Part shown: positions 1 to 46,711 of the stretch, piece after piece
How the letters are laid out: each line of letters opens with the position of its first letter
Numbering within the stretch: position 1 is the first letter of the stretch
Source of the DNA: Methanosarcinaceae archaeon
GTDB lineage: Archaea; Halobacteriota; Methanosarcinia; Methanosarcinales; Methanosarcinaceae
DNA: 46,711 nucleotides
Assembly (NCBI GenBank): GCA_020055655.1
Contig: JAIPUR010000020.1
Location: 1 to 46,711, forward strand
Direction of reading: 5' to 3'
Translations under genes and position numbers: made by a program
Notes under the pieces: generated by a model
The model's database searches: none
Seen by the model: only the letters and a program-made list of their open reading frames with translations
What the model was told of the DNA's origin: nothing

Positions 1-1
1 A

Positions 2-907
2 GTCAATGGGTATACCCGAGCTGGTGGTTATTTTACTGATGGGATGCAGTTTAAAGATAGTCGGGTGGAAATGGTAAAAAGTGACTCTCTCAACTTAGGT
101 ACATCAGACACTGTAATAAGTATGATTGTGCAAGCAGAACAAATAAACGGACTGTCTTCACTATATCTATCAGGTGCAAGCGGTGGAGCGGACGTAGGTG
201 GGTTATGGTTAAGACCAGTGTCGAGTACCAATATATCAATAAATCTAGGGCGAAATGTTGGTAACAGGTTATCTTCAGATCTGTACTTGGACGATGGGAT
301 AGCTGACGGGAAAATTCATTCATTAGACTTTATCTTTGACAGGGATTCCATCATGTATGTATACGTGGATGGAAAATTACAAACAAATACCATTGACATA
401 TCTTCTTTCAAAAATGAAGATATAATAAATTCCTATGATACAAAAATAGGGTATCAATCACTGACATACAGGTGGGACGGTCTTATACTCTTTACATCAG
501 AATCTAGGATTATCCCCTCTAATTCGGAGCTTATTAGCAGATTCAACAAACTCGCAGTTCTACCACTGTATACATTCGACTTCTCTAAGTACCCAAGCAA
601 TACCACAGTATACACAGATGCACTACCTTACTCCACTGCAACAATCAATTCAGGCAGTTTCAAGGTAGACGACAGTAAACTGCAATGTGTCACCGATGGA
701 CAGATAGTGTTTAGAAATGCACATGAGTTCGATGGTAGCGAGTATATTAAGACTGTGATTGATGGCATTGAATACACTGGAACAGGTACAGTTACAGAAG
801 GCTCAATGACTGCTTCAATAGAGCAGGGGAGCACATTGATAACCATTGATATGACAGCTGGTGATACATTGGATGCAATAGACATACAGTTTAGACAAGA
901 GGTATAA
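2..907 (+). CDS. Tail fibre protein with LamG-like domain (5' truncated)
   Basis: The reading frame is open to the left edge, so the gene starts upstream and only its C-terminal 300 or so residues are present. An internal ATG at 44 is not preceded by a convincing ribosome binding site. The first 180 residues have the alternating strands and loop pattern of a LamG/concanavalin A-type jelly roll, including a segment of the type VYVDGKL typical of these lectin-like domains. The rest is beta-rich without a recognised domain. It abuts a long repetitive fibre gene, so a role in host-surface binding as part of the tail fibre is likely. LamG-like folds are common in viral receptor-binding proteins; the sugar or protein target cannot be read from the sequence. 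Confidence 0.6.
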   Translation, partial: VNGYTRAGGYFTDGMQFKDSRVEMVKSDSLNLGTSDTVISMIVQAEQINGLSSLYLSGASGGADVGGLWLRPVSSTNISINLGRNVGNRLSSDLYLDDGIADGKIHSLDFIFDRDSIMYVYVDGKLQTNTIDISSFKNEDIINSYDTKIGYQSLTYRWDGLILFTSESRIIPSNSELISRFNKLAVLPLYTFDFSKYPSNTTVYTDALPYSTATINSGSFKVDDSKLQCVTDGQIVFRNAHEFDGSEYIKTVIDGIEYTGTGTVTEGSMTASIEQGSTLITIDMTAGDTLDAIDIQFRQEV

Positions 908-909
908 TA

Positions 910-3279
910 ATGACATGGGATGAAACAAAGGTAAACAAGTACCCACTTACGCCGTCCAATAATAACATTGTAGCCGACGATTGGAATTCAATGGTCACTG
1001 ACCAAAAGGACAGATTAAGTAAAACAAATGACACAATAGACGACGTTCAAGATGGTACTACATACGTCAAAACACATAACGATTTCACAGATGCACTGCT
1101 GACGAAACTCAATGGTATATCAGAAGATGCAACTGCATACACTGACTCAGACGCACAGGCAGCTATCAATTCAGACGCTGACCACGGCTCTACTGCCGAC
1201 CACGACTATCGTACAAACGAAGAAATACAGGACGTCGTCGGTGCAATGGTAACCGAGGGAACAAACGTAACAGTATCATACGATGACACATCTGGTACAA
1301 TAACAATAAACTCGACTTATACAGACACACAGCTGTCAACTGAGGAAGTTGAGGACATCGTCGGTGCATTGATAGTAGGCTCTGGCAATACAACAGTTGA
1401 TTACAGTGATGCAACTAGTACATTAACTATATCGACAGATGTAGATGCAATTGTTGCAACTCATGCATCAAATGAGAATGCACATCACAACGAACTTCAC
1501 ACAGTTGCAAGTCACAGTGATACATCAGTAACGGGTGCACAACTTGATTCTGACCACAGTAAACTGGCTACAATTGAAACAAACGCAGATGTAACTGATA
1601 CAGCAAATGTCAATGCAGCTGGAGCTGTTATGAATGCAGATTCATCTACTGCTTCAATGCAGTTTGTTGTAGACGAAGACGACATGTCATCTAACTCTGC
1701 TACCAAAGTACCAACACAGCAGTCTGTCAAGGCATACGTAGATACTGAGATAACAGGTGCAAGTGGTGACGCCGTTAGTATACAGGGTACTAATGTAGAT
1801 TCAAGCGTTGGTACTCCATCAGACGGCGATATACTTGTGTACAGAACAGCAGGAAGTGACTTCATTTTGGAAGCCAAGCCTGCAAGCGGTAGTAATCCTG
1901 CTTTAAATGATGTCACAGATGTCGAAATATCATCTGTAACAGATAATGATATACTGGCTTACGATACAACTAGTGGCGACTGGATTAACCAGTCAGCAAC
2001 TGGAGCAGGTTTCTCAAGTGTTGCTACAAGCGGTAGCTACGATGACCTATCGGATAAACCTGCGATACCAGATGGAACTGTGACAAGTGTTGCTTTAAGT
2101 GGTTCCGATGGTATTGAGGTCGATAGTGGCAGTCCATTGACGACAAGTGGTACTATTGCACTCGGTGTCAATAAAGCAGCAATGTTATCTACTATAAATG
2201 TAGCAGATGGTGCAGAAGTAAATAACATATCAGATGCGAATGTAAATGATCTAACCGATAGTAATGACACTTCATTACACTATCATTCTGCTGATAGAGA
2301 TAGAAGCAACCACACTGGAACACAGCCGGCATCAACTATAAGTGATTTTGATACTGAAGTTAGCAATAATTCAGCAGTTGTAGCTAACACAGCAAAGGTA
2401 ACAAATGCAACGCATACGGGAGATGTCAGTGGTAGTACAGAGGTCACGATAAATCCATCTGCTATAACACTTAAAACACAGGTAACACCCGATGGCAGTG
2501 ATTATGTACTTATATCAGATACAAGTGATTCTGGCTATCTAAAGAAATCCCTGATGTCTGAGTTCATGTCTGACGGCGATATGTTATCATCTACATATGA
2601 CCCGACAAGTGTAAATGGTGATGCATTCGACATGGACAATATGGTCGAATCTGATATTTCAAAGGTCATGACAGACTTAGAAAGAGACAGTATTGCGACT
2701 ATATCAAGTAAAATATCAAATGTTGTAGATGACACAACACCTCAGCTCGGTGGAGACTTAGACTCACAGAACAACGATATTCATAGCATAGGTAAACTGC
2801 TGTTCGGTACAGATACTACTGCATCATATATATGGGAAGTTCTACAGGGCATACGTATACAGGGTAAAGATTCTGTCAATGTATGGGTAGACGGTTCATC
2901 GATTAGTTCAATGACATCGTCAAATGTTTACTTTTACGCACCAGTTGATATGAATAGCAATGCCATTACTGACCTTGCTACACCTACGGCAGCATCTGAT
3001 GCAGCTACAAAAGGATATGTAGATGATATGCTTCCAATAACTGCTTCAGATGTAACTGATTTCGATACAGAAGTTGGAAACCATATAGATGTTACAGCAA
3101 ACACCACTCACAGAGGAAACACTTCTAATCCACATAGTGTAGACAAAACAGACGTCGGTCTTTCAAATGTAGTGAACGACCTACAGACTATAGCACAGTC
3201 AGGTGGTAAAAATATATGGGTACAATCATCAGAACCCACAGCAGTCGAGGTTGGTGACATATGGATACAAACAAGCTAA
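910..3279 (+). CDS. Long repetitive tail fibre protein
   Basis: This 789-residue protein is rich in Thr, Ser, Asp and Asn and poor in Cys. It is built of loosely repeated segments: two related blocks containing DVVGAM and DIVGAL followed by TVSYDD-type strands at residues 105-180, then segments such as HTGTQPASTISDFDTEV that are characteristic of trimeric phage fibres. A second SDVTDFDTEV copy lies near residue 715. The C-terminus has an IWVQSSEPTAVEVGDIW motif seen at the ends of many fibre proteins. It starts two bases after the preceding stop, so the fibre genes are translationally linked. It probably forms the elongated shaft of the tail fibre. Confidence 0.7.
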   Translation: MTWDETKVNKYPLTPSNNNIVADDWNSMVTDQKDRLSKTNDTIDDVQDGTTYVKTHNDFTDALLTKLNGISEDATAYTDSDAQAAINSDADHGSTADHDYRTNEEIQDVVGAMVTEGTNVTVSYDDTSGTITINSTYTDTQLSTEEVEDIVGALIVGSGNTTVDYSDATSTLTISTDVDAIVATHASNENAHHNELHTVASHSDTSVTGAQLDSDHSKLATIETNADVTDTANVNAAGAVMNADSSTASMQFVVDEDDMSSNSATKVPTQQSVKAYVDTEITGASGDAVSIQGTNVDSSVGTPSDGDILVYRTAGSDFILEAKPASGSNPALNDVTDVEISSVTDNDILAYDTTSGDWINQSATGAGFSSVATSGSYDDLSDKPAIPDGTVTSVALSGSDGIEVDSGSPLTTSGTIALGVNKAAMLSTINVADGAEVNNISDANVNDLTDSNDTSLHYHSADRDRSNHTGTQPASTISDFDTEVSNNSAVVANTAKVTNATHTGDVSGSTEVTINPSAITLKTQVTPDGSDYVLISDTSDSGYLKKSLMSEFMSDGDMLSSTYDPTSVNGDAFDMDNMVESDISKVMTDLERDSIATISSKISNVVDDTTPQLGGDLDSQNNDIHSIGKLLFGTDTTASYIWEVLQGIRIQGKDSVNVWVDGSSISSMTSSNVYFYAPVDMNSNAITDLATPTAASDAATKGYVDDMLPITASDVTDFDTEVGNHIDVTANTTHRGNTSNPHSVDKTDVGLSNVVNDLQTIAQSGGKNIWVQSSEPTAVEVGDIWIQTS

Positions 3280-3590
3280 GTAGAACGAAATTAGATGAAA
3301 TTTCAAGGATAGATAATTCAATCAGTGAACTAGATATTGACCCAAGTAATTACATACAAAACAGGCTTAAGAAACTTGACGAAGATGTTGACCGTATGCC
3401 AGTGAGGAAAGCTAAATACCCTGGAAACATTACAATGAGGGAACATTTGATTAACATACGCAATGACATGCAAACGGAACCAACGAAGTATATCACAAGA
3501 AGACGTGAAAAACTCATGAAACTAAAACTTGAAGTAGAGACACTTGATGAGGTGACGATAATTGGCAGTGGAAATATCAGACGCAACTGA
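3261..3590 (+). CDS. Small charged helical protein of the fibre operon
   Basis: The 109-residue product is rich in Lys, Arg, Glu and Asp and is predicted to be mostly helical, possibly coiled-coil. Its ATG lies inside the end of the fibre gene, 19 bases before that gene stops, with GAGG and GGTGA about 7-12 bases upstream. It overlaps the following TTG-started adhesin gene by 29 bases. The family is not recognised. The position between fibre genes suggests a fibre assembly or connector role, but this is only inferred from context. Confidence 0.5.
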   Translation: MDTNKLSRTKLDEISRIDNSISELDIDPSNYIQNRLKKLDEDVDRMPVRKAKYPGNITMREHLINIRNDMQTEPTKYITRRREKLMKLKLEVETLDEVTIIGSGNIRRN

Positions 3591-4440
3591 ATTAAAGGCT
3601 GTAGAGAATGATTTATTAGGTGACTATGTTTTAGTAAATGACATAGATATAGGCGGTGCGTTTGAACCAATTGGATATGGAACTACCAGTTTTAGAAGCG
3701 ATTTTGAAGGTACCTTCGATGGCCAGGGATATATAATCTCAAATGCCACTATGAGCTATTCGTCTGATGATTATATTGGTTTATTTGCGAGAAATGAAGG
3801 TACCATACAGAACTTAGGTGTGACTAATTCATCTGCATCTGGTAATATGTATGTCGGTGTATTGACTGGTTGGAATAGTTCAAACATCTATAAATGTTTT
3901 GTGACTGGTAGCGCGGAAGCAGCTGTGTATATAGCCGGTGGTATATATGGAATGGCGATAGGTGGCGAGGTCGAAGATTGTTATTCCGAAGTAAATACAG
4001 TGGCACCAAGTGACACTGGTTCATTTGCAGGTAGGAATGTTAACAGTGCCATTAGAAGATGTTATTCAATTGGTACAGTGACAGCTGATGCTGACTATGG
4101 TGGATTCGTAGGTTCGATATACAATAGCAGCAGTGATTTTGCAGATGTTGGTAATTATTGGGACACTGAAACAAGCAGTGTTTCGACATCGCCGATGGGA
4201 ACCGGAAAAACAACTTCTCAAATGCAAACACAGAGTACCTTCAGTGGATGGGATTTCACAGATACATGGACGATGGATGGATATCCAGAGCTACAATGGT
4301 CAGCACCTGCACCAGTTGGCATCACATGTAAACACTGGAACGGCTCTAGTTGGGCTGATGGAGATGTTAAAATATGGAATGGTTCATCATGGGCTACACC
4401 TACTTCGTTAAAAACATGGGACGGTTCTACGTGGAATTGA
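3562..4440 (+). CDS. GLUG-repeat adhesin-like fibre protein
   Basis: The 292-residue protein contains repeats typical of GLUG-motif surface proteins: F(D/E)GTFDGQGY near residue 50, then repeated units of the form GLFARNEGTIQNLGV, VGVLTGWNSSNIYKCFV, AGGIYG and FAGRNVNSAIRRCYS. A characteristic NYWDTETS motif sits near residue 196. The last 45 residues hold three short WNGSSW/WDGSTW units. Similar proteins are abundant on methanogen surfaces. The start chosen is TTG because GAGGTGA lies just upstream and no ATG fits. It is probably a receptor-binding tip protein acquired from host-type adhesins. Confidence 0.65.
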   Translation: MAVEISDATELKAVENDLLGDYVLVNDIDIGGAFEPIGYGTTSFRSDFEGTFDGQGYIISNATMSYSSDDYIGLFARNEGTIQNLGVTNSSASGNMYVGVLTGWNSSNIYKCFVTGSAEAAVYIAGGIYGMAIGGEVEDCYSEVNTVAPSDTGSFAGRNVNSAIRRCYSIGTVTADADYGGFVGSIYNSSSDFADVGNYWDTETSSVSTSPMGTGKTTSQMQTQSTFSGWDFTDTWTMDGYPELQWSAPAPVGITCKHWNGSSWADGDVKIWNGSSWATPTSLKTWDGSTWN

Positions 4441-4451
4441 TGTCACCGATA

Positions 4452-4463
4452 ACTATTTAAATT
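4452..4463 (+). promoter_or_regulatory. TATA-like box upstream of the 4479 gene
   Basis: An ACTATTTAAATTTT run lies about 20 bases before the start at 4479. A closely similar string precedes the protease/scaffold gene near 8093, and both are followed by ATAAG and a purine-rich ribosome binding site. The repetition and spacing suit an archaeal TATA box, but no transcription start is known. Confidence 0.4.
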
Positions 4464-4478
4464 TTATAAGAGGTAAAA

Positions 4479-4634
4479 ATGGTAGGCAATAGTTATTTTG
4501 GCATGACCGAGTTCGGTTTTGAATTCGGCGAGATTATAATAGCACATGAATACCACCGTGAGACCCGTGTCATTGTACACGATGATATTTTAAATATATA
4601 TATATACAACAGTGGTATTGATATAAAGGTATAA
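4479..4634 (+). CDS. Small protein, 51 residues
   Basis: The ATG is preceded by AAGAGGT. The product starts MVGNSYFGMTEFGFEFGE and is beta-strand-like, with no cysteines or membrane segment. It lies between the adhesin gene and an immunoglobulin-like baseplate-type gene with short spacers. No family is recognised. It is supported by its binding site, spacing and a full open frame. Confidence 0.45.
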   Translation: MVGNSYFGMTEFGFEFGEIIIAHEYHRETRVIVHDDILNIYIYNSGIDIKV

Positions 4635-4644
4635 CGGTGATAAT

Positions 4645-4971
4645 ATGGAAAGGTTCCCGATTAGAAAAGGCAGTCAACGACCTTCGCTGACTGTCAATCT
4701 CAAGTCAGACGATGGAAGTGATTTTGCAATCACTGATGCATTGTCTGCGACATTCACAATGTATGATTCAACAGGCAATAAAGTAGACGGTTCGTCTGCT
4801 GTCATAGTCGACGAAGACACTGGTCAACTTAGGTATGACTGGGGTATGTCAGATACCGACACCGATGGTAAATACTATGGGTATTTTACAATTGTCTTAG
4901 GCGATTCAAGTATACTTAGTGTACCCGCTAGAAATGAACTTATTATAGAAGTGGTGGATGTGGAACTCTAA
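4645..4971 (+). CDS. BppU N-terminal-like baseplate/fibre domain protein
   Basis: This 108-residue protein begins FPIRKGSQRPSLTVNL and continues with a beta-sandwich pattern (SATFTMYDSTG, YDWGMSDTDTDGKYYGYFTI, NELIIEVV). This resembles the small immunoglobulin-like domain at the N-terminus of phage baseplate upper proteins (BppU_N type). In such phages this domain anchors receptor-binding parts to the baseplate. GGTGATAAT precedes the ATG. The stop shares bases with the next gene's start (TAATG), so the two are translationally coupled. Confidence 0.5.
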   Translation: MERFPIRKGSQRPSLTVNLKSDDGSDFAITDALSATFTMYDSTGNKVDGSSAVIVDEDTGQLRYDWGMSDTDTDGKYYGYFTIVLGDSSILSVPARNELIIEVVDVEL

Positions 4972-5252
4972 TGCCAGATAGTCTCACTGACGGTGCACAG
5001 CGGTTAATAAGAATGGAACAAAAACTCGACGACTTCATAATAGAAGTCAGAAGTTTTATGGTCACACAGCTTGACTCATGTCAGCGCCATACGATGAGAA
5101 ATGAAGACGAACATGAAAAAATATGGCTTGATATTGAACAGCTCAAGTCATTTAAATGGCAGATATACGGTGCAATTGCTATAATGGTATTCGTAATGCC
5201 AGTTATATCGACTGTAGTTGCAGCAGTTGTCATTAATTATCTGGGGATATAA
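4971..5252 (+). CDS. Small membrane protein, holin-like
   Basis: The 93-residue product has an N-terminal charged helical part (residues 1-63, likely coiled coil) and one strongly hydrophobic C-terminal segment (residues 65-90). This layout resembles XhlA-type phage hemolysin/holin partners and small virion membrane proteins. It lies immediately before terminase with a TAATG overlap. A holin role is a guess from topology. It does not look like a small terminase subunit, because it lacks a DNA-binding motif and has a membrane helix. Confidence 0.4.
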   Translation: MPDSLTDGAQRLIRMEQKLDDFIIEVRSFMVTQLDSCQRHTMRNEDEHEKIWLDIEQLKSFKWQIYGAIAIMVFVMPVISTVVAAVVINYLGI

Positions 5253-6787
5253 TGGAAGAATTATTCGAATGTGCGACCCAAGACATGGGTTTAACCAAAG
5301 AACAACTGGCGGAACGTTGGACTAAACCGTTCAACATAGTCACAGATATATTCCAAGTCAGGTCAGCAAACGGTGAGCTAGTGCCGTATACACCATATGA
5401 GTATTCCGTTGACTTTCTGAACAATGGTTTCTATGACATAGACGTCGATAGATGTGCGCTTAAATCCCGTCAGATTGGCTTCTCAACAATTGCTGAAATT
5501 GAAGCAATAATAACAGCAATGACATTCGATAACCAAGAAGTATCTTTTATTTCACACCAGTTCACGGCTTCCAAGAAACTAGTAGAAGCCTGTGGTACAA
5601 TTATAAGAGAAGCTAAGTATCCACTACCGTTCAAAAAAGGAAACGTTCAGAAGCAGCGTATTAAGTGCGATACAGGCTCTACAATCGTACCTTACAGTAG
5701 TAACCCTAGTTCTATTAGAGGTGACTCTAGTATACGAGTGTATCTCGATGAATTTGCTTTCGTTAAAAACCAAGAGGAAACAATGGACGCAGTCGAACCA
5801 AAGCTGTCCAGAGGTGGACAGATTACAATGATGTCAACGCCTCTGAGAGCAGATGACCTGTTCATGCGGACATATAACGACATGAGAAACGGCGATATGC
5901 CAGGTAATGCCATGTTCTGTCCACTATTCGTGGAAGAAGAAGTTGATATAAGCCAGCCACTTACATCTCAAACATTGAATCCAATATGCCCTGATATAGA
6001 CCTAAGCAGAGTAGAATCTGTTAGGAGTAAGTCTATCAATAGGTTCCTTCAGGAATACATGTGTCAGCCGATAGATGAGATAAATGCATACTATCCATAT
6101 GATCTCATACTTGGGTGTACTGAAAATGAACCAGTATACAACAGTAAACATGATAATTCATATATTGTAATGGGATTAGACCATGCGCTTGTACACGACG
6201 AAACCAGCTTCGTCATTAATCAAATAATAGACGGTGTGAATAATATAATATATGTAGAAACAACACAAGCTGAATACGACGAACAATTGAAGAGAGTTGA
6301 ACAATTGTTTAGACAATTCAATGTTCAAAAGATTAGACCAGATGCAACAGGTGAAATGGGTATTCAAGTCGAACGTGACTTACGTAAGAAGTTTGGATAC
6401 TGCGTAGAGGGTGTTAAATATACAAACACTGTTAAAAACGAAATGGCACTTAGACTTAAATATCTTATGCAGAATACAAATAATAACATTAGACCATGTA
6501 TACAGCTACCCGACCATCCTGAGCTTATTGCTCAATTGCATGGTATTCAAATAGAGGTAACTAAAGCAGGTAACACTCAATTCAGTGGGAAACACGGCGG
6601 TGGACTCGATGATATTGTTAATGCACTGTGGCTATCATTGCCACCGGAACATATAGATCATATGAAGTCTCTACCTATAGTTAAATCAGGTACAGCCCCT
6701 AGTGTAAAGAGGCAGAAAACACCCACAAACACATACCATGCTACTACAAGCAAGGGTAAAATAAGATATAGGAGCAAGGGTAGATAA
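5252..6787 (+). CDS. terL: Terminase large subunit (packaging ATPase/nuclease)
   Basis: The protein is 511 residues, normal for TerL. A variant Walker A motif KSRQIGFST is at residues 71-79 and Walker B VYLDEFAF at 163-170. A coupling-type STP (MMSTP) lies near residue 195. The C-terminal RNase H-like nuclease has candidate acidic residues in MGLDHALVHDE, RPDATGE and GGGLDDIVNALW. TerL cuts concatemeric DNA and pumps it into the prohead through the portal, whose gene begins at its stop codon. No small-subunit gene was identified beside it. Confidence 0.93.
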   Translation: MEELFECATQDMGLTKEQLAERWTKPFNIVTDIFQVRSANGELVPYTPYEYSVDFLNNGFYDIDVDRCALKSRQIGFSTIAEIEAIITAMTFDNQEVSFISHQFTASKKLVEACGTIIREAKYPLPFKKGNVQKQRIKCDTGSTIVPYSSNPSSIRGDSSIRVYLDEFAFVKNQEETMDAVEPKLSRGGQITMMSTPLRADDLFMRTYNDMRNGDMPGNAMFCPLFVEEEVDISQPLTSQTLNPICPDIDLSRVESVRSKSINRFLQEYMCQPIDEINAYYPYDLILGCTENEPVYNSKHDNSYIVMGLDHALVHDETSFVINQIIDGVNNIIYVETTQAEYDEQLKRVEQLFRQFNVQKIRPDATGEMGIQVERDLRKKFGYCVEGVKYTNTVKNEMALRLKYLMQNTNNNIRPCIQLPDHPELIAQLHGIQIEVTKAGNTQFSGKHGGGLDDIVNALWLSLPPEHIDHMKSLPIVKSGTAPSVKRQKTPTNTYHATTSKGKIRYRSKGR

Positions 6788-8091
6788 TGAAACTAAAACA
6801 ATATATACTACAGTTGGCAGCAGATAAAATTGAAGCTGTCGATACATATGTACGTAAGGCAAATGTAAAAAATAAGGAAGGCATTGAGAAAGAAAGACCC
6901 GATAACAATCGTTCTCTTTATTGGGCGATATATAGAACGGATGCTATAGTAGGTGCATGTATAGATTTCACTATATCATTTGTCATCGGCGCTGGTATGA
7001 ATGTCACAGTTGTTGACCGCGATGGTGAAGAGGTAAATATACCAGAGTTCAACAGTATTATCCGTAAGTCTAAACCACGGTCTGTAATGAACCAGTTTTT
7101 GAAAGACGGTCATGTCAGTGGAGATGGGTTTTTGTATAAGCTTACGAGCGACGATGGTGATATGATAACAAGATTCGAAGTTATACCATCTAATCAAATG
7201 AGAGTCCATCGTGATGAAAAAGGATACGTGGATAAATACGTACAGGAACTAGGTGAATCAGAGGCTAAATATCCGACATTCGAACCAACTGAAGTAGTAC
7301 ACTATCGTAACAGAGGAATAGCAGGTGAAGCATATGGTAGAAGTGATGTTGAGCCCATTACAGAGGTATCCGAGATTCTTCGTGATATGATAATAGACCT
7401 CAGTAACTTCATCAGTACAAAGGCATATGCGCCTGTATTGTGGAAGTTCGGTTCAGCTGACAGACCATGGAACCCGAAAGATATTGGGGATTTCATGAGA
7501 GACCGCACGGACGTCGAACCAGGTGACCAAATCGGTGTACAGGGCGATATAGAAGTTGAAGCAATCGGAGTAGGCGATAAGGCACTTGATATAGAGCCGT
7601 ATCTTACGTTCTTCGCTTCAATGATTGTTTCTGGTCTACGTGTACCGGCTACATTAACAAGCGTAATCGGTGGAATAGGGCAGTTCACAGCAGATGCACA
7701 GTCCAATGCATATGCAAGACGTATAAACGACATACGTTCAGAACTCGGAGAGCTGCTTGAGGTAGAACTGTTCGATGACATCATACGACAGAATGGCTAT
7801 GGTAGCGACCTCAGAAGCAAGGTTACATGGAAGAAACACGACGATGAATCACTTAGACTCGCTGTAAACAATCTCATACAGTTGGTTCAGAATAGTATAA
7901 TAAGCCCCCAGGAAGCTCGCATGGACTTGTCGTATCCAATGGATGTAACAGGTGAACTCAATAAAGCTATCGATAGGGCAGAAGCAGCTGAGCCTGCTAT
8001 CCCATCTGACGCCGACTCTAATACAATGAAAGATACTGGCGACGACGATGGTAGAGCAGATGAAAAACGAAAGGAATTCACTGAGCAATAA
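6787..8091 (+). CDS. Portal protein
   Basis: The 434-residue protein overlaps the terminase stop (TAATG). It has features of siphovirus portal proteins: an N-terminal RSLYWAIYRTDAIVGACIDF segment, then IPSNQMRVHRDEKGYVDKYVQEL and VVHYRNRGIAGEAYGRSDVEP, and a helical C-terminal region with RVPATLTSVIGGIGQFTADAQ. These match the family pattern of a wing, stem and crown. The last 45 residues are acidic and probably disordered. It would form the dodecameric gate for DNA and the docking site for the connector proteins. Confidence 0.85.
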   Translation: MKLKQYILQLAADKIEAVDTYVRKANVKNKEGIEKERPDNNRSLYWAIYRTDAIVGACIDFTISFVIGAGMNVTVVDRDGEEVNIPEFNSIIRKSKPRSVMNQFLKDGHVSGDGFLYKLTSDDGDMITRFEVIPSNQMRVHRDEKGYVDKYVQELGESEAKYPTFEPTEVVHYRNRGIAGEAYGRSDVEPITEVSEILRDMIIDLSNFISTKAYAPVLWKFGSADRPWNPKDIGDFMRDRTDVEPGDQIGVQGDIEVEAIGVGDKALDIEPYLTFFASMIVSGLRVPATLTSVIGGIGQFTADAQSNAYARRINDIRSELGELLEVELFDDIIRQNGYGSDLRSKVTWKKHDDESLRLAVNNLIQLVQNSIISPQEARMDLSYPMDVTGELNKAIDRAEAAEPAIPSDADSNTMKDTGDDDGRADEKRKEFTEQ

Positions 8092-8103
8092 ACTATTTAT
8101 ATT
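8092..8103 (+). promoter_or_regulatory. TATA-like box before protease/scaffold gene
   Basis: An AACTATTTATATTTG string lies about 27-36 bases before the start codon in the only sizeable gap between portal and capsid genes. It closely matches the box near 4452. It could start a capsid-gene transcript. The assignment rests on sequence and position only. Confidence 0.4.
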
Positions 8104-8127
8104 TGCTAAAATATAAGAAGGGGTAAT

Positions 8128-9042
8128 ATGGTAACAAAAGTATCCGGTACAGCAATTGTACCGGACTATTACATAACACAAGACGGTAAGATTGTTCGCA
8201 TACGTACTAACGATATCGAATCGGCAGTTGCTAATTCAAATATTTTGAAATACGTAGACAAGCATATCGACGATACCACAGATGATATTAAGGGAATAGT
8301 AACCAGTACAAACGTCGGTTCAACTGGATTAGACTTTGAAGCTGTACTAACTGATTCTAAGCTCGAGTCACATATGGTGACAAAGCTTGACAATGGTGAG
8401 ATACCAAATGTATCTGTTAAAATGGTTCCAACACCAGAAGCCAAGTTTACACAGATGAACGATGGCAACGGGGAATACACCGTAGCTGACGATTGGGAGC
8501 TATTGCATATATCAAATGTAGAAGAAGGTAGGTGCACACCAGAAGATGGATGCGGTGCCTTTAGTTACGATTTACAACTTAATTCAATTTCTTTAAATGA
8601 AACAGCCGACACCGGTGAACAAATGACAGGCGAAGAATGCATAGAGAAGAAACTTGCAGCAGCAGAAGTTGAACTCGAGAAACTCGAACTTAAGCTCACA
8701 GCTGAACTCAGCAAGAATGAAAGTATTGAAACTGAGCTTAATCAGCTCAAGAAACAAAACGAGGAAACTATACTGGAGCTGACAGCTGCAACCGATGAAC
8801 TACTCAGCTACAAAGAAGCTGACATCGAGCAGTCAAAGACAGCTATCCTTAAACTCGACAGTGAACATCCGTTTACTGGAAAAGAAACAAAGGCAGAGCT
8901 CGAACTTGTCCTTAACACGCTTAGACGTTCATCTGAACGTAGAAAGGCAAATACCTCAACTGAAGAACCCGATGAAACCATTAGTGCAATCGGCGAGTTC
9001 CGTGATAACTTCATGAAACCAACTAGACTCAGAAGGGCATAA
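8128..9042 (+). CDS. Prohead protease-scaffold fusion
   Basis: The first 150 of 304 residues follow the pattern of prohead maturation proteases: a conserved His in YVDKHID, a strand like DIKGIVTSTNV, GLDFEAVLTD, then a Ser in IPNVSVKM. Residues 165-265 form a long Glu/Lys/Leu-rich coiled coil typical of capsid scaffolds. Such fusions supply an internal scaffold and then degrade it during head maturation. The gene sits between portal and decoration/capsid genes as expected. AAGGGGTAAT precedes the ATG. The catalytic dyad is inferred by pattern, not by alignment. Confidence 0.65.
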   Translation: MVTKVSGTAIVPDYYITQDGKIVRIRTNDIESAVANSNILKYVDKHIDDTTDDIKGIVTSTNVGSTGLDFEAVLTDSKLESHMVTKLDNGEIPNVSVKMVPTPEAKFTQMNDGNGEYTVADDWELLHISNVEEGRCTPEDGCGAFSYDLQLNSISLNETADTGEQMTGEECIEKKLAAAEVELEKLELKLTAELSKNESIETELNQLKKQNEETILELTAATDELLSYKEADIEQSKTAILKLDSEHPFTGKETKAELELVLNTLRRSSERRKANTSTEEPDETISAIGEFRDNFMKPTRLRRA

Positions 9043-9057
9043 TCGGAGTGATAACAA

Positions 9058-9690
9058 ATGGCAGATAATACAAGCACATTCACCGGAACATATGGCGGGG
9101 GACTTCCTCTTACTGTGATCCTTAACGAAGGTGCAATAACAGTAGGTACATCTTACGACGGAATTGGAACAAAGGCAACCTCTTATACATTTGCTAGTGA
9201 ACTAGCAGAGGGCGACTACGTAGCCATCAGTAACGACAGTGGTAACACATTCGCAGCAACAGGTGGAATTCCACTAGTTGAGACAGCTGTGAACGGCGAA
9301 GGCCTTGTAATTGGGAAGATAGTCAGTACACCAGTATTCGAACAGAAGCCAGCTAACTCAGCAGCAGCTGATACTCTCGCAGAAAGACTTGCTGGGAAAT
9401 ATTACAGAGTTGCGGTAGTTGAATTCATGGCTGGAATAACCAGTGTACAGAAGGCTACTGTCATGTGTGACGGTACTAATGCAACCGTACCTGGTGTAGG
9501 AAGTACACTTAAATTTAATATAACCAGTGGATATTCCACTAGCATAGAAAACGGACTACAGTTCGATTCTGCTGCAAGTGGTGGAACAGGGGTAATACCA
9601 TTCCATTACGTGCCATCGGGAACCAATGGAGATACATACAGCTGTCTCGTAGGTATCACCGGACTGCTTACATCCGTAACTGGAGCATAA
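9058..9690 (+). CDS. Capsid decoration/accessory protein
   Basis: This 210-residue, Gly/Thr/Ala-rich, beta-type protein lies directly before the major capsid gene. Segments such as LAEGDYVAISNDSG and NGEGLVIGKIVSTP resemble the small beta-barrel capsid-stabilising proteins often encoded there (DUF2190-like). It has no Trp and one Cys. It is probably an outer-surface stabiliser. A minor role in head assembly cannot be excluded. Confidence 0.5.
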   Translation: MADNTSTFTGTYGGGLPLTVILNEGAITVGTSYDGIGTKATSYTFASELAEGDYVAISNDSGNTFAATGGIPLVETAVNGEGLVIGKIVSTPVFEQKPANSAAADTLAERLAGKYYRVAVVEFMAGITSVQKATVMCDGTNATVPGVGSTLKFNITSGYSTSIENGLQFDSAASGGTGVIPFHYVPSGTNGDTYSCLVGITGLLTSVTGA

Positions 9691-9706
9691 TTGGAGTTGA
9701 TATAAT

Positions 9707-10675
9707 ATGGTAAGCGGAACAAACGACCGTTATCTTAAGACAGATGTAGCTCTCCCTATTATCAGGGAGATAGCTGAACCGTACCTTTGGGCATACGATC
9801 TTGTAACACCTGTACCAGAGGACAGACTTGCGTTCATGTATCTATACGACGATACTGGAATGTCAAGCGACAGTAAAAAAGAGAAACCACCTGAGCACAA
9901 AATTGGTGCAAAGTTCCCAGAGGTCGACGTCGGTCGTATCTCAAGCGGAGCAGATGTCATCAGTGAACGTGGTTTCCAAATGCGCATACCGGACAGTGTT
10001 CTCAATGACCCCGTTCTCGGTGGAACTGAACTTAGTAGACTGTTTAAGACAGCTGGATTCTGGTTTGCTGAAATCGACAACTCCAGTATACTATCGAATC
10101 TCAAGTCAGGTGCAAACACCACGACCTCATATTTCAGCCCAGGTAACACATGGGACAGCTCAAGTGCAACCCCTGTAACTGATATCGTGGACTTCAAACA
10201 TGATATGACAACCGAAGGAAAGCCATTCAGAATGAATCAGGTTTTCATCGACAATGAAAATTTCTATGAAATGTCCGAGCATCTCATAAATGCTGACATT
10301 GACGGTGCAAAACAGCAGAGGATCATGGGAATGCCGACTATGGGCGAAGACTACATTGATGTTCCCGTATTCGGTAGAGTCAGTGGAGTTGAATCTGGTA
10401 TGACAGAAGGTTCTATCATGGGTGTCGATACTCGTAACCCTGTTGGAGAAATGCACTACTACAACAATCCTAAGTACAGTGTACCATCTTTCTCATACAC
10501 GACCAACAACCCTGCAACTGGAGCAGTAGAAGAAATCACAATTCCAAACATGGGATACAACTTCTATCAGTATCACGAGGACGACACACACGATACTGTC
10601 ATGCAGTTCTGGGTAACCAACGATACAATCGTAAAGGACTCCTACGGCGTTCTATATGCATCCTCAGGCATCTGA
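9707..10675 (+). CDS. Major capsid protein, HK97 fold type
   Basis: The 322-residue protein is in the canonical position after scaffold and decoration genes. It starts with the conserved-looking run YLKTDVALPIIREIAEPYLWAYDL and has the mixed alpha/beta composition of HK97-type shells. Codon choice shifts to C-ending codons (TTC, GAC, AAC, CTC) compared with neighbours, as expected for a very highly expressed gene. A strong hairpin terminator follows. No N-terminal scaffold (delta) domain is visible, consistent with the separate scaffold gene upstream. Confidence 0.75.
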   Translation: MVSGTNDRYLKTDVALPIIREIAEPYLWAYDLVTPVPEDRLAFMYLYDDTGMSSDSKKEKPPEHKIGAKFPEVDVGRISSGADVISERGFQMRIPDSVLNDPVLGGTELSRLFKTAGFWFAEIDNSSILSNLKSGANTTTSYFSPGNTWDSSSATPVTDIVDFKHDMTTEGKPFRMNQVFIDNENFYEMSEHLINADIDGAKQQRIMGMPTMGEDYIDVPVFGRVSGVESGMTEGSIMGVDTRNPVGEMHYYNNPKYSVPSFSYTTNNPATGAVEEITIPNMGYNFYQYHEDDTHDTVMQFWVTNDTIVKDSYGVLYASSGI

Positions 10676-10701
10676 GCGATAGGAAACAACCAATAATGTT
10701 T

Positions 10702-10737
10702 GTCACGTATATCCAATGGGATACGTGACTTTTTTTT
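10702..10737 (+). terminator. Hairpin-T8 terminator after the capsid gene
   Basis: A perfect 9-bp stem (GTCACGTAT at 10702-10710 pairing with 10721-10729) with a 10-base loop is followed by eight T residues. It lies 26 bases after the capsid stop. It should end most capsid-gene transcripts and lower expression of the connector genes downstream. Confidence 0.8.
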
Positions 10738-10760
10738 GGTTAACAACCGGAGAAATACAA

Positions 10761-10916
10761 ATGAATGAAACAATAACAGCCATCATAGCAATTGTTATAG
10801 TCGTAATGCTTACAGCTATAGCCAATTTCTTTGGTGCATCCGTTGAAACAACGTTTCTAACAGGTGTAATCACTGCAATAGCAGCTCTTGCCACCCCAGG
10901 TAAGGACAAGGAGTGA
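10761..10916 (+). CDS. Small membrane protein, 51 residues
   Basis: The start at 10761 is chosen because CCGGAG lies 5-10 bases upstream; an earlier start at 10716 would lie inside the terminator. The product has two hydrophobic stretches (residues 5-24 and 28-45) and a charged tail (GKDKE). Its family is unknown. It lies between capsid and connector genes and could be a minor virion or holin-like membrane protein. Confidence 0.55.
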   Translation: MNETITAIIAIVIVVMLTAIANFFGASVETTFLTGVITAIAALATPGKDKE

Positions 10917-10919
10917 AAC

Positions 10920-11318
10920 ATGGTATACTGTAACATAATGGACGTAAGACGTCGTATACCAGAGGTCACATCCGATAATATACCAGATTACGATATAAAG
11001 GAATTCATAATTGAAGCAAGTGGTTATATAAACGATGCACTCAGGGAAACATACACCGTACCATTTGAAACAGTACCAGCTTCAATCGAAAACATTTGTT
11101 CAATGTGGGCAGCCTATTTGGCACTGACGCTATACCCAGACGGTACAGTCGAGGACGACCTAGTTAGAATGAAGCGTGACATTGATTCACTTTTGAATAA
11201 ATATGTATCAGGCAAATATAGCTTAGGTTCAGAATATGAATTGGAGACTCCTTTGAGCGATAGTTTTTACTTTGTATCAACTAAGACAAAATACAGTTAT
11301 TACGGAGTAGACGAATGA
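10920..11318 (+). CDS. Head-tail connector protein (DUF1320/gp6-like)
   Basis: The 132-residue protein is mainly helical and opens with a DVRRRIPEVTSDNIPDYDIKEFI pattern typical of small head-completion adaptors. These sit under the portal and begin with a short bundle binding residues such as IIEASGYINDAL. It follows the membrane-protein gene by three bases and overlaps the next gene by four (ATGA). Position and size support an adaptor role. The subfamily is uncertain. Confidence 0.55.
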   Translation: MVYCNIMDVRRRIPEVTSDNIPDYDIKEFIIEASGYINDALRETYTVPFETVPASIENICSMWAAYLALTLYPDGTVEDDLVRMKRDIDSLLNKYVSGKYSLGSEYELETPLSDSFYFVSTKTKYSYYGVDE

Positions 11319-11758
11319 CTGTACCATTTGACCCACTTGAGATACAGAAGGATGTATATGAAATACTTAGGTCAGATGACGACCTGCGCAGTTATACTTC
11401 ATCTATAAAAGAAGGCGACTATGAACTCAAGTCTATACACGGTATAGATGTATGGGTTAAATCAGGTGCAACAGTTGAATCAAATGAATCTAAAGTTCTA
11501 TTCGGGTCGACATACGAAACACCTGTTGAAATTAATTTACTATGTAGATACAGGACACGTGATAATCACAGTGAAAACATGGCAAAAGCAGTAAATGTTA
11601 TTTCTAATCTATTGCACAACAATCACAAACCATCTTCAACAAATGGATACAAACAACCGATAGAAATAAGCGATTCGTTCTTGGGTCAGAATGATACACC
11701 CGAGGCATTCATATACACAATAACAATAACATACGAAACATTAGTTATATCTACATAG
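11315..11758 (+). CDS. Tail terminator/head-tail joining protein
   Basis: The 147-residue protein has an alpha/beta pattern, with an N-terminal helix (EIQKDVYEILRSDDDLRSY), central strands ending in EINLLCRYRTRDN and a helix MAKAVNVISNLLH. The last part (EAFIYTITITYETLV) is a strand. This resembles tail terminator proteins that cap the tail tube. It is coupled to the connector gene by an ATGA overlap and lies directly before the tail tube gene, as in siphoviruses. Confidence 0.5.
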   Translation: MTVPFDPLEIQKDVYEILRSDDDLRSYTSSIKEGDYELKSIHGIDVWVKSGATVESNESKVLFGSTYETPVEINLLCRYRTRDNHSENMAKAVNVISNLLHNNHKPSSTNGYKQPIEISDSFLGQNDTPEAFIYTITITYETLVIST

Positions 11759-11764
11759 GACAAG

Positions 11765-11777
11765 TTTTATATATAAT
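11765..11777 (+). promoter_or_regulatory. TATA-like box before the tail tube gene
   Basis: GTTTTATATATAATC lies about 22-35 bases upstream of the tail tube start in a 41-base gap. It fits an archaeal TATA element and would give the tail tube gene, which needs high expression, its own start. Only sequence and spacing support it. Confidence 0.4.
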
Positions 11778-11799
11778 CAATACATATAGGTGAAAGACA

Positions 11800-12312
11800 A
11801 TGGCAGTTCAAACAATTGAAACATACAAAGGATACGAAGTTAGAGTACTACTTTATATAGATGAAGATGGAAATGGCGGTGAGCCTGATACATGGGCATC
11901 TGCAACCGATGGTGTCACTCTAATTGGAGTGGCTACAGACGTAAGTACATCTGCATCAACTGATGTAACGGATATAACCGGTCTCAACCAACAGACTCCT
12001 TACAATACAAAACAGAGTAACATCTCATATGAATGGAGTCTAGACCAGCTGTATACAACGACTGAATGGCAGGACGACGCTACTTCACCTGTTAGCTACA
12101 ATCCAGTTAATATGATAAACAGTGGCATGAAGTTCGCAATTCAAATCGCTGGTATGGACGCTAAGGGAGAAACCGCCAGTGATGACGAGTTCACTGTCGT
12201 TTTGACACAGTGCAGCATCAGTGACGACGAGCTCAGTGTAAGTGGTTCAGATGGAGACATGACATTCACTATGTCAGGTAAGGCTGCAAGTAGAACAGCT
12301 GTTGTCGCATAA
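11800..12312 (+). CDS. Major tail tube protein
   Basis: The 170-residue, Thr/Ser/Asp-rich beta protein starts MAVQTIETYKGYEVRVLL and contains the DVTDITGLNQQTPYNTK and YEWSLDQLYTT pattern of phage tail tube proteins, ending in beta strands around MTFTMSGKA. It follows the tail terminator and precedes the chaperone pair and tape measure, which is the fixed order in long-tailed viruses. GGTGAAAG precedes the ATG and a strong hairpin follows the stop, suggesting a separately tuned high expression level. Confidence 0.75.
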   Translation: MAVQTIETYKGYEVRVLLYIDEDGNGGEPDTWASATDGVTLIGVATDVSTSASTDVTDITGLNQQTPYNTKQSNISYEWSLDQLYTTTEWQDDATSPVSYNPVNMINSGMKFAIQIAGMDAKGETASDDEFTVVLTQCSISDDELSVSGSDGDMTFTMSGKAASRTAVVA

Positions 12313-12315
12313 AAC

Positions 12316-12335
12316 TAGAGGGCAAAAGCCCTCTA
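12316..12335 (+). terminator. Perfect 8-bp hairpin after tail tube gene
   Basis: TAGAGGGC (12316-12323), an AAAA loop and GCCCTCTA (12328-12335) form a perfect stem four bases after the tail tube stop. There is no T-run, so it may be a partial terminator or a 3' end that protects the upstream mRNA. It sits before the ribosome binding site (AAGGAGC) of the chaperone gene. Confidence 0.6.
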
Positions 12336-12351
12336 CATAAGGAGCATTTAA

Positions 12352-12645
12352 ATGGCTAAAGCTAACAAATCAATATTCAAGGAACTAGTAGAAACGACAA
12401 CATATGCATATGAAAGCAAGAGTGGTAAAGAACATATATTTGAAATCAAACAGCTGACGGTTGGAGACATCGCCGATATTACCTCTGGTTCAGAAGAAGA
12501 AGCTGATTTTATGTTGGTTGCTAGATCACTCGGTGAAACACTTGAATATGTATATCAAATACCACTACCGGCTCTAAAAGGACTGGTAGAAACAATAGTC
12601 GAATTCAACGACCTTGGAGACATATACGACGCAGACAATGAGTAA
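12352..12645 (+). CDS. Tail assembly chaperone, first of pair
   Basis: The 97-residue protein lies between tail tube and tape measure genes. Its sequence (FEIKQLTVGDIADITSGSEEEADFMLVARSLGETL) follows the pattern of siphovirus tail assembly chaperones, acidic proteins that bind the tape measure during tail assembly. Its last eight bases overlap the next frame (ATGAGTAA). In many phages the second frame is reached by ribosomal frameshifting. Confidence 0.6.
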   Translation: MAKANKSIFKELVETTTYAYESKSGKEHIFEIKQLTVGDIADITSGSEEEADFMLVARSLGETLEYVYQIPLPALKGLVETIVEFNDLGDIYDADNE

Positions 12646-12919
12646 AAAAGAAAACGACTTTAGTCGTATATTGTTCGTATTCGCAAAGGAATTCGGATGG
12701 GGGTGGGAGTACATACGTACCATCCCGTTCAAAATCTTTAAGATGTACGTCGACGAATATGTCGAATATACAAAGGAAAATGAAGCTGCATCTAAAGGTA
12801 AAAAATATAAGAGAGAACTTAAGCCATTGACTGCTTCAGATAAATCACGTAGACGACAGATTATCGAAGAAACGAAGGCAGGTACATATGGCAATAACGG
12901 TAATAAAGACAGGCGTTGA
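12638..12919 (+). CDS. Tail assembly chaperone, second of pair
   Basis: The 93-residue product begins MSKKENDFSRILFVFAKEFGWGWEYIRTIPF, which resembles the second domain of GT-type chaperones (a phage domain with a GWSWEYI-like core). The chosen ATG overlaps the upstream stop as ATGAGTAA. The frame relative to the first gene is +1, so the usual -1 slip would not fuse them, and reinitiation at the overlap is more likely. The C-terminus is basic (KRELKPLTASDKSRRRQ). Confidence 0.55.
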   Translation: MSKKENDFSRILFVFAKEFGWGWEYIRTIPFKIFKMYVDEYVEYTKENEAASKGKKYKRELKPLTASDKSRRRQIIEETKAGTYGNNGNKDRR

Positions 12920-13340
12920 CCTGTTGAAGACAATGGAAGGTGCGCATATGAGGTGCATGCCGGTTATTAACACGGCATTCAGACGCTCATCATATGCAAT
13001 GTCGAAAACTGCAAAACGTTTTGCACCCAAGTATAACAATCTCAAATATCCTACATGGGTCGGAATGCCCAATGCACATGCAGTAGGCGGTAGACTACGG
13101 GAGTCTATTGTAAGCAGGACTACTTCTTTTAAATATTCAGGCAGAAGTGTTATACGTGCCAATACTAGTTATGCATCATATATGGAGAACGGTTTCTATC
13201 ATGTTAGAGCAGATAGACGTGTCCCTGGTACATCGTATATGAGGTCAGCATACTATACTACTTTTGTACCAAAGTTTAAACGAGAACTACATAAAGCACA
13301 TAGGATTACATTTTTACCTGTTCCTATAATTGGAGTATAA
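12888..13340 (+). CDS. HK97 gp10-like minor head/tail protein
   Basis: The 150-residue basic protein has the pattern of the gp10/tail-completion family: an N-terminal helix with Ala/Lys-rich residues (NTAFRRSSYAMSKTAKRFAPKY), then GGRLRESIVSR, then TSYASYMENGFYHVRADRRVPGTSYMR close to the typical YAxYxExG...PxxFMxxA motif. Here it lies after the chaperones rather than before the tail tube. It overlaps the preceding gene by 32 bases. Confidence 0.6.
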   Translation: MAITVIKTGVDLLKTMEGAHMRCMPVINTAFRRSSYAMSKTAKRFAPKYNNLKYPTWVGMPNAHAVGGRLRESIVSRTTSFKYSGRSVIRANTSYASYMENGFYHVRADRRVPGTSYMRSAYYTTFVPKFKRELHKAHRITFLPVPIIGV

Positions 13341-13342
13341 CG

Positions 13343-14917
13343 ATGCCAAGAGAAGAATGGATAATACATTATCAGTCCAATATAGCAAAAGGCACAGCTA
13401 AGGACATCGCACATTTAAAAGGACTCGACAGTGCACAAAGCAGAGTTAACCGTGGTAGAACACAGTATGCTAAGGGAGCAACAAATATACCACAGTCTAA
13501 TCAGAAAGCAAGTAGAAGCCTTGATATACTAAGGAATAAATTAAGGGGTGTAAATCGTGGAATGCGCCGTTCTGTTTTCATGCAGAACCTCATGGCTAAA
13601 TCTAGCCACACAGCTGGTATCAACGTTGGGATGCTATCTCTTAGAATTAACGAGGGATTCATTCCTGTACTGCTGCTGTCTTACACTGCAATGCTGCCGG
13701 TTATAGCCGGATTGCTTGCGATAGCATCTGCTGCAATTGTAGCCGGTGCTGGGCTGGCATCTGTTATTGGACTTGGTGCAGCAGCTATATCACTCAGAGG
13801 CAACAATCGTCCAATATGGGGAGCACGTAATGCTTTCCAAGACGAAAGTGAATTCGATAGACTACTTGAGCCACTGAAGGATGTATTTAAATCACCACGT
13901 ACCCAGGACAACTTAAGTTTCTTCGTCAAGGCAACCGAAGACATATTCAAAAATACATTACCAGATGCACTCGGTAACTTCATTGTAGCACTTGACAAAG
14001 GCGGACTACAGGATTTAATCGGTAGATTTACTGGTTGGCTACCTGAAGCAGCTACTAATATAGCAAAACTTGGTAACGAACTTTACAACTTAATAGGCGC
14101 TCGTTCACTCAAGAGCATAAACAAGCTATTCACATATATAGCAGATGGACTTAGGTCAACTGCTTACTGGCTGAACGATGGTGGATTCGAAGACCTAGAG
14201 TTCTTCGCAGGTACCCTTGGTAGATTCATAGGTAAACTAACGGAACTAGGTAAATCAGTATTACCAATATTATCAAGTGCATTGGATTCAATATACCCAC
14301 AGCCGATAGAACCTGTCATCAATTTACTCATAGACTTCTTCGATTCAATAAAAGGAACGGCTACACAGAAGGCAATAAATGGACTGGCTAAAATAGCAGT
14401 TGGACTTATAATACTGAATAGTGCAATGAAATTCGTCGGTGCTATTCTAACAGGTGTTGCTTCTATATACGCATTCTTCTGGGATCCAGCTAGAGGACTT
14501 ATACCATTCCTAAAGGATGTATACCGTGGTATATCAAGTTTATCTGGTTCAATTGACTGGGTAGCTATCAGAGCATCAATTGGAACACTATATAAATTTG
14601 CAAGTGCAATATCATATCTTGCAGGTGTAATACTGGCGGTAGCAGGTGTACTTGGACTGTTTAAATTAGTAAAGGACGCTTCTGCTGCCTACAATGAAGC
14701 AGGATACAGACCAGCTGATATAGGTTTAAATGAAACAGTGTTAGCAAGCGGTCAAACCGTCGGTGAATCATTTGGAAATGCAGTATTAGGCGGAACACAA
14801 CCACAGCTGTATGCAAATGTATATACACGTGTTGACCTAGACGGTGAACCAATTGGCAACAATCTGAGCGAACAACTGACACCACTAACCAGTAAAAACA
14901 AAACGGTGGTAGTATGA
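13343..14917 (+). CDS. Tape measure protein
   Basis: The 524-residue protein has a basic helical N-terminus, hydrophobic Ala/Gly-rich segments at residues 107-150 and about 345-375, and a further one around 425-450. These are usual for tape measure proteins, which set tail length and help DNA entry through the membrane. The short length predicts a fairly short non-contractile tail. Gene order (chaperones before, distal tail protein after, four-base overlap) supports the call. Confidence 0.75.
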   Translation: MPREEWIIHYQSNIAKGTAKDIAHLKGLDSAQSRVNRGRTQYAKGATNIPQSNQKASRSLDILRNKLRGVNRGMRRSVFMQNLMAKSSHTAGINVGMLSLRINEGFIPVLLLSYTAMLPVIAGLLAIASAAIVAGAGLASVIGLGAAAISLRGNNRPIWGARNAFQDESEFDRLLEPLKDVFKSPRTQDNLSFFVKATEDIFKNTLPDALGNFIVALDKGGLQDLIGRFTGWLPEAATNIAKLGNELYNLIGARSLKSINKLFTYIADGLRSTAYWLNDGGFEDLEFFAGTLGRFIGKLTELGKSVLPILSSALDSIYPQPIEPVINLLIDFFDSIKGTATQKAINGLAKIAVGLIILNSAMKFVGAILTGVASIYAFFWDPARGLIPFLKDVYRGISSLSGSIDWVAIRASIGTLYKFASAISYLAGVILAVAGVLGLFKLVKDASAAYNEAGYRPADIGLNETVLASGQTVGESFGNAVLGGTQPQLYANVYTRVDLDGEPIGNNLSEQLTPLTSKNKTVVV

Positions 14918-17031
14918 CAATTGTAAACTATGCAATACCAGATTATAAACTGCGACTGTTCACGGGTGAATATTCACCCGGTTCAGCAGTAGGAAATACC
15001 GTAAACCATGAATCAGCAGCTGGCTGGCTTGAATACGGTAACTCTGATGTATATATAAATAGATATACAATTGATGACCAAATAAGGCAGAAGTCAACGT
15101 TTAAATTCAGCATAAACAATGATCATCTATGGTTACTGAACGTTGAAATGATAGCTAAAGCAGATGCATATACGTTTTATCCAAAAGACCCAGACGGCGA
15201 AACAATCGACCCAAGTGGCAGTAAAGTAGTTGTCATGGTAAAATCAGCTGGAGATGCAACTGGTACAGTAGACGTAACAGGAACAACTATTGAAGACGGC
15301 GATGACCATACGGAGACATTTCCAATAAACGGAGAAGGTGCTTATGTTGGTACTAAAACATTCACTCATATAAACTCTCTCTCTACAGATGGTACACATG
15401 GCATAGATGCTACAGGCTTAGACGGAGATATTAGCGTGTGGGGCATCTGTGGCAATCCTCATGGACGTAGAGAGATACAGCTGTTGGTCGATGGTAATGA
15501 CGATGGATACTACGGTCTCATATTCTCTGGTTATACATTGGAACAAGAGCATAATCCCGTATATGGAAACGATGAGGTAAAAATAGAATGCGGGGATTAC
15601 ACAGAGTTTCTAATGTCAAACGATTATAATGCATCGTTCAGATGTAAATATAGATGTAGCAATTACCAGTATAATGATTTACTTGGATTCACTTGTTCAG
15701 AATCACCAAACACTGACGAGTGGTTCCTTACGAAATGTAAGACTGGTGACATGCACCCATCGCATCCAAATGGGACAGATGTAACTGAAGACGACATATA
15801 CAGCTGTAGTTACTACGTTGAGGGAACTGAACCATTGCAGTTCGATGGTTATTCATACGACGAAGATTATGCAGATAGTTCTGACTATGGATATGCTTGG
15901 TACCCAGAAGACTATAGCCGGGGACTGCTGTCTATCGCTGGTCTATGCAATCACCTAGAGAGAGACGGCAGAAGCAACCCTTGGCGTGTGGCTGCAAAGG
16001 CATACTTCGAACTCGATGGTACACATACATCAAGCGATACATTCATATCATTGAAGAACTATGAAGGATGGGGTCTAAAAGAAGGCGATTACATATACTT
16101 CGTCGACGAGTTTATGAAAGTAGTATCATCTGACTTCGATTCAGCTGGATATATAACAGCTGGAACAGTGCAAAGCAGTGGTGATATTGTTGTCGAACGT
16201 GGTGCATTGAAAACAGTCGCTGCTAATTATGCATCAGATGTATACGGAAGGTTATTCTATGTTTCAACTGCTGAAATGGGAGTAACAGACGATGACCCTG
16301 TAATAATTGAAACTGATGTCAGTTCTACTATATATGGAACCGGTTCAAGATACGCTGAAACGATGACACAGCTACTTGAGACACGTGAAGCAATATTCTG
16401 GGTAGACTACTATAGAAACTTACATCTACTAGAGCTAGACGCAGAAGACCCGTCAAACACAGGTTCATTCGAATTAAGCGACGATGATGTATTGGCAGTC
16501 AGTGGACTAGGGTTTTCAGAAGTATACAATCACGTAACAGGATTAGTCGACGATAAAAACATAGGAGAAACACCTGTTCAATTATCAGCAGATGATGTTT
16601 CTGGACTAGAGAATTCAATTAATAGATTTGGTAGATATGTTAAAGAGATTGACACTGCACAAATAAATTTCTTAGGTGGACATTCATTTGATGATAATAA
16701 ACGGGGATGGCATCCAATCGCAGAAAACTATCTTAAGATATATTCATATCCAAGAGCTGAACAGACTGTTACACTGTCTAATTTTTATCCAGATGAATGG
16801 CATTGGCTTAACTCAGGTGGCAACAGCCATACTCCTATGAATTACACCGATCCACTGAATAAATATATCGATGTCAAAGGACATAAAATCAAATGCAGTG
16901 ATTATAACTTCGAAGACAGACCAATGAAGACATGGACTATAGAAGGCATTCGATATAAAGCAGATAAATACGGGGATTCTGAAGTCAAGCTAGTGTTAAC
17001 AAGAGCTACCGATGAATCCGATTTCACATGA
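14914..17031 (+). CDS. Distal tail / baseplate hub protein
   Basis: The 705-residue protein overlaps the tape measure stop (ATGA). It is beta-rich and acidic, with Cys-containing stretches around residues 230-290 (IECGDYTEF, FRCKYRCSNYQYNDLLGFTC). Its C-terminal part (NHVTGLVDDKNIGETPVQL, TWTIEGIRYKADKYGDSEVKLVL) resembles the gp27/hub-type domain of phage tail proteins. It probably closes the tail tip and anchors the fibres. The exact family is unclear. Confidence 0.6.
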   Translation: MTIVNYAIPDYKLRLFTGEYSPGSAVGNTVNHESAAGWLEYGNSDVYINRYTIDDQIRQKSTFKFSINNDHLWLLNVEMIAKADAYTFYPKDPDGETIDPSGSKVVVMVKSAGDATGTVDVTGTTIEDGDDHTETFPINGEGAYVGTKTFTHINSLSTDGTHGIDATGLDGDISVWGICGNPHGRREIQLLVDGNDDGYYGLIFSGYTLEQEHNPVYGNDEVKIECGDYTEFLMSNDYNASFRCKYRCSNYQYNDLLGFTCSESPNTDEWFLTKCKTGDMHPSHPNGTDVTEDDIYSCSYYVEGTEPLQFDGYSYDEDYADSSDYGYAWYPEDYSRGLLSIAGLCNHLERDGRSNPWRVAAKAYFELDGTHTSSDTFISLKNYEGWGLKEGDYIYFVDEFMKVVSSDFDSAGYITAGTVQSSGDIVVERGALKTVAANYASDVYGRLFYVSTAEMGVTDDDPVIIETDVSSTIYGTGSRYAETMTQLLETREAIFWVDYYRNLHLLELDAEDPSNTGSFELSDDDVLAVSGLGFSEVYNHVTGLVDDKNIGETPVQLSADDVSGLENSINRFGRYVKEIDTAQINFLGGHSFDDNKRGWHPIAENYLKIYSYPRAEQTVTLSNFYPDEWHWLNSGGNSHTPMNYTDPLNKYIDVKGHKIKCSDYNFEDRPMKTWTIEGIRYKADKYGDSEVKLVLTRATDESDFT

Positions 17032-17038
17032 GGTCACA

Positions 17039-18433
17039 ATGGTATCTAAATTAGCTATGGCAGTAATGGCATTGATAGACAATGCAATACAATCGCTTAA
17101 GACATTGGAACTGTCGGTTCTTAAGCCATTTGGTAACGATAAACTCACAATCAAACACCCGAGCGGCGGCACACTACAGTGGAGAAACGATGGCAAAGTC
17201 TACTACAACGGCGATGAGATAAATGACATATCTATAGGCGCCGGTGATATTGATATGAACGGATTTGATATAATTGACATCGGTCAACTTGAGTTCACAG
17301 GTGCAATTGGTACATATATAAGTCACTTCGGCAGCGGTACTATTGCTATATACAATGGTACTGCGATATATAAATTCGGTCAATCTACATTCGATGTGAA
17401 TGTAAGTCTAGACCTAAACGGCAACGTTATACAGGACTGTACTGGCGTTTCGTTGTTGGGAAGTACATATGTAACAACTATATACCCATCGTCCACGTCA
17501 ACTGCTGGATATTCCATATACTTGCCACCTGCACAGGGGACAAATGGACAGACGTTGGTAAATGATGGCACAGGTAATCTAACATGGGGTACAGTCAGTG
17601 GGTCATCGTTATGGCAAACATCTTCGACCGATGGACTTGAACCAGTTGATTCCGGTCGAACTATACTATATGATATAAACCAGATATCCACTTCGACCGG
17701 TGCAGATTTCACATTATCAAGTAATGGTGATATACTGTTAGTTCCGGCTGGTTTAATAAATGTATACTCGAATATACAAATGCAGAACAACTCTATAAAT
17801 GGTATAAACCAAGTTCTGTTCGACGCTGGGTCAGCCAATCAGCTAGTAGCAGTTGGTGGTGATATCCGTATACTCGGTGATGACGCAGTTGAACTTAGGA
17901 CATCTAGTACAACCCGACTGGAAACAACAGACACATCTATTAACATCAGTGTACCAGTTGATATGGGCGGTAATAGAATATATGACTGTGATGACATTGA
18001 TTTTAATAATGGGTATGGATGTGATTGGAGCGGTACTAATTTAGATATACTTGGATTTCCAAGTACAAGTGGCAACTTACAGATTAGAGCTAATGGGGTC
18101 ACTGGTGCAGATATAAACATGTTCCCTGATGACCGTTTATATGTTGACGGTGATGGTTATTTCGTCGGCGATTTAACTGCGGCGTCGTACTCGGATAATA
18201 CACCGTTTTACGAAGGTGATGCTTTATCTGAAATAAAGGGCATAAAGGGCATTGATGGTGAAATTGACCATAGTTCTTTGCCGACGTTTGTACAGAGGAA
18301 AATGAAAAACAAGGATACAAACGTAGAACACGATAGTAGGGATTTGGGTGCTATGATTAGTATGCTGACAGTTGCTGTTCAACAGTTGACTGATAGAATT
18401 GAAGCATTGGAAGACACATATGACAACAATTAA
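17039..18433 (+). CDS. Tail fibre/tip protein with chaperone-like C-terminus
   Basis: The start at 17039 is chosen because GAGGTCACA lies just upstream, rather than the ATG at 17012. The 464-residue protein has a helical N-terminus, a long region of short beta repeats (GNVIQDCTGVSLLGS, NSINGINQVLFDAGS, GGNRIYDCDDIDF), and a helical C-terminus containing DLGAMISMLTVAVQQLTDRIEALE. That last part resembles the coiled end of an S74-type intramolecular chaperone domain that drives fibre trimerisation. Self-cleavage cannot be judged. Confidence 0.65.
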   Translation: MVSKLAMAVMALIDNAIQSLKTLELSVLKPFGNDKLTIKHPSGGTLQWRNDGKVYYNGDEINDISIGAGDIDMNGFDIIDIGQLEFTGAIGTYISHFGSGTIAIYNGTAIYKFGQSTFDVNVSLDLNGNVIQDCTGVSLLGSTYVTTIYPSSTSTAGYSIYLPPAQGTNGQTLVNDGTGNLTWGTVSGSSLWQTSSTDGLEPVDSGRTILYDINQISTSTGADFTLSSNGDILLVPAGLINVYSNIQMQNNSINGINQVLFDAGSANQLVAVGGDIRILGDDAVELRTSSTTRLETTDTSINISVPVDMGGNRIYDCDDIDFNNGYGCDWSGTNLDILGFPSTSGNLQIRANGVTGADINMFPDDRLYVDGDGYFVGDLTAASYSDNTPFYEGDALSEIKGIKGIDGEIDHSSLPTFVQRKMKNKDTNVEHDSRDLGAMISMLTVAVQQLTDRIEALEDTYDNN

Positions 18434-18965
18434 CATAGGCAAATGGATGATTACAGACGAGAGCATGATTACAATTACTGCTAATCGTGAAGACGTTAGG
18501 TTAGCAGTGGCACAATCTAAGCACGTACCACCGTGGGTTTCAATCGAAAGACAGTCAGAAGACGACAGAGTTGGATACAGTGACATAAAAGAAATACTAG
18601 AGGATAACAGAAGAATAGAAAACATGAAACTTATTTTCAATGACTCTAGTAAAACTAAAGTGAACTTAGACAATCTTCGTGAGTATTTGAAAGCAGATAA
18701 GACAGATGAACTGCCGTACCTACCGACTGACAGAGACTGTGATGACTTTACTGATATACTCAAAGGATTTGTCAAACGTTGGGACAGTCGTCTAGCTATC
18801 GGTATGATGCTTGCATTGACACGACCCGATACAGAGGGCGACCGTGGTTATCATGCGTTTAATGTAGTCGTCGGTCTAGATGATAAAATGTATATGGTCG
18901 AACCACAGACAGATGATATCATGGAACTCCCTAAAGAATGGGAGATAACTCACGTAATATTTTAG
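18420..18965 (+). CDS. Transglutaminase-like/papain-fold protein
   Basis: The 181-residue product starts at the ATG that overlaps the fibre stop. Its C-terminal half contains DRDCDDFTDILKGF (candidate nucleophile Cys), GYHAFNVVV (candidate His) and YMVEPQTDDI (candidate acidic or amide residue). This is the Cys-His-Asp order of transglutaminase-like and papain-like phage proteins that often end the tail operon. It may act in fibre maturation or in degrading the host envelope. The substrate is unknown. It is the last late gene, directly before the convergent tRNA. Confidence 0.5.
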   Translation: MTTINIGKWMITDESMITITANREDVRLAVAQSKHVPPWVSIERQSEDDRVGYSDIKEILEDNRRIENMKLIFNDSSKTKVNLDNLREYLKADKTDELPYLPTDRDCDDFTDILKGFVKRWDSRLAIGMMLALTRPDTEGDRGYHAFNVVVGLDDKMYMVEPQTDDIMELPKEWEITHVIF

Positions 18966-18972
18966 AAAAGTA

Positions 18973-19045
18973 AGCCACATGAGAGATTCGAACTCCCGGT
19001 GAGTCGCTTACAAGGCGACCGCCTTTCCTGCTTGGCTAATGTGGC
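18973..19045 (-). tRNA. tRNA-Thr (anticodon UGU)
   Basis: The minus strand folds into a complete cloverleaf. The acceptor stem GCCACAT/ATGTGGC is a perfect 7 bp, the D arm is GCC/GGC, the anticodon stem GTCGC/GCGAC encloses the loop CTTGTAA with anticodon UGU, and the T arm GGGAG/CTCTC encloses TTCGAAT. The base at position 73 is U, as in many archaeal tRNA-Thr. CCA is not encoded. It reads ACA, a codon used heavily in the Thr-rich tail genes. Confidence 0.93.
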
Positions 19046-19050
19046 ACGTT

Positions 19051-19086
19051 GGTAAGACATCTGTCGAATGTACGTTCTGTCTTACC
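19051..19086 (-). ncRNA. Structured leader upstream of the tRNA
   Basis: Between a TATA-like box near 19160 and the tRNA lie about 110 bases without a gene. They contain a perfect 9-bp inverted repeat (GGTAAGACA at 19051-19059 against 19078-19086) and a weaker CCAACT/AGTTGG pair at about 19096-19126. The transcript would therefore be folded before the tRNA, either as a processing leader or as a small RNA of its own. No known RNA family was recognised. Confidence 0.35.
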
Positions 19087-19157
19087 AGTTATTGTCCAAC
19101 TGTCATCTTTAGTCCCTTGAAGTTGGTGAAAAAGGGCAAGTAGTAATTGTTTTTAAA

Positions 19158-19171
19158 GTATATAAATATAT
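19158..19171 (-). promoter_or_regulatory. TATA-like promoter for the tRNA transcript
   Basis: The minus strand reads CAATATATTTATATACTTT here, in the gap between the zinc ribbon gene and the tRNA. A very similar AT string precedes the zinc ribbon gene near 19380. It fits an archaeal TATA box driving the tRNA and its leader. Confidence 0.4.
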
Positions 19172-19174
19172 TGG

Positions 19175-19354
19175 TCACTTGACACCTAAGTACACACTGT
19201 CGTCTTCAACTCCACCACTGTAGAACCTAAAGGCACACATTTGACACCTATAGACATCTACGTAGTATATACCATGCCGGTCTCTACGCTGTTGTTGTTT
19301 TCTAAGTTTCTCGATATTCTCGCTTCCACAATCCGGGCATATTATAGGGAACAT
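19175..19354 (-). CDS. Zinc ribbon protein, 59 residues
   Basis: The start at 19354 (MFPIICPDCGSENIEKL) is chosen over an upstream in-frame ATG because the extra N-terminal part would cover a TATA-like string and has an unlikely composition. Two pairs CPDC and CQMC, separated by about 30 residues, form a classic zinc ribbon resembling transcription-factor or transposase-type ribbons. It is the last protein gene of the minus arm and has its own probable promoter, so a regulatory DNA-binding role is plausible. Confidence 0.6.
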   Translation of the reverse strand: MFPIICPDCGSENIEKLRKQQQRRDRHGIYYVDVYRCQMCAFRFYSGGVEDDSVYLGVK

Positions 19355-19372
19355 ACACCCATATACACTCGC

Positions 19373-19387
19373 ATAATATATAAATAT
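19373..19387 (-). promoter_or_regulatory. TATA-like box before the zinc ribbon gene
   Basis: The minus strand carries CAATATTTATATATTATG about 20-33 bases before the start at 19354. The match to the box near 19160 supports a shared promoter type. No other evidence is available. Confidence 0.4.
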
Positions 19388-19647
19388 TGCGACACATGAA
19401 ATATCTGAGTTACGGTAGCAATATATGTACATTGACGCATAATATAGTACACCAATGTACACATATGTACATTAAAGTTAACCCATGTTTCCAGTGGAAA
19501 CTAAAATAAACGATAGCAGTCGTTTGAAAACCAAAAGGTATATATAGTATAATATCGTAGTGAGTAGTATACGAACGAAGTGTCGGTACTCCCAGTTTTG
19601 CACATACAACAAATGTACGACTTTGGTTCAGAAAAGAAAGAGTTGTC

Positions 19648-19700
19648 TTAAGTAAACAAAAGTAAACAATTGTATACTTTAGACTTCTTTGTTATTTCTA
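19648..19700. repeat. 53-bp dispersed repeat, copy A (AGTAAAC family)
   Basis: This segment matches 38828-38880 at 52 of 53 positions. It includes two AGTAAAC units, the imperfect dyad AAGTAAAC-AATT-GTATACTT, and a tail AGACTTCTTTGTTATTTCTA. It lies in the 354-base gap between the zinc ribbon and MT-A70 genes. Apart from this repeat and a TATA-like string around 19540-19553, that gap holds nothing recognisable. It is probably a binding site for a viral or host regulator. Confidence 0.8.
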
Positions 19701-19708
19701 ATCAATTG

Positions 19709-20218
19709 TTATACTTGGTTACCCCATGAATCCCAATTGTCTCTTCGTCGTCTAGCGAACAGTTCGATATACGGTGGATAACTGACTTTCTCTATATATT
19801 CATACATCTCATCTGGTTTACGTGAGTGCTCTAGTCTCGGTGATATTATAGAAGTAGTGCCCTGTTGTCGCTTGCCTTCGATTGTTTTATATGGTAGCTT
19901 GCCCTTGACTGCAAATATACAATGTTCAGTTTGCCCACGGAAATACTGACCTAGCCCGAATCTATCTTTAGTCCATGTTATCATTGTTATATATCGGAAC
20001 CCCCACCCATCTACCACTTTCAATGCATCTGGTAGATGATTGTTTGTCGTCCACATATACAAATGGCAATTTTCATCTGATATATCGTCTATCCACTTGG
20101 ACATCTCAAGTATTTCCTTTGTCTTCATAAGTGGATAATGTTTGTCAGCACCTCTCTTTATTTTACCGCCGCCTGACTCATTCCAAGGCGGGTCGGCGTA
20201 TATTGTTTTATATTTCAT
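19709..20218 (-). CDS. MT-A70 family adenine-N6 DNA methyltransferase
   Basis: The 169-residue protein opens MKYKTIYADPPWNESGGG with the DPPW catalytic motif at residues 9-12. Further MT-A70 features follow: HLYMWTTNNHLPDAL, GFRYITMITWTKDRFGLGQYFRGQTEH, and SPRLEHSRKPDEMYEYIE. It transfers a methyl group from S-adenosylmethionine to adenine N6. In viruses it usually protects DNA from host restriction. No target-recognition domain is added, and the length is typical for phage MT-A70 enzymes. Confidence 0.9.
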   Translation of the reverse strand: MKYKTIYADPPWNESGGGKIKRGADKHYPLMKTKEILEMSKWIDDISDENCHLYMWTTNNHLPDALKVVDGWGFRYITMITWTKDRFGLGQYFRGQTEHCIFAVKGKLPYKTIEGKRQQGTTSIISPRLEHSRKPDEMYEYIEKVSYPPYIELFARRRRDNWDSWGNQV

Positions 20219-20224
20219 GTTGAC

Positions 20225-20779
20225 CTACTCAAGCATCAATGATGATATATGGTCGGCGAAATACACAAGCATTACTTCTGGGTAATTTGTTTTTATAATG
20301 TTCTCCTTTTCTCTGAATGATTTATCATAGTTACCCATATGCCAGCGTATGCACATTTGTTCTAATGGTGTGAGTTCTATCAGTTTCTGCAATAGTATAA
20401 CTGATTTCTCACCGTGTCCCAAAGGCAGTGAATCCTTTTTCTCAAATGGTGTTTTTGCTAGTTCTCCATTCTTCAATCGCTTCTCTTGGTATACAAATTG
20501 CTTATCATAGTCATGCAACAGTGCAATCAATTTAACACTGTCATCTGGTATTGGGCTCCCACTATATTTATTTAACATATCAAGTGTTTCATATACATTC
20601 AGTGAATGCTTAGCAAGTCCACCTGTGCATGACATGTGGTAACGAGTGCTAGCTGGTGAAGTGAAATAACCGTTTAAACGCATGTCACCTATTACATGCT
20701 CAATTGATTCTCTCTCTGTGCTTCTTAAAAGCCTGACTATTTTCTTTTCGTTTGCATAAATCTCTTCATCTGTTATCAT
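20225..20779 (-). CDS. HD-domain phosphohydrolase
   Basis: The 184-residue protein has an HD-superfamily layout: H in STRYHMSCTGGLAKHSLNVYE, the HD pair in IALLHDYDK, then H residues in LPLGHGEKS and IRWHMGNYD. This order is seen in small HD hydrolases such as the YhaM-type nuclease domain and nucleotide phosphohydrolases. The gene overlaps the MazG-like gene by one base (TAATG) and precedes a methyltransferase, so nucleotide turnover or nucleic acid clean-up is likely. The substrate cannot be told. Confidence 0.75.
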   Translation of the reverse strand: MITDEEIYANEKKIVRLLRSTERESIEHVIGDMRLNGYFTSPASTRYHMSCTGGLAKHSLNVYETLDMLNKYSGSPIPDDSVKLIALLHDYDKQFVYQEKRLKNGELAKTPFEKKDSLPLGHGEKSVILLQKLIELTPLEQMCIRWHMGNYDKSFREKENIIKTNYPEVMLVYFADHISSLMLE

Positions 20780-21099
20780 TATATCATATCCCTTATTTTC
20801 TCAAGTCTATCGGTTACATAGCTATAGCAACCACAGTCCAAATTAGCCTTATTTATATCAATGATTAAATCATCTATTGATTTTATTATTTCAGTCTGTC
20901 TCATTTTAGCTGCTACAGCATACTGTAGTCCATCTGCTAACTCTTCTATTGTCTCGTCTATCCAATTATAGTCATCACAGTAGTCTATACCCTGTCCATA
21001 TTTGTTATAGCCTTTGTCCTGTTTTTCTATAATTGTATCAATTACCATTCGCTCAGTTTCACTTACACCGTTTCGTTCATCTGTTCTATAATTATTCAT
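20779..21099 (-). CDS. MazG-like nucleotide pyrophosphohydrolase
   Basis: The 106-residue helical protein shows the pattern of phage MazG-like enzymes: EKQDKGYNKYGQG near residue 27, then WIDETIEELADGLQYAVAAKM, where the EExxD residues would bind magnesium. Such enzymes hydrolyse nucleoside triphosphates to monophosphates and clear non-canonical nucleotides or alarmones. It is coupled to the HD gene downstream. It has an unusual Cys-rich stretch (LDCGCYSYV) near the C-terminus. Confidence 0.6.
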   Translation of the reverse strand: MNNYRTDERNGVSETERMVIDTIIEKQDKGYNKYGQGIDYCDDYNWIDETIEELADGLQYAVAAKMRQTEIIKSIDDLIIDINKANLDCGCYSYVTDRLEKIRDMI

Positions 21100-21160
21100 T
21101 TATATTGCCCCAGTGGTCATAAAAAAACACTAGACATCCAATCACATGCATAATTAACAA

Positions 21161-21178
21161 AAGCCCCACAGTGGGCTT
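21161..21178 (-). terminator. GC-rich hairpin between two small genes
   Basis: AAGCCC and GGGCTT pair around a 6-base loop in the 84-base gap after the stop at 21184. On the minus strand it is followed by TTGTTAATT, which is only weakly T-rich. It may be a weak terminator or an mRNA-processing site. Confidence 0.4.
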
Positions 21179-21183
21179 CTATG

Positions 21184-21366
21184 TTAATCCTCATGGGCAT
21201 TATCCATGATATCTACATCTATTATAACCCTATATTCAATTAGTCCACTTGAATCTAACCTCATGTTATCTTCGACCATATGACCCACTGCCACGTTGCC
21301 ATTCCGATCCATCATCAAAATTGGTTCCATGTGATTGAAATGTTCTATCATTAAAATCTTCTCCAT
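21184..21366 (-). CDS. Small acidic protein, 60 residues
   Basis: The product (MEKILMIEHFNHMEPILMMDRNGNVAVGHMVEDN) is Met- and acid-rich and reads as a short beta protein. It starts two bases after the phosphoesterase stop (AATAAATAATAATGG region), which supports co-transcription. No family is recognised and the composition is not decisive. Confidence 0.45.
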   Translation of the reverse strand: MEKILMIEHFNHMEPILMMDRNGNVAVGHMVEDNMRLDSSGLIEYRVIIDVDIMDNAHED

Positions 21367-21368
21367 TA

Positions 21369-22169
21369 TTATTTATTTCCACCGCATACTATTCTATCGT
21401 ACCTACGATTCTTCTTTTTAATACCATATTCACTTATCGTCTGACCGAAGTCCTGTGGCATTTTCAGGTCGTGTACTTTGAATTCGTAATCTCCGTCTTT
21501 ACAGTCTAACACTGTGTACCCAATGTCACAACCGACGTTCTGCTGCTTTCGAATGTAGGCGTCTTTATATTTCCAACATGGATTTATAATACCAAGTTTG
21601 CTCTTCCAAAGCACAGCGTGTGAATAATGTGTATGTGCTCTCAGGAATATATCGATATTACCATATTCTTCGTATTCCAATACAGTGTTTACCATATCTT
21701 TATTCAGTGGATTGCTTCTTGTATATGGAACACTAGTGAACCCTGTTTTATGTCTTGCGTGTATTCTGACGCCACTGTATGTAAATATAGCTTCATCGTC
21801 GAATGTACCGCCGAGTTCAGTCATCGTCATTTTATCTCTATTCTCATGACGACCAGTGTGATACTCTGAACCAGCTGTGCCATGATATACATCGGCGTCT
21901 ATCATCGCTAATAGTTCGGCTGCTGTAGATGCTTGTATATCAGCATCAGTCGTCCAAAGTCCTTTACCGTTTTCAGCTTTATTCTCGCCGTCACAAAGGT
22001 CACCGTTGCAAATACAGACGTCGATGTCATGTGTATTGCACATGTCCTTCCATCTATCAAATAGATATTTCTGTATGCCATTGCTTTTGACTCTGTTTCC
22101 ATTGTCAAGTCTTACGTTATTAGGCATTATTCCAACATCTGACCCGATATGTAAATCGTTAACTACCAA
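21369..22169 (-). CDS. Calcineurin-like metallophosphoesterase
   Basis: The 266-residue protein has the motifs of this superfamily: VVNDLHIGSD at the N-terminus (DxH), CICNGDLCDGE (GDxxD-like), HGTAGSEYHTGRHENRD (GNHE-like position), IHARHKTG, and FLRAHTHYSH (GHTH-like). The metal-binding order is complete. The start is probably TTG at 22169, since an in-frame stop lies just upstream and no ATG fits. It could act on nucleic acids or nucleotides, like viral Mre11/SbcD-type or 2',3'-cyclic phosphodiesterases. The substrate is unknown. Confidence 0.75.
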   Translation of the reverse strand: MVVNDLHIGSDVGIMPNNVRLDNGNRVKSNGIQKYLFDRWKDMCNTHDIDVCICNGDLCDGENKAENGKGLWTTDADIQASTAAELLAMIDADVYHGTAGSEYHTGRHENRDKMTMTELGGTFDDEAIFTYSGVRIHARHKTGFTSVPYTRSNPLNKDMVNTVLEYEEYGNIDIFLRAHTHYSHAVLWKSKLGIINPCWKYKDAYIRKQQNVGCDIGYTVLDCKDGDYEFKVHDLKMPQDFGQTISEYGIKKKNRRYDRIVCGGNK

Positions 22170-22273
22170 TATCTTTGTTATTCAATCACTTCCAAATCCT
22201 AGTACATATTCTATCATATAAACCATGTGCCATTAGAGTACGATTTAGTGCCCTCAGTGCCCTACATTCGTAT

Positions 22274-22624
22274 CTAGTCGATCTTCTCCGTTGTTTCATT
22301 GTTTATCAACTCTAGTCTATACACCTTTTGACTTCTATTTTTCAACCTATACAATGATATGTGTATTTCTGTATTATTGATAACCACATCTTTATCCTGT
22401 AGTTTGCTTATATATACACCCATTGTCTTACATTCCGATTGTAGTATATCGGTACTATACTGCTTCTCGTGCATGTTTTCATAATCAAGTACATCTATTG
22501 GTACAAAGGTGAAAGAATTGGTTTTACAATATTCTAAACGCTTGTCCAGAAAAGAAGAAAAGATTTCGGGGCAGTCTTCTGCCACGACCGTTTTTCTCTT
22601 TCTATGTCTTCGTGCCATGTTCAT
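22274..22624 (-). CDS. Unknown protein with basic N-terminus
   Basis: The 116-residue product starts MNMARRHRKRKTVV and then has a mixed alpha/beta composition. Its ATG overlaps the upstream stop as ATGA, indicating translational coupling. It ends in TAG. No domain is recognised; the basic start could bind nucleic acid. About 100 bases without a gene separate it from the phosphoesterase start. Confidence 0.55.
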   Translation of the reverse strand: MNMARRHRKRKTVVAEDCPEIFSSFLDKRLEYCKTNSFTFVPIDVLDYENMHEKQYSTDILQSECKTMGVYISKLQDKDVVINNTEIHISLYRLKNRSQKVYRLELINNETTEKID

Positions 22625-22968
22625 TCCGCTCTTGTAGCTCTAATCTTCTTCTTGGTCTCAGTTTTATCTATGTTGTATTGGTTTATAAAACTTTCCCTGT
22701 CACATTCGTCAACTTGGTCTAATCCGGATTCATATTCGTCAACGAATAACACAGCCGACCCACATTCAATACACTGGTATCTAATGGTGCCGCTTGGGTA
22801 CATCAGTCTTATGTGTTTTGTGAGCGGTGGGTCACGTAAGTCTTTCTTATAACATTTACCCCTGCATTTCCAAAGGACTTCATCTGGTTTTATATTGTTT
22901 TCTATTGCAATAATCCATAGACCAAGCTCGGTCTTTGCTCTTCTATCGGATTTATAATATATTGGCAT
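22621..22968 (-). CDS. Cysteine-rich, zinc-binding-like protein
   Basis: The 115-residue protein has CRGKCYKKDL near residue 35 and QCIECG near residue 65, two CxxxC/CxxC pairs that could bind one zinc ion as in zinc ribbons. The C-terminus is charged (KTETKKKIRATRAE). It overlaps the DNA methyltransferase gene by 17 bases. The AGGAA site precedes ATG at 22968. Function is unknown; a DNA-binding partner of the methyltransferase is one possibility. Confidence 0.55.
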   Translation of the reverse strand: MPIYYKSDRRAKTELGLWIIAIENNIKPDEVLWKCRGKCYKKDLRDPPLTKHIRLMYPSGTIRYQCIECGSAVLFVDEYESGLDQVDECDRESFINQYNIDKTETKKKIRATRAE

Positions 22969-23614
22969 TGTAATATTCCTCTACTGCTATTCTAATGTCC
23001 TTGCAAAGTTCATATGGTATTTTACCACGTTCAATTGCATTTTTTGATCCCTGTATACCACATCTACTTCCCCTAGGTGCACTTTCATGACATGTCATAC
23101 CGTTCTTACATGGCTCACGTAATTCAAGTGTTGGTATGTTGTGCCATATATCAGTCGGTTTCATGTTTTTACTGCCGTATTGACAATATGTTATTTTACT
23201 ATGATCAAAATCATCACCTATTTTAACCATTTCAGTGAATTTTCTTAGTTTGCCAACTGGGTTCTCAATTGTAAATAATGTTGGCTGTATGTTGTATACC
23301 ATGTCAACCATTTTTTCTCTAATCTCATCGGCTTTAGCGGCTTTGATTGATTTAGGTGAACCGTCTTTGTTCCTATGTTTAGATATTGCAGCTATACTAT
23401 ATGTCGTACAGTCAGGTGAAAAGTGTATATAGTCTATCTTATCCCACCCACTGTAAGACAGTATATCGTCTATTTCTATGTCAATGTAGTCAACACATAA
23501 ATCAGGTGAATGTATGTCATCCCAGTCCAATGTAATTACATTATGTCCATTACATTTAAACTCGTTTCCAATTGATTTAGTACCACAGAATATATCTGCT
23601 ACATTAAGTATCAT
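22952..23614 (-). CDS. Dcm-like DNA cytosine methyltransferase (phage type)
   Basis: The 220-residue protein starts MILNVADIFCGTKSIGNEFK (S-adenosylmethionine motif), then has NVITLDWD, FSPDCTTYS with Cys69 in the place of the usual PCQ catalytic motif, and FTIENPVGKLRKF matching the ENV motif. It is shorter than classical cytosine-C5 enzymes and lacks an obvious target-recognition domain, as in a family common in phages. The start at 23614 follows GAGACGGAGCC. It may methylate cytosine or supply a modified base. Confidence 0.75.
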   Translation of the reverse strand: MILNVADIFCGTKSIGNEFKCNGHNVITLDWDDIHSPDLCVDYIDIEIDDILSYSGWDKIDYIHFSPDCTTYSIAAISKHRNKDGSPKSIKAAKADEIREKMVDMVYNIQPTLFTIENPVGKLRKFTEMVKIGDDFDHSKITYCQYGSKNMKPTDIWHNIPTLELREPCKNGMTCHESAPRGSRCGIQGSKNAIERGKIPYELCKDIRIAVEEYYNANIL

Positions 23615-23792
23615 GCTGGCTCCGTCTCTCTGGTGCGTCATATTTCATAATTGCCATTTTCGTATGCTTGAGACAATATACGTCCTCAAGTTTACTTCTT
23701 TTCCTACGTTTTCTACCAGCAGCCAATGCATCAGCTTGACTCTGGCTTATCTCTACAAGTTCATTACACATCGCACATTGTACTTTCGGCAT
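23604..23792 (-). CDS. Small zinc-finger-like basic protein
   Basis: The 62-residue protein (MPKVQCAMCNELVEIS) has CAMC and later YCLKH, a C2-CH pattern suited to one zinc ion, and a basic middle (AGRKRRKRSK). AGGAG lies 9 bases before the chosen ATG; another ATG two codons earlier is possible. It overlaps the cytosine methyltransferase gene by 11 bases. Likely a nucleic acid-binding protein of unknown role. Confidence 0.55.
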   Translation of the reverse strand: MPKVQCAMCNELVEISQSQADALAAGRKRRKRSKLEDVYCLKHTKMAIMKYDAPERRSQHDT

Positions 23793-23813
23793 TATCATTT
23801 CTCCTTGATTAAT

Positions 23814-25529
23814 TCATTCACATTTACTATATCCACACACTTTACAAATACTACAACCAGCTTCAAACACGATTTCACTCTTGCATTCTGGACAGCTGTC
23901 GACAGATGTATCCTCTATTTCAATAATTGGTTTATAAAAATCTTTTATAGCATTCATTATTGCATATGCACAATTAGAACCACTGCTTAATTTATCTCCG
24001 TTAGCACGTGCTCTAACGAAACTGGAGCATGCACCGACTCCATCAATTGCTTTTTCTATGTTATCAAGTGACCCGCCAAGTCTTATCATACCAGACATTG
24101 CTATAACAAGCGAATCAAGTGAGCGTTCGCATCCACCCTTACCAGAGCGTTTCATGTAAAGCTCCTGTAGTTTACCAGTTGATTTACTATGTCCAATGAA
24201 TAATGCTATTTTACCACATCCTGTATATATCTTACGCTTGATGTAGATTGTATCACTGTCAAGTTTAGACCATTGTCCACGTTTGTATTCTGTATTTGAC
24301 TTACTGGATTCACCCGTTGTCAGTATACCCTCTCGGTTACTTCCTTCTCTGTGAACGGTGACACCTTTAAGACCCATTTTCCACGCTTGTATATAGACAT
24401 CCCTGACGTCTTCAACTGTTGAATCGTTTGCTAGATTAACTGTCGATGATATCGATGAATCTATAAACTCCTGCCATATTGATTGTGTTAGGATTCTATG
24501 AATTGGTTTTATTTCAGAAGCAACTATGAATTCACTTGGATATTCACATGAGCCGTGACTGTCTACATACTGCTGCACAATTCCGGGTCTCATAACATAA
24601 GACTTGTCTTTATCATGTAATGACTCAGTTCGTCTATTGTATTCAAGTGCAAACAATGGTTCAATTCCACCACTGACATCTAGCATAGTGCTAATGCTAC
24701 CAGTTGGTGCTATCGATAGTATACTAGCGTTTCGTAGTCCGTTATCTGAAATCAGTTCAATCGTCGACTTCGATAGATTATGATTTACAAACTCCGATGA
24801 CAATGTATCTTCTTTTACATAGTTGGGAAATGCACCAAATGTTCCAGCTAATTTAGCTGATTCCTTAAATGCATTATCACACATGAACGACGCCAGTTTA
24901 TTTGTGAATACAATGGCACTGTCACTGCCGTATCTAAGATTCATTTTTATAAGCATGTCAGCATAACCCATCACACCTAATCCAATTTGTCTCCAGTCCC
25001 TAGCTGCATTTCTTTGTTCTTCTAATGGGTGACGTGGTATACCCTCGTCCAGAACAGCGTTAAGAGCTCTCATAGCAACCTCTATTGTTCTACCGAACAT
25101 ATCAAAGTCAAACGTACCATTTTCACATACCATCTCACTTAAGTTAATACTGCCGAGTAAACATGCACCGTATGCTACCAATGGTACTTCACCACATGGA
25201 TTGAGACCAACTAGTTCATAATTACTATAATGCGACATTGCATTCCAGTTTTCAATTCTATCCCAGAATGCGATCCCTGGTTCTGACCAATTATAGTTAG
25301 CATCAACTAACTCGTCGAACAACTGACATGCATCAACTGTTTTATTGTATGTAGTATCATTCCTCGTAAACAATTGTTCATATGGTTCTTTGTTTTCGAC
25401 TGCTAACATAAACCCATCGTTCATACGTATGGATAGATTGGCTTTTAATAGAGCATCGTTAGATGTCTTAGCTGCAATGAAATCACCTATCTCAAAATGT
25501 TCACATGACATCGATAGCATTAATGCACC
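23814..25529 (-). CDS. nrdJ: Class II ribonucleotide reductase, exon 2
   Basis: This exon encodes residues 146-716 of the spliced enzyme. It starts at GALMLSM, which continues the sequence LIGQDGRR of exon 1. It holds the barrel with the radical-cysteine motif LNPCGEVPL, the GSINLSE strand, the APTGSISTMLDVSGGIEP substrate-binding loop, and a C-terminal Cys cluster (CPEC, CSICKVCGYSKC) that is typical of adenosylcobalamin-dependent reductases. An ATG-started open frame to 25748 exists but its first 73 codons lie in the intron. The enzyme makes deoxynucleotides under anaerobic or aerobic conditions. Confidence 0.9.
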   Translation of the reverse strand, partial: GALMLSMSCEHFEIGDFIAAKTSNDALLKANLSIRMNDGFMLAVENKEPYEQLFTRNDTTYNKTVDACQLFDELVDANYNWSEPGIAFWDRIENWNAMSHYSNYELVGLNPCGEVPLVAYGACLLGSINLSEMVCENGTFDFDMFGRTIEVAMRALNAVLDEGIPRHPLEEQRNAARDWRQIGLGVMGYADMLIKMNLRYGSDSAIVFTNKLASFMCDNAFKESAKLAGTFGAFPNYVKEDTLSSEFVNHNLSKSTIELISDNGLRNASILSIAPTGSISTMLDVSGGIEPLFALEYNRRTESLHDKDKSYVMRPGIVQQYVDSHGSCEYPSEFIVASEIKPIHRILTQSIWQEFIDSSISSTVNLANDSTVEDVRDVYIQAWKMGLKGVTVHREGSNREGILTTGESSKSNTEYKRGQWSKLDSDTIYIKRKIYTGCGKIALFIGHSKSTGKLQELYMKRSGKGGCERSLDSLVIAMSGMIRLGGSLDNIEKAIDGVGACSSFVRARANGDKLSSGSNCAYAIMNAIKDFYKPIIEIEDTSVDSCPECKSEIVFEAGCSICKVCGYSKCE

Positions 25530-26441
25530 CAATGCTATCGAATGATTTACACGTGTTTCCACGTGGTTCGGACTATATCTTACGTATAATATACGCTCGG
25601 ACGCTTCTCTGGTTATTAAGACTGTCGCCAGTCTCCAGTAGTCTCTACACCTTCCTACTCCGTAGGCTTGGCTCGGTATTACCATATCATTAGACACAGG
25701 CTTCACCGAATTCATCCAATTCAAGACGCAGTGCAACTGCTTTATCATGTTTACGATTTAATACAACAAAGTCATCTGAATAAATATATTCGATGAATTT
25801 CAGTACGTCACATCTGCTACTGAATTCGAGGATGTAACAATCCTCGCCTTTCTTTGGTCGTATTGCGTTTGATATACCAATTTTAATCAATATCTTCTGT
25901 ACACCCAAAAGGATATTATACTGTGAGGTGAATGATATTTTGTGCCATACTCTGTCTCTATCCTTCCGTCTACCCCATGTTATACAACCGTCTGCGTCAA
26001 ATATACCCAATATCATATAACGCTCTAGTTCAACTGGTATTATAGGAACATTTCTGTCTGGTTTTCGACATCCCCCAACGTGTTTGTTGATATGTTTAAC
26101 AAACTCGCGATTTGATATAGATGTCCTCGCTCGTGGGAATAGTCTCTGTGATTTAACCATTTTATCTGATGTTTGATAATTAGACCCAATGTAATCAGAT
26201 ATATATTCATGTATACATACATCTCGGTTTGAAGTACATAACGATACTGTGTCATTTGTTATGTATCCATCTGCCAATATAAATCCAGTTATATATGCCG
26301 TCTCCTTACTTCTAATTGATTTAAATTCAGAAATATTTTTGTATGTAGGATTGGCATCGTTTGGATGTTTGATTAGTATATCTTTATTCATGATAATTAC
26401 TCCTACTCTATATATTTTCGGTGTAAAGCAAATGTTAGTTA
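25530..26441 (-). ncRNA. Group I self-splicing intron in nrdJ
   Basis: Exon 1 ends in CGU followed at once by UAA, and the reductase reading frame resumes after a G at 25530, so a 912-base insert with U before and G at its end interrupts the conserved GRR-GAL sequence. The 160 bases after the endonuclease gene carry the group I core: GGAAGGUGUAGAGACUA (25642-25658) and AAGAUAUAGUCC (25570-25581), whose GACUA/UAGUC halves form P7. The endonuclease gene fills the 5' part. I could not assign P1 and the internal guide sequence. Confidence 0.88.
25690..26391 (-). CDS. LAGLIDADG homing endonuclease (intron-encoded)
   Basis: The 233-residue protein has two LAGLIDADG-type motifs, AYITGFILADGYI near residues 32-44 and YMILGIFDADGCI near 130-142, so it is a single-chain endonuclease. 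It lies wholly inside the group I intron, starts 50 bases after the 5' splice site and stops before the ribozyme core. Its AGGAGTAATTATC site precedes ATG. It would cut intronless nrdJ alleles to spread the intron. It may also help RNA folding as a maturase. Confidence 0.9.
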   Translation of the reverse strand: MNKDILIKHPNDANPTYKNISEFKSIRSKETAYITGFILADGYITNDTVSLCTSNRDVCIHEYISDYIGSNYQTSDKMVKSQRLFPRARTSISNREFVKHINKHVGGCRKPDRNVPIIPVELERYMILGIFDADGCITWGRRKDRDRVWHKISFTSQYNILLGVQKILIKIGISNAIRPKKGEDCYILEFSSRCDVLKFIEYIYSDDFVVLNRKHDKAVALRLELDEFGEACV

Positions 26442-26876
26442 ACGTCTCCCATCTTGACCTATCAGTGCAGTAGTTGTATTGAATAGCTCAGCGAATGACA
26501 CTGCTCCACTTGTTGCCCTAGCTGCATTGTTTATAGGCGTTCCAACTGGTGATAATTTGCTTAAATCAGTACCACATCCACCGCCGTATGAATATGTTCT
26601 TGCTATGTCAGATGATGTCTTATATATCGACTCAAGTGTATCCTCAAGTGGAAATACATAGCAATTGGATAGACTAAGTTTCCTGTCATTGATTCCCCTA
26701 GCAGCCAGTATTCTACCAGCGAACATGAATTTCTTTTCGTATATTAAATTAGCTACATCCGTGTCACCATTTGACACTCTTGTCACCCAGTCATCGAACG
26801 ACTCGTCACCGTTTCTATATTTTTTATTCCATATATCGACACCTATATCTGTGTCGAAGTAATCATTTGCTTCCAT
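26442..26876 (-). CDS. nrdJ: Class II ribonucleotide reductase, exon 1
   Basis: The 145-codon exon starts at an ATG preceded by AGGAGAATAAACAA. It encodes the N-terminal helical region and the first barrel strand, with redox cysteine 72 in LSLSNCYVFP and the conserved GGGCGTDLSKLSPVGTPI motif. It ends GQDGRR, and without splicing the ribosome meets TAA at once. An unspliced transcript therefore gives only this 145-residue fragment, which cannot be active. The full enzyme after splicing is 716 residues, within the usual range for class II. Confidence 0.9.
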
Positions 26877-26880
26877 TTGT

Positions 26881-27288
26881 TTATTCTCCTTTTATAAGTT
26901 CTGGAGTCTCGTGAATGTTTCCAATCACTTCAAAATCATCGACTATGTTTTGTGATATGTAGTAAAAATCCAATGGTTCCAAATCCCATCCTGTCATCGC
27001 ACCAAAAGCACATTTTTCATTACTATACATAACGTGTGGATATTCCCAACAGTCGTATAATACTGAGTCTAATATATCACCTTCATAAATTTCCTTTCCG
27101 TTCTTATCATGAAGTCCGGTAAACTGTCCGATTGTTGTTCTATCATGGATATAATATCTCACTAGCTCCCCCTTTTCCTCTGCAATTATAGCATGAATTT
27201 TTCTGATATATTCAACGAGTTTTGTGTAATATCCATATACCCATTTACTATGTTCGTTGTCATATCCTCTGAATTTTATTTCTCTCAT
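26881..27288 (-). CDS. YopX family protein
   Basis: The 135-residue protein has the pattern of the phage YopX family: MREIKFRGYDNEHSKWVYGYY at the start, TIGQFTGLHDKNGKEIYEGDIL in the middle and DFEVIGNIHETPEL at the end. GGTGA lies 6 bases before the chosen ATG; another in-frame ATG is two codons upstream. It overlaps or abuts the RNA ligase stop and is four bases from nrdJ. YopX proteins are common in phages of many hosts; their function is not established. Confidence 0.8.
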   Translation of the reverse strand: MREIKFRGYDNEHSKWVYGYYTKLVEYIRKIHAIIAEEKGELVRYYIHDRTTIGQFTGLHDKNGKEIYEGDILDSVLYDCWEYPHVMYSNEKCAFGAMTGWDLEPLDFYYISQNIVDDFEVIGNIHETPELIKGE

Positions 27289-27290
27289 AA

Positions 27291-28190
27291 TCATTCACCG
27301 TTTAGAGCATTGTTTGTTATAATCTGTTTCAACACTGTAATACATCTTTTAGATATCAGTCGACGTATTTGTTTTACGTCTATACAGTGTTTGCTTATCA
27401 ATATGTCATCATAATGTTCTTCTACAATATCCTGCCATACAAGATATGGCAACCACTGCATCAATGGCATATCCAATTCATTTCCATCGTCTACCAATTT
27501 AAATACTTGTTTATCAATACGTGCATTTGTACAATACTTTGCCACTATTCTCTGGTCATCGTTAGTTATATTTCTTCCGTTGGCACCGAATGTATTTCGA
27601 TTTACCTCTTTAAATTTAGTCGTTACCAACTTGCCGAATATTTGTTTATTGTAGTTTTTTATGACAATTCCTTCTGCTTTAGTAGATGCAAACTCCGACT
27701 TTGGTACAGAAGACTCGTCGAGTTTTCCGGCTCCTGAAGCTGTACCTTCGTATAAGATTGGTACGAATGGTAGGTTCATGTATTCAAAGTCAGTTTTTGC
27801 CATGTCAGTTGGTACGAAAGTTCCATCTGGGTGTAATATGTCGAATCCTAAATACGGTGGAATGCTGTCCCAGTCATAGTCTAATGAATGTTTTATACAG
27901 CATTCCCCATAGAAAATCCAACCGTTGAAACTTGAGAGGTCAACATCACTTGTCTTTTCCAATATAAAATCAACACATCGTTTCCAATTGCCACCTATCT
28001 CAGTATCTGAATCACCTATTGAATTATTTCGACTACCGAATATAATTTTACCGTCTTCAGTTGGCATGAACCTAAAGTTCGCACCATCTATCTTCTCCTG
28101 TATATAAATATAATCAGATGGATCCAATAGAAGTTCCCATGTATCCTTGGTTCCAATTGTTTTTATTTTTGGATATTTATGGAATGTCAT
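27291..28190 (-). CDS. ATP-dependent RNA ligase (Rnl2-like)
   Basis: The 299-residue protein has nucleotidyltransferase motifs in order: motif I EKIDGANF with adenylated Lys33, motif III WIFYGECC near 91-98, motif IV EGIVIKNY near 173-180 and motif V KLVTTKFKE near 187-195. A helical C-terminal domain follows, as in Rnl2-type ligases. It would seal nicks in RNA, for example to repair tRNA cut by host defence. It is translationally close to the YopX gene downstream. GGAGAATAACT precedes ATG. Confidence 0.87.
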   Translation of the reverse strand: MTFHKYPKIKTIGTKDTWELLLDPSDYIYIQEKIDGANFRFMPTEDGKIIFGSRNNSIGDSDTEIGGNWKRCVDFILEKTSDVDLSSFNGWIFYGECCIKHSLDYDWDSIPPYLGFDILHPDGTFVPTDMAKTDFEYMNLPFVPILYEGTASGAGKLDESSVPKSEFASTKAEGIVIKNYNKQIFGKLVTTKFKEVNRNTFGANGRNITNDDQRIVAKYCTNARIDKQVFKLVDDGNELDMPLMQWLPYLVWQDIVEEHYDDILISKHCIDVKQIRRLISKRCITVLKQIITNNALNGE

Positions 28191-28202
28191 AGTTATTCTC
28201 CT

Positions 28203-28544
28203 TTAATCAAATATCCCATCTACGTCCATGAAATGGTTTCCATTTGAGAAAACAAATACATTTTCATGGAAGTCATCGCCGTTCTTATGGTACCATTGGT
28301 AGTTTCTTTGGTATATACCAGCTCCTGTTATCCAATTGATTCTATCTTTTGTCAGTTTAGAGCGGTGGCCATTTGGTGTTATCTTGTACATATTGTTTTT
28401 ATATACCGTTACTATTAACGTGTTCCATAGTTTAATTAGTATTTTATCATTTCTTTTATATGCATATGTATGCTGCTTTATGGTAGCGTATTCATTGCGT
28501 GCGTTTTTTATCTTATTGTCTAAATATTCATAACTAATTGGCAT
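28203..28544 (-). CDS. Unknown aromatic-rich protein, 113 residues
   Basis: The start at 28544 (MPISYEYLDNKIKNARNEY) follows GAGGTGACCCAA and overlaps the upstream stop by 11 bases. The product is rich in Tyr, Asn and Lys, with an N-terminal helix and a beta-type rest (GIYQRNYQWYHKNGDDFHENVFVF). No family is recognised. Close packing with the RNA ligase gene suggests shared transcription only. Confidence 0.55.
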   Translation of the reverse strand: MPISYEYLDNKIKNARNEYATIKQHTYAYKRNDKILIKLWNTLIVTVYKNNMYKITPNGHRSKLTKDRINWITGAGIYQRNYQWYHKNGDDFHENVFVFSNGNHFMDVDGIFD

Positions 28545-28899
28545 TTGGGTCACCTCTGTACATACATTTACCATCTTTGTATATGTAATTGAATGCTTTC
28601 TTTAGATTGGTCGGCATGAATTTATACGGTACACTTGTTACTAATGTAGTATTCAGTCCAAGTGACTGTGCATATAAGTTGATTAATGTAAGCGCCTTTG
28701 ACTGTTCGACTGGGTCACATCCAGTAAATATAACATCTTCGACGTCATTGGATACCTCGTCAATTTCCTTCTTAAGTTCACCGACATTGGTCGACTCACC
28801 TACACACTTTGATCCCCATATCACACAAAAGCAATTATCATATATGTCACTGTCTATTAAAACATTAGTAATTGTCCAACATTTCACATCGTCGTTCAT
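28534..28899 (-). CDS. Radical-SAM activase-like protein with altered motifs
   Basis: The 121-residue protein follows the outline of small NrdG-type activases: an N-terminal ITNVLIDSDIYDNCFCVIW segment with several Cys, then ELKKEIDEVSNDVEDVIFTGCDPVEQSKAL where activases have SGGEPLLQ, then SLGLNTTLVTS. However, the CxxxCxxC cluster is not intact (Cys spacing is C-x-C and then C) and GGEP is replaced by GCDP. The likely roles are a divergent activase or a non-catalytic descendant. The reductase here is class II, which needs no activase. GGTGAAAT precedes ATG. Confidence 0.4.
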   Translation of the reverse strand: MNDDVKCWTITNVLIDSDIYDNCFCVIWGSKCVGESTNVGELKKEIDEVSNDVEDVIFTGCDPVEQSKALTLINLYAQSLGLNTTLVTSVPYKFMPTNLKKAFNYIYKDGKCMYRGDPNAN

Positions 28900-29078
28900 A
28901 TTTCACCGTCTCCTACCACCGATCTTTCGATTTTCACTGTACAGTTTTTACATATATATGTAACATTGCTATACGGAGTCCTTATTACTTCCATTTTTAG
29001 ATTATAACTGTATTCATATGTAATTGATTGAACCAATAAACCACCATTGCAGAATGGACAGTTAAAATTACTTATCAT
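28896..29078 (-). CDS. Zinc ribbon protein, 60 residues
   Basis: Starting at 29078, the product reads MISNFNCPFCNGGLLVQSITYEYS and ends with YICKNCTVKIERS, so CPFC and CKNC about 34 residues apart form a zinc ribbon. The upstream in-frame start at 29144 would overlap the dUTPase gene widely and is less likely. CGGAGTGTCAA precedes the chosen ATG. It overlaps the dUTPase stop by 11 bases and the next gene by four. Role unknown. Confidence 0.6.
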   Translation of the reverse strand: MISNFNCPFCNGGLLVQSITYEYSYNLKMEVIRTPYSNVTYICKNCTVKIERSVVGDGEI

Positions 29079-29559
29079 TTGACACTCCGTCCGTACTTCC
29101 ATATCCACCTGTTCCACGTGTAGTTTCACTCTCATCGAATTCATCTAATTCTACAATTGAAACATCTGGTATCTCACATAGCACAGCCTGTGCGACATTG
29201 TCTCCCCTTTGAAGATTCATGATGCCTTTGTACCCACGGTTGTACAGTATTACACCAACTTCCCCTCGATAGTTACTGTCTATTGTACCGATGCCCTGTG
29301 CCACGACTATACCACTGCCTTTGGTTCCAATTGCATCTGGGTTATCAGTTGACATACCGCTTCTACTCCTGATTTGAATCTCATATCCTTCTGGTATGCG
29401 ACATGCCCACCCAAGCGGCACCACAACTGTCTCACCCGGATATATACGGATACTATTGGGTATTCTCATTTCCATACCACTGTCTCCGATGTGGCTATAC
29501 TTTGGTACAAATGCATCTTCTCTTAATTTAAAAATTCCCAATGTTACTACTTCTGTCAT
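29068..29559 (-). CDS. dut: dUTPase
   Basis: The 163-residue protein has the trimeric dUTPase motifs: motif 1 near GDSGMEMR (25-32), motif 2 RSRSGM (64-69), motif 3 GTIDSNYRGEVGV (91-103) with catalytic Asp94, motif 4 RGDNVAQAVL and motif 5 RGTGGYGST near the C-terminus. Motif 1 deviates from the usual DAGxDL. It hydrolyses dUTP to dUMP, which feeds the ThyA-like enzyme encoded nearby. The start at 29559 follows GAGGGAATAAC and lies just after the upstream stop. Confidence 0.92.
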   Translation of the reverse strand: MTEVVTLGIFKLREDAFVPKYSHIGDSGMEMRIPNSIRIYPGETVVVPLGWACRIPEGYEIQIRSRSGMSTDNPDAIGTKGSGIVVAQGIGTIDSNYRGEVGVILYNRGYKGIMNLQRGDNVAQAVLCEIPDVSIVELDEFDESETTRGTGGYGSTDGVSNDK

Positions 29560-29560
29560 G

Positions 29561-30004
29561 TTATTCCCTCGTGTATGTCCTATCAATAATACGTTCCAAT
29601 CTAGATATTCTACCGGCCAGATCGTCAGTGTAGACATTCGGTATCCCATTGTATGTTATATGTATATGACTAGGCAATATATCATCCAACCCAGTGCCAA
29701 ATATAATTATATTAGCAAGCTTAGATTTTAAATATATATCGGTTTCGGATATACCAAATGCTTCATCAATTACAACTATATCAGTTCCCGTGCCACTCAA
29801 GCCAACTGATGTATTATGACAGTATCTGCCATTTCTATTAATACGATGCGTAGGCACACATACATCATGTTTATACTTATTTTGTATATACAAAACAGTT
29901 TCTGTTTTACCTGATTGTCTTGGCATGTCTACCAAAACAATATTGTCTAACTCTAGTGCATTTTTAATTACATTGTATAATTTATCATATTCATCTGTTT
30001 CCAT
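29561..30004 (-). CDS. Small P-loop ATPase
   Basis: The 147-residue protein has Walker A in DMPRQSGKTETV near residues 26-37 and Walker B in DIVVIDEAFG near 78-87. PRQSGKT is typical of terminase and helicase ATPases, but the protein is much too short for either and has only the ATPase core. The start at 30004 follows GGTGAATAAA. It may be a minimal DNA-dependent ATPase of phage type. Its targets are unknown. Confidence 0.7.
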   Translation of the reverse strand: METDEYDKLYNVIKNALELDNIVLVDMPRQSGKTETVLYIQNKYKHDVCVPTHRINRNGRYCHNTSVGLSGTGTDIVVIDEAFGISETDIYLKSKLANIIIFGTGLDDILPSHIHITYNGIPNVYTDDLAGRISRLERIIDRTYTRE

Positions 30005-30009
30005 TTTAT

Positions 30010-30141
30010 TCACCAACTGTCACTGTCTGTAACTTCATGTTCAATGTTGCCCATTTTTTCGGACAATTTCTTATCTGCGTCTTCTTGATTTTCTGCATTC
30101 ACATGTATTCTGAAGTATCCACTGTATTCAAATGTTTTCAT
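30010..30141 (-). CDS. Small protein, 43 residues
   Basis: An ATG at 30141 opens a frame MKTFEYSGYFRIHVNAENQEDADKKL ending DSDSW. The sequence looks like a short beta-alpha unit (a strand then a charged helix), as in small DUF-type phage proteins. It overlaps the upstream small gene by 14 bases. No ribosome binding site of strength is visible, so it may depend on coupling. Confidence 0.5.
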   Translation of the reverse strand: MKTFEYSGYFRIHVNAENQEDADKKLSEKMGNIEHEVTDSDSW

Positions 30142-30295
30142 ATTGTTCACACGTCATCCTAGCATCGTATGCATGTGCTTCACATACGTTACCAATGTTA
30201 TTTATCATGTTCTCTGCGTTTGATTTAGCACCACCAATGGTACTACTATCTACCATCATCATAACTTCGACTCTAACTGTATATGTATATCCCAT
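30128..30295 (-). CDS. Small protein, 55 residues
   Basis: The frame starts MGYTYTVRVEVMMMVDSSTIGG and continues with a helical part (KSNAENMINNIGNVCEAHAY). It resembles a short ferredoxin-like or RNA-binding-size fold, but no family is recognised. It lies two bases after the ThyA-like gene and overlaps the next small gene, consistent with an operon. Confidence 0.5.
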   Translation of the reverse strand: MGYTYTVRVEVMMMVDSSTIGGAKSNAENMINNIGNVCEAHAYDARMTCEQYENI

Positions 30296-30296
30296 T

Positions 30297-31037
30297 TTAT
30301 TTAAACTCCATTATTTCATTTAAGTTTGTATAAGACCTGGACTGCTTTGTTTCGACAAAAGCATCTACGTAATCCTGATCGCTGCATCTTATGTGTGCAC
30401 TTGATATTATATGCAGGTACTCGCCGATTTCCATACCAAGCATTCCAGCCATTGCTACCTGTAGTGCCCTGAATCCAACTGCATCACTTGGAAATGCAAG
30501 TGCTACATCGTTGCTACGGAACACTGACATGAAATTCAATTTACCATTGTCAACTTGAAAGTCAACTCCAACACAACATGGAACTTCTCGACCAGTGCAA
30601 TCGATTGCATCTATATCAGTACTATTGAATATAGGCGTCCAGCATCTTCTAGACGATGGCTCCTTCTTTAATACAGATGCATGGACAGCCAGTGCATTGT
30701 TGTTTCTCAGTCTATCCCCGTAGCTATAGTCGAATTCATTTGCCATTTCAACTGCTGACTCCGTTTTAACTATTGAATTAGCAAAATATTTAGCCTGTTC
30801 AATGTTAGGAGCGCCTAAGATATTTATCTTCGGGTGATCGATGTCACCATTGTTATTAATCGGCGGTGCTATTCTAACTGTGACACCGTATACTTGTTTA
30901 GAAACATCGTTCCGTTGGTCTACAGCTGTCTTCCCATTTTTATTTACAAGTTTTACTAGTTTGTGATATGCATCTGTTATATCAATTGCATCAATGTTTT
31001 TGTTTATATTGTTTATTTTATAGAAATCATTCATCAT
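30297..31037 (-). CDS. Thymidylate synthase family protein (ThyA-like)
   Basis: The 246-residue protein carries ThyA-family landmarks: the arginine pair SSRRCWTP at residues 128-135, the Cys in REVPCCVGVDF (Cys154 or 155), then GKLNFMSVFRSNDVALAFPSDAVGFRALQ matching the FMRSxDxxxGxPxN region, and GEYLHIISSAHIRCSD for the GDxHxY segment. The catalytic N of the usual motif is D here (FPSD), which in dCMP hydroxymethylases marks dCMP as substrate. It may therefore make hydroxymethyl-dCMP or act as an archaeal thymidylate synthase. Confidence 0.75.
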   Translation of the reverse strand: MMNDFYKINNINKNIDAIDITDAYHKLVKLVNKNGKTAVDQRNDVSKQVYGVTVRIAPPINNNGDIDHPKINILGAPNIEQAKYFANSIVKTESAVEMANEFDYSYGDRLRNNNALAVHASVLKKEPSSRRCWTPIFNSTDIDAIDCTGREVPCCVGVDFQVDNGKLNFMSVFRSNDVALAFPSDAVGFRALQVAMAGMLGMEIGEYLHIISSAHIRCSDQDYVDAFVETKQSRSYTNLNEIMEFK

Positions 31038-31275
31038 AATCGCCTGTTATGGTTATATGAACATCTCCAAGTTCATCAACTAAAATCTCGTTTATTTCAA
31101 TGTCCTTGTTATTAAATGCGTCCATTGAATCTATGCTCTTTTTGACTATCGTTTTGATATATTCACCAAGGGATTTACCATATGTACACGTATCGTATAT
31201 AGCATCGTCCGGTAATTCATTTGTTTTCATAGTTATCATCCTATACATGTTCCCATTGTATTTAACTTTAGCCAT
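31027..31275 (-). CDS. Unknown protein, 82 residues
   Basis: Started at 31275 (MAKVKYNGNMYRMITMKTNELPDDAIY), the product has strand-rich N-terminus and a helix (LGEYIKTIVKKSIDSMDAF) with an acidic end. It overlaps neighbours by 8 and 11 bases. No family is recognised. Tight packing with the ThyA-like gene supports its being real. Confidence 0.55.
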   Translation of the reverse strand: MAKVKYNGNMYRMITMKTNELPDDAIYDTCTYGKSLGEYIKTIVKKSIDSMDAFNNKDIEINEILVDELGDVHITITGDYDE

Positions 31276-31789
31276 CGAGTTCAATCGTTGGCGACATTAC
31301 TACTACATTGTCTTTATAATATGTTATAATCAAAACACGCCCGCTTTTATATGTACAAGTCGACGCAGTTTTTATATCTTTATACATATTGGTATTCCAG
31401 TATAACCAACTTTCATGTGTATACTGTTCTAAATCCCCGTATGTATTAACGAACCAATTGTGAAGAGATGAATCTGGTTCCCTCAGTATATTTGGGTCAA
31501 GTTCAATAAAGTCACCCCAATCTAAACCAAGTGCCTTTTTTGCATCATGTATAGATGCAAATTTTAATATTGTTTTGTTTTTATTAATATAGAAATCTAC
31601 ATCATTCAAATTCATGAGATACATAGGTAATACAGCAGACGAATCGTCGAAATCGTCTATCTCATTTTTGAACTGGTCTATTTTAGCCACAACCTCTAGC
31701 CCTACAGTGTCTAAAACACATGGCAACATATAGGTAGATTCTATGTATTGTTTCAATAAACTAATATCAGCTGCTTCAAGTGCTCTCAT
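31268..31789 (-). CDS. Unknown protein, 173 residues
   Basis: The start at 31789 follows AACGAGGAAAC. The product begins MRALEAADISLLKQYIESTYM and has mixed alpha/beta character with an aromatic-rich C-terminal half (HNWFVNTYGDLEQYTHESWLYWNTNMY). There are three Cys. No domain is recognised. It lies downstream of the primase gene in the replication operon, overlapping a small upstream gene by 14 bases. Confidence 0.55.
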   Translation of the reverse strand: MRALEAADISLLKQYIESTYMLPCVLDTVGLEVVAKIDQFKNEIDDFDDSSAVLPMYLMNLNDVDFYINKNKTILKFASIHDAKKALGLDWGDFIELDPNILREPDSSLHNWFVNTYGDLEQYTHESWLYWNTNMYKDIKTASTCTYKSGRVLIITYYKDNVVVMSPTIELDG

Positions 31790-31916
31790 GTTTCCTCGTT
31801 TCATAATCATCGAACAGATGTTCAATTGCATCGTTATATTTTAGATAACCATGTAATTCCATTATATCTCTAAGTCTGTCATCGTTATGTTTTTTTAACC
31901 ATATAGATTTACCCAT
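31776..31916 (-). CDS. Small charged protein, 46 residues
   Basis: The frame starts MGKSIWLKKHNDDRLRDIMELHGY and is helical and strongly charged. The ATG follows AGTGATTTAA, a few bases before the primase stop (8-base overlap). Overlaps on both sides favour a real gene. No family is recognised. Confidence 0.5.
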   Translation of the reverse strand: MGKSIWLKKHNDDRLRDIMELHGYLKYNDAIEHLFDDYETRKHEST

Positions 31917-32823
31917 TTAAATCACATCCATTGCAATAATCTCCTATTTTATCATATGCATCTGTCTTAAGTTTGTTACATGTGAAACGATTGTAGTTCC
32001 ATAGTGAATCTACCATATAAAGAGTTTTCATATAATCGAAATCACTTTGATACTTGAAGCATTCTGTTACCTGTTCACGTGTATATCCTGCCCCGTGCTT
32101 AAGCTCAGGTACAAGTGCACATCTAAGCAAATGTCCGCTTGTACCAGTCATCTTAATTTCACCCGTTGCACATGCTCTCATACACCTACGAACACTTGTT
32201 GGCAGTACACCAGTGGATGTACCAATTTTAGCCTGACGTTCATCTGATAGTTTATTTATATACTCAGATTCATCGTAGTTGTTAATGTCGATATACCTAA
32301 GTTCAGAACAAAAGAGTTGCATTCTAGAACGGCTCCCGTTCTTTCTGTTTATTCCAAATGGAAGCTTAACTAGATTTCCGAATTGTTTTAACTCAGTTAA
32401 CTCTGGTTGCTTAGGATAAACCTCGACATTCAACCCATGCGAAAGCTCCCGACCAAAGTAATAAGCTTTAACTCCCTTTGTTCTGACCAGAAATATCCAG
32501 AAGTGATACGAATGTTCACTACCACTCGATTCAACCACAAATGGTATACCGTTCTCACTGAGCCTACAGAAGACCTCGAACGATATAACATTCGCCTTTA
32601 CTATTTCATCGTCACCATGGGCGTCTATATCAATGCAGAGCCATGTTACAGTGTCGTCTTTCTCCATTTGATACGAACCAATTGTTATATCACCGTTCAA
32701 ATGTTTTTCAATTGTTTCATCGCTCAGTTCTTTGAATTGTCGGATGTATCCATATTCTGACTGTGTTGCATATATATCACGTCTGTTTACATATAATTGC
32801 ATGTCATAAGGATCCACAATCAT
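31909..32823 (-). CDS. Archaeo-eukaryotic primase (TOTE-type)
   Basis: With start at 32823 the protein is 304 residues. It matches the TOTE-system primase domain: YVNRRDIYATQSEYGYI near 11-27, HLNGDITIGSY, WLCIDIDAH with metal-binding Asp65 and Asp67, SGSEHSYHFWIF near 100-111, and VEVYPKQPEL with QFGNLVKLPFG. A short Cys-containing C-terminus ends it. It would lay down primers for replication. A start at 32928 or 32895 is possible but would overlap a zinc-binding gene. Confidence 0.82.
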   Translation of the reverse strand: MIVDPYDMQLYVNRRDIYATQSEYGYIRQFKELSDETIEKHLNGDITIGSYQMEKDDTVTWLCIDIDAHGDDEIVKANVISFEVFCRLSENGIPFVVESSGSEHSYHFWIFLVRTKGVKAYYFGRELSHGLNVEVYPKQPELTELKQFGNLVKLPFGINRKNGSRSRMQLFCSELRYIDINNYDESEYINKLSDERQAKIGTSTGVLPTSVRRCMRACATGEIKMTGTSGHLLRCALVPELKHGAGYTREQVTECFKYQSDFDYMKTLYMVDSLWNYNRFTCNKLKTDAYDKIGDYCNGCDLNG

Positions 32824-32848
32824 ATCACCAAGTTCAAACGATATCAGA

Positions 32849-32992
32849 CTACCACCAATCGTCCTCTTTTTTTTGTTTGTATAACCATTCTTCATACTCT
32901 GCATAGTAGTCAGCTTGACACAGTTCATCACAGAACTGGCTGCAATCGTCTACTAATGTATGACCACAGTATCTACATTTATTTATCATCAT
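32849..32992 (-). CDS. Small treble-clef-type zinc protein, 47 residues
   Basis: The product MMINKCRYCGHTLVDDCSQFCDELCQADYY has CRYC and CDELC pairs, as in small zinc knuckles (DUF2116-like), followed by an acidic helix and WW at the end. The start near 32992 follows GTGATATA. It is the first gene after the terminator that follows Hjc. It stops just before the primase start. It ends in TAG. Confidence 0.55.
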   Translation of the reverse strand: MMINKCRYCGHTLVDDCSQFCDELCQADYYAEYEEWLYKQKKEDDWW

Positions 32993-33002
32993 TATATCAC
33001 AT

Positions 33003-33030
33003 AAAAAATAAAGATCGACTAAAATCTTTA
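33003..33030 (-). terminator. Hairpin-T6 terminator after Hjc gene
   Basis: On the minus strand TAAAGAT and ATCTTTA pair over 7 bp with an 8-base loop, followed by a run of six T. It lies 30 bases after the Hjc stop and before the zinc/primase genes. It probably separates the transcripts of the two replication sub-blocks. Confidence 0.6.
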
Positions 33031-33060
33031 AATAAATCATTATTCTTCTTGCGGACATAT

Positions 33061-33522
33061 TCACTTCTTCTTGTGTAATATTCTCCAGAGTTCGTTCTTC
33101 CTATTCAAACTATCGAAATCCTTAGACAATACAGATACATCACCTCGTTTCATACGTTTCTGCAATTCAATTGATTCAAATACATATATCAATTGTTTTC
33201 TACCTGCTCCCATTCTACAGAAGAGAACCACATATGGTGCCCTACCAGTTCGACGTGAGAACTCTATCTGTCTGTCTAACTGATGTTCACCAGTGAATTC
33301 ATCTGTTGTAAAATCACCATTGAAGTTTAGTGCATACTTACCCCGTTTAGCCTTTACTTCAATTGCTAGGTAATATTTATTTAACTGTGAATCAACCAAT
33401 ACATCCGTCCATTGTTTTACTCCTTTTGATTGTTTGAGTCTATACGCAAAAGCTTTTATTTTTTTCCGTATGAAAAAGTTATTCAATCTGTCACATGATA
33501 TATTCTCACCATGACCAGCCAT
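33061..33522 (-). CDS. hjc: Holliday junction resolvase, Hjc-like
   Basis: The 153-residue protein has the archaeal Hjc layout: an N-terminal Glu in AGHGENISCDRLNNFF, then QWTDVLVDS with Asp40 and YLAIEVKAKRG with Glu55 and Lys57, the PD-(D/E)XK metal site. A C-terminal region with QLDRQIEFSRRTG and basic residues would bind DNA. It resolves four-way junctions in recombination-dependent replication or before packaging. Length is a little over cellular Hjc. Confidence 0.82.
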   Translation of the reverse strand: MAGHGENISCDRLNNFFIRKKIKAFAYRLKQSKGVKQWTDVLVDSQLNKYYLAIEVKAKRGKYALNFNGDFTTDEFTGEHQLDRQIEFSRRTGRAPYVVLFCRMGAGRKQLIYVFESIELQKRMKRGDVSVLSKDFDSLNRKNELWRILHKKK

Positions 33523-33640
33523 TGAACCACTTTACCCCTGTCAATTCTAAGTAGTTTTTTACTTTCTCTTTAAATTCAACGAGCCGCTGCTCGTCGACTA
33601 TTATGCCATCTCTATATTTAAGTATAATATAGTTTCCCAT
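33506..33640 (-). CDS. Small protein, 44 residues
   Basis: The frame MGNYIILKYRDGIIVDEQRLVEFK starts after GTGGTACC and ends VKWFNGWSW with a TGA. It overlaps the Hjc start by 17 bases. A strand-turn-helix composition suggests a folded small protein. It lacks a clear ribosome binding site, so it is uncertain. Confidence 0.4.
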   Translation of the reverse strand: MGNYIILKYRDGIIVDEQRLVEFKEKVKNYLELTGVKWFNGWSW

Positions 33641-33654
33641 GGTACCACAATTAT

Positions 33655-33990
33655 TCACATGTATCCTTCTAGGTCGTTGCCATCGGTTGAATCGTACTTT
33701 AATATCTCATCTAAATCAACTTCGTCTTCATCTGTGTCGAATGTGAAACCATCTGCCTCAGCGTGTTCGTCTCTTGCATCGATTGCATCAGATGGACTTG
33801 TTATATATACAAACATCTGTATATCCATCAGTTTCATATCGATCTTCTGTCCATCGATTGTCATTATACGTGTCATCATATGTCCATATGGTACAAATCC
33901 ACCTACTGCATAATTAGCCACATAATGACATTCGATTGTGCTACCTGCTTTAGTTACAACGTTCAAATTATGTTTTAATCCTTCATTCAT
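33655..33990 (-). CDS. Unknown acidic protein, 111 residues
   Basis: The product begins MNEGLKHNLNVVTKAGSTIECHYV with a beta-type first half and ends in an acidic tail (DTDEDEVDLDEILKYDSTDGNDLE). It starts three bases after the helicase-like gene stop, within the same operon. No family is recognised. The acidic tail could be a protein-interaction or DNA-mimic element. Confidence 0.55.
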   Translation of the reverse strand: MNEGLKHNLNVVTKAGSTIECHYVANYAVGGFVPYGHMMTRIMTIDGQKIDMKLMDIQMFVYITSPSDAIDARDEHAEADGFTFDTDEDEVDLDEILKYDSTDGNDLEGYM

Positions 33991-33992
33991 CT

Positions 33993-35471
33993 TTAGGCTC
34001 CCGTTAAAATATATTTATCATCTAATTGTTTTATGTGTCCAGATGTTTCCATCTGTTTCAATACATCAACCACATCAAAGTATGTAGCATTCATCAGTCT
34101 TCCCTGGTAGTCTGGTTCATTCAATATACCATTTGCTATTCCTGTTCTCGTTGTATTATTGTTTGGCTCGGATAACCACATACGAACACATGACATTATA
34201 CCAGCTTCCTTCTCACTTATATTTGAGCTAGATACAGCCGGAACAGCATCAAGTTCTTTAACAGCAAACTCACCTTCTATATATTCACCATATGCTTTTA
34301 TATCATCGAATGTATTTCCTGTTAATATATCAACTATCTCACTTTTATCCAGTTCCCATATTATATCCCAATCAACCTTGAGTTCAATTACTTGTTTATG
34401 TGGGTTACTACTGTAACTATAGCCATTTGCACTTGTTTCCCGTGTAACGTAGTTTTCATTGTACAGTTTATCCAATCTACGATTCAATTCAACTCTAGTT
34501 AGCTCAGCCAACCCACATATTTGCAAGTGCTTTGTAAGTGATTCCTCTGATTGCTGTGGATTAGTACACAATCGTCTGTATATTGTCATGTCTATGTAAT
34601 CAATAGACATTGTAGTTGCTCTAAATAAATCAAACATCACCAATATATTTGCAACGTCTTGTGCGTTTGCAACAATCACACCATCTGATAAATCACGGTT
34701 CATCCAGTTGAGCCTAGCAGATGCCTTTATCATACTCGAGATGATATTAGCATGTCGTTTACTGACAGCTTTACTGTGGTTGACCATGTCAATCAATGCA
34801 TATGTGTAGGGAATTACCACGTCCATATCAACTTCACCAAGTGATTCAATTGAACTCATCAGCTCATTCTGTAGTTCAGTACAAGGTTCAAACTTATACT
34901 GATGTCCAAGATATTCAACTGACGTAGCACCGAATTTCAATGCAGCCACGCACCTATTTATTTTATAATTCTCAACAATTGGTGTCACGAATACACGAGA
35001 TTCTAATTCCGGGTCGATGTCTACCTGTGCATACGTAACAGTGTACACACGCTTAGGCTGTGGTATTCTCTCAGTTGTTCCCTGAACAGTGACCTCATAT
35101 ACAAATTCAGCATCATCACCACTAAGTGACTTCATATATTCCAATATCGGTTTACCGAGTTTCTGATATTCACCAAGTTTGATTATACGAATTTCATCGT
35201 TATCCCTGAGTGCATCGCTGTATATAAGAGCTTTATCTGATGCACTGGTGATGTTATGTTGGTGTGCTGGATTAAACAGTCGATGTGCAATGTTCTGTAG
35301 ATGTGTTTTGCCACCGCTCAATTCACCTACGATAAACGACGGGACATATTCATTCGGTCTTTTAGAATATGCAGTGGCTAAGCATAGTATAACTGATAGG
35401 AACTGTGCCTCGTTTCCTACAATATGGTGTCTACCATATTCTATTATTTTTCTGCATATGTCTTCTGTCAT
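33993..35471 (-). CDS. MCM-like AAA+ replicative helicase
   Basis: The 492-residue protein has a Walker A motif GELSGGKTH at residues 49-57, an acidic Walker B-like segment IRIIKLGEYQKL, a sensor-type strand TVTYAQVDID and ELESRVFVTP in the position of the arginine finger. This order resembles MCM-type AAA+ ATPases. A C-terminal winged-helix-like part (SEESLTKHLQICGLAELTRVELNRRLDKLYNENYV) follows. Placed with primase and Hjc, it is the best candidate for the replicative helicase. It lacks a typical MCM N-terminal domain. Confidence 0.65.
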   Translation of the reverse strand: MTEDICRKIIEYGRHHIVGNEAQFLSVILCLATAYSKRPNEYVPSFIVGELSGGKTHLQNIAHRLFNPAHQHNITSASDKALIYSDALRDNDEIRIIKLGEYQKLGKPILEYMKSLSGDDAEFVYEVTVQGTTERIPQPKRVYTVTYAQVDIDPELESRVFVTPIVENYKINRCVAALKFGATSVEYLGHQYKFEPCTELQNELMSSIESLGEVDMDVVIPYTYALIDMVNHSKAVSKRHANIISSMIKASARLNWMNRDLSDGVIVANAQDVANILVMFDLFRATTMSIDYIDMTIYRRLCTNPQQSEESLTKHLQICGLAELTRVELNRRLDKLYNENYVTRETSANGYSYSSNPHKQVIELKVDWDIIWELDKSEIVDILTGNTFDDIKAYGEYIEGEFAVKELDAVPAVSSSNISEKEAGIMSCVRMWLSEPNNNTTRTGIANGILNEPDYQGRLMNATYFDVVDVLKQMETSGHIKQLDDKYILTGA

Positions 35472-35475
35472 TGTA

Positions 35476-35649
35476 TCACTCTTTTAATCTACTCACGATG
35501 AACTCCATCATCAAAGGACTACACACGATTAAATTATCCGGTAGTTTAGAATCTGTTAGTATCTTTAACGTACCGTTTTTAACCTTTGTATCTAAAGCTT
35601 TTTGATATTGAAATTCTTCATCGGTTAATACATCTTTAACTACCGTCAT
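35476..35649 (-). CDS. Small protein, 57 residues
   Basis: The start at 35649 (MTVVKDVLTDEEFQYQKALDTKVKNG) overlaps the upstream stop by 14 bases. It is mostly helical and ends in VSRLKE. No family is recognised. It lies four bases before the helicase-like gene. Confidence 0.5.
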   Translation of the reverse strand: MTVVKDVLTDEEFQYQKALDTKVKNGTLKILTDSKLPDNLIVCSPLMMEFIVSRLKE

Positions 35650-35968
35650 ATTTTTTACCAGTGTATGTAAATTCACCGCAATCGCCTGACATCTTCTTTA
35701 TTTCGTCCAGTGTTATTGAATATGGATCTACAATTGTCACTGGGTTAGTCCAGTTATTACCGCCCGTAAGTGAAACGAATAATACATCTTTTATACCCAC
35801 ACGTGCAATTATGTAATCACCCATGCTCGCTTCTTCAAATATGTCACCGATTTTATACGTCGGTTCTACGTATGGTACCAATCTCATATAGGATAGTGTA
35901 TGTACACTATCTGATATTACATATTTACTACCACCTACTGTAATAACATCGCCCATTTTATAACACAT
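35636..35968 (-). CDS. Unknown beta-rich protein, 110 residues
   Basis: The ATG at 35968 follows CAGGTGATATAA. The product (MCYKMGDVITVGGSKYVISDS) shows two repeats of a KIGD/KMGD strand motif, one at residue 4 and one at 39 (YKIGDIFEEASMGDYIIARVG), suggesting a duplicated SH3-like barrel. No family is recognised. It sits after a hairpin terminator and before the helicase-like gene, so it may start a separate transcript. Confidence 0.55.
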   Translation of the reverse strand: MCYKMGDVITVGGSKYVISDSVHTLSYMRLVPYVEPTYKIGDIFEEASMGDYIIARVGIKDVLFVSLTGGNNWTNPVTIVDPYSITLDEIKKMSGDCGEFTYTGKKYDGS

Positions 35969-35982
35969 TTATATCACCTGTT

Positions 35983-36007
35983 AAAACAGAGGGATTATTG
36001 TCCTCTG
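35983..36007 (-). terminator. Hairpin terminator after the 36603 gene
   Basis: On the minus strand CAGAGG and CCTCTG pair across an 9-base loop, followed by TTTT. The first arm overlaps the last codons of the gene ending at 35995. Such an own terminator after a gene with a strong start site fits high, separate expression. Confidence 0.55.
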
Positions 36008-36603
36008 CTTGTATAGTATTGTTTTGCGATTGCAAGTGCTTCTGCTGGAGACTTGCCAAATTCTGTTACGATCTTCTGGCCAGCTACATATACCTCAAGT
36101 CCATTTCCAAACGACAGGTCAAGTGATGCCTTTATGTCATCTGGTATTTCAATTGCAGTAGGTGTATCTACTGACTGGTCGTTTGAGATGCGCTCTTCGT
36201 ATCCCCATGACATGTTGTGGTAGCGCTTACGAGTGTTTGTCTGACTGTCGACAACAACATCTTTGCTGAACCACACTGGTTTGTTTTCGAACTGTGGTTT
36301 TACACTGTAGTAACCGGTTTCAGGGTCAGTCATGAGAAATACATTCATAAACTGTTTTCCCCATACGTTCTTGTTAGGTGCCTGATTTGTGCTGACGTGG
36401 AACAAATAATAATCTTCTTCATTTGTATCGTCCAGCATCACATTCAAATATTCACCGTCATCGTTCTTACCTGTTCTAAGGTCGCTGATGATGACATTTC
36501 TAATCCTCTGCCCTGGTTCAAGTTTGACCTTTGTTCTGTCATGGTCATATTCTTTAGGTGCCTGTGGTTCGTCGCCGGTTGGTTTGTATGTTTCTATTGC
36601 CAT
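35995..36603 (-). CDS. Candidate single-strand DNA-binding protein
   Basis: The start at 36603 follows AAAGGAGAATTAAAT, one of the strongest sites in the minus arm. The 202-residue product has a central beta-rich part (KLEPGQRIRNVIISDLRTGKNDDGEYLNVMLDD, EDYYLFHVSTNQAP, NVFLMTDPETGYYSV) consistent with an OB fold, and a C-terminal helix. Its place upstream of helicase, resolvase and primase and its own terminator suit an abundant replication protein. It lacks an acidic SSB tail. The OB fold is inferred, not matched. Confidence 0.35.
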   Translation of the reverse strand: MAIETYKPTGDEPQAPKEYDHDRTKVKLEPGQRIRNVIISDLRTGKNDDGEYLNVMLDDTNEEDYYLFHVSTNQAPNKNVWGKQFMNVFLMTDPETGYYSVKPQFENKPVWFSKDVVVDSQTNTRKRYHNMSWGYEERISNDQSVDTPTAIEIPDDIKASLDLSFGNGLEVYVAGQKIVTEFGKSPAEALAIAKQYYTSRGQ

Positions 36604-36620
36604 ATTTAATTCTCCTTTAT

Positions 36621-36809
36621 TTAGTCTTCTAAAATACAATTGTGGTCTAACGGCATATGTTCAGTGACATATAGCCTATCGTTGCTAGCTTTTTGATATA
36701 CAATATCTATGCCATCGAATTCTCTTATTTCATCAAGCATATCATTTATATCACGGATATCACCACGGACGATGATACCCAATGTAGTTTCTAATATCCC
36801 ATTATTCAT
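36621..36809 (-). CDS. Small acidic protein, 62 residues
   Basis: The product MNNGILETTLGIIVRGDIRDINDMLDEIREFDGIDIVYQK is predicted strand-helix-strand, in a ferredoxin-like arrangement. A TATA-like TATTTATAGC string lies about 55 bases upstream (near 36860). It precedes the candidate SSB gene by 17 bases. No family is recognised. Confidence 0.55.
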   Translation of the reverse strand: MNNGILETTLGIIVRGDIRDINDMLDEIREFDGIDIVYQKASNDRLYVTEHMPLDHNCILED

Positions 36810-36857
36810 TTATCTATGCCTCTCCAGCACATGTGTGCTTGCTCTAATATGCTTTAA

Positions 36858-36870
36858 TGCTATAAATATC
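36858..36870 (-). promoter_or_regulatory. TATA-like box upstream of the 36809 gene
   Basis: The minus strand reads TTGATATTTATAGCATT in a 71-base gap between two minus-strand genes. It would lead transcripts into the small acidic protein and candidate SSB. Spacing to the start is about 50 bases. Confidence 0.35.
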
Positions 36871-36880
36871 AATCGGTCGT

Positions 36881-37102
36881 TTACTTCTTTTGTGTTCCTC
36901 GAACTGCTACAAGTGCATTAGACAGTTCCATGCTACACCGTTTGGCAGATGCACATTTCCTACAATACATTCGATTGCCGTTTTCAATGTCGTCAATTGC
37001 TTCTTTAGCTTTCGTAATGAATTCCTCTGCTAGTTTGATAGCATCTCTGTATGGACGCTTGCCAATTTCCCTTTGTTCTCGCATTCTTGCTTCTATGTTC
37101 AT
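36881..37102 (-). CDS. Small helical Cys-containing protein, 73 residues
   Basis: The product MNIEARMREQREIGKRPYRDAIKLAEEF is a charged helix followed by MYCRKCASAKRCSMELS, with three Cys that could form part of a metal site. It overlaps nothing and is 6 bases from the upstream gene. No family is recognised. Confidence 0.5.
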   Translation of the reverse strand: MNIEARMREQREIGKRPYRDAIKLAEEFITKAKEAIDDIENGNRMYCRKCASAKRCSMELSNALVAVRGTQKK

Positions 37103-37108
37103 AGTTAT

Positions 37109-37396
37109 TCACCAACTGAATAAATAATATCCATCGTATACGGTTACGTCTTTCAGTGAACGTTCAATTGCATCAACTGATGGATAATCGGAATTACGTA
37201 TTGAAATATGCGTGACCATGACGTGTCTACCGTGGCTGTTTATGGCATATAACCTACCGTCTGGCATCACACTTAGGTCAAACTTCCGCTGTTCTTCAAT
37301 TGGTATCTTTCTAATTGTATTCGATTTAACCCTCAGTTCCTTCCAAAAAGAAGTGTCAGTGCTTTTGAATATAATTGTATCTCCTACTACTAACAT
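37109..37396 (-). CDS. Unknown beta-type protein, 95 residues
   Basis: The product starts MLVVGDTIIFKSTDTSFWKELRVKSNTIRK and resembles a small barrel that binds ligands or nucleic acid (GD-strand start, then KELRVKSNTIR), but no family is confidently matched. It lies three bases after the cohesin-dockerin gene stop with GGAGAATAAAAC before ATG. Confidence 0.5.
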   Translation of the reverse strand: MLVVGDTIIFKSTDTSFWKELRVKSNTIRKIPIEEQRKFDLSVMPDGRLYAINSHGRHVMVTHISIRNSDYPSVDAIERSLKDVTVYDGYYLFSW

Positions 37397-37399
37397 GTT

Positions 37400-38272
37400 T
37401 TATTCTCCTATTAACTCACCGAAATGAGCGGCAACTATTGCCATGTCTTGTATGTTTACATATCCATCCTGATTAACATCGTATCTAGGTAGAGCGTCGT
37501 CGCTATACTCGCCGCTATAGTTGTTTGCAACTATAACAAGATCTCTAATATCGACAACTCCGTCTTTATTTACATCCCATCTAGGATGCACTGTAAGCAC
37601 TGTAATTGTGAACTCGTCGTGTACCCATTGGTAATCATCTGAAACAGTCACATTGACGCTATATGTGCCTTCTGAAGCACGCCAGTATAATCTATCTGTG
37701 GCATCGTCAAATATCATTCCACTTGGTTTTTCTTCAACCCATATGCCAATGTCATCGCCATCAGTATCAGTAGCATTAATAGGCACCTCAAGAAATGTAC
37801 CATCATCGATGATAATATCATCGGTGGGCTCGAGTTCAGGTGGAGTGTTAACTAGTATAGTCACGTAATCTGTACTAGATTCAACTTCATTTAAGTCGCT
37901 GTCTATTAGCATGACATTGTCAAGTTTTACAACGTAATAACCGGTTTCGTTACCTGCTATCATGTTAATCGTGGAAATTCTACCACGTTTATCAAATGAA
38001 CCACCGCCTAATATAGTACCGAATCCGGTATTATCCTTGCTATTGAAATATGCATCGCCATTCAATAGTTCACCAGCTGTCATATTGACCATTGTAAAAC
38101 TATCATTGTAAACAATGTCATACTGGAATCCAGTATAGTTTATCCTTGTCGAACTAACGTCGACTGGGAATTCATCACCTGGACTAACCTCGTCATCTGC
38201 ATTAAGCTCTAATCCAGACGATATGTTAATGGTCAATAATATAACCATTAAATATATAATATATTTTTTCAC
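37400..38272 (-). CDS. Secreted cohesin- and dockerin-like protein
   Basis: A GTG start after AAGGAGAATAAAAT gives a 290-residue protein. Residues 1-20 form a signal peptide (MKKYIIYLMVILLTINISSG). Residues 20-150 match a cohesin fold (ELNADDEVSPGDEFPVDV, TGFQYDIVYND, GYYVVKLDNVMLID). A cadherin-like Ig segment follows, with PPELEPTDDIIIDDGTFLEVPINATDTDGDD near 150-185. Two calcium-binding dockerin repeats (DVNKDGVVDIRDLVIVANNY and DVNQDGYVNIQDMAIVAAHF) end it. Such proteins are common on methanogen surfaces. It lies among replication genes in a viral early operon, which is unusual. Confidence 0.85.
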   Translation of the reverse strand: MKKYIIYLMVILLTINISSGLELNADDEVSPGDEFPVDVSSTRINYTGFQYDIVYNDSFTMVNMTAGELLNGDAYFNSKDNTGFGTILGGGSFDKRGRISTINMIAGNETGYYVVKLDNVMLIDSDLNEVESSTDYVTILVNTPPELEPTDDIIIDDGTFLEVPINATDTDGDDIGIWVEEKPSGMIFDDATDRLYWRASEGTYSVNVTVSDDYQWVHDEFTITVLTVHPRWDVNKDGVVDIRDLVIVANNYSGEYSDDALPRYDVNQDGYVNIQDMAIVAAHFGELIGE

Positions 38273-38275
38273 ATT

Positions 38276-38434
38276 TTATTCTCCTTTGAACATAAACTCA
38301 CCACATGTACCAGTTGTTCTAACAGTTGGCAATACAGACATTCCATTGATTACTCTGGGTGGGTATCTGTAACAAAGTCCTTTATCTGTTAATGCAGTGT
38401 CTCTGAAATATTTACAATCTATACAATTATCCAT
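38276..38434 (-). CDS. Small Cys-rich protein, 52 residues
   Basis: AGGAGATAAAACAA precedes ATG at 38434. The product MDNCIDCKYFRDTALTDKGLCYRYPPRVI ends in GTCGEF; Cys at 4, 7, 21 and 44 could bind a zinc ion or Fe-S cluster. It matches the pattern of short phage proteins that begin CxxCxYF. The gene lies between the cohesin gene and a possible DNA-binding gene. Function unknown. Confidence 0.6.
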   Translation of the reverse strand: MDNCIDCKYFRDTALTDKGLCYRYPPRVINGMSVLPTVRTTGTCGEFMFKGE

Positions 38435-38439
38435 TTGTT

Positions 38440-38679
38440 TTATCTCCTAGCAACAAAAACAGGTTTGCGTCTTCTATTAGAATGAATTTCAATATTCCAT
38501 CCATACAGTTGCGCACCAGTATTGCTATAATCTGAAAGTATTTTTGTTATTTTTCTACGAGCGTTACCAACAGTAGCAACATCTGATACCCTTTTGTCTA
38601 CCAAACTATTTGAAGAAAGGTAACATATGTTATGCTTCTGGCTAATAAGAAAGTCTTTTATTACATTTTCTACGTTCAT
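38440..38679 (-). CDS. Small basic protein, possible winged helix
   Basis: The 79-residue product (MNVENVIKDFLISQKHNICYLSSNSLVDKR) contains helix-loop-helix segments followed by basic strands (GWNIEIHSNRRRKPVFVARR), the pattern of a winged-helix domain. It is the first gene after the AGTAAAC repeat cluster, with a TATA-like box 10-20 bases upstream. It could be the regulator that binds these repeats, but that is only suggested by proximity. Confidence 0.5.
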   Translation of the reverse strand: MNVENVIKDFLISQKHNICYLSSNSLVDKRVSDVATVGNARRKITKILSDYSNTGAQLYGWNIEIHSNRRRKPVFVARR

Positions 38680-38686
38680 AACCGAT

Positions 38687-38700
38687 AGTTTTATATAGTA
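38687..38700 (-). promoter_or_regulatory. TATA-like box before the 38679 gene
   Basis: The minus strand reads TACTATATAAAACTATCG about 10-20 bases before the ATG at 38679. It is near the AGTATAC/AGTAAAC repeats, so those repeats are positioned as upstream operator or activator sites. Confidence 0.45.
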
Positions 38701-38758
38701 TTAATCTATACTAAAGTATACAATTGCCAACAAAATAATGCTTAAGAATTCTAAAGTA

Positions 38759-38880
38759 TAGAAATAACAAAGATTAATAAAGTAAACAATTGTATACTTA
38801 AGTAAACAAAAGTAAACAATTGTATACTTAAGTAAACAAAAGTAAACAATTGTATACTTAAGACTTCTTTGTTATTTCTA
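38759..38880. repeat. AGTAAAC repeat cluster, copy B, with flanking inverted repeat
   Basis: Two full 30-bp units (38801-38830 and 38831-38860; each AGTAAACAAAAGTAAACAAT then TGTATACTTA) and one partial unit (38781-38800) lie in tandem. They are flanked by a perfect 15-bp inverted repeat, TAGAAATAACAAAGA at 38759-38773 and its reverse complement at 38866-38880. The last 53 bases are shared with 19648-19700. Further AGTATAC half-sites occur at about 38714 and 38895. This is the only clear content of the 224-base gap. Confidence 0.85.
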
Positions 38881-38903
38881 AACATTTGTAGACTAAAGTA
38901 TAC

Positions 38904-39170
38904 TTAATTATAACTTTCCAACGTCCGTTCCTTGCGTCCTACAATTGTAACAACGAACATTCTAATGATGCTTCTGTGACTATCGACAACTACTATTTTA
39001 AAGACGTCGTCGACGTTTACGACGTCGTTAAGTGAACAATCCACATCTGTCAAAACGGTGCAATAGTCGGTGTCAATGGTTGTCATGTCATCAATACACC
39101 TATTAACAGCATCGGCATAAGTAGCCTCTGCAAACTTAGGCAACATGTAGGAGTAGTGGAATTCGAACAT
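38904..39170 (-). CDS. Unknown beta/alpha protein, 88 residues
   Basis: Starting at 39170 after GGTGATCAAA, the product MFEFHYSYMLPKFAEATYADAVNRCI reads as alternating strands and helices. It contains a run rich in Asp and Val (DVDCSLNDVVNVDDVFKIVVVD). No family is recognised. It lies immediately upstream of the repeat cluster in transcription order. Confidence 0.5.
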   Translation of the reverse strand: MFEFHYSYMLPKFAEATYADAVNRCIDDMTTIDTDYCTVLTDVDCSLNDVVNVDDVFKIVVVDSHRSIIRMFVVTIVGRKERTLESYN

Positions 39171-39182
39171 TTTGATCACCCT

Positions 39183-39578
39183 TTACAACCATTCGTCAAC
39201 ATCATCAACTGTTATTTCATCTGCCTGTAGTATCATAAGCTTGTGTTTTTCGGTTTCAATGTCGAAAGATTCAATTAACTCATGTCTACGTTTTTGACTA
39301 CATGCGTTGCTCGGTTTTGAAACATTGTCTATTTTTTCATCTTGTCGTTTATCCCTTATGGATTTTGACAGCTTGTATGATTCTGCATCCAAATCCTTGA
39401 GCTTATTACGAAGTGCGCTCATTTCCTTATCATATTTATCTAATTCCTCATATTCACTTGCATGTCTTTTCTTGAAGTCAGAGTGTATATTGCGTATAAG
39501 ATCGCATCGCATCTGATTTCTTTTGTTTTCATAGTACTCGATTAAACTATTTTTTATATATTTAGCAGTTTTAGCCAT
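39183..39578 (-). CDS. Coiled-coil protein, 131 residues
   Basis: The product (MAKTAKYIKNSLIEYYENKRNQMRC) is almost entirely helical, with heptad-like Leu/Ile spacing in residues 10-85 (EYEELDKYDKEMSALRNKLKDLDAESYKL). It ends in an acidic segment (DEITVDDVDEWL). No family is recognised. It lies in the string of genes that follow the ubiquitin-like cluster. Confidence 0.55.
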   Translation of the reverse strand: MAKTAKYIKNSLIEYYENKRNQMRCDLIRNIHSDFKKRHASEYEELDKYDKEMSALRNKLKDLDAESYKLSKSIRDKRQDEKIDNVSKPSNACSQKRRHELIESFDIETEKHKLMILQADEITVDDVDEWL

Positions 39579-39580
39579 GT

Positions 39581-39784
39581 TCAAAACACCTTATTTTCCA
39601 TTATATTAAAGTAATGTTCTCTCTCCAGTTTCCGCTGATTCCAGCATGAAGTGCAGTAAAAATGATGAAGTGATTCTTTTATTTTTTCACCACATCCATC
39701 ACAATAAACGACACTGTTTAGCCTACGCCATCTTTTCATTTTGTTTAATCGTCTTCTCCTGCTTATACTGTTTGTCATGTTCAT
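39581..39784 (-). CDS. Small zinc ribbon protein, 67 residues
   Basis: The ATG at 39784 overlaps the upstream stop (TGATG). A basic N-terminus (SRRRRLNKMKRWRRL) precedes VYCDGCGEKI and HHFYCTSCWNQRK, a CxxC-CxxC zinc ribbon. A start two codons later is possible. This is a probable nucleic acid-binding protein coupled to the gene after E1. Confidence 0.6.
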   Translation of the reverse strand: MNMTNSISRRRRLNKMKRWRRLNSVVYCDGCGEKIKESLHHFYCTSCWNQRKLEREHYFNIMENKVF

Positions 39785-40293
39785 CAACTATTGGACACCC
39801 ATTGCACAGGCTCTATTTTTATGATTGCATCGTCTCCAAAAAGACATTTAGAATATTGTCTTAGTTGGTCACGTGACAATCCATTGATACTGTCATATGT
39901 TTTTAATACAATCTCCCATGTGGGATCCATCAACGAATAACAACTATTATATCTGTCATATACAACCGTATATGTGAATGGATGGGTACATTCTTCGTTC
40001 TCATGAATTGCAATTCTGTCACCGTTTTTTATACCCGGTTCGATTTTATGTGGTGTTTTTATATAAAACGGTGAATTGGGAAATATGGGCATTTCATTGT
40101 TTATCTCCTCTACTGTAGTTACCGTCGGAAGTCTTTCCATGATAATGGCAATATTTTTTTCATGCCTGACCAAACATGAATCAAAATTACTTGTTATCAT
40201 GTATGTGAAAAGCTCACCGTGTATGTTCTCAAGTACCGTACCCTGTTTAACCTTGTTTTCAATCATAACATAATCGTCTAAATTTATAAACAT
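39784..40293 (-). CDS. Unknown protein following the E1-like gene
   Basis: The chosen ATG at 40293 lies 8 bases after GAGGTGT; another ATG at 40299 is too close to that site. The 169-residue product is mixed alpha/beta with a GELFTYMITSNFDSCLVRHEK region and EPGIKNGDRIAIHENEE. It overlaps the E1-like stop by 10 bases, so it is translated with the ubiquitin-like cluster. No family is recognised. It could be a cluster-specific partner. Confidence 0.5.
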   Translation of the reverse strand: MFINLDDYVMIENKVKQGTVLENIHGELFTYMITSNFDSCLVRHEKNIAIIMERLPTVTTVEEINNEMPIFPNSPFYIKTPHKIEPGIKNGDRIAIHENEECTHPFTYTVVYDRYNSCYSLMDPTWEIVLKTYDSINGLSRDQLRQYSKCLFGDDAIIKIEPVQWVSNS

Positions 40294-40982
40294 TTCCATA
40301 CACCTCTGTATAACATTACAGTATCATTAACTTTGATAGTCCCGTTCTTACGGTCGACTGCTAGCGATCTCTGGTATTCATTATCACGTACTATATCACT
40401 GACTGCTCTTATCATATTAGCAGTTATGTCGAGTGCTATATATATAACAGCTCTTGCTGTACATGGCAATTCTAAAGCATCATTTGGGTTAAAAAGAGTT
40501 GATTCGTAGAACTCTCTGTCTTCTTTTGATTCCAAGTCGATTACATATACTTGAAATAGCTCACCACCTAACCGACCGTCTATCAACCATTTAACACCTC
40601 TATCAACGGCTCGAGTGTAAATACTCCGCCTTGATTCTATGCTATCGGTACCTACCATTACAATATCTGCATTGAGCCGAGTTCTAGGTGTGATGAACAC
40701 GGGCATTTTCTTAATTTGATTGCCTGTCTTCCGTTTGACTATTGCATTTGCTGCATTTACTTTGAACATTCCTATATGCTCAAAGTCAAAATTTTGATTA
40801 GGTAGATTATGCGGTTCTACCTTATCATTGTCATATACTGTCAAATCACTGAATCCCATTTGAGCCAAGTGTTCAACAAGGAAACTTCCGATTCCACCAC
40901 ATCCCGCTATAGATATACGTGGCTGCCATCCGTCATTTGGATTGAAAAAATCCAATTGTCTCATGTAGTCTATTTTAGTCAT
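40284..40982 (-). CDS. E1-like (ThiF/HesA-type) activating enzyme
   Basis: The 232-residue protein has the Rossmann ATP-binding motif ISIAGCGGIGSFLVEHLA with GCGGIGS at 27-33, then DLTVYDNDKVEPHNLPNQNF at 47-64 (the D-D-V-x-x-x-N-L-x-R/Q-Q type motif), and ADIVMVGTDSIESRRSI near 105-121. Cys174 in ELPCTARAVIY is the best candidate for the thioester cysteine. No CxxC zinc site and no ubiquitin-fold domain are present, as in short E1 enzymes of PRTRC and phage type. It would adenylate the C-terminal Gly of the modifier. It overlaps the JAMM gene by 8 bases. Confidence 0.88.
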   Translation of the reverse strand: MTKIDYMRQLDFFNPNDGWQPRISIAGCGGIGSFLVEHLAQMGFSDLTVYDNDKVEPHNLPNQNFDFEHIGMFKVNAANAIVKRKTGNQIKKMPVFITPRTRLNADIVMVGTDSIESRRSIYTRAVDRGVKWLIDGRLGGELFQVYVIDLESKEDREFYESTLFNPNDALELPCTARAVIYIALDITANMIRAVSDIVRDNEYQRSLAVDRKNGTIKVNDTVMLYRGVWKCL

Positions 40983-41835
40983 CGTCTACTCCATTTATCA
41001 TTTCAAGTTCATATTCCATCAAGTCTGCAAATGTATAACACTTGTTATACCCAAGGTCACACCATTCTTCAACTATTTCTTCATCTGACATGTCAATCAA
41101 CTGTTGAATTCCATAGTCTGATACCTCGTTCTCCATCAGTATACATGTTATAGCTCCAATATGTTCTTTATATGCATTCGATATTGGGATAGCGGTCTTA
41201 TCGCCATTCTTTGAAGTTGTCTTCGCATACTTATTTGGGTAGCTTGGCATTTTAACAACATTAGTCTTCAAATGCTCAACTATTTCTTTTAGTTCAGGTG
41301 CATCTGGGTCATCTGGTATAATAATACATTCAATTGAATCTATTGATTCAACATGTGTACCAAGTGAACTATTCACAATTACATCTATACGACCGTTCAT
41401 AGAATTACTTTTGTTAACACATATGTTAAAGGCATGTTTAACCCCAGTTGAACCCATGTAATTGTCAATCGTTTCGTCGTCCTGTCCACTGAACCCGGTT
41501 GACATATTGACATGTGAATGTATCCAACCGTTTATTGGTGTACCGTCCATATATGATTTCATTTGTACATCTGACAGAGCTTGACCGCCCCACTGACAAA
41601 CAACGCCACTGACTTCCTGTGGAATTTGATATATGTTTTGCACCAGTACATCTCCAGATACCTCGAGATCATGTTGACATGATATCATCGCTCCAACTTC
41701 GACATCGATATTATGCACCATTGTATATATCTTCTCCCATATACTAGTGGGAATTAAAAATCTGAAATCTCTACCCGTTGGCACTGGTTCATAATTGTAT
41801 TTATATGATTTTACTTGTTTATACGCCTTTCCCAT
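40975..41835 (-). CDS. JAMM/MPN+ peptidase (deubiquitinase-like)
   Basis: The 286-residue protein has a full JAMM site: Glu46 in DVEVGAM, then GWIHSHVNMSTGFSGQDDE with His106, His108, Ser116 and Asp119 in the H-x-H-x7-S-x2-D pattern. This predicts an active zinc isopeptidase. A C-terminal extension of about 110 residues has no known domain and ends in acid residues. With E1 and E2 genes on either side it matches PRTRC protein A or BilC. Because the modifier ends in Gly, deconjugation is more likely than precursor processing. Confidence 0.9.
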   Translation of the reverse strand: MGKAYKQVKSYKYNYEPVPTGRDFRFLIPTSIWEKIYTMVHNIDVEVGAMISCQHDLEVSGDVLVQNIYQIPQEVSGVVCQWGGQALSDVQMKSYMDGTPINGWIHSHVNMSTGFSGQDDETIDNYMGSTGVKHAFNICVNKSNSMNGRIDVIVNSSLGTHVESIDSIECIIIPDDPDAPELKEIVEHLKTNVVKMPSYPNKYAKTTSKNGDKTAIPISNAYKEHIGAITCILMENEVSDYGIQQLIDMSDEEIVEEWCDLGYNKCYTFADLMEYELEMINGVDDD

Positions 41836-41840
41836 TTAAA

Positions 41841-43019
41841 TCACCTAACTCTAGTGCATTTTTTAAGTTCATCTACCAACATGCGGAATTCTGTATCATT
41901 CATGTGAACTGATTCTAGGTATTCAATGTATTCTTCTTCTGATTCAAAGTTTTCCTCTGGTTCGAACATTTCATGATTGTTTGGTACATCTGGTATAATA
42001 TTATCTCTGAGTTTCATGAGTATCTCCCATATGTTCCTCGCATCGCATTCATTGTTCAGTCTATCAATTGCATTGCCGTCGTGTTGTAATAGACTAATAC
42101 CGGTATACATATCATACCTACGCACGACACATTTTGTTAATTCTCGGATCAAAGAAACATACTCTTCAAACGAAACATCAACTCCATATCGGTAAATATC
42201 TACTAGGAGTACATTGGATCCCCAATCTATATGAGAGCATATCCTATCATGTGCACGGGCACTATATTGGAGTACGTTGCAATATCCATTCAGTACATGT
42301 TTAGTTGCATTTATGGGCTTGAGTTCATATATATACTCACAATTGTTGCATATGTGAGTATTACTGTTACTGCATTCGAAACACTCACATCTATCACATA
42401 CATCTGACATATATGGACAATCGTCACATGGATTGACAGAAAATGGGTTCCACGTCGGAGAAGACATATTGCAAACCTTGAGCATATCAACAATAAGCTC
42501 TACCGCCATCGGTACATTCAATGCCTTTAACAATGTTTGCGGTAGTCTATAATCCCCCCAGCATATCTCACCGGTTGTGTATATATTTGGATGAGGACAT
42601 TCCCAATCATGGTCAGGATTGCACTCACCTTCGACCCATTCAACAGGAAAAATACGCACATCAATACCTAATGTGGTTGGATATAAATACATGTACAGTT
42701 CTCCCAGTTCACAGCTTAAATCAGGGAAATCATTTGCAATACATGTAATGTTTTCGATCGTCAAAACAAGACAATCATGCCGGCTGAATATTATTTCATC
42801 TGAATCATCTTGGAAATCCACCTGTATGAAGAACTCAATCCATTTCACATATCTAGCACCTGTAACATGCTCTATTTCCATAAGCCGCTCGAGTAATTCG
42901 CTATTAGACGGGAATATAATATCATTGAAATATTTACCCGTCTCTTTATAACATTTGAATAAAAACGGGTCATGTTCTTCTTGGTTTTCCACTACACCGC
43001 ATACGTCCATATTTCGCAT
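41841..43019 (-). CDS. E2-like conjugating enzyme with Cys-rich insert (PRTRC B-like)
   Basis: The 392-residue protein has an N-terminal RWD/UBC-type core. Its active-site segment ECPHPNIYTTGEICWG carries HPN at 143-145 and Cys153 as the likely thioester cysteine, the same order as E2 enzymes (HPN, then Cys 8 residues later). After the core, eight Cys at about 198-227 (CDDCPYMSDVC, CECFEC, CNNC) suggest zinc binding. The C-terminal 100 residues are helical and acidic. GAGGTGTATAT precedes ATG. It would accept the modifier from the E1-like enzyme. Confidence 0.8.
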   Translation of the reverse strand: MRNMDVCGVVENQEEHDPFLFKCYKETGKYFNDIIFPSNSELLERLMEIEHVTGARYVKWIEFFIQVDFQDDSDEIIFSRHDCLVLTIENITCIANDFPDLSCELGELYMYLYPTTLGIDVRIFPVEWVEGECNPDHDWECPHPNIYTTGEICWGDYRLPQTLLKALNVPMAVELIVDMLKVCNMSSPTWNPFSVNPCDDCPYMSDVCDRCECFECSNSNTHICNNCEYIYELKPINATKHVLNGYCNVLQYSARAHDRICSHIDWGSNVLLVDIYRYGVDVSFEEYVSLIRELTKCVVRRYDMYTGISLLQHDGNAIDRLNNECDARNIWEILMKLRDNIIPDVPNNHEMFEPEENFESEEEYIEYLESVHMNDTEFRMLVDELKKCTRVR

Positions 43020-43040
43020 ATATACACCTCTTTTGATATT

Positions 43041-43076
43041 TAAAAAAATAAAAATAGTGAACGGGTTTAACCGTTC
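43041..43076 (-). terminator. Hairpin-T terminator after the Ubl gene
   Basis: On the minus strand GAACGG and CCGTTC pair over 6 bp around TTAAAC, starting at the last base of the modifier stop codon, and ACTATTTTTATTTTTTT follows. It would end most modifier transcripts before the E2 gene, giving much more modifier than enzymes. Confidence 0.65.
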
Positions 43077-43333
43077 TAACCGTTCTTGATCTGTGCAGCT
43101 GTAACTGTCACAAAATTAATGACCTGGTTTTCACCGGTTTCATCGACTATGTAAGTATCGACTTTTACGCCACCTACATTACTGCCGATTATACTATCTG
43201 CTACCTTAACAGCAATGTCTACGTCATCGTATGCTTTAATAAGCACGTCACCTACAGTCCTAATTCCACAGACTGTGACTCTCTTAATCTCATCGCCGAT
43301 ACCGACATTTACAATATATTCTCTAGTTTCCAT
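43076..43333 (-). CDS. Candidate ubiquitin-like modifier (Ubl)
   Basis: The start at 43333 follows AAAGGAGCAAAAAAT. The 85-residue product reads as a beta-grasp order: strand REYIVNVG, strand IKRVTVCG, helix TVGDVLIKAYDD, further strands VDTYIVDE and VINFVTVTA, ending AQIKNG with a C-terminal Gly. Size, end and position directly before E2, JAMM and E1 genes match Ubl genes such as PRTRC protein C or BilA. It has a separate strong start and terminators on both sides. The fold is inferred by pattern, and no alignment was possible. Confidence 0.6.
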   Translation of the reverse strand: METREYIVNVGIGDEIKRVTVCGIRTVGDVLIKAYDDVDIAVKVADSIIGSNVGGVKVDTYIVDETGENQVINFVTVTAAQIKNG

Positions 43334-43411
43334 ATTTTTTGCTCCTTTATTTAATTTGCGACCATTGAAGCGTGCCCAAATTGAGCATAATAGCAGAAAC
43401 AATAGGTCTTT

Positions 43412-43444
43412 ACAAATAAATAAAAGATGTTGTAGATAACATCT
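43412..43444 (-). terminator. Hairpin-T terminator before the Ubl gene
   Basis: AGATGTT and AACATCT pair over 7 bp around ATCTAC, overlapping the stop of the 43583 gene, followed on the minus strand by TTTTATTTATTTG. It would isolate the modifier gene from upstream transcripts. The 110-base gap to the modifier start would then have to hold its promoter; an AAATTAAATAAA string just before the ribosome site is the only candidate. Confidence 0.55.
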
Positions 43445-43583
43445 ATTCAATTATTGAATCTATAAGCTCTTCAGCTGACTTAAATCCATCGAAGTCAGCA
43501 CCTTCAATTGCACTGATCTCGATTTTCCGTTCAGCATAAGAAGAAGCCACTTTTTCAAGTGACCTCTTCCACTTTCTATTCAT
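43443..43583 (-). CDS. Small charged helical protein, 46 residues
   Basis: The frame MNRKWKRSLEKVASSYAERKIEISAIEG ends IDSIIE with TAG. Its ATG overlaps the upstream stop as ATGA. The sequence is a basic helix followed by an acidic helix. No family is recognised. Confidence 0.5.
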   Translation of the reverse strand: MNRKWKRSLEKVASSYAERKIEISAIEGADFDGFKSAEELIDSIIE

Positions 43584-43819
43584 GCGTTGACCCACCCATC
43601 AACTACATTGAATATCGTTCCAGACGGCATGATTATTCTACCGTCAACAATTCCATGTTCGGTCTTCACGTCTATTGCTAGTTGGTGCAAATTGCGCTCA
43701 ACTACCCTCTCTACTTCATCACTGCCGATGAATATATCGGCTTCATGGTACATGTTTACAATCGAATCTCTAAATTCAACAACTTCACTTTCATCTATAT
43801 ACATGTTTATCATTTTCAA
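43580..43819 (-). CDS. Unknown acidic protein, 79 residues
   Basis: AAGAGGTTTTGAAA precedes ATG. The product MKMINMYIDESEVVEFRDSIVNMYHEADIF is helix then strands (GRIIMPSGTIFNVVDGWV). It overlaps neighbours by four bases on each side. No family is recognised. Confidence 0.55.
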   Translation of the reverse strand: MKMINMYIDESEVVEFRDSIVNMYHEADIFIGSDEVERVVERNLHQLAIDVKTEHGIVDGRIIMPSGTIFNVVDGWVNA

Positions 43820-44082
43820 AACCTCTTGTATTTATTATTTAAAGCATTTATTAATTTATTTACATTACCTCTATCAGCTCTTCTGCTAAAGAGGTTACCA
43901 CTTGAAACGTTTTCAATTACTTTATTGTTCATATGAACAACTGCTTTTTGCAGGTATCGACGTTCGACTTCTGCAATACTGAAACAATTTTCATAAGCCC
44001 GGATAGGCTTTGATCTACGGGCTGTATATACATATCCAACACCATCACGTATATCATAACTAAGTCCATCTACGCTATACAT
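43816..44082 (-). CDS. Unknown basic protein, 88 residues
   Basis: The product MYSVDGLSYDIRDGVGYVYTARRSKPIRAY begins with strands and ends in a basic helix (RADRGNVNKLINALNNKYKRF). Its start lies two bases after a GC-rich palindrome that includes the likely ribosome site GGGGGT. It could bind nucleic acid; no family is recognised. Confidence 0.5.
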   Translation of the reverse strand: MYSVDGLSYDIRDGVGYVYTARRSKPIRAYENCFSIAEVERRYLQKAVVHMNNKVIENVSSGNLFSRRADRGNVNKLINALNNKYKRF

Positions 44083-44084
44083 TT

Positions 44085-44099
44085 ATACCCCCGGGGTAT
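44085..44099 (-). promoter_or_regulatory. Palindrome over the ribosome binding site of the 44082 gene
   Basis: ATACCCC-C-GGGGTAT is a perfect 7-bp dyad directly before the start, and on the minus strand it contains the only GGGGGT ribosome site. It could be an operator or an mRNA hairpin that hides the site. A second hairpin, TTTCTGTG and CACAGAAA with inner GG/CC pairs, lies at about 44124-44149. Nothing else is seen in this 98-base gap. Confidence 0.5.
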
Positions 44100-44180
44100 C
44101 CCAGTGTTTCATTTGAAAATTCTTTCTGTGGGATAAATCCACACAGAAAACAAATGTTTAACTGGTCGCCCGATTATACT

Positions 44181-44339
44181 TCAGTTCTGTACTAAATATG
44201 AAGTCACGATTGAATGACTACCATATGTGGCTTTAAAACTGTCACTGGCTTCAGCTCTCGATGATGCCATTAATGTGAGATTCAACTCACACATTCTAAC
44301 GGGGTCAATCCCCTTCAAATAATATAAATATTTATTCAT
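44181..44339 (-). CDS. Small protein, 52 residues
   Basis: The ATG at 44339 follows TTTAGAGGTTTTAAAC. The product begins MNKYLYYLKGIDPVRMCELNLTLM and ends SYLVQN. It has Ala/Ser-rich helical character and no known domain. The good ribosome binding site supports it. Confidence 0.5.
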   Translation of the reverse strand: MNKYLYYLKGIDPVRMCELNLTLMASSRAEASDSFKATYGSHSIVTSYLVQN

Positions 44340-44417
44340 GTTTAAAACCTCTAAATTTTAAAAATTTTGCAGGAAATTCGGCATACTACTATATTCCCAC
44401 TTGAAAACTATATTAAT

Positions 44418-44511
44418 TTTTATAACGATGTTTTTATAAAAGTATTAATATAAAAACATTAATATAAAAATATTAATATAAAAGTATTAATATAAAAACA
44501 TCGTTATAAAA
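44418..44511. repeat. AT-rich 14-bp tandem repeats inside a 21-bp inverted repeat
   Basis: Five near-identical 14-bp units of the type AAAAGTATTAATAT lie at about 44439-44508. They are enclosed by a perfect 21-bp inverted repeat (44418-44438 and 44491-44511, inner part TATAACGATGTTTTTATA). The whole 94 bases are nearly pure A+T. It resembles the melting element and iterons of a replication origin. Confidence 0.8.
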
Positions 44512-44514
44512 GTC

Positions 44515-44542
44515 ACACGTGTTATACGGTGGTAACACGTGT
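44515..44542. repeat. Inverted repeat ACACGTGTTA
   Basis: ACACGTGTTA at 44515-44524 and TAACACGTGT at 44533-44542 form perfect 10-bp arms around an 8-base GC-richer centre (TACGGTGG). It lies 3 bases after the AT-rich element. Such a dyad could bind a dimeric replication or regulatory protein. Confidence 0.75.
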
Positions 44543-44561
44543 ATAATACATCAGGATTCAT

Positions 44562-44642
44562 TTTAAGCCTCTCTAAGAGGATTTAATTAACATATGCATG
44601 TATATGTGCACTAATGGATTCAATCGCTTAGAGAGGCTTAAA
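44562..44642. repeat. 16-bp inverted repeat with 49-base spacer
   Basis: TTTAAGCCTCTCTAAG at 44562-44577 and its exact reverse complement at 44627-44642 are separated by 49 bases. As RNA this would be a stable long stem. It is the third inverted repeat in 225 bases. Between 44340 and 44736 no gene is seen. Confidence 0.8.
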
Positions 44643-44736
44643 TGTCGAACAATAGGATATATTAATTTATGTAGGCATACCTATAAAAGAAGATCTGCTA
44701 CATGCATTTTTATCTAAAAAAAAAAATTTAAAATAG

Positions 44737-44907
44737 TTATGGTTCTGGCATTGGTCTGCAATGCCTAAATGGATTTTTTCGGGTTGTATTTGCTGATAGT
44801 GCATTCAATGTTTTTACTCTAGTTTTGTTATCAATTAGGCCTAATTCGTACAAATCGTTAATTCGATTGATTGATTCAGTATGCGATAATCCGTTTAAAA
44901 TGCTCAT
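44737..44907 (-). CDS. Small protein, 56 residues, strong start
   Basis: GAGGTGATGAA precedes ATG, one of the best ribosome sites here, and a TATA-like AAATATATATAAG lies about 15-25 bases upstream. The product (MSILNGLSHTESINRINDLYELGLIDNKTR) is helical with a basic C-terminus (TTRKNPFRHCRPMPEP). The NRINDLYELGLIDNKTR part resembles a short C-terminal oligomerisation (SHOCT-like) helix pair. Function unknown. Confidence 0.6.
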   Translation of the reverse strand: MSILNGLSHTESINRINDLYELGLIDNKTRVKTLNALSANTTRKNPFRHCRPMPEP

Positions 44908-44917
44908 TTCATCACCT

Positions 44918-44931
44918 CTTATATATATTTA
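44918..44931 (-). promoter_or_regulatory. TATA-like box before the 44907 gene
   Basis: The minus strand reads TTGTAAATATATATAAGAGG, with the AT core about 10-22 bases before the ATG, suggesting a very short leader. It lies in the 55-base gap to the upstream gene. Confidence 0.45.
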
Positions 44932-44962
44932 CAAAGTTGAAATGTTAAAAAAAGAAGAATGA

Positions 44963-45625
44963 TTATTTCATTGCATCTTTCAATGTCATGAGTAGTGCAT
45001 GTGGGATATAGTCCCTTATTTTATCAATGACGTCGTCCGGTGACATTGTTTTATTGCTGTCAAAATACATGCAACCGGTTGACATATCAATACGGGGACT
45101 TGCAATCATGTATAGGTTTGTTCCCTTCACTCGAAACACGCACATAGTGGTACGTCCGTCTGCTTTTTTACTTCTGCTTGATTTCAATCCTACTCCGATG
45201 GCTTCGTAATTTGAACCACAGAACTCTTTAACAGCACTGTCTAAAGCGCTGTCAGCGGGCACATTGACAAGTTCATACGGTACGCTTGACATAAGCGTAT
45301 GTAGGTTTTTGTCGTATTGTTCTTGAGTGATAATACCGTCGCTCAATGCTGATTTAAGTTTACCTATCTTGTCCTTGACTGCATCTGACACAGTAGCCTT
45401 TTTCATAGGGGTATCAACAGATGATGTTATACCATTATCACCTTCGATTAATCCCTTGACATATATTGCAGCTGCATTTTTACCGCTATATGTGCCTATG
45501 TTCATCTTTTTGAAAGATGAAAGGCTTTTACTGTATCCGTTTTGAACTGCAATATCATATAGTTCTGAATATGCCATGTCTGAATATCTATTCATTGAAG
45601 TTACATCTGTGTTGTATTTGCTCAT
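44963..45625 (-). CDS. Unknown early protein with SHOCT-like segment, 220 residues
   Basis: The start at 45625 (MSKYNTDVTSMNRYSDMAYSELYDIAV) follows GGAGCGATTAGAT; an in-frame ATG at 45715 would add 30 residues without a clear ribosome site. Residues about 105-135 (KIGKLKSALSDGIITQEQYDKNLHTL) match the SHOCT pattern of short oligomerisation modules. The C-terminal part is alpha/beta (TMCVFRVKGTNLYMIASPRID). It is the first gene of the minus arm, beside the repeat-rich end, so it may be an early regulatory protein. Confidence 0.5.
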   Translation of the reverse strand: MSKYNTDVTSMNRYSDMAYSELYDIAVQNGYSKSLSSFKKMNIGTYSGKNAAAIYVKGLIEGDNGITSSVDTPMKKATVSDAVKDKIGKLKSALSDGIITQEQYDKNLHTLMSSVPYELVNVPADSALDSAVKEFCGSNYEAIGVGLKSSRSKKADGRTTMCVFRVKGTNLYMIASPRIDMSTGCMYFDSNKTMSPDDVIDKIRDYIPHALLMTLKDAMK

Positions 45626-45715
45626 ATCTAATCGCTCCGTTTGTTCGTAGTGTTCAACTGTGAACAAATCCAAAAATGCGTTATTTTTATTTAAGTGTTT
45701 CGATTTAAAATTCAA

Positions 45716-46199
45716 GTCTACTGATGCTTGTTATGGTTATCGAAAACCACACACAACCATTTTTCGATAGCTAGCTAATGATGTAGCTAGACAACAGTTC
45801 ATTTAAATTAAATCAAAATTAACCGTCCTACTGTTAGTGTTTAATGGGTTACGCATATACAGTTTAAGGAAACTAACGTTTATTTTTTTATAAGTTCGCT
45901 CAATGTCGGTTTTAAAAATGAAACTGATATGTAGCGATACTGTAATAAAATCTTTACATCTCTATTATTTTTGATTCATGATGATATTTTTTATATGTCG
46001 AGTTAAATATCTTTAGAAAGAAAAACGTTCTACTGATTACGTTTCATATCATATATGAATATCAAATATTAGACATAATGTGATTTTTACGCATCAGTGG
46101 CGATATTTAAGACACATTGGGTGACTCTATATTTCAACGATTGATAAAAATAGACATGCGTAGGCTTTATATTCGTTACAAACACATTGTAATATTTAA
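45716..46199. other. AT-rich stretch without recognised genes
   Basis: No open frame with a credible start site is seen on either strand. A short dyad around TCGATAGCTAGCTA at about 45764-45777, near a TTATCGAAAACC and TTTTTCGATAG pair, is the only local structure noted. The segment probably holds the upstream control region of the minus arm. Confidence 0.4.
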
Positions 46200-46293
46200 T
46201 AAAGTTTACTTGATTAAAACTAAAGTAAACTTGAGTTTAGGATCTTAAATTCTACTAAAGTTTACTTGATTAAAACTAAAGTAAACTTGAGTT
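46200..46293. repeat. Two 38-bp direct repeats with AAGTTTACTT dyads, copy C
   Basis: A 38-bp sequence occurs at 46200-46237 and 46256-46293. Each copy contains a perfect 10-bp dyad, AAGTTTACTT, 11 bases (GATTAAAACTA), AAGTAAACTT. The AGTAAAC core is the same as in the repeats at 19648 and 38781. Two spaced dyads look like paired operator sites or replication-initiator boxes. Confidence 0.85.
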
Positions 46294-46309
46294 ATAATTA
46301 CCACCGACG

Positions 46310-46560
46310 GATTCAATCGTTTATCAACGGTATCGATAGTATCAAGAGTATCAAGAGTATCGATAGAGTTGATAAATCAATATAATCGATTTATTTAAAC
46401 ATTTGATAATATCAACACCGTGAATAAATCAATGTCGTTTACTATAGTCATGCCATTGATAAATCAATGCCATTGATACTATCGAATACGTCGATAAAAT
46501 CAATGGTATTGATAAATCAATACTCTTGATAAATCGAATACATTGATAAACGTTGATTAA
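46310..46560. repeat. TTGATAAATCAAT iteron array
   Basis: About 250 bases are filled with short related units: TTGATAAATCAAT in near-identical form at about 46369, 46457, 46510 and variants such as GTGAATAAATCAAT and TTGATAAATCGAA, mixed with TATCGATA, AGAGTATC and CCATTGATA words. Many are palindromic (ATTGAT/ATCAAT). No open frame fits. The pattern resembles iterons of a replication origin or a partition site. Confidence 0.75.
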
Positions 46561-46661
46561 CTATCGTATACCACGGGGTGCTATAGAATTATTATTATAA
46601 CGAAATCACTGGGTACCTTATGAATGTATTAATATTACTTTGAGACATTTAGCACCTTCAG

Positions 46662-46711
46662 TACACCTCTCGTACAACTTCCATACACCTCTCGTACAAC
46701 TACCGTACACC
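46662..46711. repeat. 22-bp tandem repeat cut by the window edge
   Basis: The unit TACACCTCTCGTACAACTTCCA is followed by a second copy at 46684-46705 that differs only in its last four positions, then by TACACC where the window ends. The array continues beyond the edge. It has higher GC than the iterons and contains GTAC words. It may be why assembly stopped here. Confidence 0.85.

Follow-up and report, generated by a model that had tools for sequence, protein, structure and literature searches.

Can a group I intron of the kind seen in bacteriophage reductase genes also reside in a protein gene of an archaeal virus and, if so, from where did it come? The question is raised by a ribonucleotide reductase gene, nrdJ, that is interrupted by 912 nt on a contig assigned to a methanogenic archaeon. 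By the window we mean the whole stretch of DNA analysed; its 46,711 bases make up one entire contig (C12), and the assembly to which it belongs totals 2.48 Mb. Judged from its sequence, we consider it very likely that the window represents a tailed methanogen virus whose class II ribonucleotide reductase gene houses a mobile group I intron.

Boundaries, ribozyme and endonuclease of the insertion

The initial annotation had placed the break in nrdJ between the GRR and GAL codons, with exon 1 ending in U ahead of a UAA and the insert ending in G, and the joined frame confirms this arrangement (Table 1). Exon 1 ends with GGG AGA CGU and exon 2 starts with GGU GCA UUA AUG; the 5' end of the intron is the UAA that directly follows the GRR codons, and its last base is G. 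Removal of the 912 nt leaves one open reductase frame of 716 aa, with PF02867 recognized on both halves and a TSCPD domain at the C-terminus, which agrees with the proposal that nrdJ is the host gene. The exon 2 domain scores were taken on the overlapping ORF 23814-25748. A search of IMG/VR with the joined NrdJ protein alone returned no relative.

Table 1. Features of the window that bear on the intron, its host gene and the host of the contig
Feature	Position	Strand	Basis and remarks
Terminase large subunit	5252..6787	+	Host-domain marker; best 20 of 2081 phage matches are haloarchaeal tailed viruses
Portal protein	6787..8091	+	Host-domain marker; 55/56 matched phage records are haloarchaeal viruses
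nrdJ exon 2	23814..25529	-	571 codons and stop, start GALM; PF02867 253 bits, TSCPD 25 bits
Group I intron	25530..26441	-	912 nt; RF00028 74.9 bits; boundaries from exon frame, P1/P10 and terminal G
Guide sequence and catalytic core P3-P9 through terminal G	25530..25729	-	200 nt; Rfam and family alignments
AAGAUAUAGUCC, contains 3' strand of P7 (UAGUC)	25570..25581	-	Sequence, Rfam and family alignments
GACUA, 5' strand of P7	25639..25643	-	Sequence, family alignment
Double-LAGLIDADG homing endonuclease, 233 aa	25690..26391	-	PF14528; phrog_4645 endonuclease; 3' end enters ribozyme core
GCGUCUU internal guide sequence, intron strand of P1	25723..25729	-	7/7 pairs with exon 1
UGCACU, intron strand of P10	25730..25735	-	6/6 pairs with exon 2
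AGGAG, ribosome-binding-like site	26400..26404	-	8 nt before endonuclease ATG; sequence reading
Stretch identical to intron 5' part of L112	26400..26423	-	24 nt, before endonuclease start
nrdJ exon 1	26442..26876	-	145 codons, end ...IGQDGRR; PF02867 52.8 bits; phrog_84; joined frame
492-aa protein, replication-gene block	33993..35471	-	Host-domain marker; 4/4 matched phage records are haloarchaeal viruses

The covariance-model search that had been proposed as a check came out in favor of the intron: RF00028 matches at 25549-25783 (-) over model positions 1-253 of 253 with 74.9 bits and an E-value of 2.5e-17 (gathering score 50), and this is the sole group I match of the whole assembly. The two motifs named beforehand as P7, GACUA and AAGAUAUAGUCC, were also assigned correctly, each holding one P7 strand in the Rfam and family alignments. 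All seven bases of the internal guide pair with the 3' end of exon 1, with a U.G at the splice site, and all six of the adjoining UGCACU pair with the 5' end of exon 2. This total of 13/13 was reached by 0/2000 mononucleotide shuffles of the intron, the best of which gave 12, in 77 cases. The endonuclease gene separates the guide from the 5' splice site, which is why the guide is found as far as 712 nt downstream of it. Thus a P3-P8 core with the P7 guanosine site, scoring above the Rfam cut-off, is combined with the P1 U.G, P10 and the terminal G, and by sequence the insert reads as a complete-core mobile group I intron with exact boundaries and perfect P1 and P10. The arrangement of P7.1/P7.2, which we take to be that of subgroup IA, probably places it there.

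The last 228 nt of the intron (25530-25757, (-)) contain no stop codon in the reading frame of exon 2; at the 19 other loci checked the corresponding opening is 0-99 nt long. This opening is probably due to chance; a start codon within the 3' part of the intron could yield an N-terminally truncated NrdJ.

The endonuclease ORF is intact, scores 53.6 bits against PF14528 (cut-off 22.5), and its last codons, ALRLELDEFGEACV, overlap both the guide and the beginning of the ribozyme core. A sequence search of solved structures with this protein gave chance-like matches only, and a fold search was used instead. The structural model (pLDDT 89.7) matched PI-PfuI (Z 18.3, rmsd 2.5, 181 residues), I-Tsp061I (Z 16.0) and I-DmoI (Z 15.8). 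Residue D41 is invariant in 7/7 aligned sequences, and D134 is present in 4/4 aligned, with Glu at the same position in the relative from viral contig L191. Two motifs with acidic residues in one chain, together with the predicted fold near PI-PfuI and I-DmoI, support the earlier identification of the protein as a LAGLIDADG endonuclease.

Type of insert and host of the contig

The assembly, whose completeness is 99.91% and contamination 0.9%, contains an archaeal 16S rRNA and methyl-coenzyme M reductase. The nearest solved relatives of the latter are 1e6y and 8gf5, presumably Methanosarcina enzymes. The contig itself is unlinked to chromosomal DNA, and its affiliation was read from viral genes. 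The terminase matched 2081 phage records, mostly of bacterial phages, and the best 20 of the 2081 all belong to haloarchaeal tailed viruses. The portal protein gave 56 matches among 50,697 phage records, 55/56 being haloarchaeal viruses, and the 492-aa protein of the replication-gene block matched haloarchaeal viruses in 4/4 cases and bacteriophages in none. By the kinship of terminase and portal the contig groups with archaeal tailed viruses (Caudoviricetes). The capsid-region protein at 9707-10675 matched no phage record, and the terminase occurs in 2/237 genomes of the class, its own included, the other copy being 31% identical. With these nearest relatives, and with an archaeal methanogen as the source of the assembly, the assignment to an archaeal virus made in the initial annotation is well supported but not proven, and we hold with high confidence that the contig is a tailed virus of an archaeon.

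Two other readings of the locus concern what the insert is and whose genome carries it. Many of the archaeal introns that encode LAGLIDADG proteins belong to the bulge-helix-bulge type, and the endonuclease fold resembles archaeal ones such as I-DmoI, so one could think of such an intron, or else of a group II intron or an intein. All of these are contradicted by the complete group I core, which comes with P1, P10 and the terminal G. No group II or other intron family was detected at the gathering threshold in a Rfam scan of the window, and an intein was rejected since the exon 1 frame runs into UAA at once after the GRR codons; we regard this reading as practically negligible. More weight, albeit little, goes to the idea that the contig is a bacteriophage mis-binned in an archaeal assembly, with the intron then being an ordinary phage intron. 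Its composition is unlike that of host stretches (tetranucleotide correlation of 0.09-0.31 with the assembly, against 0.67-0.68 between host stretches), its reductase is nearest, among named phages, to those of Clostridioides phages (48% identity), and its primase matched 3 bacterial phage records and 0 archaeal ones. A DNA search of 27 genomes of the genus with bases 1-40000 found no provirus, and no CRISPR spacer against the same bases was found. The portal, terminase and 492-aa protein matches all point the other way, as do the high completeness and low contamination of the assembly. So does a dockerin/Ig-like gene at 37400-38272 (-), which has DNA matches of 67-87% in 14/27 genomes of the host genus, including another contig of its own assembly (the comparison covered the genus only), and which was probably taken by the virus from a host. 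A mis-binned bacteriophage is therefore improbable in our estimate, and we proceed with a virus of the methanogen.

Some further observations on the contig are recorded here. Around the 48 loci that matched in the 27 genus genomes there was no CRISPR-like array; one locus with an 81-nt repeat spacing was considered as such an array and was read instead as a protein repeat. The primase (31909-32931, (-)) is of the AEP-TOTE type (PF22548, 81 bits), a domain named from conflict systems. Within 40284-43450 (-), a ThiF/E1-like gene (PF00899; PADLOC E1-E2 models) adjoins genes for 286-aa, 392-aa (sub-threshold Prok-E2_D, E 0.0096) and 124-aa proteins, and the set is possibly a viral ubiquitin-like conjugation set. 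Finally, a dispersed repeat pair at 19608-19709 and 38785-38889, of about 100 nt and 84% identity, is accompanied by a partial inverted copy.

One insertion site shared among viral contigs

A scan of IMG/VR with the endonuclease identified three relatives of 44-52% identity, all located in an nrd gene right after GRR. An alignment scan gave 23 loci, 16 of them matching the endonuclease at 40-52%, and when DNA was scanned for the pattern of the guide region 22 stretches matched, adding the contigs L189, L190, L191, L201, L202 and L206; the pattern matches L188, L192, L203, L204 and L205 were dropped, having no P7 or exon site. In all, 22 viral contigs carry this intron and endonuclease at the same codon junction. 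A scan of genome contigs returned 30 endonuclease relatives at 21-32% identity only. The comparisons that follow use a non-redundant set of 15 introns, namely the window and 14 of the 22 viral contigs. Left out were L120 and L121 (which repeat the intron of L115 exactly), L124 and L191 (near copies of L117 and L190), and L118, L125, L202 and L206, in which the element is partial, cut by the end of the contig or stretch.

Three of the 22 contigs were tested for affiliation, and they look like bacteriophages, two crAss-like and one Geobacillus-phage-like. In L110 a neighboring gene is 98.5% identical to that of the crAss-like phage cr126_1, the L119 reductase is 52-53% identical to those of crAss-like phages, and the L112 terminase is 45.6% identical to that of Geobacillus virus E3. 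A phrog_2 terminase was present in 6/18 records, the viral contig L012 described below included. The available parts of one study describe introns as dense in crAss-like phages (PMC7886860). The introns of L110, L112, L119 and others share with the window the GRR/GA codon junction, the guide GCGUCU(U/A) and the endonuclease clade, whereas the virus lineages that carry them differ. In L191 (2752-4701) and L122 the reductase gene has, by eye, an apparent intein besides the GRR/GA intron.

The pairings are kept throughout the set. P1 forms 7/7 pairs in eight of the 15 introns and 6/7 in seven; P10 forms 6/6 in eleven and 5/6 in four. P10 also covaries at the third base of the first exon 2 codon, which is U-A in the window, G-C in five introns, C-G in five and A-U in two; the exceptions are L113, mismatched, and L122, shifted by one codon and still pairing at 6/6. 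In a family alignment folded with RNAalifold, P3, P4, P6, P7.1/7.2 and P8 each show several standard pair types, with three P5 pairs and some P7.1/7.2 pairs broken in 1-4 sequences. Core identity between the window and the other introns ranges from 64.5 to 75.7%, with L113 at the top.

That the intron moves by homing, as first proposed, is supported by comparison: by the shared site, by a conflict between trees and by a pair of crAss-like phages with and without the intron. In the phylogeny of the endonuclease suggested at the outset, the rows at this site cluster together, apart from four distant rows (95/98), and the window sits in an unresolved fork, beside no particular phage. Elsewhere in the family, L119 groups with L110, L114 and L122 by its reductase (100/99) and with L111, L116 and L189 by its endonuclease (98/97). 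Forcing the alternative groupings cost 145 and 66 log-likelihood units, and both were rejected (p-AU 1.5e-70 and 0.0083), values that are optimistic because the compared sets were picked after the trees were known. Up to the site, the intron-bearing L110 and the intronless cr126_1 agree at 97.2% of 4,777 columns, and beyond it at 98.4% of 311; at the site itself they show a synonymous cluster (AGA GGT GCT CTT in cr126_1, CGT GGG GCA TTA in L110). The crAss-like empty sites read AGA AGA GGT GCT CTT ATG in 4/4 cases. The Arg codon before the intron is CGT in 15/15 introns, compared with 12/100 Arg codons elsewhere in those exons; in this flank count BS-TP1 and GBK1 yielded no site (2/11 loci). 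Going by sequence comparison, such a cluster matches what homing co-conversion would leave. L110 has two more insertions relative to cr126_1, at 6067-6890 and 8478-9391, within this reductase gene or next to it; each contains an ORF judged HNH-like by eye.

Neither the flank nor the history of the intron is open to one reading only. The clustered synonymous flank (AGA CGU/GGN GCA UUA AUG, the slash marking the insertion point) may reflect selection for pairing with the guide instead of co-conversion: the CGT part is also needed for P1, which requires GACGU, so CGU would be expected from splicing alone. Against this, the change from CUU in cr126_1 to UUA in L110 falls outside the six paired bases of exon 2, and pairing therefore does not demand it. 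We give selection for pairing a real chance, though clearly less than an even one. A different doubt is whether the intron is a newcomer at all. The search for an intronless nrdJ in a related virus, also proposed initially, succeeded with the viral contig L012, whose terminase is 62% identical to that of the window and whose NrdJ is uninterrupted (751 aa) and sister to the NrdJ of the window (90/86 and 93/87, local trees). Its empty site, AGACGT/GGTGCACTGATG, has the intron-type flank AGACGT/GGTGCA, and is apparently either an ideal target or the scar of intron loss. Because the site already has AGACGU/GGUGCA, the intron may be old and lost in L012, having been long resident in the archaeal virus lineage or a common nrdJ ancestor and passed on vertically. 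The sister relationship of the two nrdJ genes fits this, as do the fairly long end branch of the window endonuclease (0.6-0.7) and its lack of an N-terminal region found in 3/3 aligned relatives. However, other members of the family have discordant endonuclease and reductase trees, the crAss-like pair with and without the intron indicates recent movement, and the window shares the 24-nt stretch with L112, whose terminase is Geobacillus-phage-like. We therefore consider vertical inheritance rather unlikely, and keep to acquisition by homing in what follows.

Known introns and the direction of transfer

Group I introns with homing endonucleases are found in phage reductase genes, such as nrdB and nrdD of T4, and nrdE of the Staphylococcus phage Twort and of the SPbeta type in Bacillus. 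In a comparison that covered ribozyme, host gene, endonuclease and virus, the window resembles these in having a group I ribozyme and a homing endonuclease in a viral reductase gene, and differs in its class II nrdJ, its LAGLIDADG endonuclease and its archaeal virus.

On the archaeal side, RF00028 was found in 1/27 genomes of the genus, and in the phylum in 5/392 genomes at E 0.001 and in 1/392 above the cut-off. Scanned alone, L133 also rose above the cut-off (54.5 bits), and three other phylum matches stayed below it; L133 is from an archaeon of this phylum, and its group I intron (953-1697), which contains an ORF, lies in 16S rRNA. At the gathering threshold RF00028 detected 0/4 sources (L009, L010, L011 and L012), even though the introns of L009-L011 are plain by sequence, and thus the archaeal survey counts are lower bounds. 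With the endonuclease profile at E 1e-8, 3/392 genomes of the phylum matched, these being the window, L220 and L221; the L220 match lies inside a longer 470-aa frame.

The available parts of the 2018 survey by Nawrocki, Jones and Eddy relate that group I introns had until then been thought absent from Archaea, and place 39/39 of the archaeal group I introns described there in rRNA genes (PMC6125680), in line with the initial remark that such introns are described mostly from rRNA. As described there, these introns share with the window the archaeal setting and the frequent presence of a homing endonuclease; they lie in rRNA genes, in contrast to that of the window, which lies in a virus protein gene. 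In the portions available, a survey of archaeal tailed viruses (PMC8651126) mentions introns once, as tRNA introns. Within the open-licence literature covered, mainly titles and abstracts, we found group I introns reported neither from archaeal viruses nor from protein genes of Archaea. The mechanism is therefore ordinary and the family of a known type, but the setting and the site shared between phages and an archaeal virus look new in that literature.

Of the two sources offered at first, a bacterial phage or another archaeal element, the bacteriophages are better supported: all close relatives of the endonuclease that were found are in viral contigs, those that are long enough have the same insertion site, and the three tested for affiliation look bacterial. 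Transfer from a bacteriophage to the archaeal virus is likelier than the reverse: it is in phage-type contigs that the known diversity is found, and the nrdJ of the window is itself nested among phage nrdJ genes. We find it reasonably probable that one intron lineage occupies the same codon junction in crAss-like and Bacillota-type phages and in a methanogen virus, and that this is the first such intron to be reported in an archaeal virus and in a protein gene on the archaeal side.

We could picture the life of the element as follows. In the infected archaeal cell the RNA would excise itself with a guanosine cofactor and join the exons, from which NrdJ would be made, while the endonuclease would be translated from its own ribosome-binding-like site. 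When another virus with an uninterrupted nrd gene infects the same cell, the enzyme would cut that gene at or close to AGACGU/GGN, and repair would copy the intron with a short flanking tract into it. In this way, homing could have spread one intron lineage among very different reductase genes of bacterial and archaeal viruses.

Its place in a viral protein gene implies that the ribozyme would have to act on an mRNA inside an archaeal cell, with possible interference from translation and transcription. The empty site of L012 and the crAss-like pair with and without the intron provide ready targets for cleavage assays. If our reading is true, the locus is a direct case of an intron that crossed the domain boundary between viruses, and the common site in phages and an archaeal virus would offer a concrete route for gene flow across domains, through co-occurring viruses with similar nrd genes.

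Follow-up and report, generated by a model that had tools for sequence, protein, structure and literature searches.

A predicted ubiquitin-like conjugation cassette beside the replication genes of an archaeal tailed virus and its viral relatives

Introduction

Complete sets consisting of a ubiquitin-like modifier (Ubl), an E1, an E2 and a JAMM peptidase are known from bacterial defence systems and from plasmid cassettes, which act on viruses or sit beside them. In archaeal cells, the SAMP/UbaA/JAMM1 and the Caldiarchaeum systems have Ubl, E1 and JAMM components homologous to those that we describe here in a virus. The Caldiarchaeum ubiquitin system has a RING E3; the SAMP systems are not known to include an E2.

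A described operon with this gene content is bacterial. BilABCD encodes a Ubl, an E2, a JAB/JAMM peptidase and an E1 in one operon; BilA has two Ubl domains, BilD combines an inactive and an active adenylation domain with a Cys domain, and the Bil JAMM processes the Ubl precursor (PMC11354881). Phages have been credited with Ubl and JAB proteins in their tail clusters (PMC1779556). As for a full viral Ubl cascade, we found no description in the full-text literature, where two comparative papers, of 2006 and 2007, were all that bore on viral Ubl systems; subscription papers and preprints are mostly outside that literature, and the novelty is provisional.

Here we analyze a set that belongs to a virus itself. 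Four consecutive minus-strand open reading frames, at 40284-43333 of the window (by which we mean the whole 46.7 kb contig), encode a Ubl, an E2-like protein, a JAMM peptidase and a single-domain E1, in this order and with their catalytic motifs intact. By homology, these four genes probably form a virus-encoded cascade for Ubl conjugation and deconjugation, one likely to act on proteins of DNA replication or repair.

The virus and its host

The contig, found in a methanogen assembly, is a tailed archaeal virus with genes for TerL, portal and capsid. That it is archaeal and viral, which a preliminary description made from the sequence had put forward as apparent, is borne out by TerL and portal matches to PHROG families in profile searches, by portal relatives among haloviruses, and by the archaeal 16S and the McrA found in the assembly that harbours it. 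The contig has no end repeat indicating circularity. No other genome among 101 sampled from the same archaeal family has a homologue of the JAMM, and no other among 27 congeners has one of the TerL. The host has a ThiF-family gene of its own elsewhere in its genome.

The four genes of the cassette

The E1 is the most readily recognized of the four. It is a 232-residue adenylating enzyme of the ThiF/MoeB fold (40284..40982, minus strand) that matches Pfam ThiF at 6.5e-23; this match, together with the recurrence of the same gene order and motifs in a sister virus, places the cassette beyond chance. It consists of a single adenylation domain, with no separate Cys domain. In its nucleotide-binding motif GCGGIGS (residues 27-33; 40884..40904, minus strand), G27 and G29 are kept in 58 of 58 viral E1s, and so are the ATP-site residues D51, N59, K74 and D113, and R137. 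Cys174, in the context PCTAR (40461..40463, minus strand), is kept in 57 of 58 non-redundant viral E1s, and is the candidate thioester cysteine. In profile searches the E1 matches MccB, UBA5, the NEDD8 E1, BubCD and Cap2.

The JAMM gene (40975..41835, minus strand) overlaps the E1 gene by exactly 8 bases (40975-40982), as had been described. Its product, a JAMM/MPN+ metallopeptidase of 286 residues with a predicted role in Ubl processing and deconjugation, has the complete motif: Glu46, then H106-S-H108-x7-S116-x2-D119 (within HSHVNMSTGFSGQD, 41479..41520, minus strand). These five residues (E46, H106, H108, S116, D119) are invariant in 6 viral JAMMs. The Pfam matches of both the JAMM (Prok-JAB, 0.037) and the E2-like protein (Prok-E2_D, 0.0096; UQ_con, 0.088) are sub-threshold singly, yet right in kind. 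A profile of the viral JAMMs matches Rpn11 at 6.5e-5, JAMM1 at 0.0023 and the Caldiarchaeum Rpn11 homologue at 0.0046.

The E2-like protein (392 residues; 41841..43019, minus strand) carries HPN at 143-145 followed, 8 residues past the Asn, by the presumed catalytic Cys153 (HPNIYTTGEICWG, 42555..42593, minus strand). With these residues, the JAMM pentad and the E1 glycine-rich motif all present, the earlier claim that a four-gene set with intact catalytic residues exists in an archaeal tailed virus stands. The His, Pro, Cys and Gly of the E2 motif are invariant across 15 viral E2 cores. With other viral E2s, the window E2 has a profile match of 96.8% (hhalign). When the viral E2 profile is searched against the PDB, nearly all of the 60 matches listed are E2 enzymes, with a best E-value of 0.033; in the alignment with UBC1 (positions 82-184), HPH...C falls over HPN...C, so that the HPN-like turn, the catalytic Cys and the helix after it are in sequence register with known E2s. 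A structure prediction from 15 sequences reached a pLDDT of 49.5, too poor a model to judge the fold, and its Foldseek matches are meaningless; the putative UBC fold thus rests on sequence.

After its catalytic domain the E2 has a Cys-rich zinc-finger-like module, C-x2-C ... C-x2-C-x-C-x2-C ... C-x2-C (42336..42431, minus strand), which is absent from the preliminary description. The Cys pairs are kept in the sister virus and in a third relative, L165, whose E2 is 29% identical over 100 residues spanning motif and module (4e-10).

The Ubl (85 residues, METREYI...AAQIKNG; 43076..43333, minus strand) has a homologue in the sister virus (P0018) and ends in a single Gly. Its AF2 model has the strand order beta-beta-alpha-beta-beta-beta at a pLDDT of 57, with the terminal Gly on a flexible tail (residues 75-85, low confidence). 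The best PDB structural matches of the model are ubiquitin-like: Caldiarchaeum ubiquitin, TtuB, the bacterial Ubl-DUB 8tyx and SUMO-like domains lead in Foldseek, with probabilities up to 0.99 and E-values of 0.012 or above. A beta-grasp, which the preliminary description had assumed, is what strand order and matches point to at these scores. The window Ubl has no match in Pfam, NCBIfam or PADLOC, and one, at 0.0075, to phrog_28099; to other viral Ubls it has a weak profile match (hhalign 34.7%), and a viral Ubl profile that includes it matches SAMP2 at 1.7e-5. Both the Ubl and the E2 of the window are very divergent.

Relatives in other viruses

Relatives of the cassette had to be found by profile search, because single-protein look-ups gave almost nothing: scans of IMG/VR with the E1 or the JAMM alone returned no relatives, and JAMM, E2 and Ubl as single queries returned none or one borderline relative in a phage collection. 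A profile search of IMG/VR, on the other hand, returned over 300 viral relatives of the E1. In the best 80 of these, a JAMM lies beside the E1 in 76 contigs. Of 57 non-redundant loci, drawn from those 80 and from four phage records, 55 have a JAMM next to the E1, 49 have an E2 there and at least 37 a Ubl candidate; at least 34 have all three partners. The preliminary description had the set right for this virus, and was unaware of how widely, if patchily, it is spread across unrelated tailed viruses.

Two relatives that keep the whole set are the sister virus, whose TerL is 62% identical, and L165, whose E1 is 43% identical; in an approximate tree, these two E1s cluster with that of the window at 0.995 support. 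The sister virus has the four genes in the same order and with all motifs, and two further genes, also absent from the preliminary description, inserted between JAMM and E1. Its Ubl continues for 8 residues after SAPKSGGG, and the Ubl of L165 consists of three tandem units. A tailed and a triple Ubl imply maturation, presumably by the JAMM.

The cultured gut phage crAss001 carries the set, unrecognised, as Gp76-Gp79; the only labels given to the genes are hypothetical, metalloprotease, and "thiamine biosynthesis protein" for the E1-type gene. In crAss-like phages, Flavobacterium phage FpV4 and others, Ubl-like, E2-like, JAMM and E1 genes follow the window order beside replication genes. They differ from the window in having Bacteroidota hosts, HSH...C-x-G in the E2 in place of HPN, and a Ubl with a long C-terminal extension. 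(A SAP-like reading of that extension in the crAss precursor, made by eye, is unsupported by Pfam.)

These loci bear on whether the Ubl might instead be a sulfur carrier, with the E1 turning the Ubl into a thiocarboxylate that serves to thiolate tRNA or nucleotides, as in ThiS, MoaD or TtuB, and the JAMM maturing the carrier. Small viral Ubls do resemble SAMP2, MoaD, TtuB and ThiS in profile searches, and ThiF is among the closest NCBIfam scores of the window E1. But an E2, which has no role in sulfur transfer, is present with its catalytic Cys conserved in those 49 loci, and beside the cassette we recognised neither a sulfurtransferase gene nor one for a rhodanese. We consider this reading quite improbable.

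Comparison with PRTRC, Bil and CBASS

The preliminary description likened the cassette to PRTRC elements and to Bil operons. PRTRC cassettes are carried by plasmids and by integrated elements. The likeness holds in the sense of a similar way of working, and fails as membership in the PRTRC family. PRTRC ThiF proteins are the closest named plasmid relatives of the window E1; the PRTRC Ubl-sized protein ends in KTNG where the window Ubl ends in IKNG; PL-x-N-[IV]-x(5-6)-C-x-G of PRTRC B matches N-I-x(5)-IC-W-G of the window E2 (NCBIfam PRTRC_B, 0.0092); and both cassettes come with replication or partition genes. However, the window E1 scores 37.4 bits against PRTRC ThiF (TIGR03736; cut-off 144.75), and the E2 scores 15.4 bits against PRTRC B (TIGR03737; cut-off 131.45) in a match that does not reach beyond the Cys motif (residues 139-162). 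Neither PRTRC A nor C has an NCBIfam match to the window JAMM or Ubl at E <= 1. Two plasmid PRTRC E1s are placed elsewhere in the E1 tree, and the Cys-rich module also sets the window E2 apart. Among the neighbours scanned by eye, we recognised no ParB-related gene next to the cassette of the window; some of the other viral cassettes do have a ParB-like gene nearby.

The four-gene composition equals that of BilABCD (PMC11354881), and this raises the alternative of a defence carried as cargo by a temperate virus, shielding the infected host from competing viruses by a Bil-like tagging of their virions. The domain architecture is different: the window has an 85-residue single Ubl and a 232-residue E1 whose adenylation domain is single and short, where BilD has two (PMC11354881), and HPN-x7-C in place of the CEHH motif of the BilB E2. 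PADLOC gave no match for the Ubl, E2 or JAMM. We also noticed no integrase when inspecting the window by eye, and the cassette lies among the virus's own replication genes and has been retained by crAss-like phages. We regard cargo defence as improbable, ranking it low because of this genomic context.

The E1 domains of CBASS type II Cap2/Cap3 (Cap2) and of Citrobacter BubCD are homologous to the window E1. In those systems E1 and E2 are fused, or lie in a nucleotide-signalling or other immune operon, whereas in the window they are separate genes without a cyclase.

Genomic context and possible targets

Across viruses, the cassettes lie amid genes for replication, recombination and nucleotide metabolism, and not amid virion genes. 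In the window, the neighbours include an AEP primase, a Hjc-like protein, thymidylate synthase and RNR; in crAss001-like phages, primase, UDG, resolvase, exonuclease and RNR; elsewhere, DnaB, primase, Sak4, polymerase, helicase, SbcC and ParB, with topoisomerases near the cassette of a Xanthomonas jumbo phage.

This context also speaks against a virion assembly factor akin to the Ubl and JAB proteins of lambda-type tail clusters. Such clusters are known in caudoviruses and are described as Ubl plus JAB (PMC1779556); the window adds E1 and E2, its cassette lies some 22 kb away from the virion genes and runs in the opposite direction to them, and in other viruses the neighbours are DNA-metabolism genes. 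We consider this reading very unlikely, again ranking it low on account of the context, and the tail or capsid targets once proposed for this locus fit poorly.

Host defence factors, also proposed before, are a conceivable target. The cascade could serve counter-defence or host takeover, tagging host immune or metabolic proteins for inactivation or for the archaeal proteasome. The machinery is the same as in the bacterial immune Bil and CBASS systems, the cassette sits in a non-virion, presumably early module, and its spread over unrelated tailed viruses is patchy and wide. Against this, the cassettes are usually inside replication modules and not in accessory gene arrays, and those of the crAss-like phages that we examined have primase on one side and UDG/exonuclease genes on the other, which looks like the placement of a core function. 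We hold counter-defence to be somewhat unlikely, though the strongest of the alternatives.

Replication or repair factors, the remaining proposal, are the best fit. The argument is one of association: with primase, helicase, polymerase, resolvase, exonuclease and nucleotide-metabolism genes for neighbours, the cassettes would most likely act early in infection, on viral or host proteins that replicate or repair DNA. In the cascade that we infer, the E1 would adenylate the Ubl at its C-terminal Gly and then take it up, probably on Cys174. The Ubl would move to Cys153 of the E2, which would join it to target lysines, the Cys-rich module perhaps standing in for an E3 in choosing the target. The JAMM would strip the Ubl off again, and in the relatives would also mature tailed or tandem precursors.

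Outlook

We tentatively propose, as a view that may well prove too broad, that bacterial and archaeal tailed viruses share an ancient, fast-diverging Ubl system for DNA replication. It would be a counterpart of the control of the replisome by SUMO and ubiquitin that evolved or persisted outside cells, with an archaeal branch that has tandem (polyubiquitin-like) Ubl precursors and an E2 with a zinc-finger module of its own for targeting. The cultured phages crAss001, DAC15 and FpV4 make viral tagging open to direct test.

Similar sets next to genes for DNA copying in many further tailed viruses, cultured gut phages included, point to protein tagging as a widespread and apparently undescribed viral tool. 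If the system works, viruses tag proteins reversibly during DNA replication, and the prehistory of ubiquitin would gain viral branches.

The four genes and their catalytic residues

The set of ubiquitin-like protein (Ubl), E2-like protein, JAMM peptidase and E1 proposed in the preliminary description is present in the window exactly as described, and re-reading gives the same coordinates, order and motifs. All four genes are on the minus strand: the Ubl (43333-43076; 85 aa, C-terminus IKNG), the E2-like protein (43019-41841; 392 aa, HPN followed eight residues later by a Cys), the JAMM (41835-40975; 286 aa, HSH-x7-S-x2-D) and the E1 (40982-40284; 232 aa, GCGGIGS), the start of which shares 8 bases with the end of the JAMM gene. 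Against Pfam, the E1 is a firm match to ThiF (6.5e-23). The E2 matches Prok-E2_D (0.0096) and UQ_con (0.088) and the JAMM matches Prok-JAB (0.037), all weakly and to the correct family; the Ubl has no Pfam match.

A set of 58 non-redundant viral E1s shows no change at the ATP-site residues G27, G29, D51, N59, K74, D113 and R137, and 57 of the 58 keep Cys174. The highest-ranking PDB matches of the E1 profile include MccB, UBA5, NEDD8 E1, BubCD and Cap2. All six viral JAMMs compared have Glu46 and the HxH-S-D residues, and the viral JAMM profile matches Rpn11 (6.5e-5).

The virus and its closest relatives

The window is an entire contig of a 2.48-Mb archaeal assembly with an archaeal 16S and McrA, the latter indicating a methanogen and the former, on inspection, probably a member of the Methanosarcinales; a contig-end repeat was sought in it and none was found. 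Its plus strand encodes TerL, portal and head protein, and in the phage collection the portal is related almost exclusively to those of haloarchaeal tailed viruses. On the minus strand we find AEP primase, thymidylate synthase, RNA ligase, ribonucleotide reductase and a weakly matching Hjc-like resolvase (E 0.021). The ribonucleotide reductase (23814-26876) is in two ORFs (profile 1-76 and 78-522) with a LAGLIDADG protein (25690-26391) between them, which suggests an intein or homing insertion. A tRNA-Thr gene (18973-19045) separates the virion module from the early module, which runs in the opposite direction. The protein at 37400-38272 has a signal-like N-terminus and Ig-like and dockerin type I domains; it is unusual for a virus, and may derive from the host.

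A sister virus from IMG/VR has a TerL 62% identical to that of the window; identity with the window is 45% for its E1 and, over the catalytic domain, 35% for its JAMM, and its E2 carries HPNISSDGDICWG. Its gene order is that of the window, except that two extra genes stand between JAMM and E1. A third relative is the 24-kb contig L165, which was assigned to a Bacteroides MAG, probably wrongly. Its E1 is 43% identical to the window E1, its JAMM 29% (5e-15), and its E2 matches through the active site and a Cys-rich module (4e-10); it also has relatives of the window RNA ligase (9e-29) and ATPase (2e-8). The three E1s form one clade with local support 0.995, in an approximate tree in which the host outgroup was not recovered. 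That every catalytic motif survives such divergence suggests that the cascade as a whole is under purifying selection.

The Ubl and the E2-like protein

An AlphaFold2 model of the window Ubl, from a 14-sequence alignment, has the order strand-strand-helix-strand-strand-strand with a disordered tail (pLDDT 57). Foldseek ranks Caldiarchaeum ubiquitin, TtuB, a deubiquitinase-bound bacterial Ubl and SUMO-like domains highest among its PDB matches (E from 0.012, probability up to 0.99). Both agree with the earlier proposal that the 85-residue protein is a beta-grasp Ubl. The viral Ubl profile matches PF1061 (9e-6), SAMP2 (1.7e-5), MoaD and TtuB; the link between the window Ubl and the other viral Ubls is weak (hhalign 34.7%).

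The sister Ubl, also 85 aa, ends in SAPKSGGG followed by MSTNVHIV, eight residues past the Gly run. In L165 a 314-aa polyubiquitin-like protein (690-1634) has three tandem Ubl units, each ending in SAPKFEAG or similar. These precursors need a peptidase to bare the C-terminal Gly, and the neighbouring JAMM is the likely candidate for this task. As the window Ubl is already tailless, the JAMM there would serve mainly in deconjugation.

For the E2-like protein the predicted structure was an unusable model, and it is sequence profiles that point to a UBC fold. The window and sister E2s align with 13 other viral E2-like proteins (hhalign 96.8%) over the active site and next helix. Searched against the PDB, the resulting 15-sequence profile finds ubiquitin-conjugating enzymes almost exclusively, at a best E of 0.033, and HP[NH]...C falls in register. 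A Cys-rich module, common to window, sister and L165 and resembling the Cys-rich tails of other viral E2s, follows the E2 core; our guess is that it chooses targets.

Spread among viruses

A profile scan of IMG/VR confirmed E1 relatives on 311 contigs. Among the best 80, kept for analysis, 76 have a JAMM motif within 6 kb of E1. In the non-redundant set of 57 viral loci, which includes four phage records (L003-L006), 55 have JAMM and 49 have an E2-like gene. At least 37 have a Ubl candidate and at least 34 have all three partners, lower bounds because the rule misses tailed Ubls such as the sister's. One cassette type, crAss-like, has an HSH...C E2 and a long-tailed Ubl; another, with an HPH...C-x-G E2, is nearest in motif to the window; further types have E2 and Ubl genes of different build. 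Named carriers include Bacteroides phage crAss001 (Gp76-Gp79; NC_049977.1) and Flavobacterium FpV4, and a Xanthomonas jumbo phage has E1 and an E2-like gene. In cultured crAss-like and Flavobacterium phages the four proteins are annotated as hypothetical, metalloprotease or thiamine biosynthesis protein.

Another 25 E1 loci, which may be proviral or cellular, come from genome MAGs; an E2 motif accompanies many of them and a JAMM some. Those of L166-L188 are on MAG contigs of Myxococcales, Chloroflexi, Methylomirabilota and Patescibacteria; in many of these an E2 of the form HPHV...C-x-G stands beside E1.

Comparison with known systems

The likeness to PRTRC elements and Bil operons proposed at the outset stands for the way the set would work, but not for membership. 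Among annotated plasmid proteins the window E1 is closest to PRTRC ThiF, and PRTRC C and B share tail style and Cys-motif style with the window proteins, but the scores fall far short of the PRTRC NCBIfam cut-offs; Bil is ruled out by the different domain composition of its Ubl and E1 (PMC11354881). Known caudoviral Ubl-JAB pairs are located in tail clusters (PMC1779556), a setting unlike that of the window cassette. The cassette is a viral form of a known kind of system, and no complete viral cascade is described in the literature searched, a search mostly outside subscription papers and preprints.

Genomic context and possible role

In crAss-like phages the set has DNA primase on one side and uracil-DNA glycosylase on the other, after which come resolvase, PD-(D/E)XK exonuclease and RNR. 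Neighbours in other viruses include DnaB/primase, Sak4, polymerases, helicases, SbcC, ParB and, in some, topoisomerases; none of the 25 commonest PHROG families among 104 neighbours at non-crAss loci has a head or tail name. The window set is upstream of a replication block, on the strand opposite to the virion genes.

In one viral group (L126, L133, L141-L143, L148-L157) the next gene after the cassette matches PHROG polymerase/reverse transcriptase families. Upstream of the window cassette, at 44416-44511, AT-rich 14-base tandem repeats lie inside a 43-nt inverted repeat. Near-identical AT-rich repeats (CTTAAGTAAACAAAAGTAAACAATTGTATACTT) occupy two intergenic regions 19 kb apart (38738-38901 and 19642-19709), the copy at 38.8 kb being tandem and palindromic; they are a possible origin or shared promoter.

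We think the cassette is probably a working conjugation cascade. By homology, E1 would adenylate the Ubl, a thioester would form on E1 Cys174, transfer to E2 Cys153 and conjugation to target lysines would follow, and JAMM would remove the conjugate. The main rival for its purpose is a role in counter-defence. From the genomic context we tentatively take the main targets to be replication or repair proteins.
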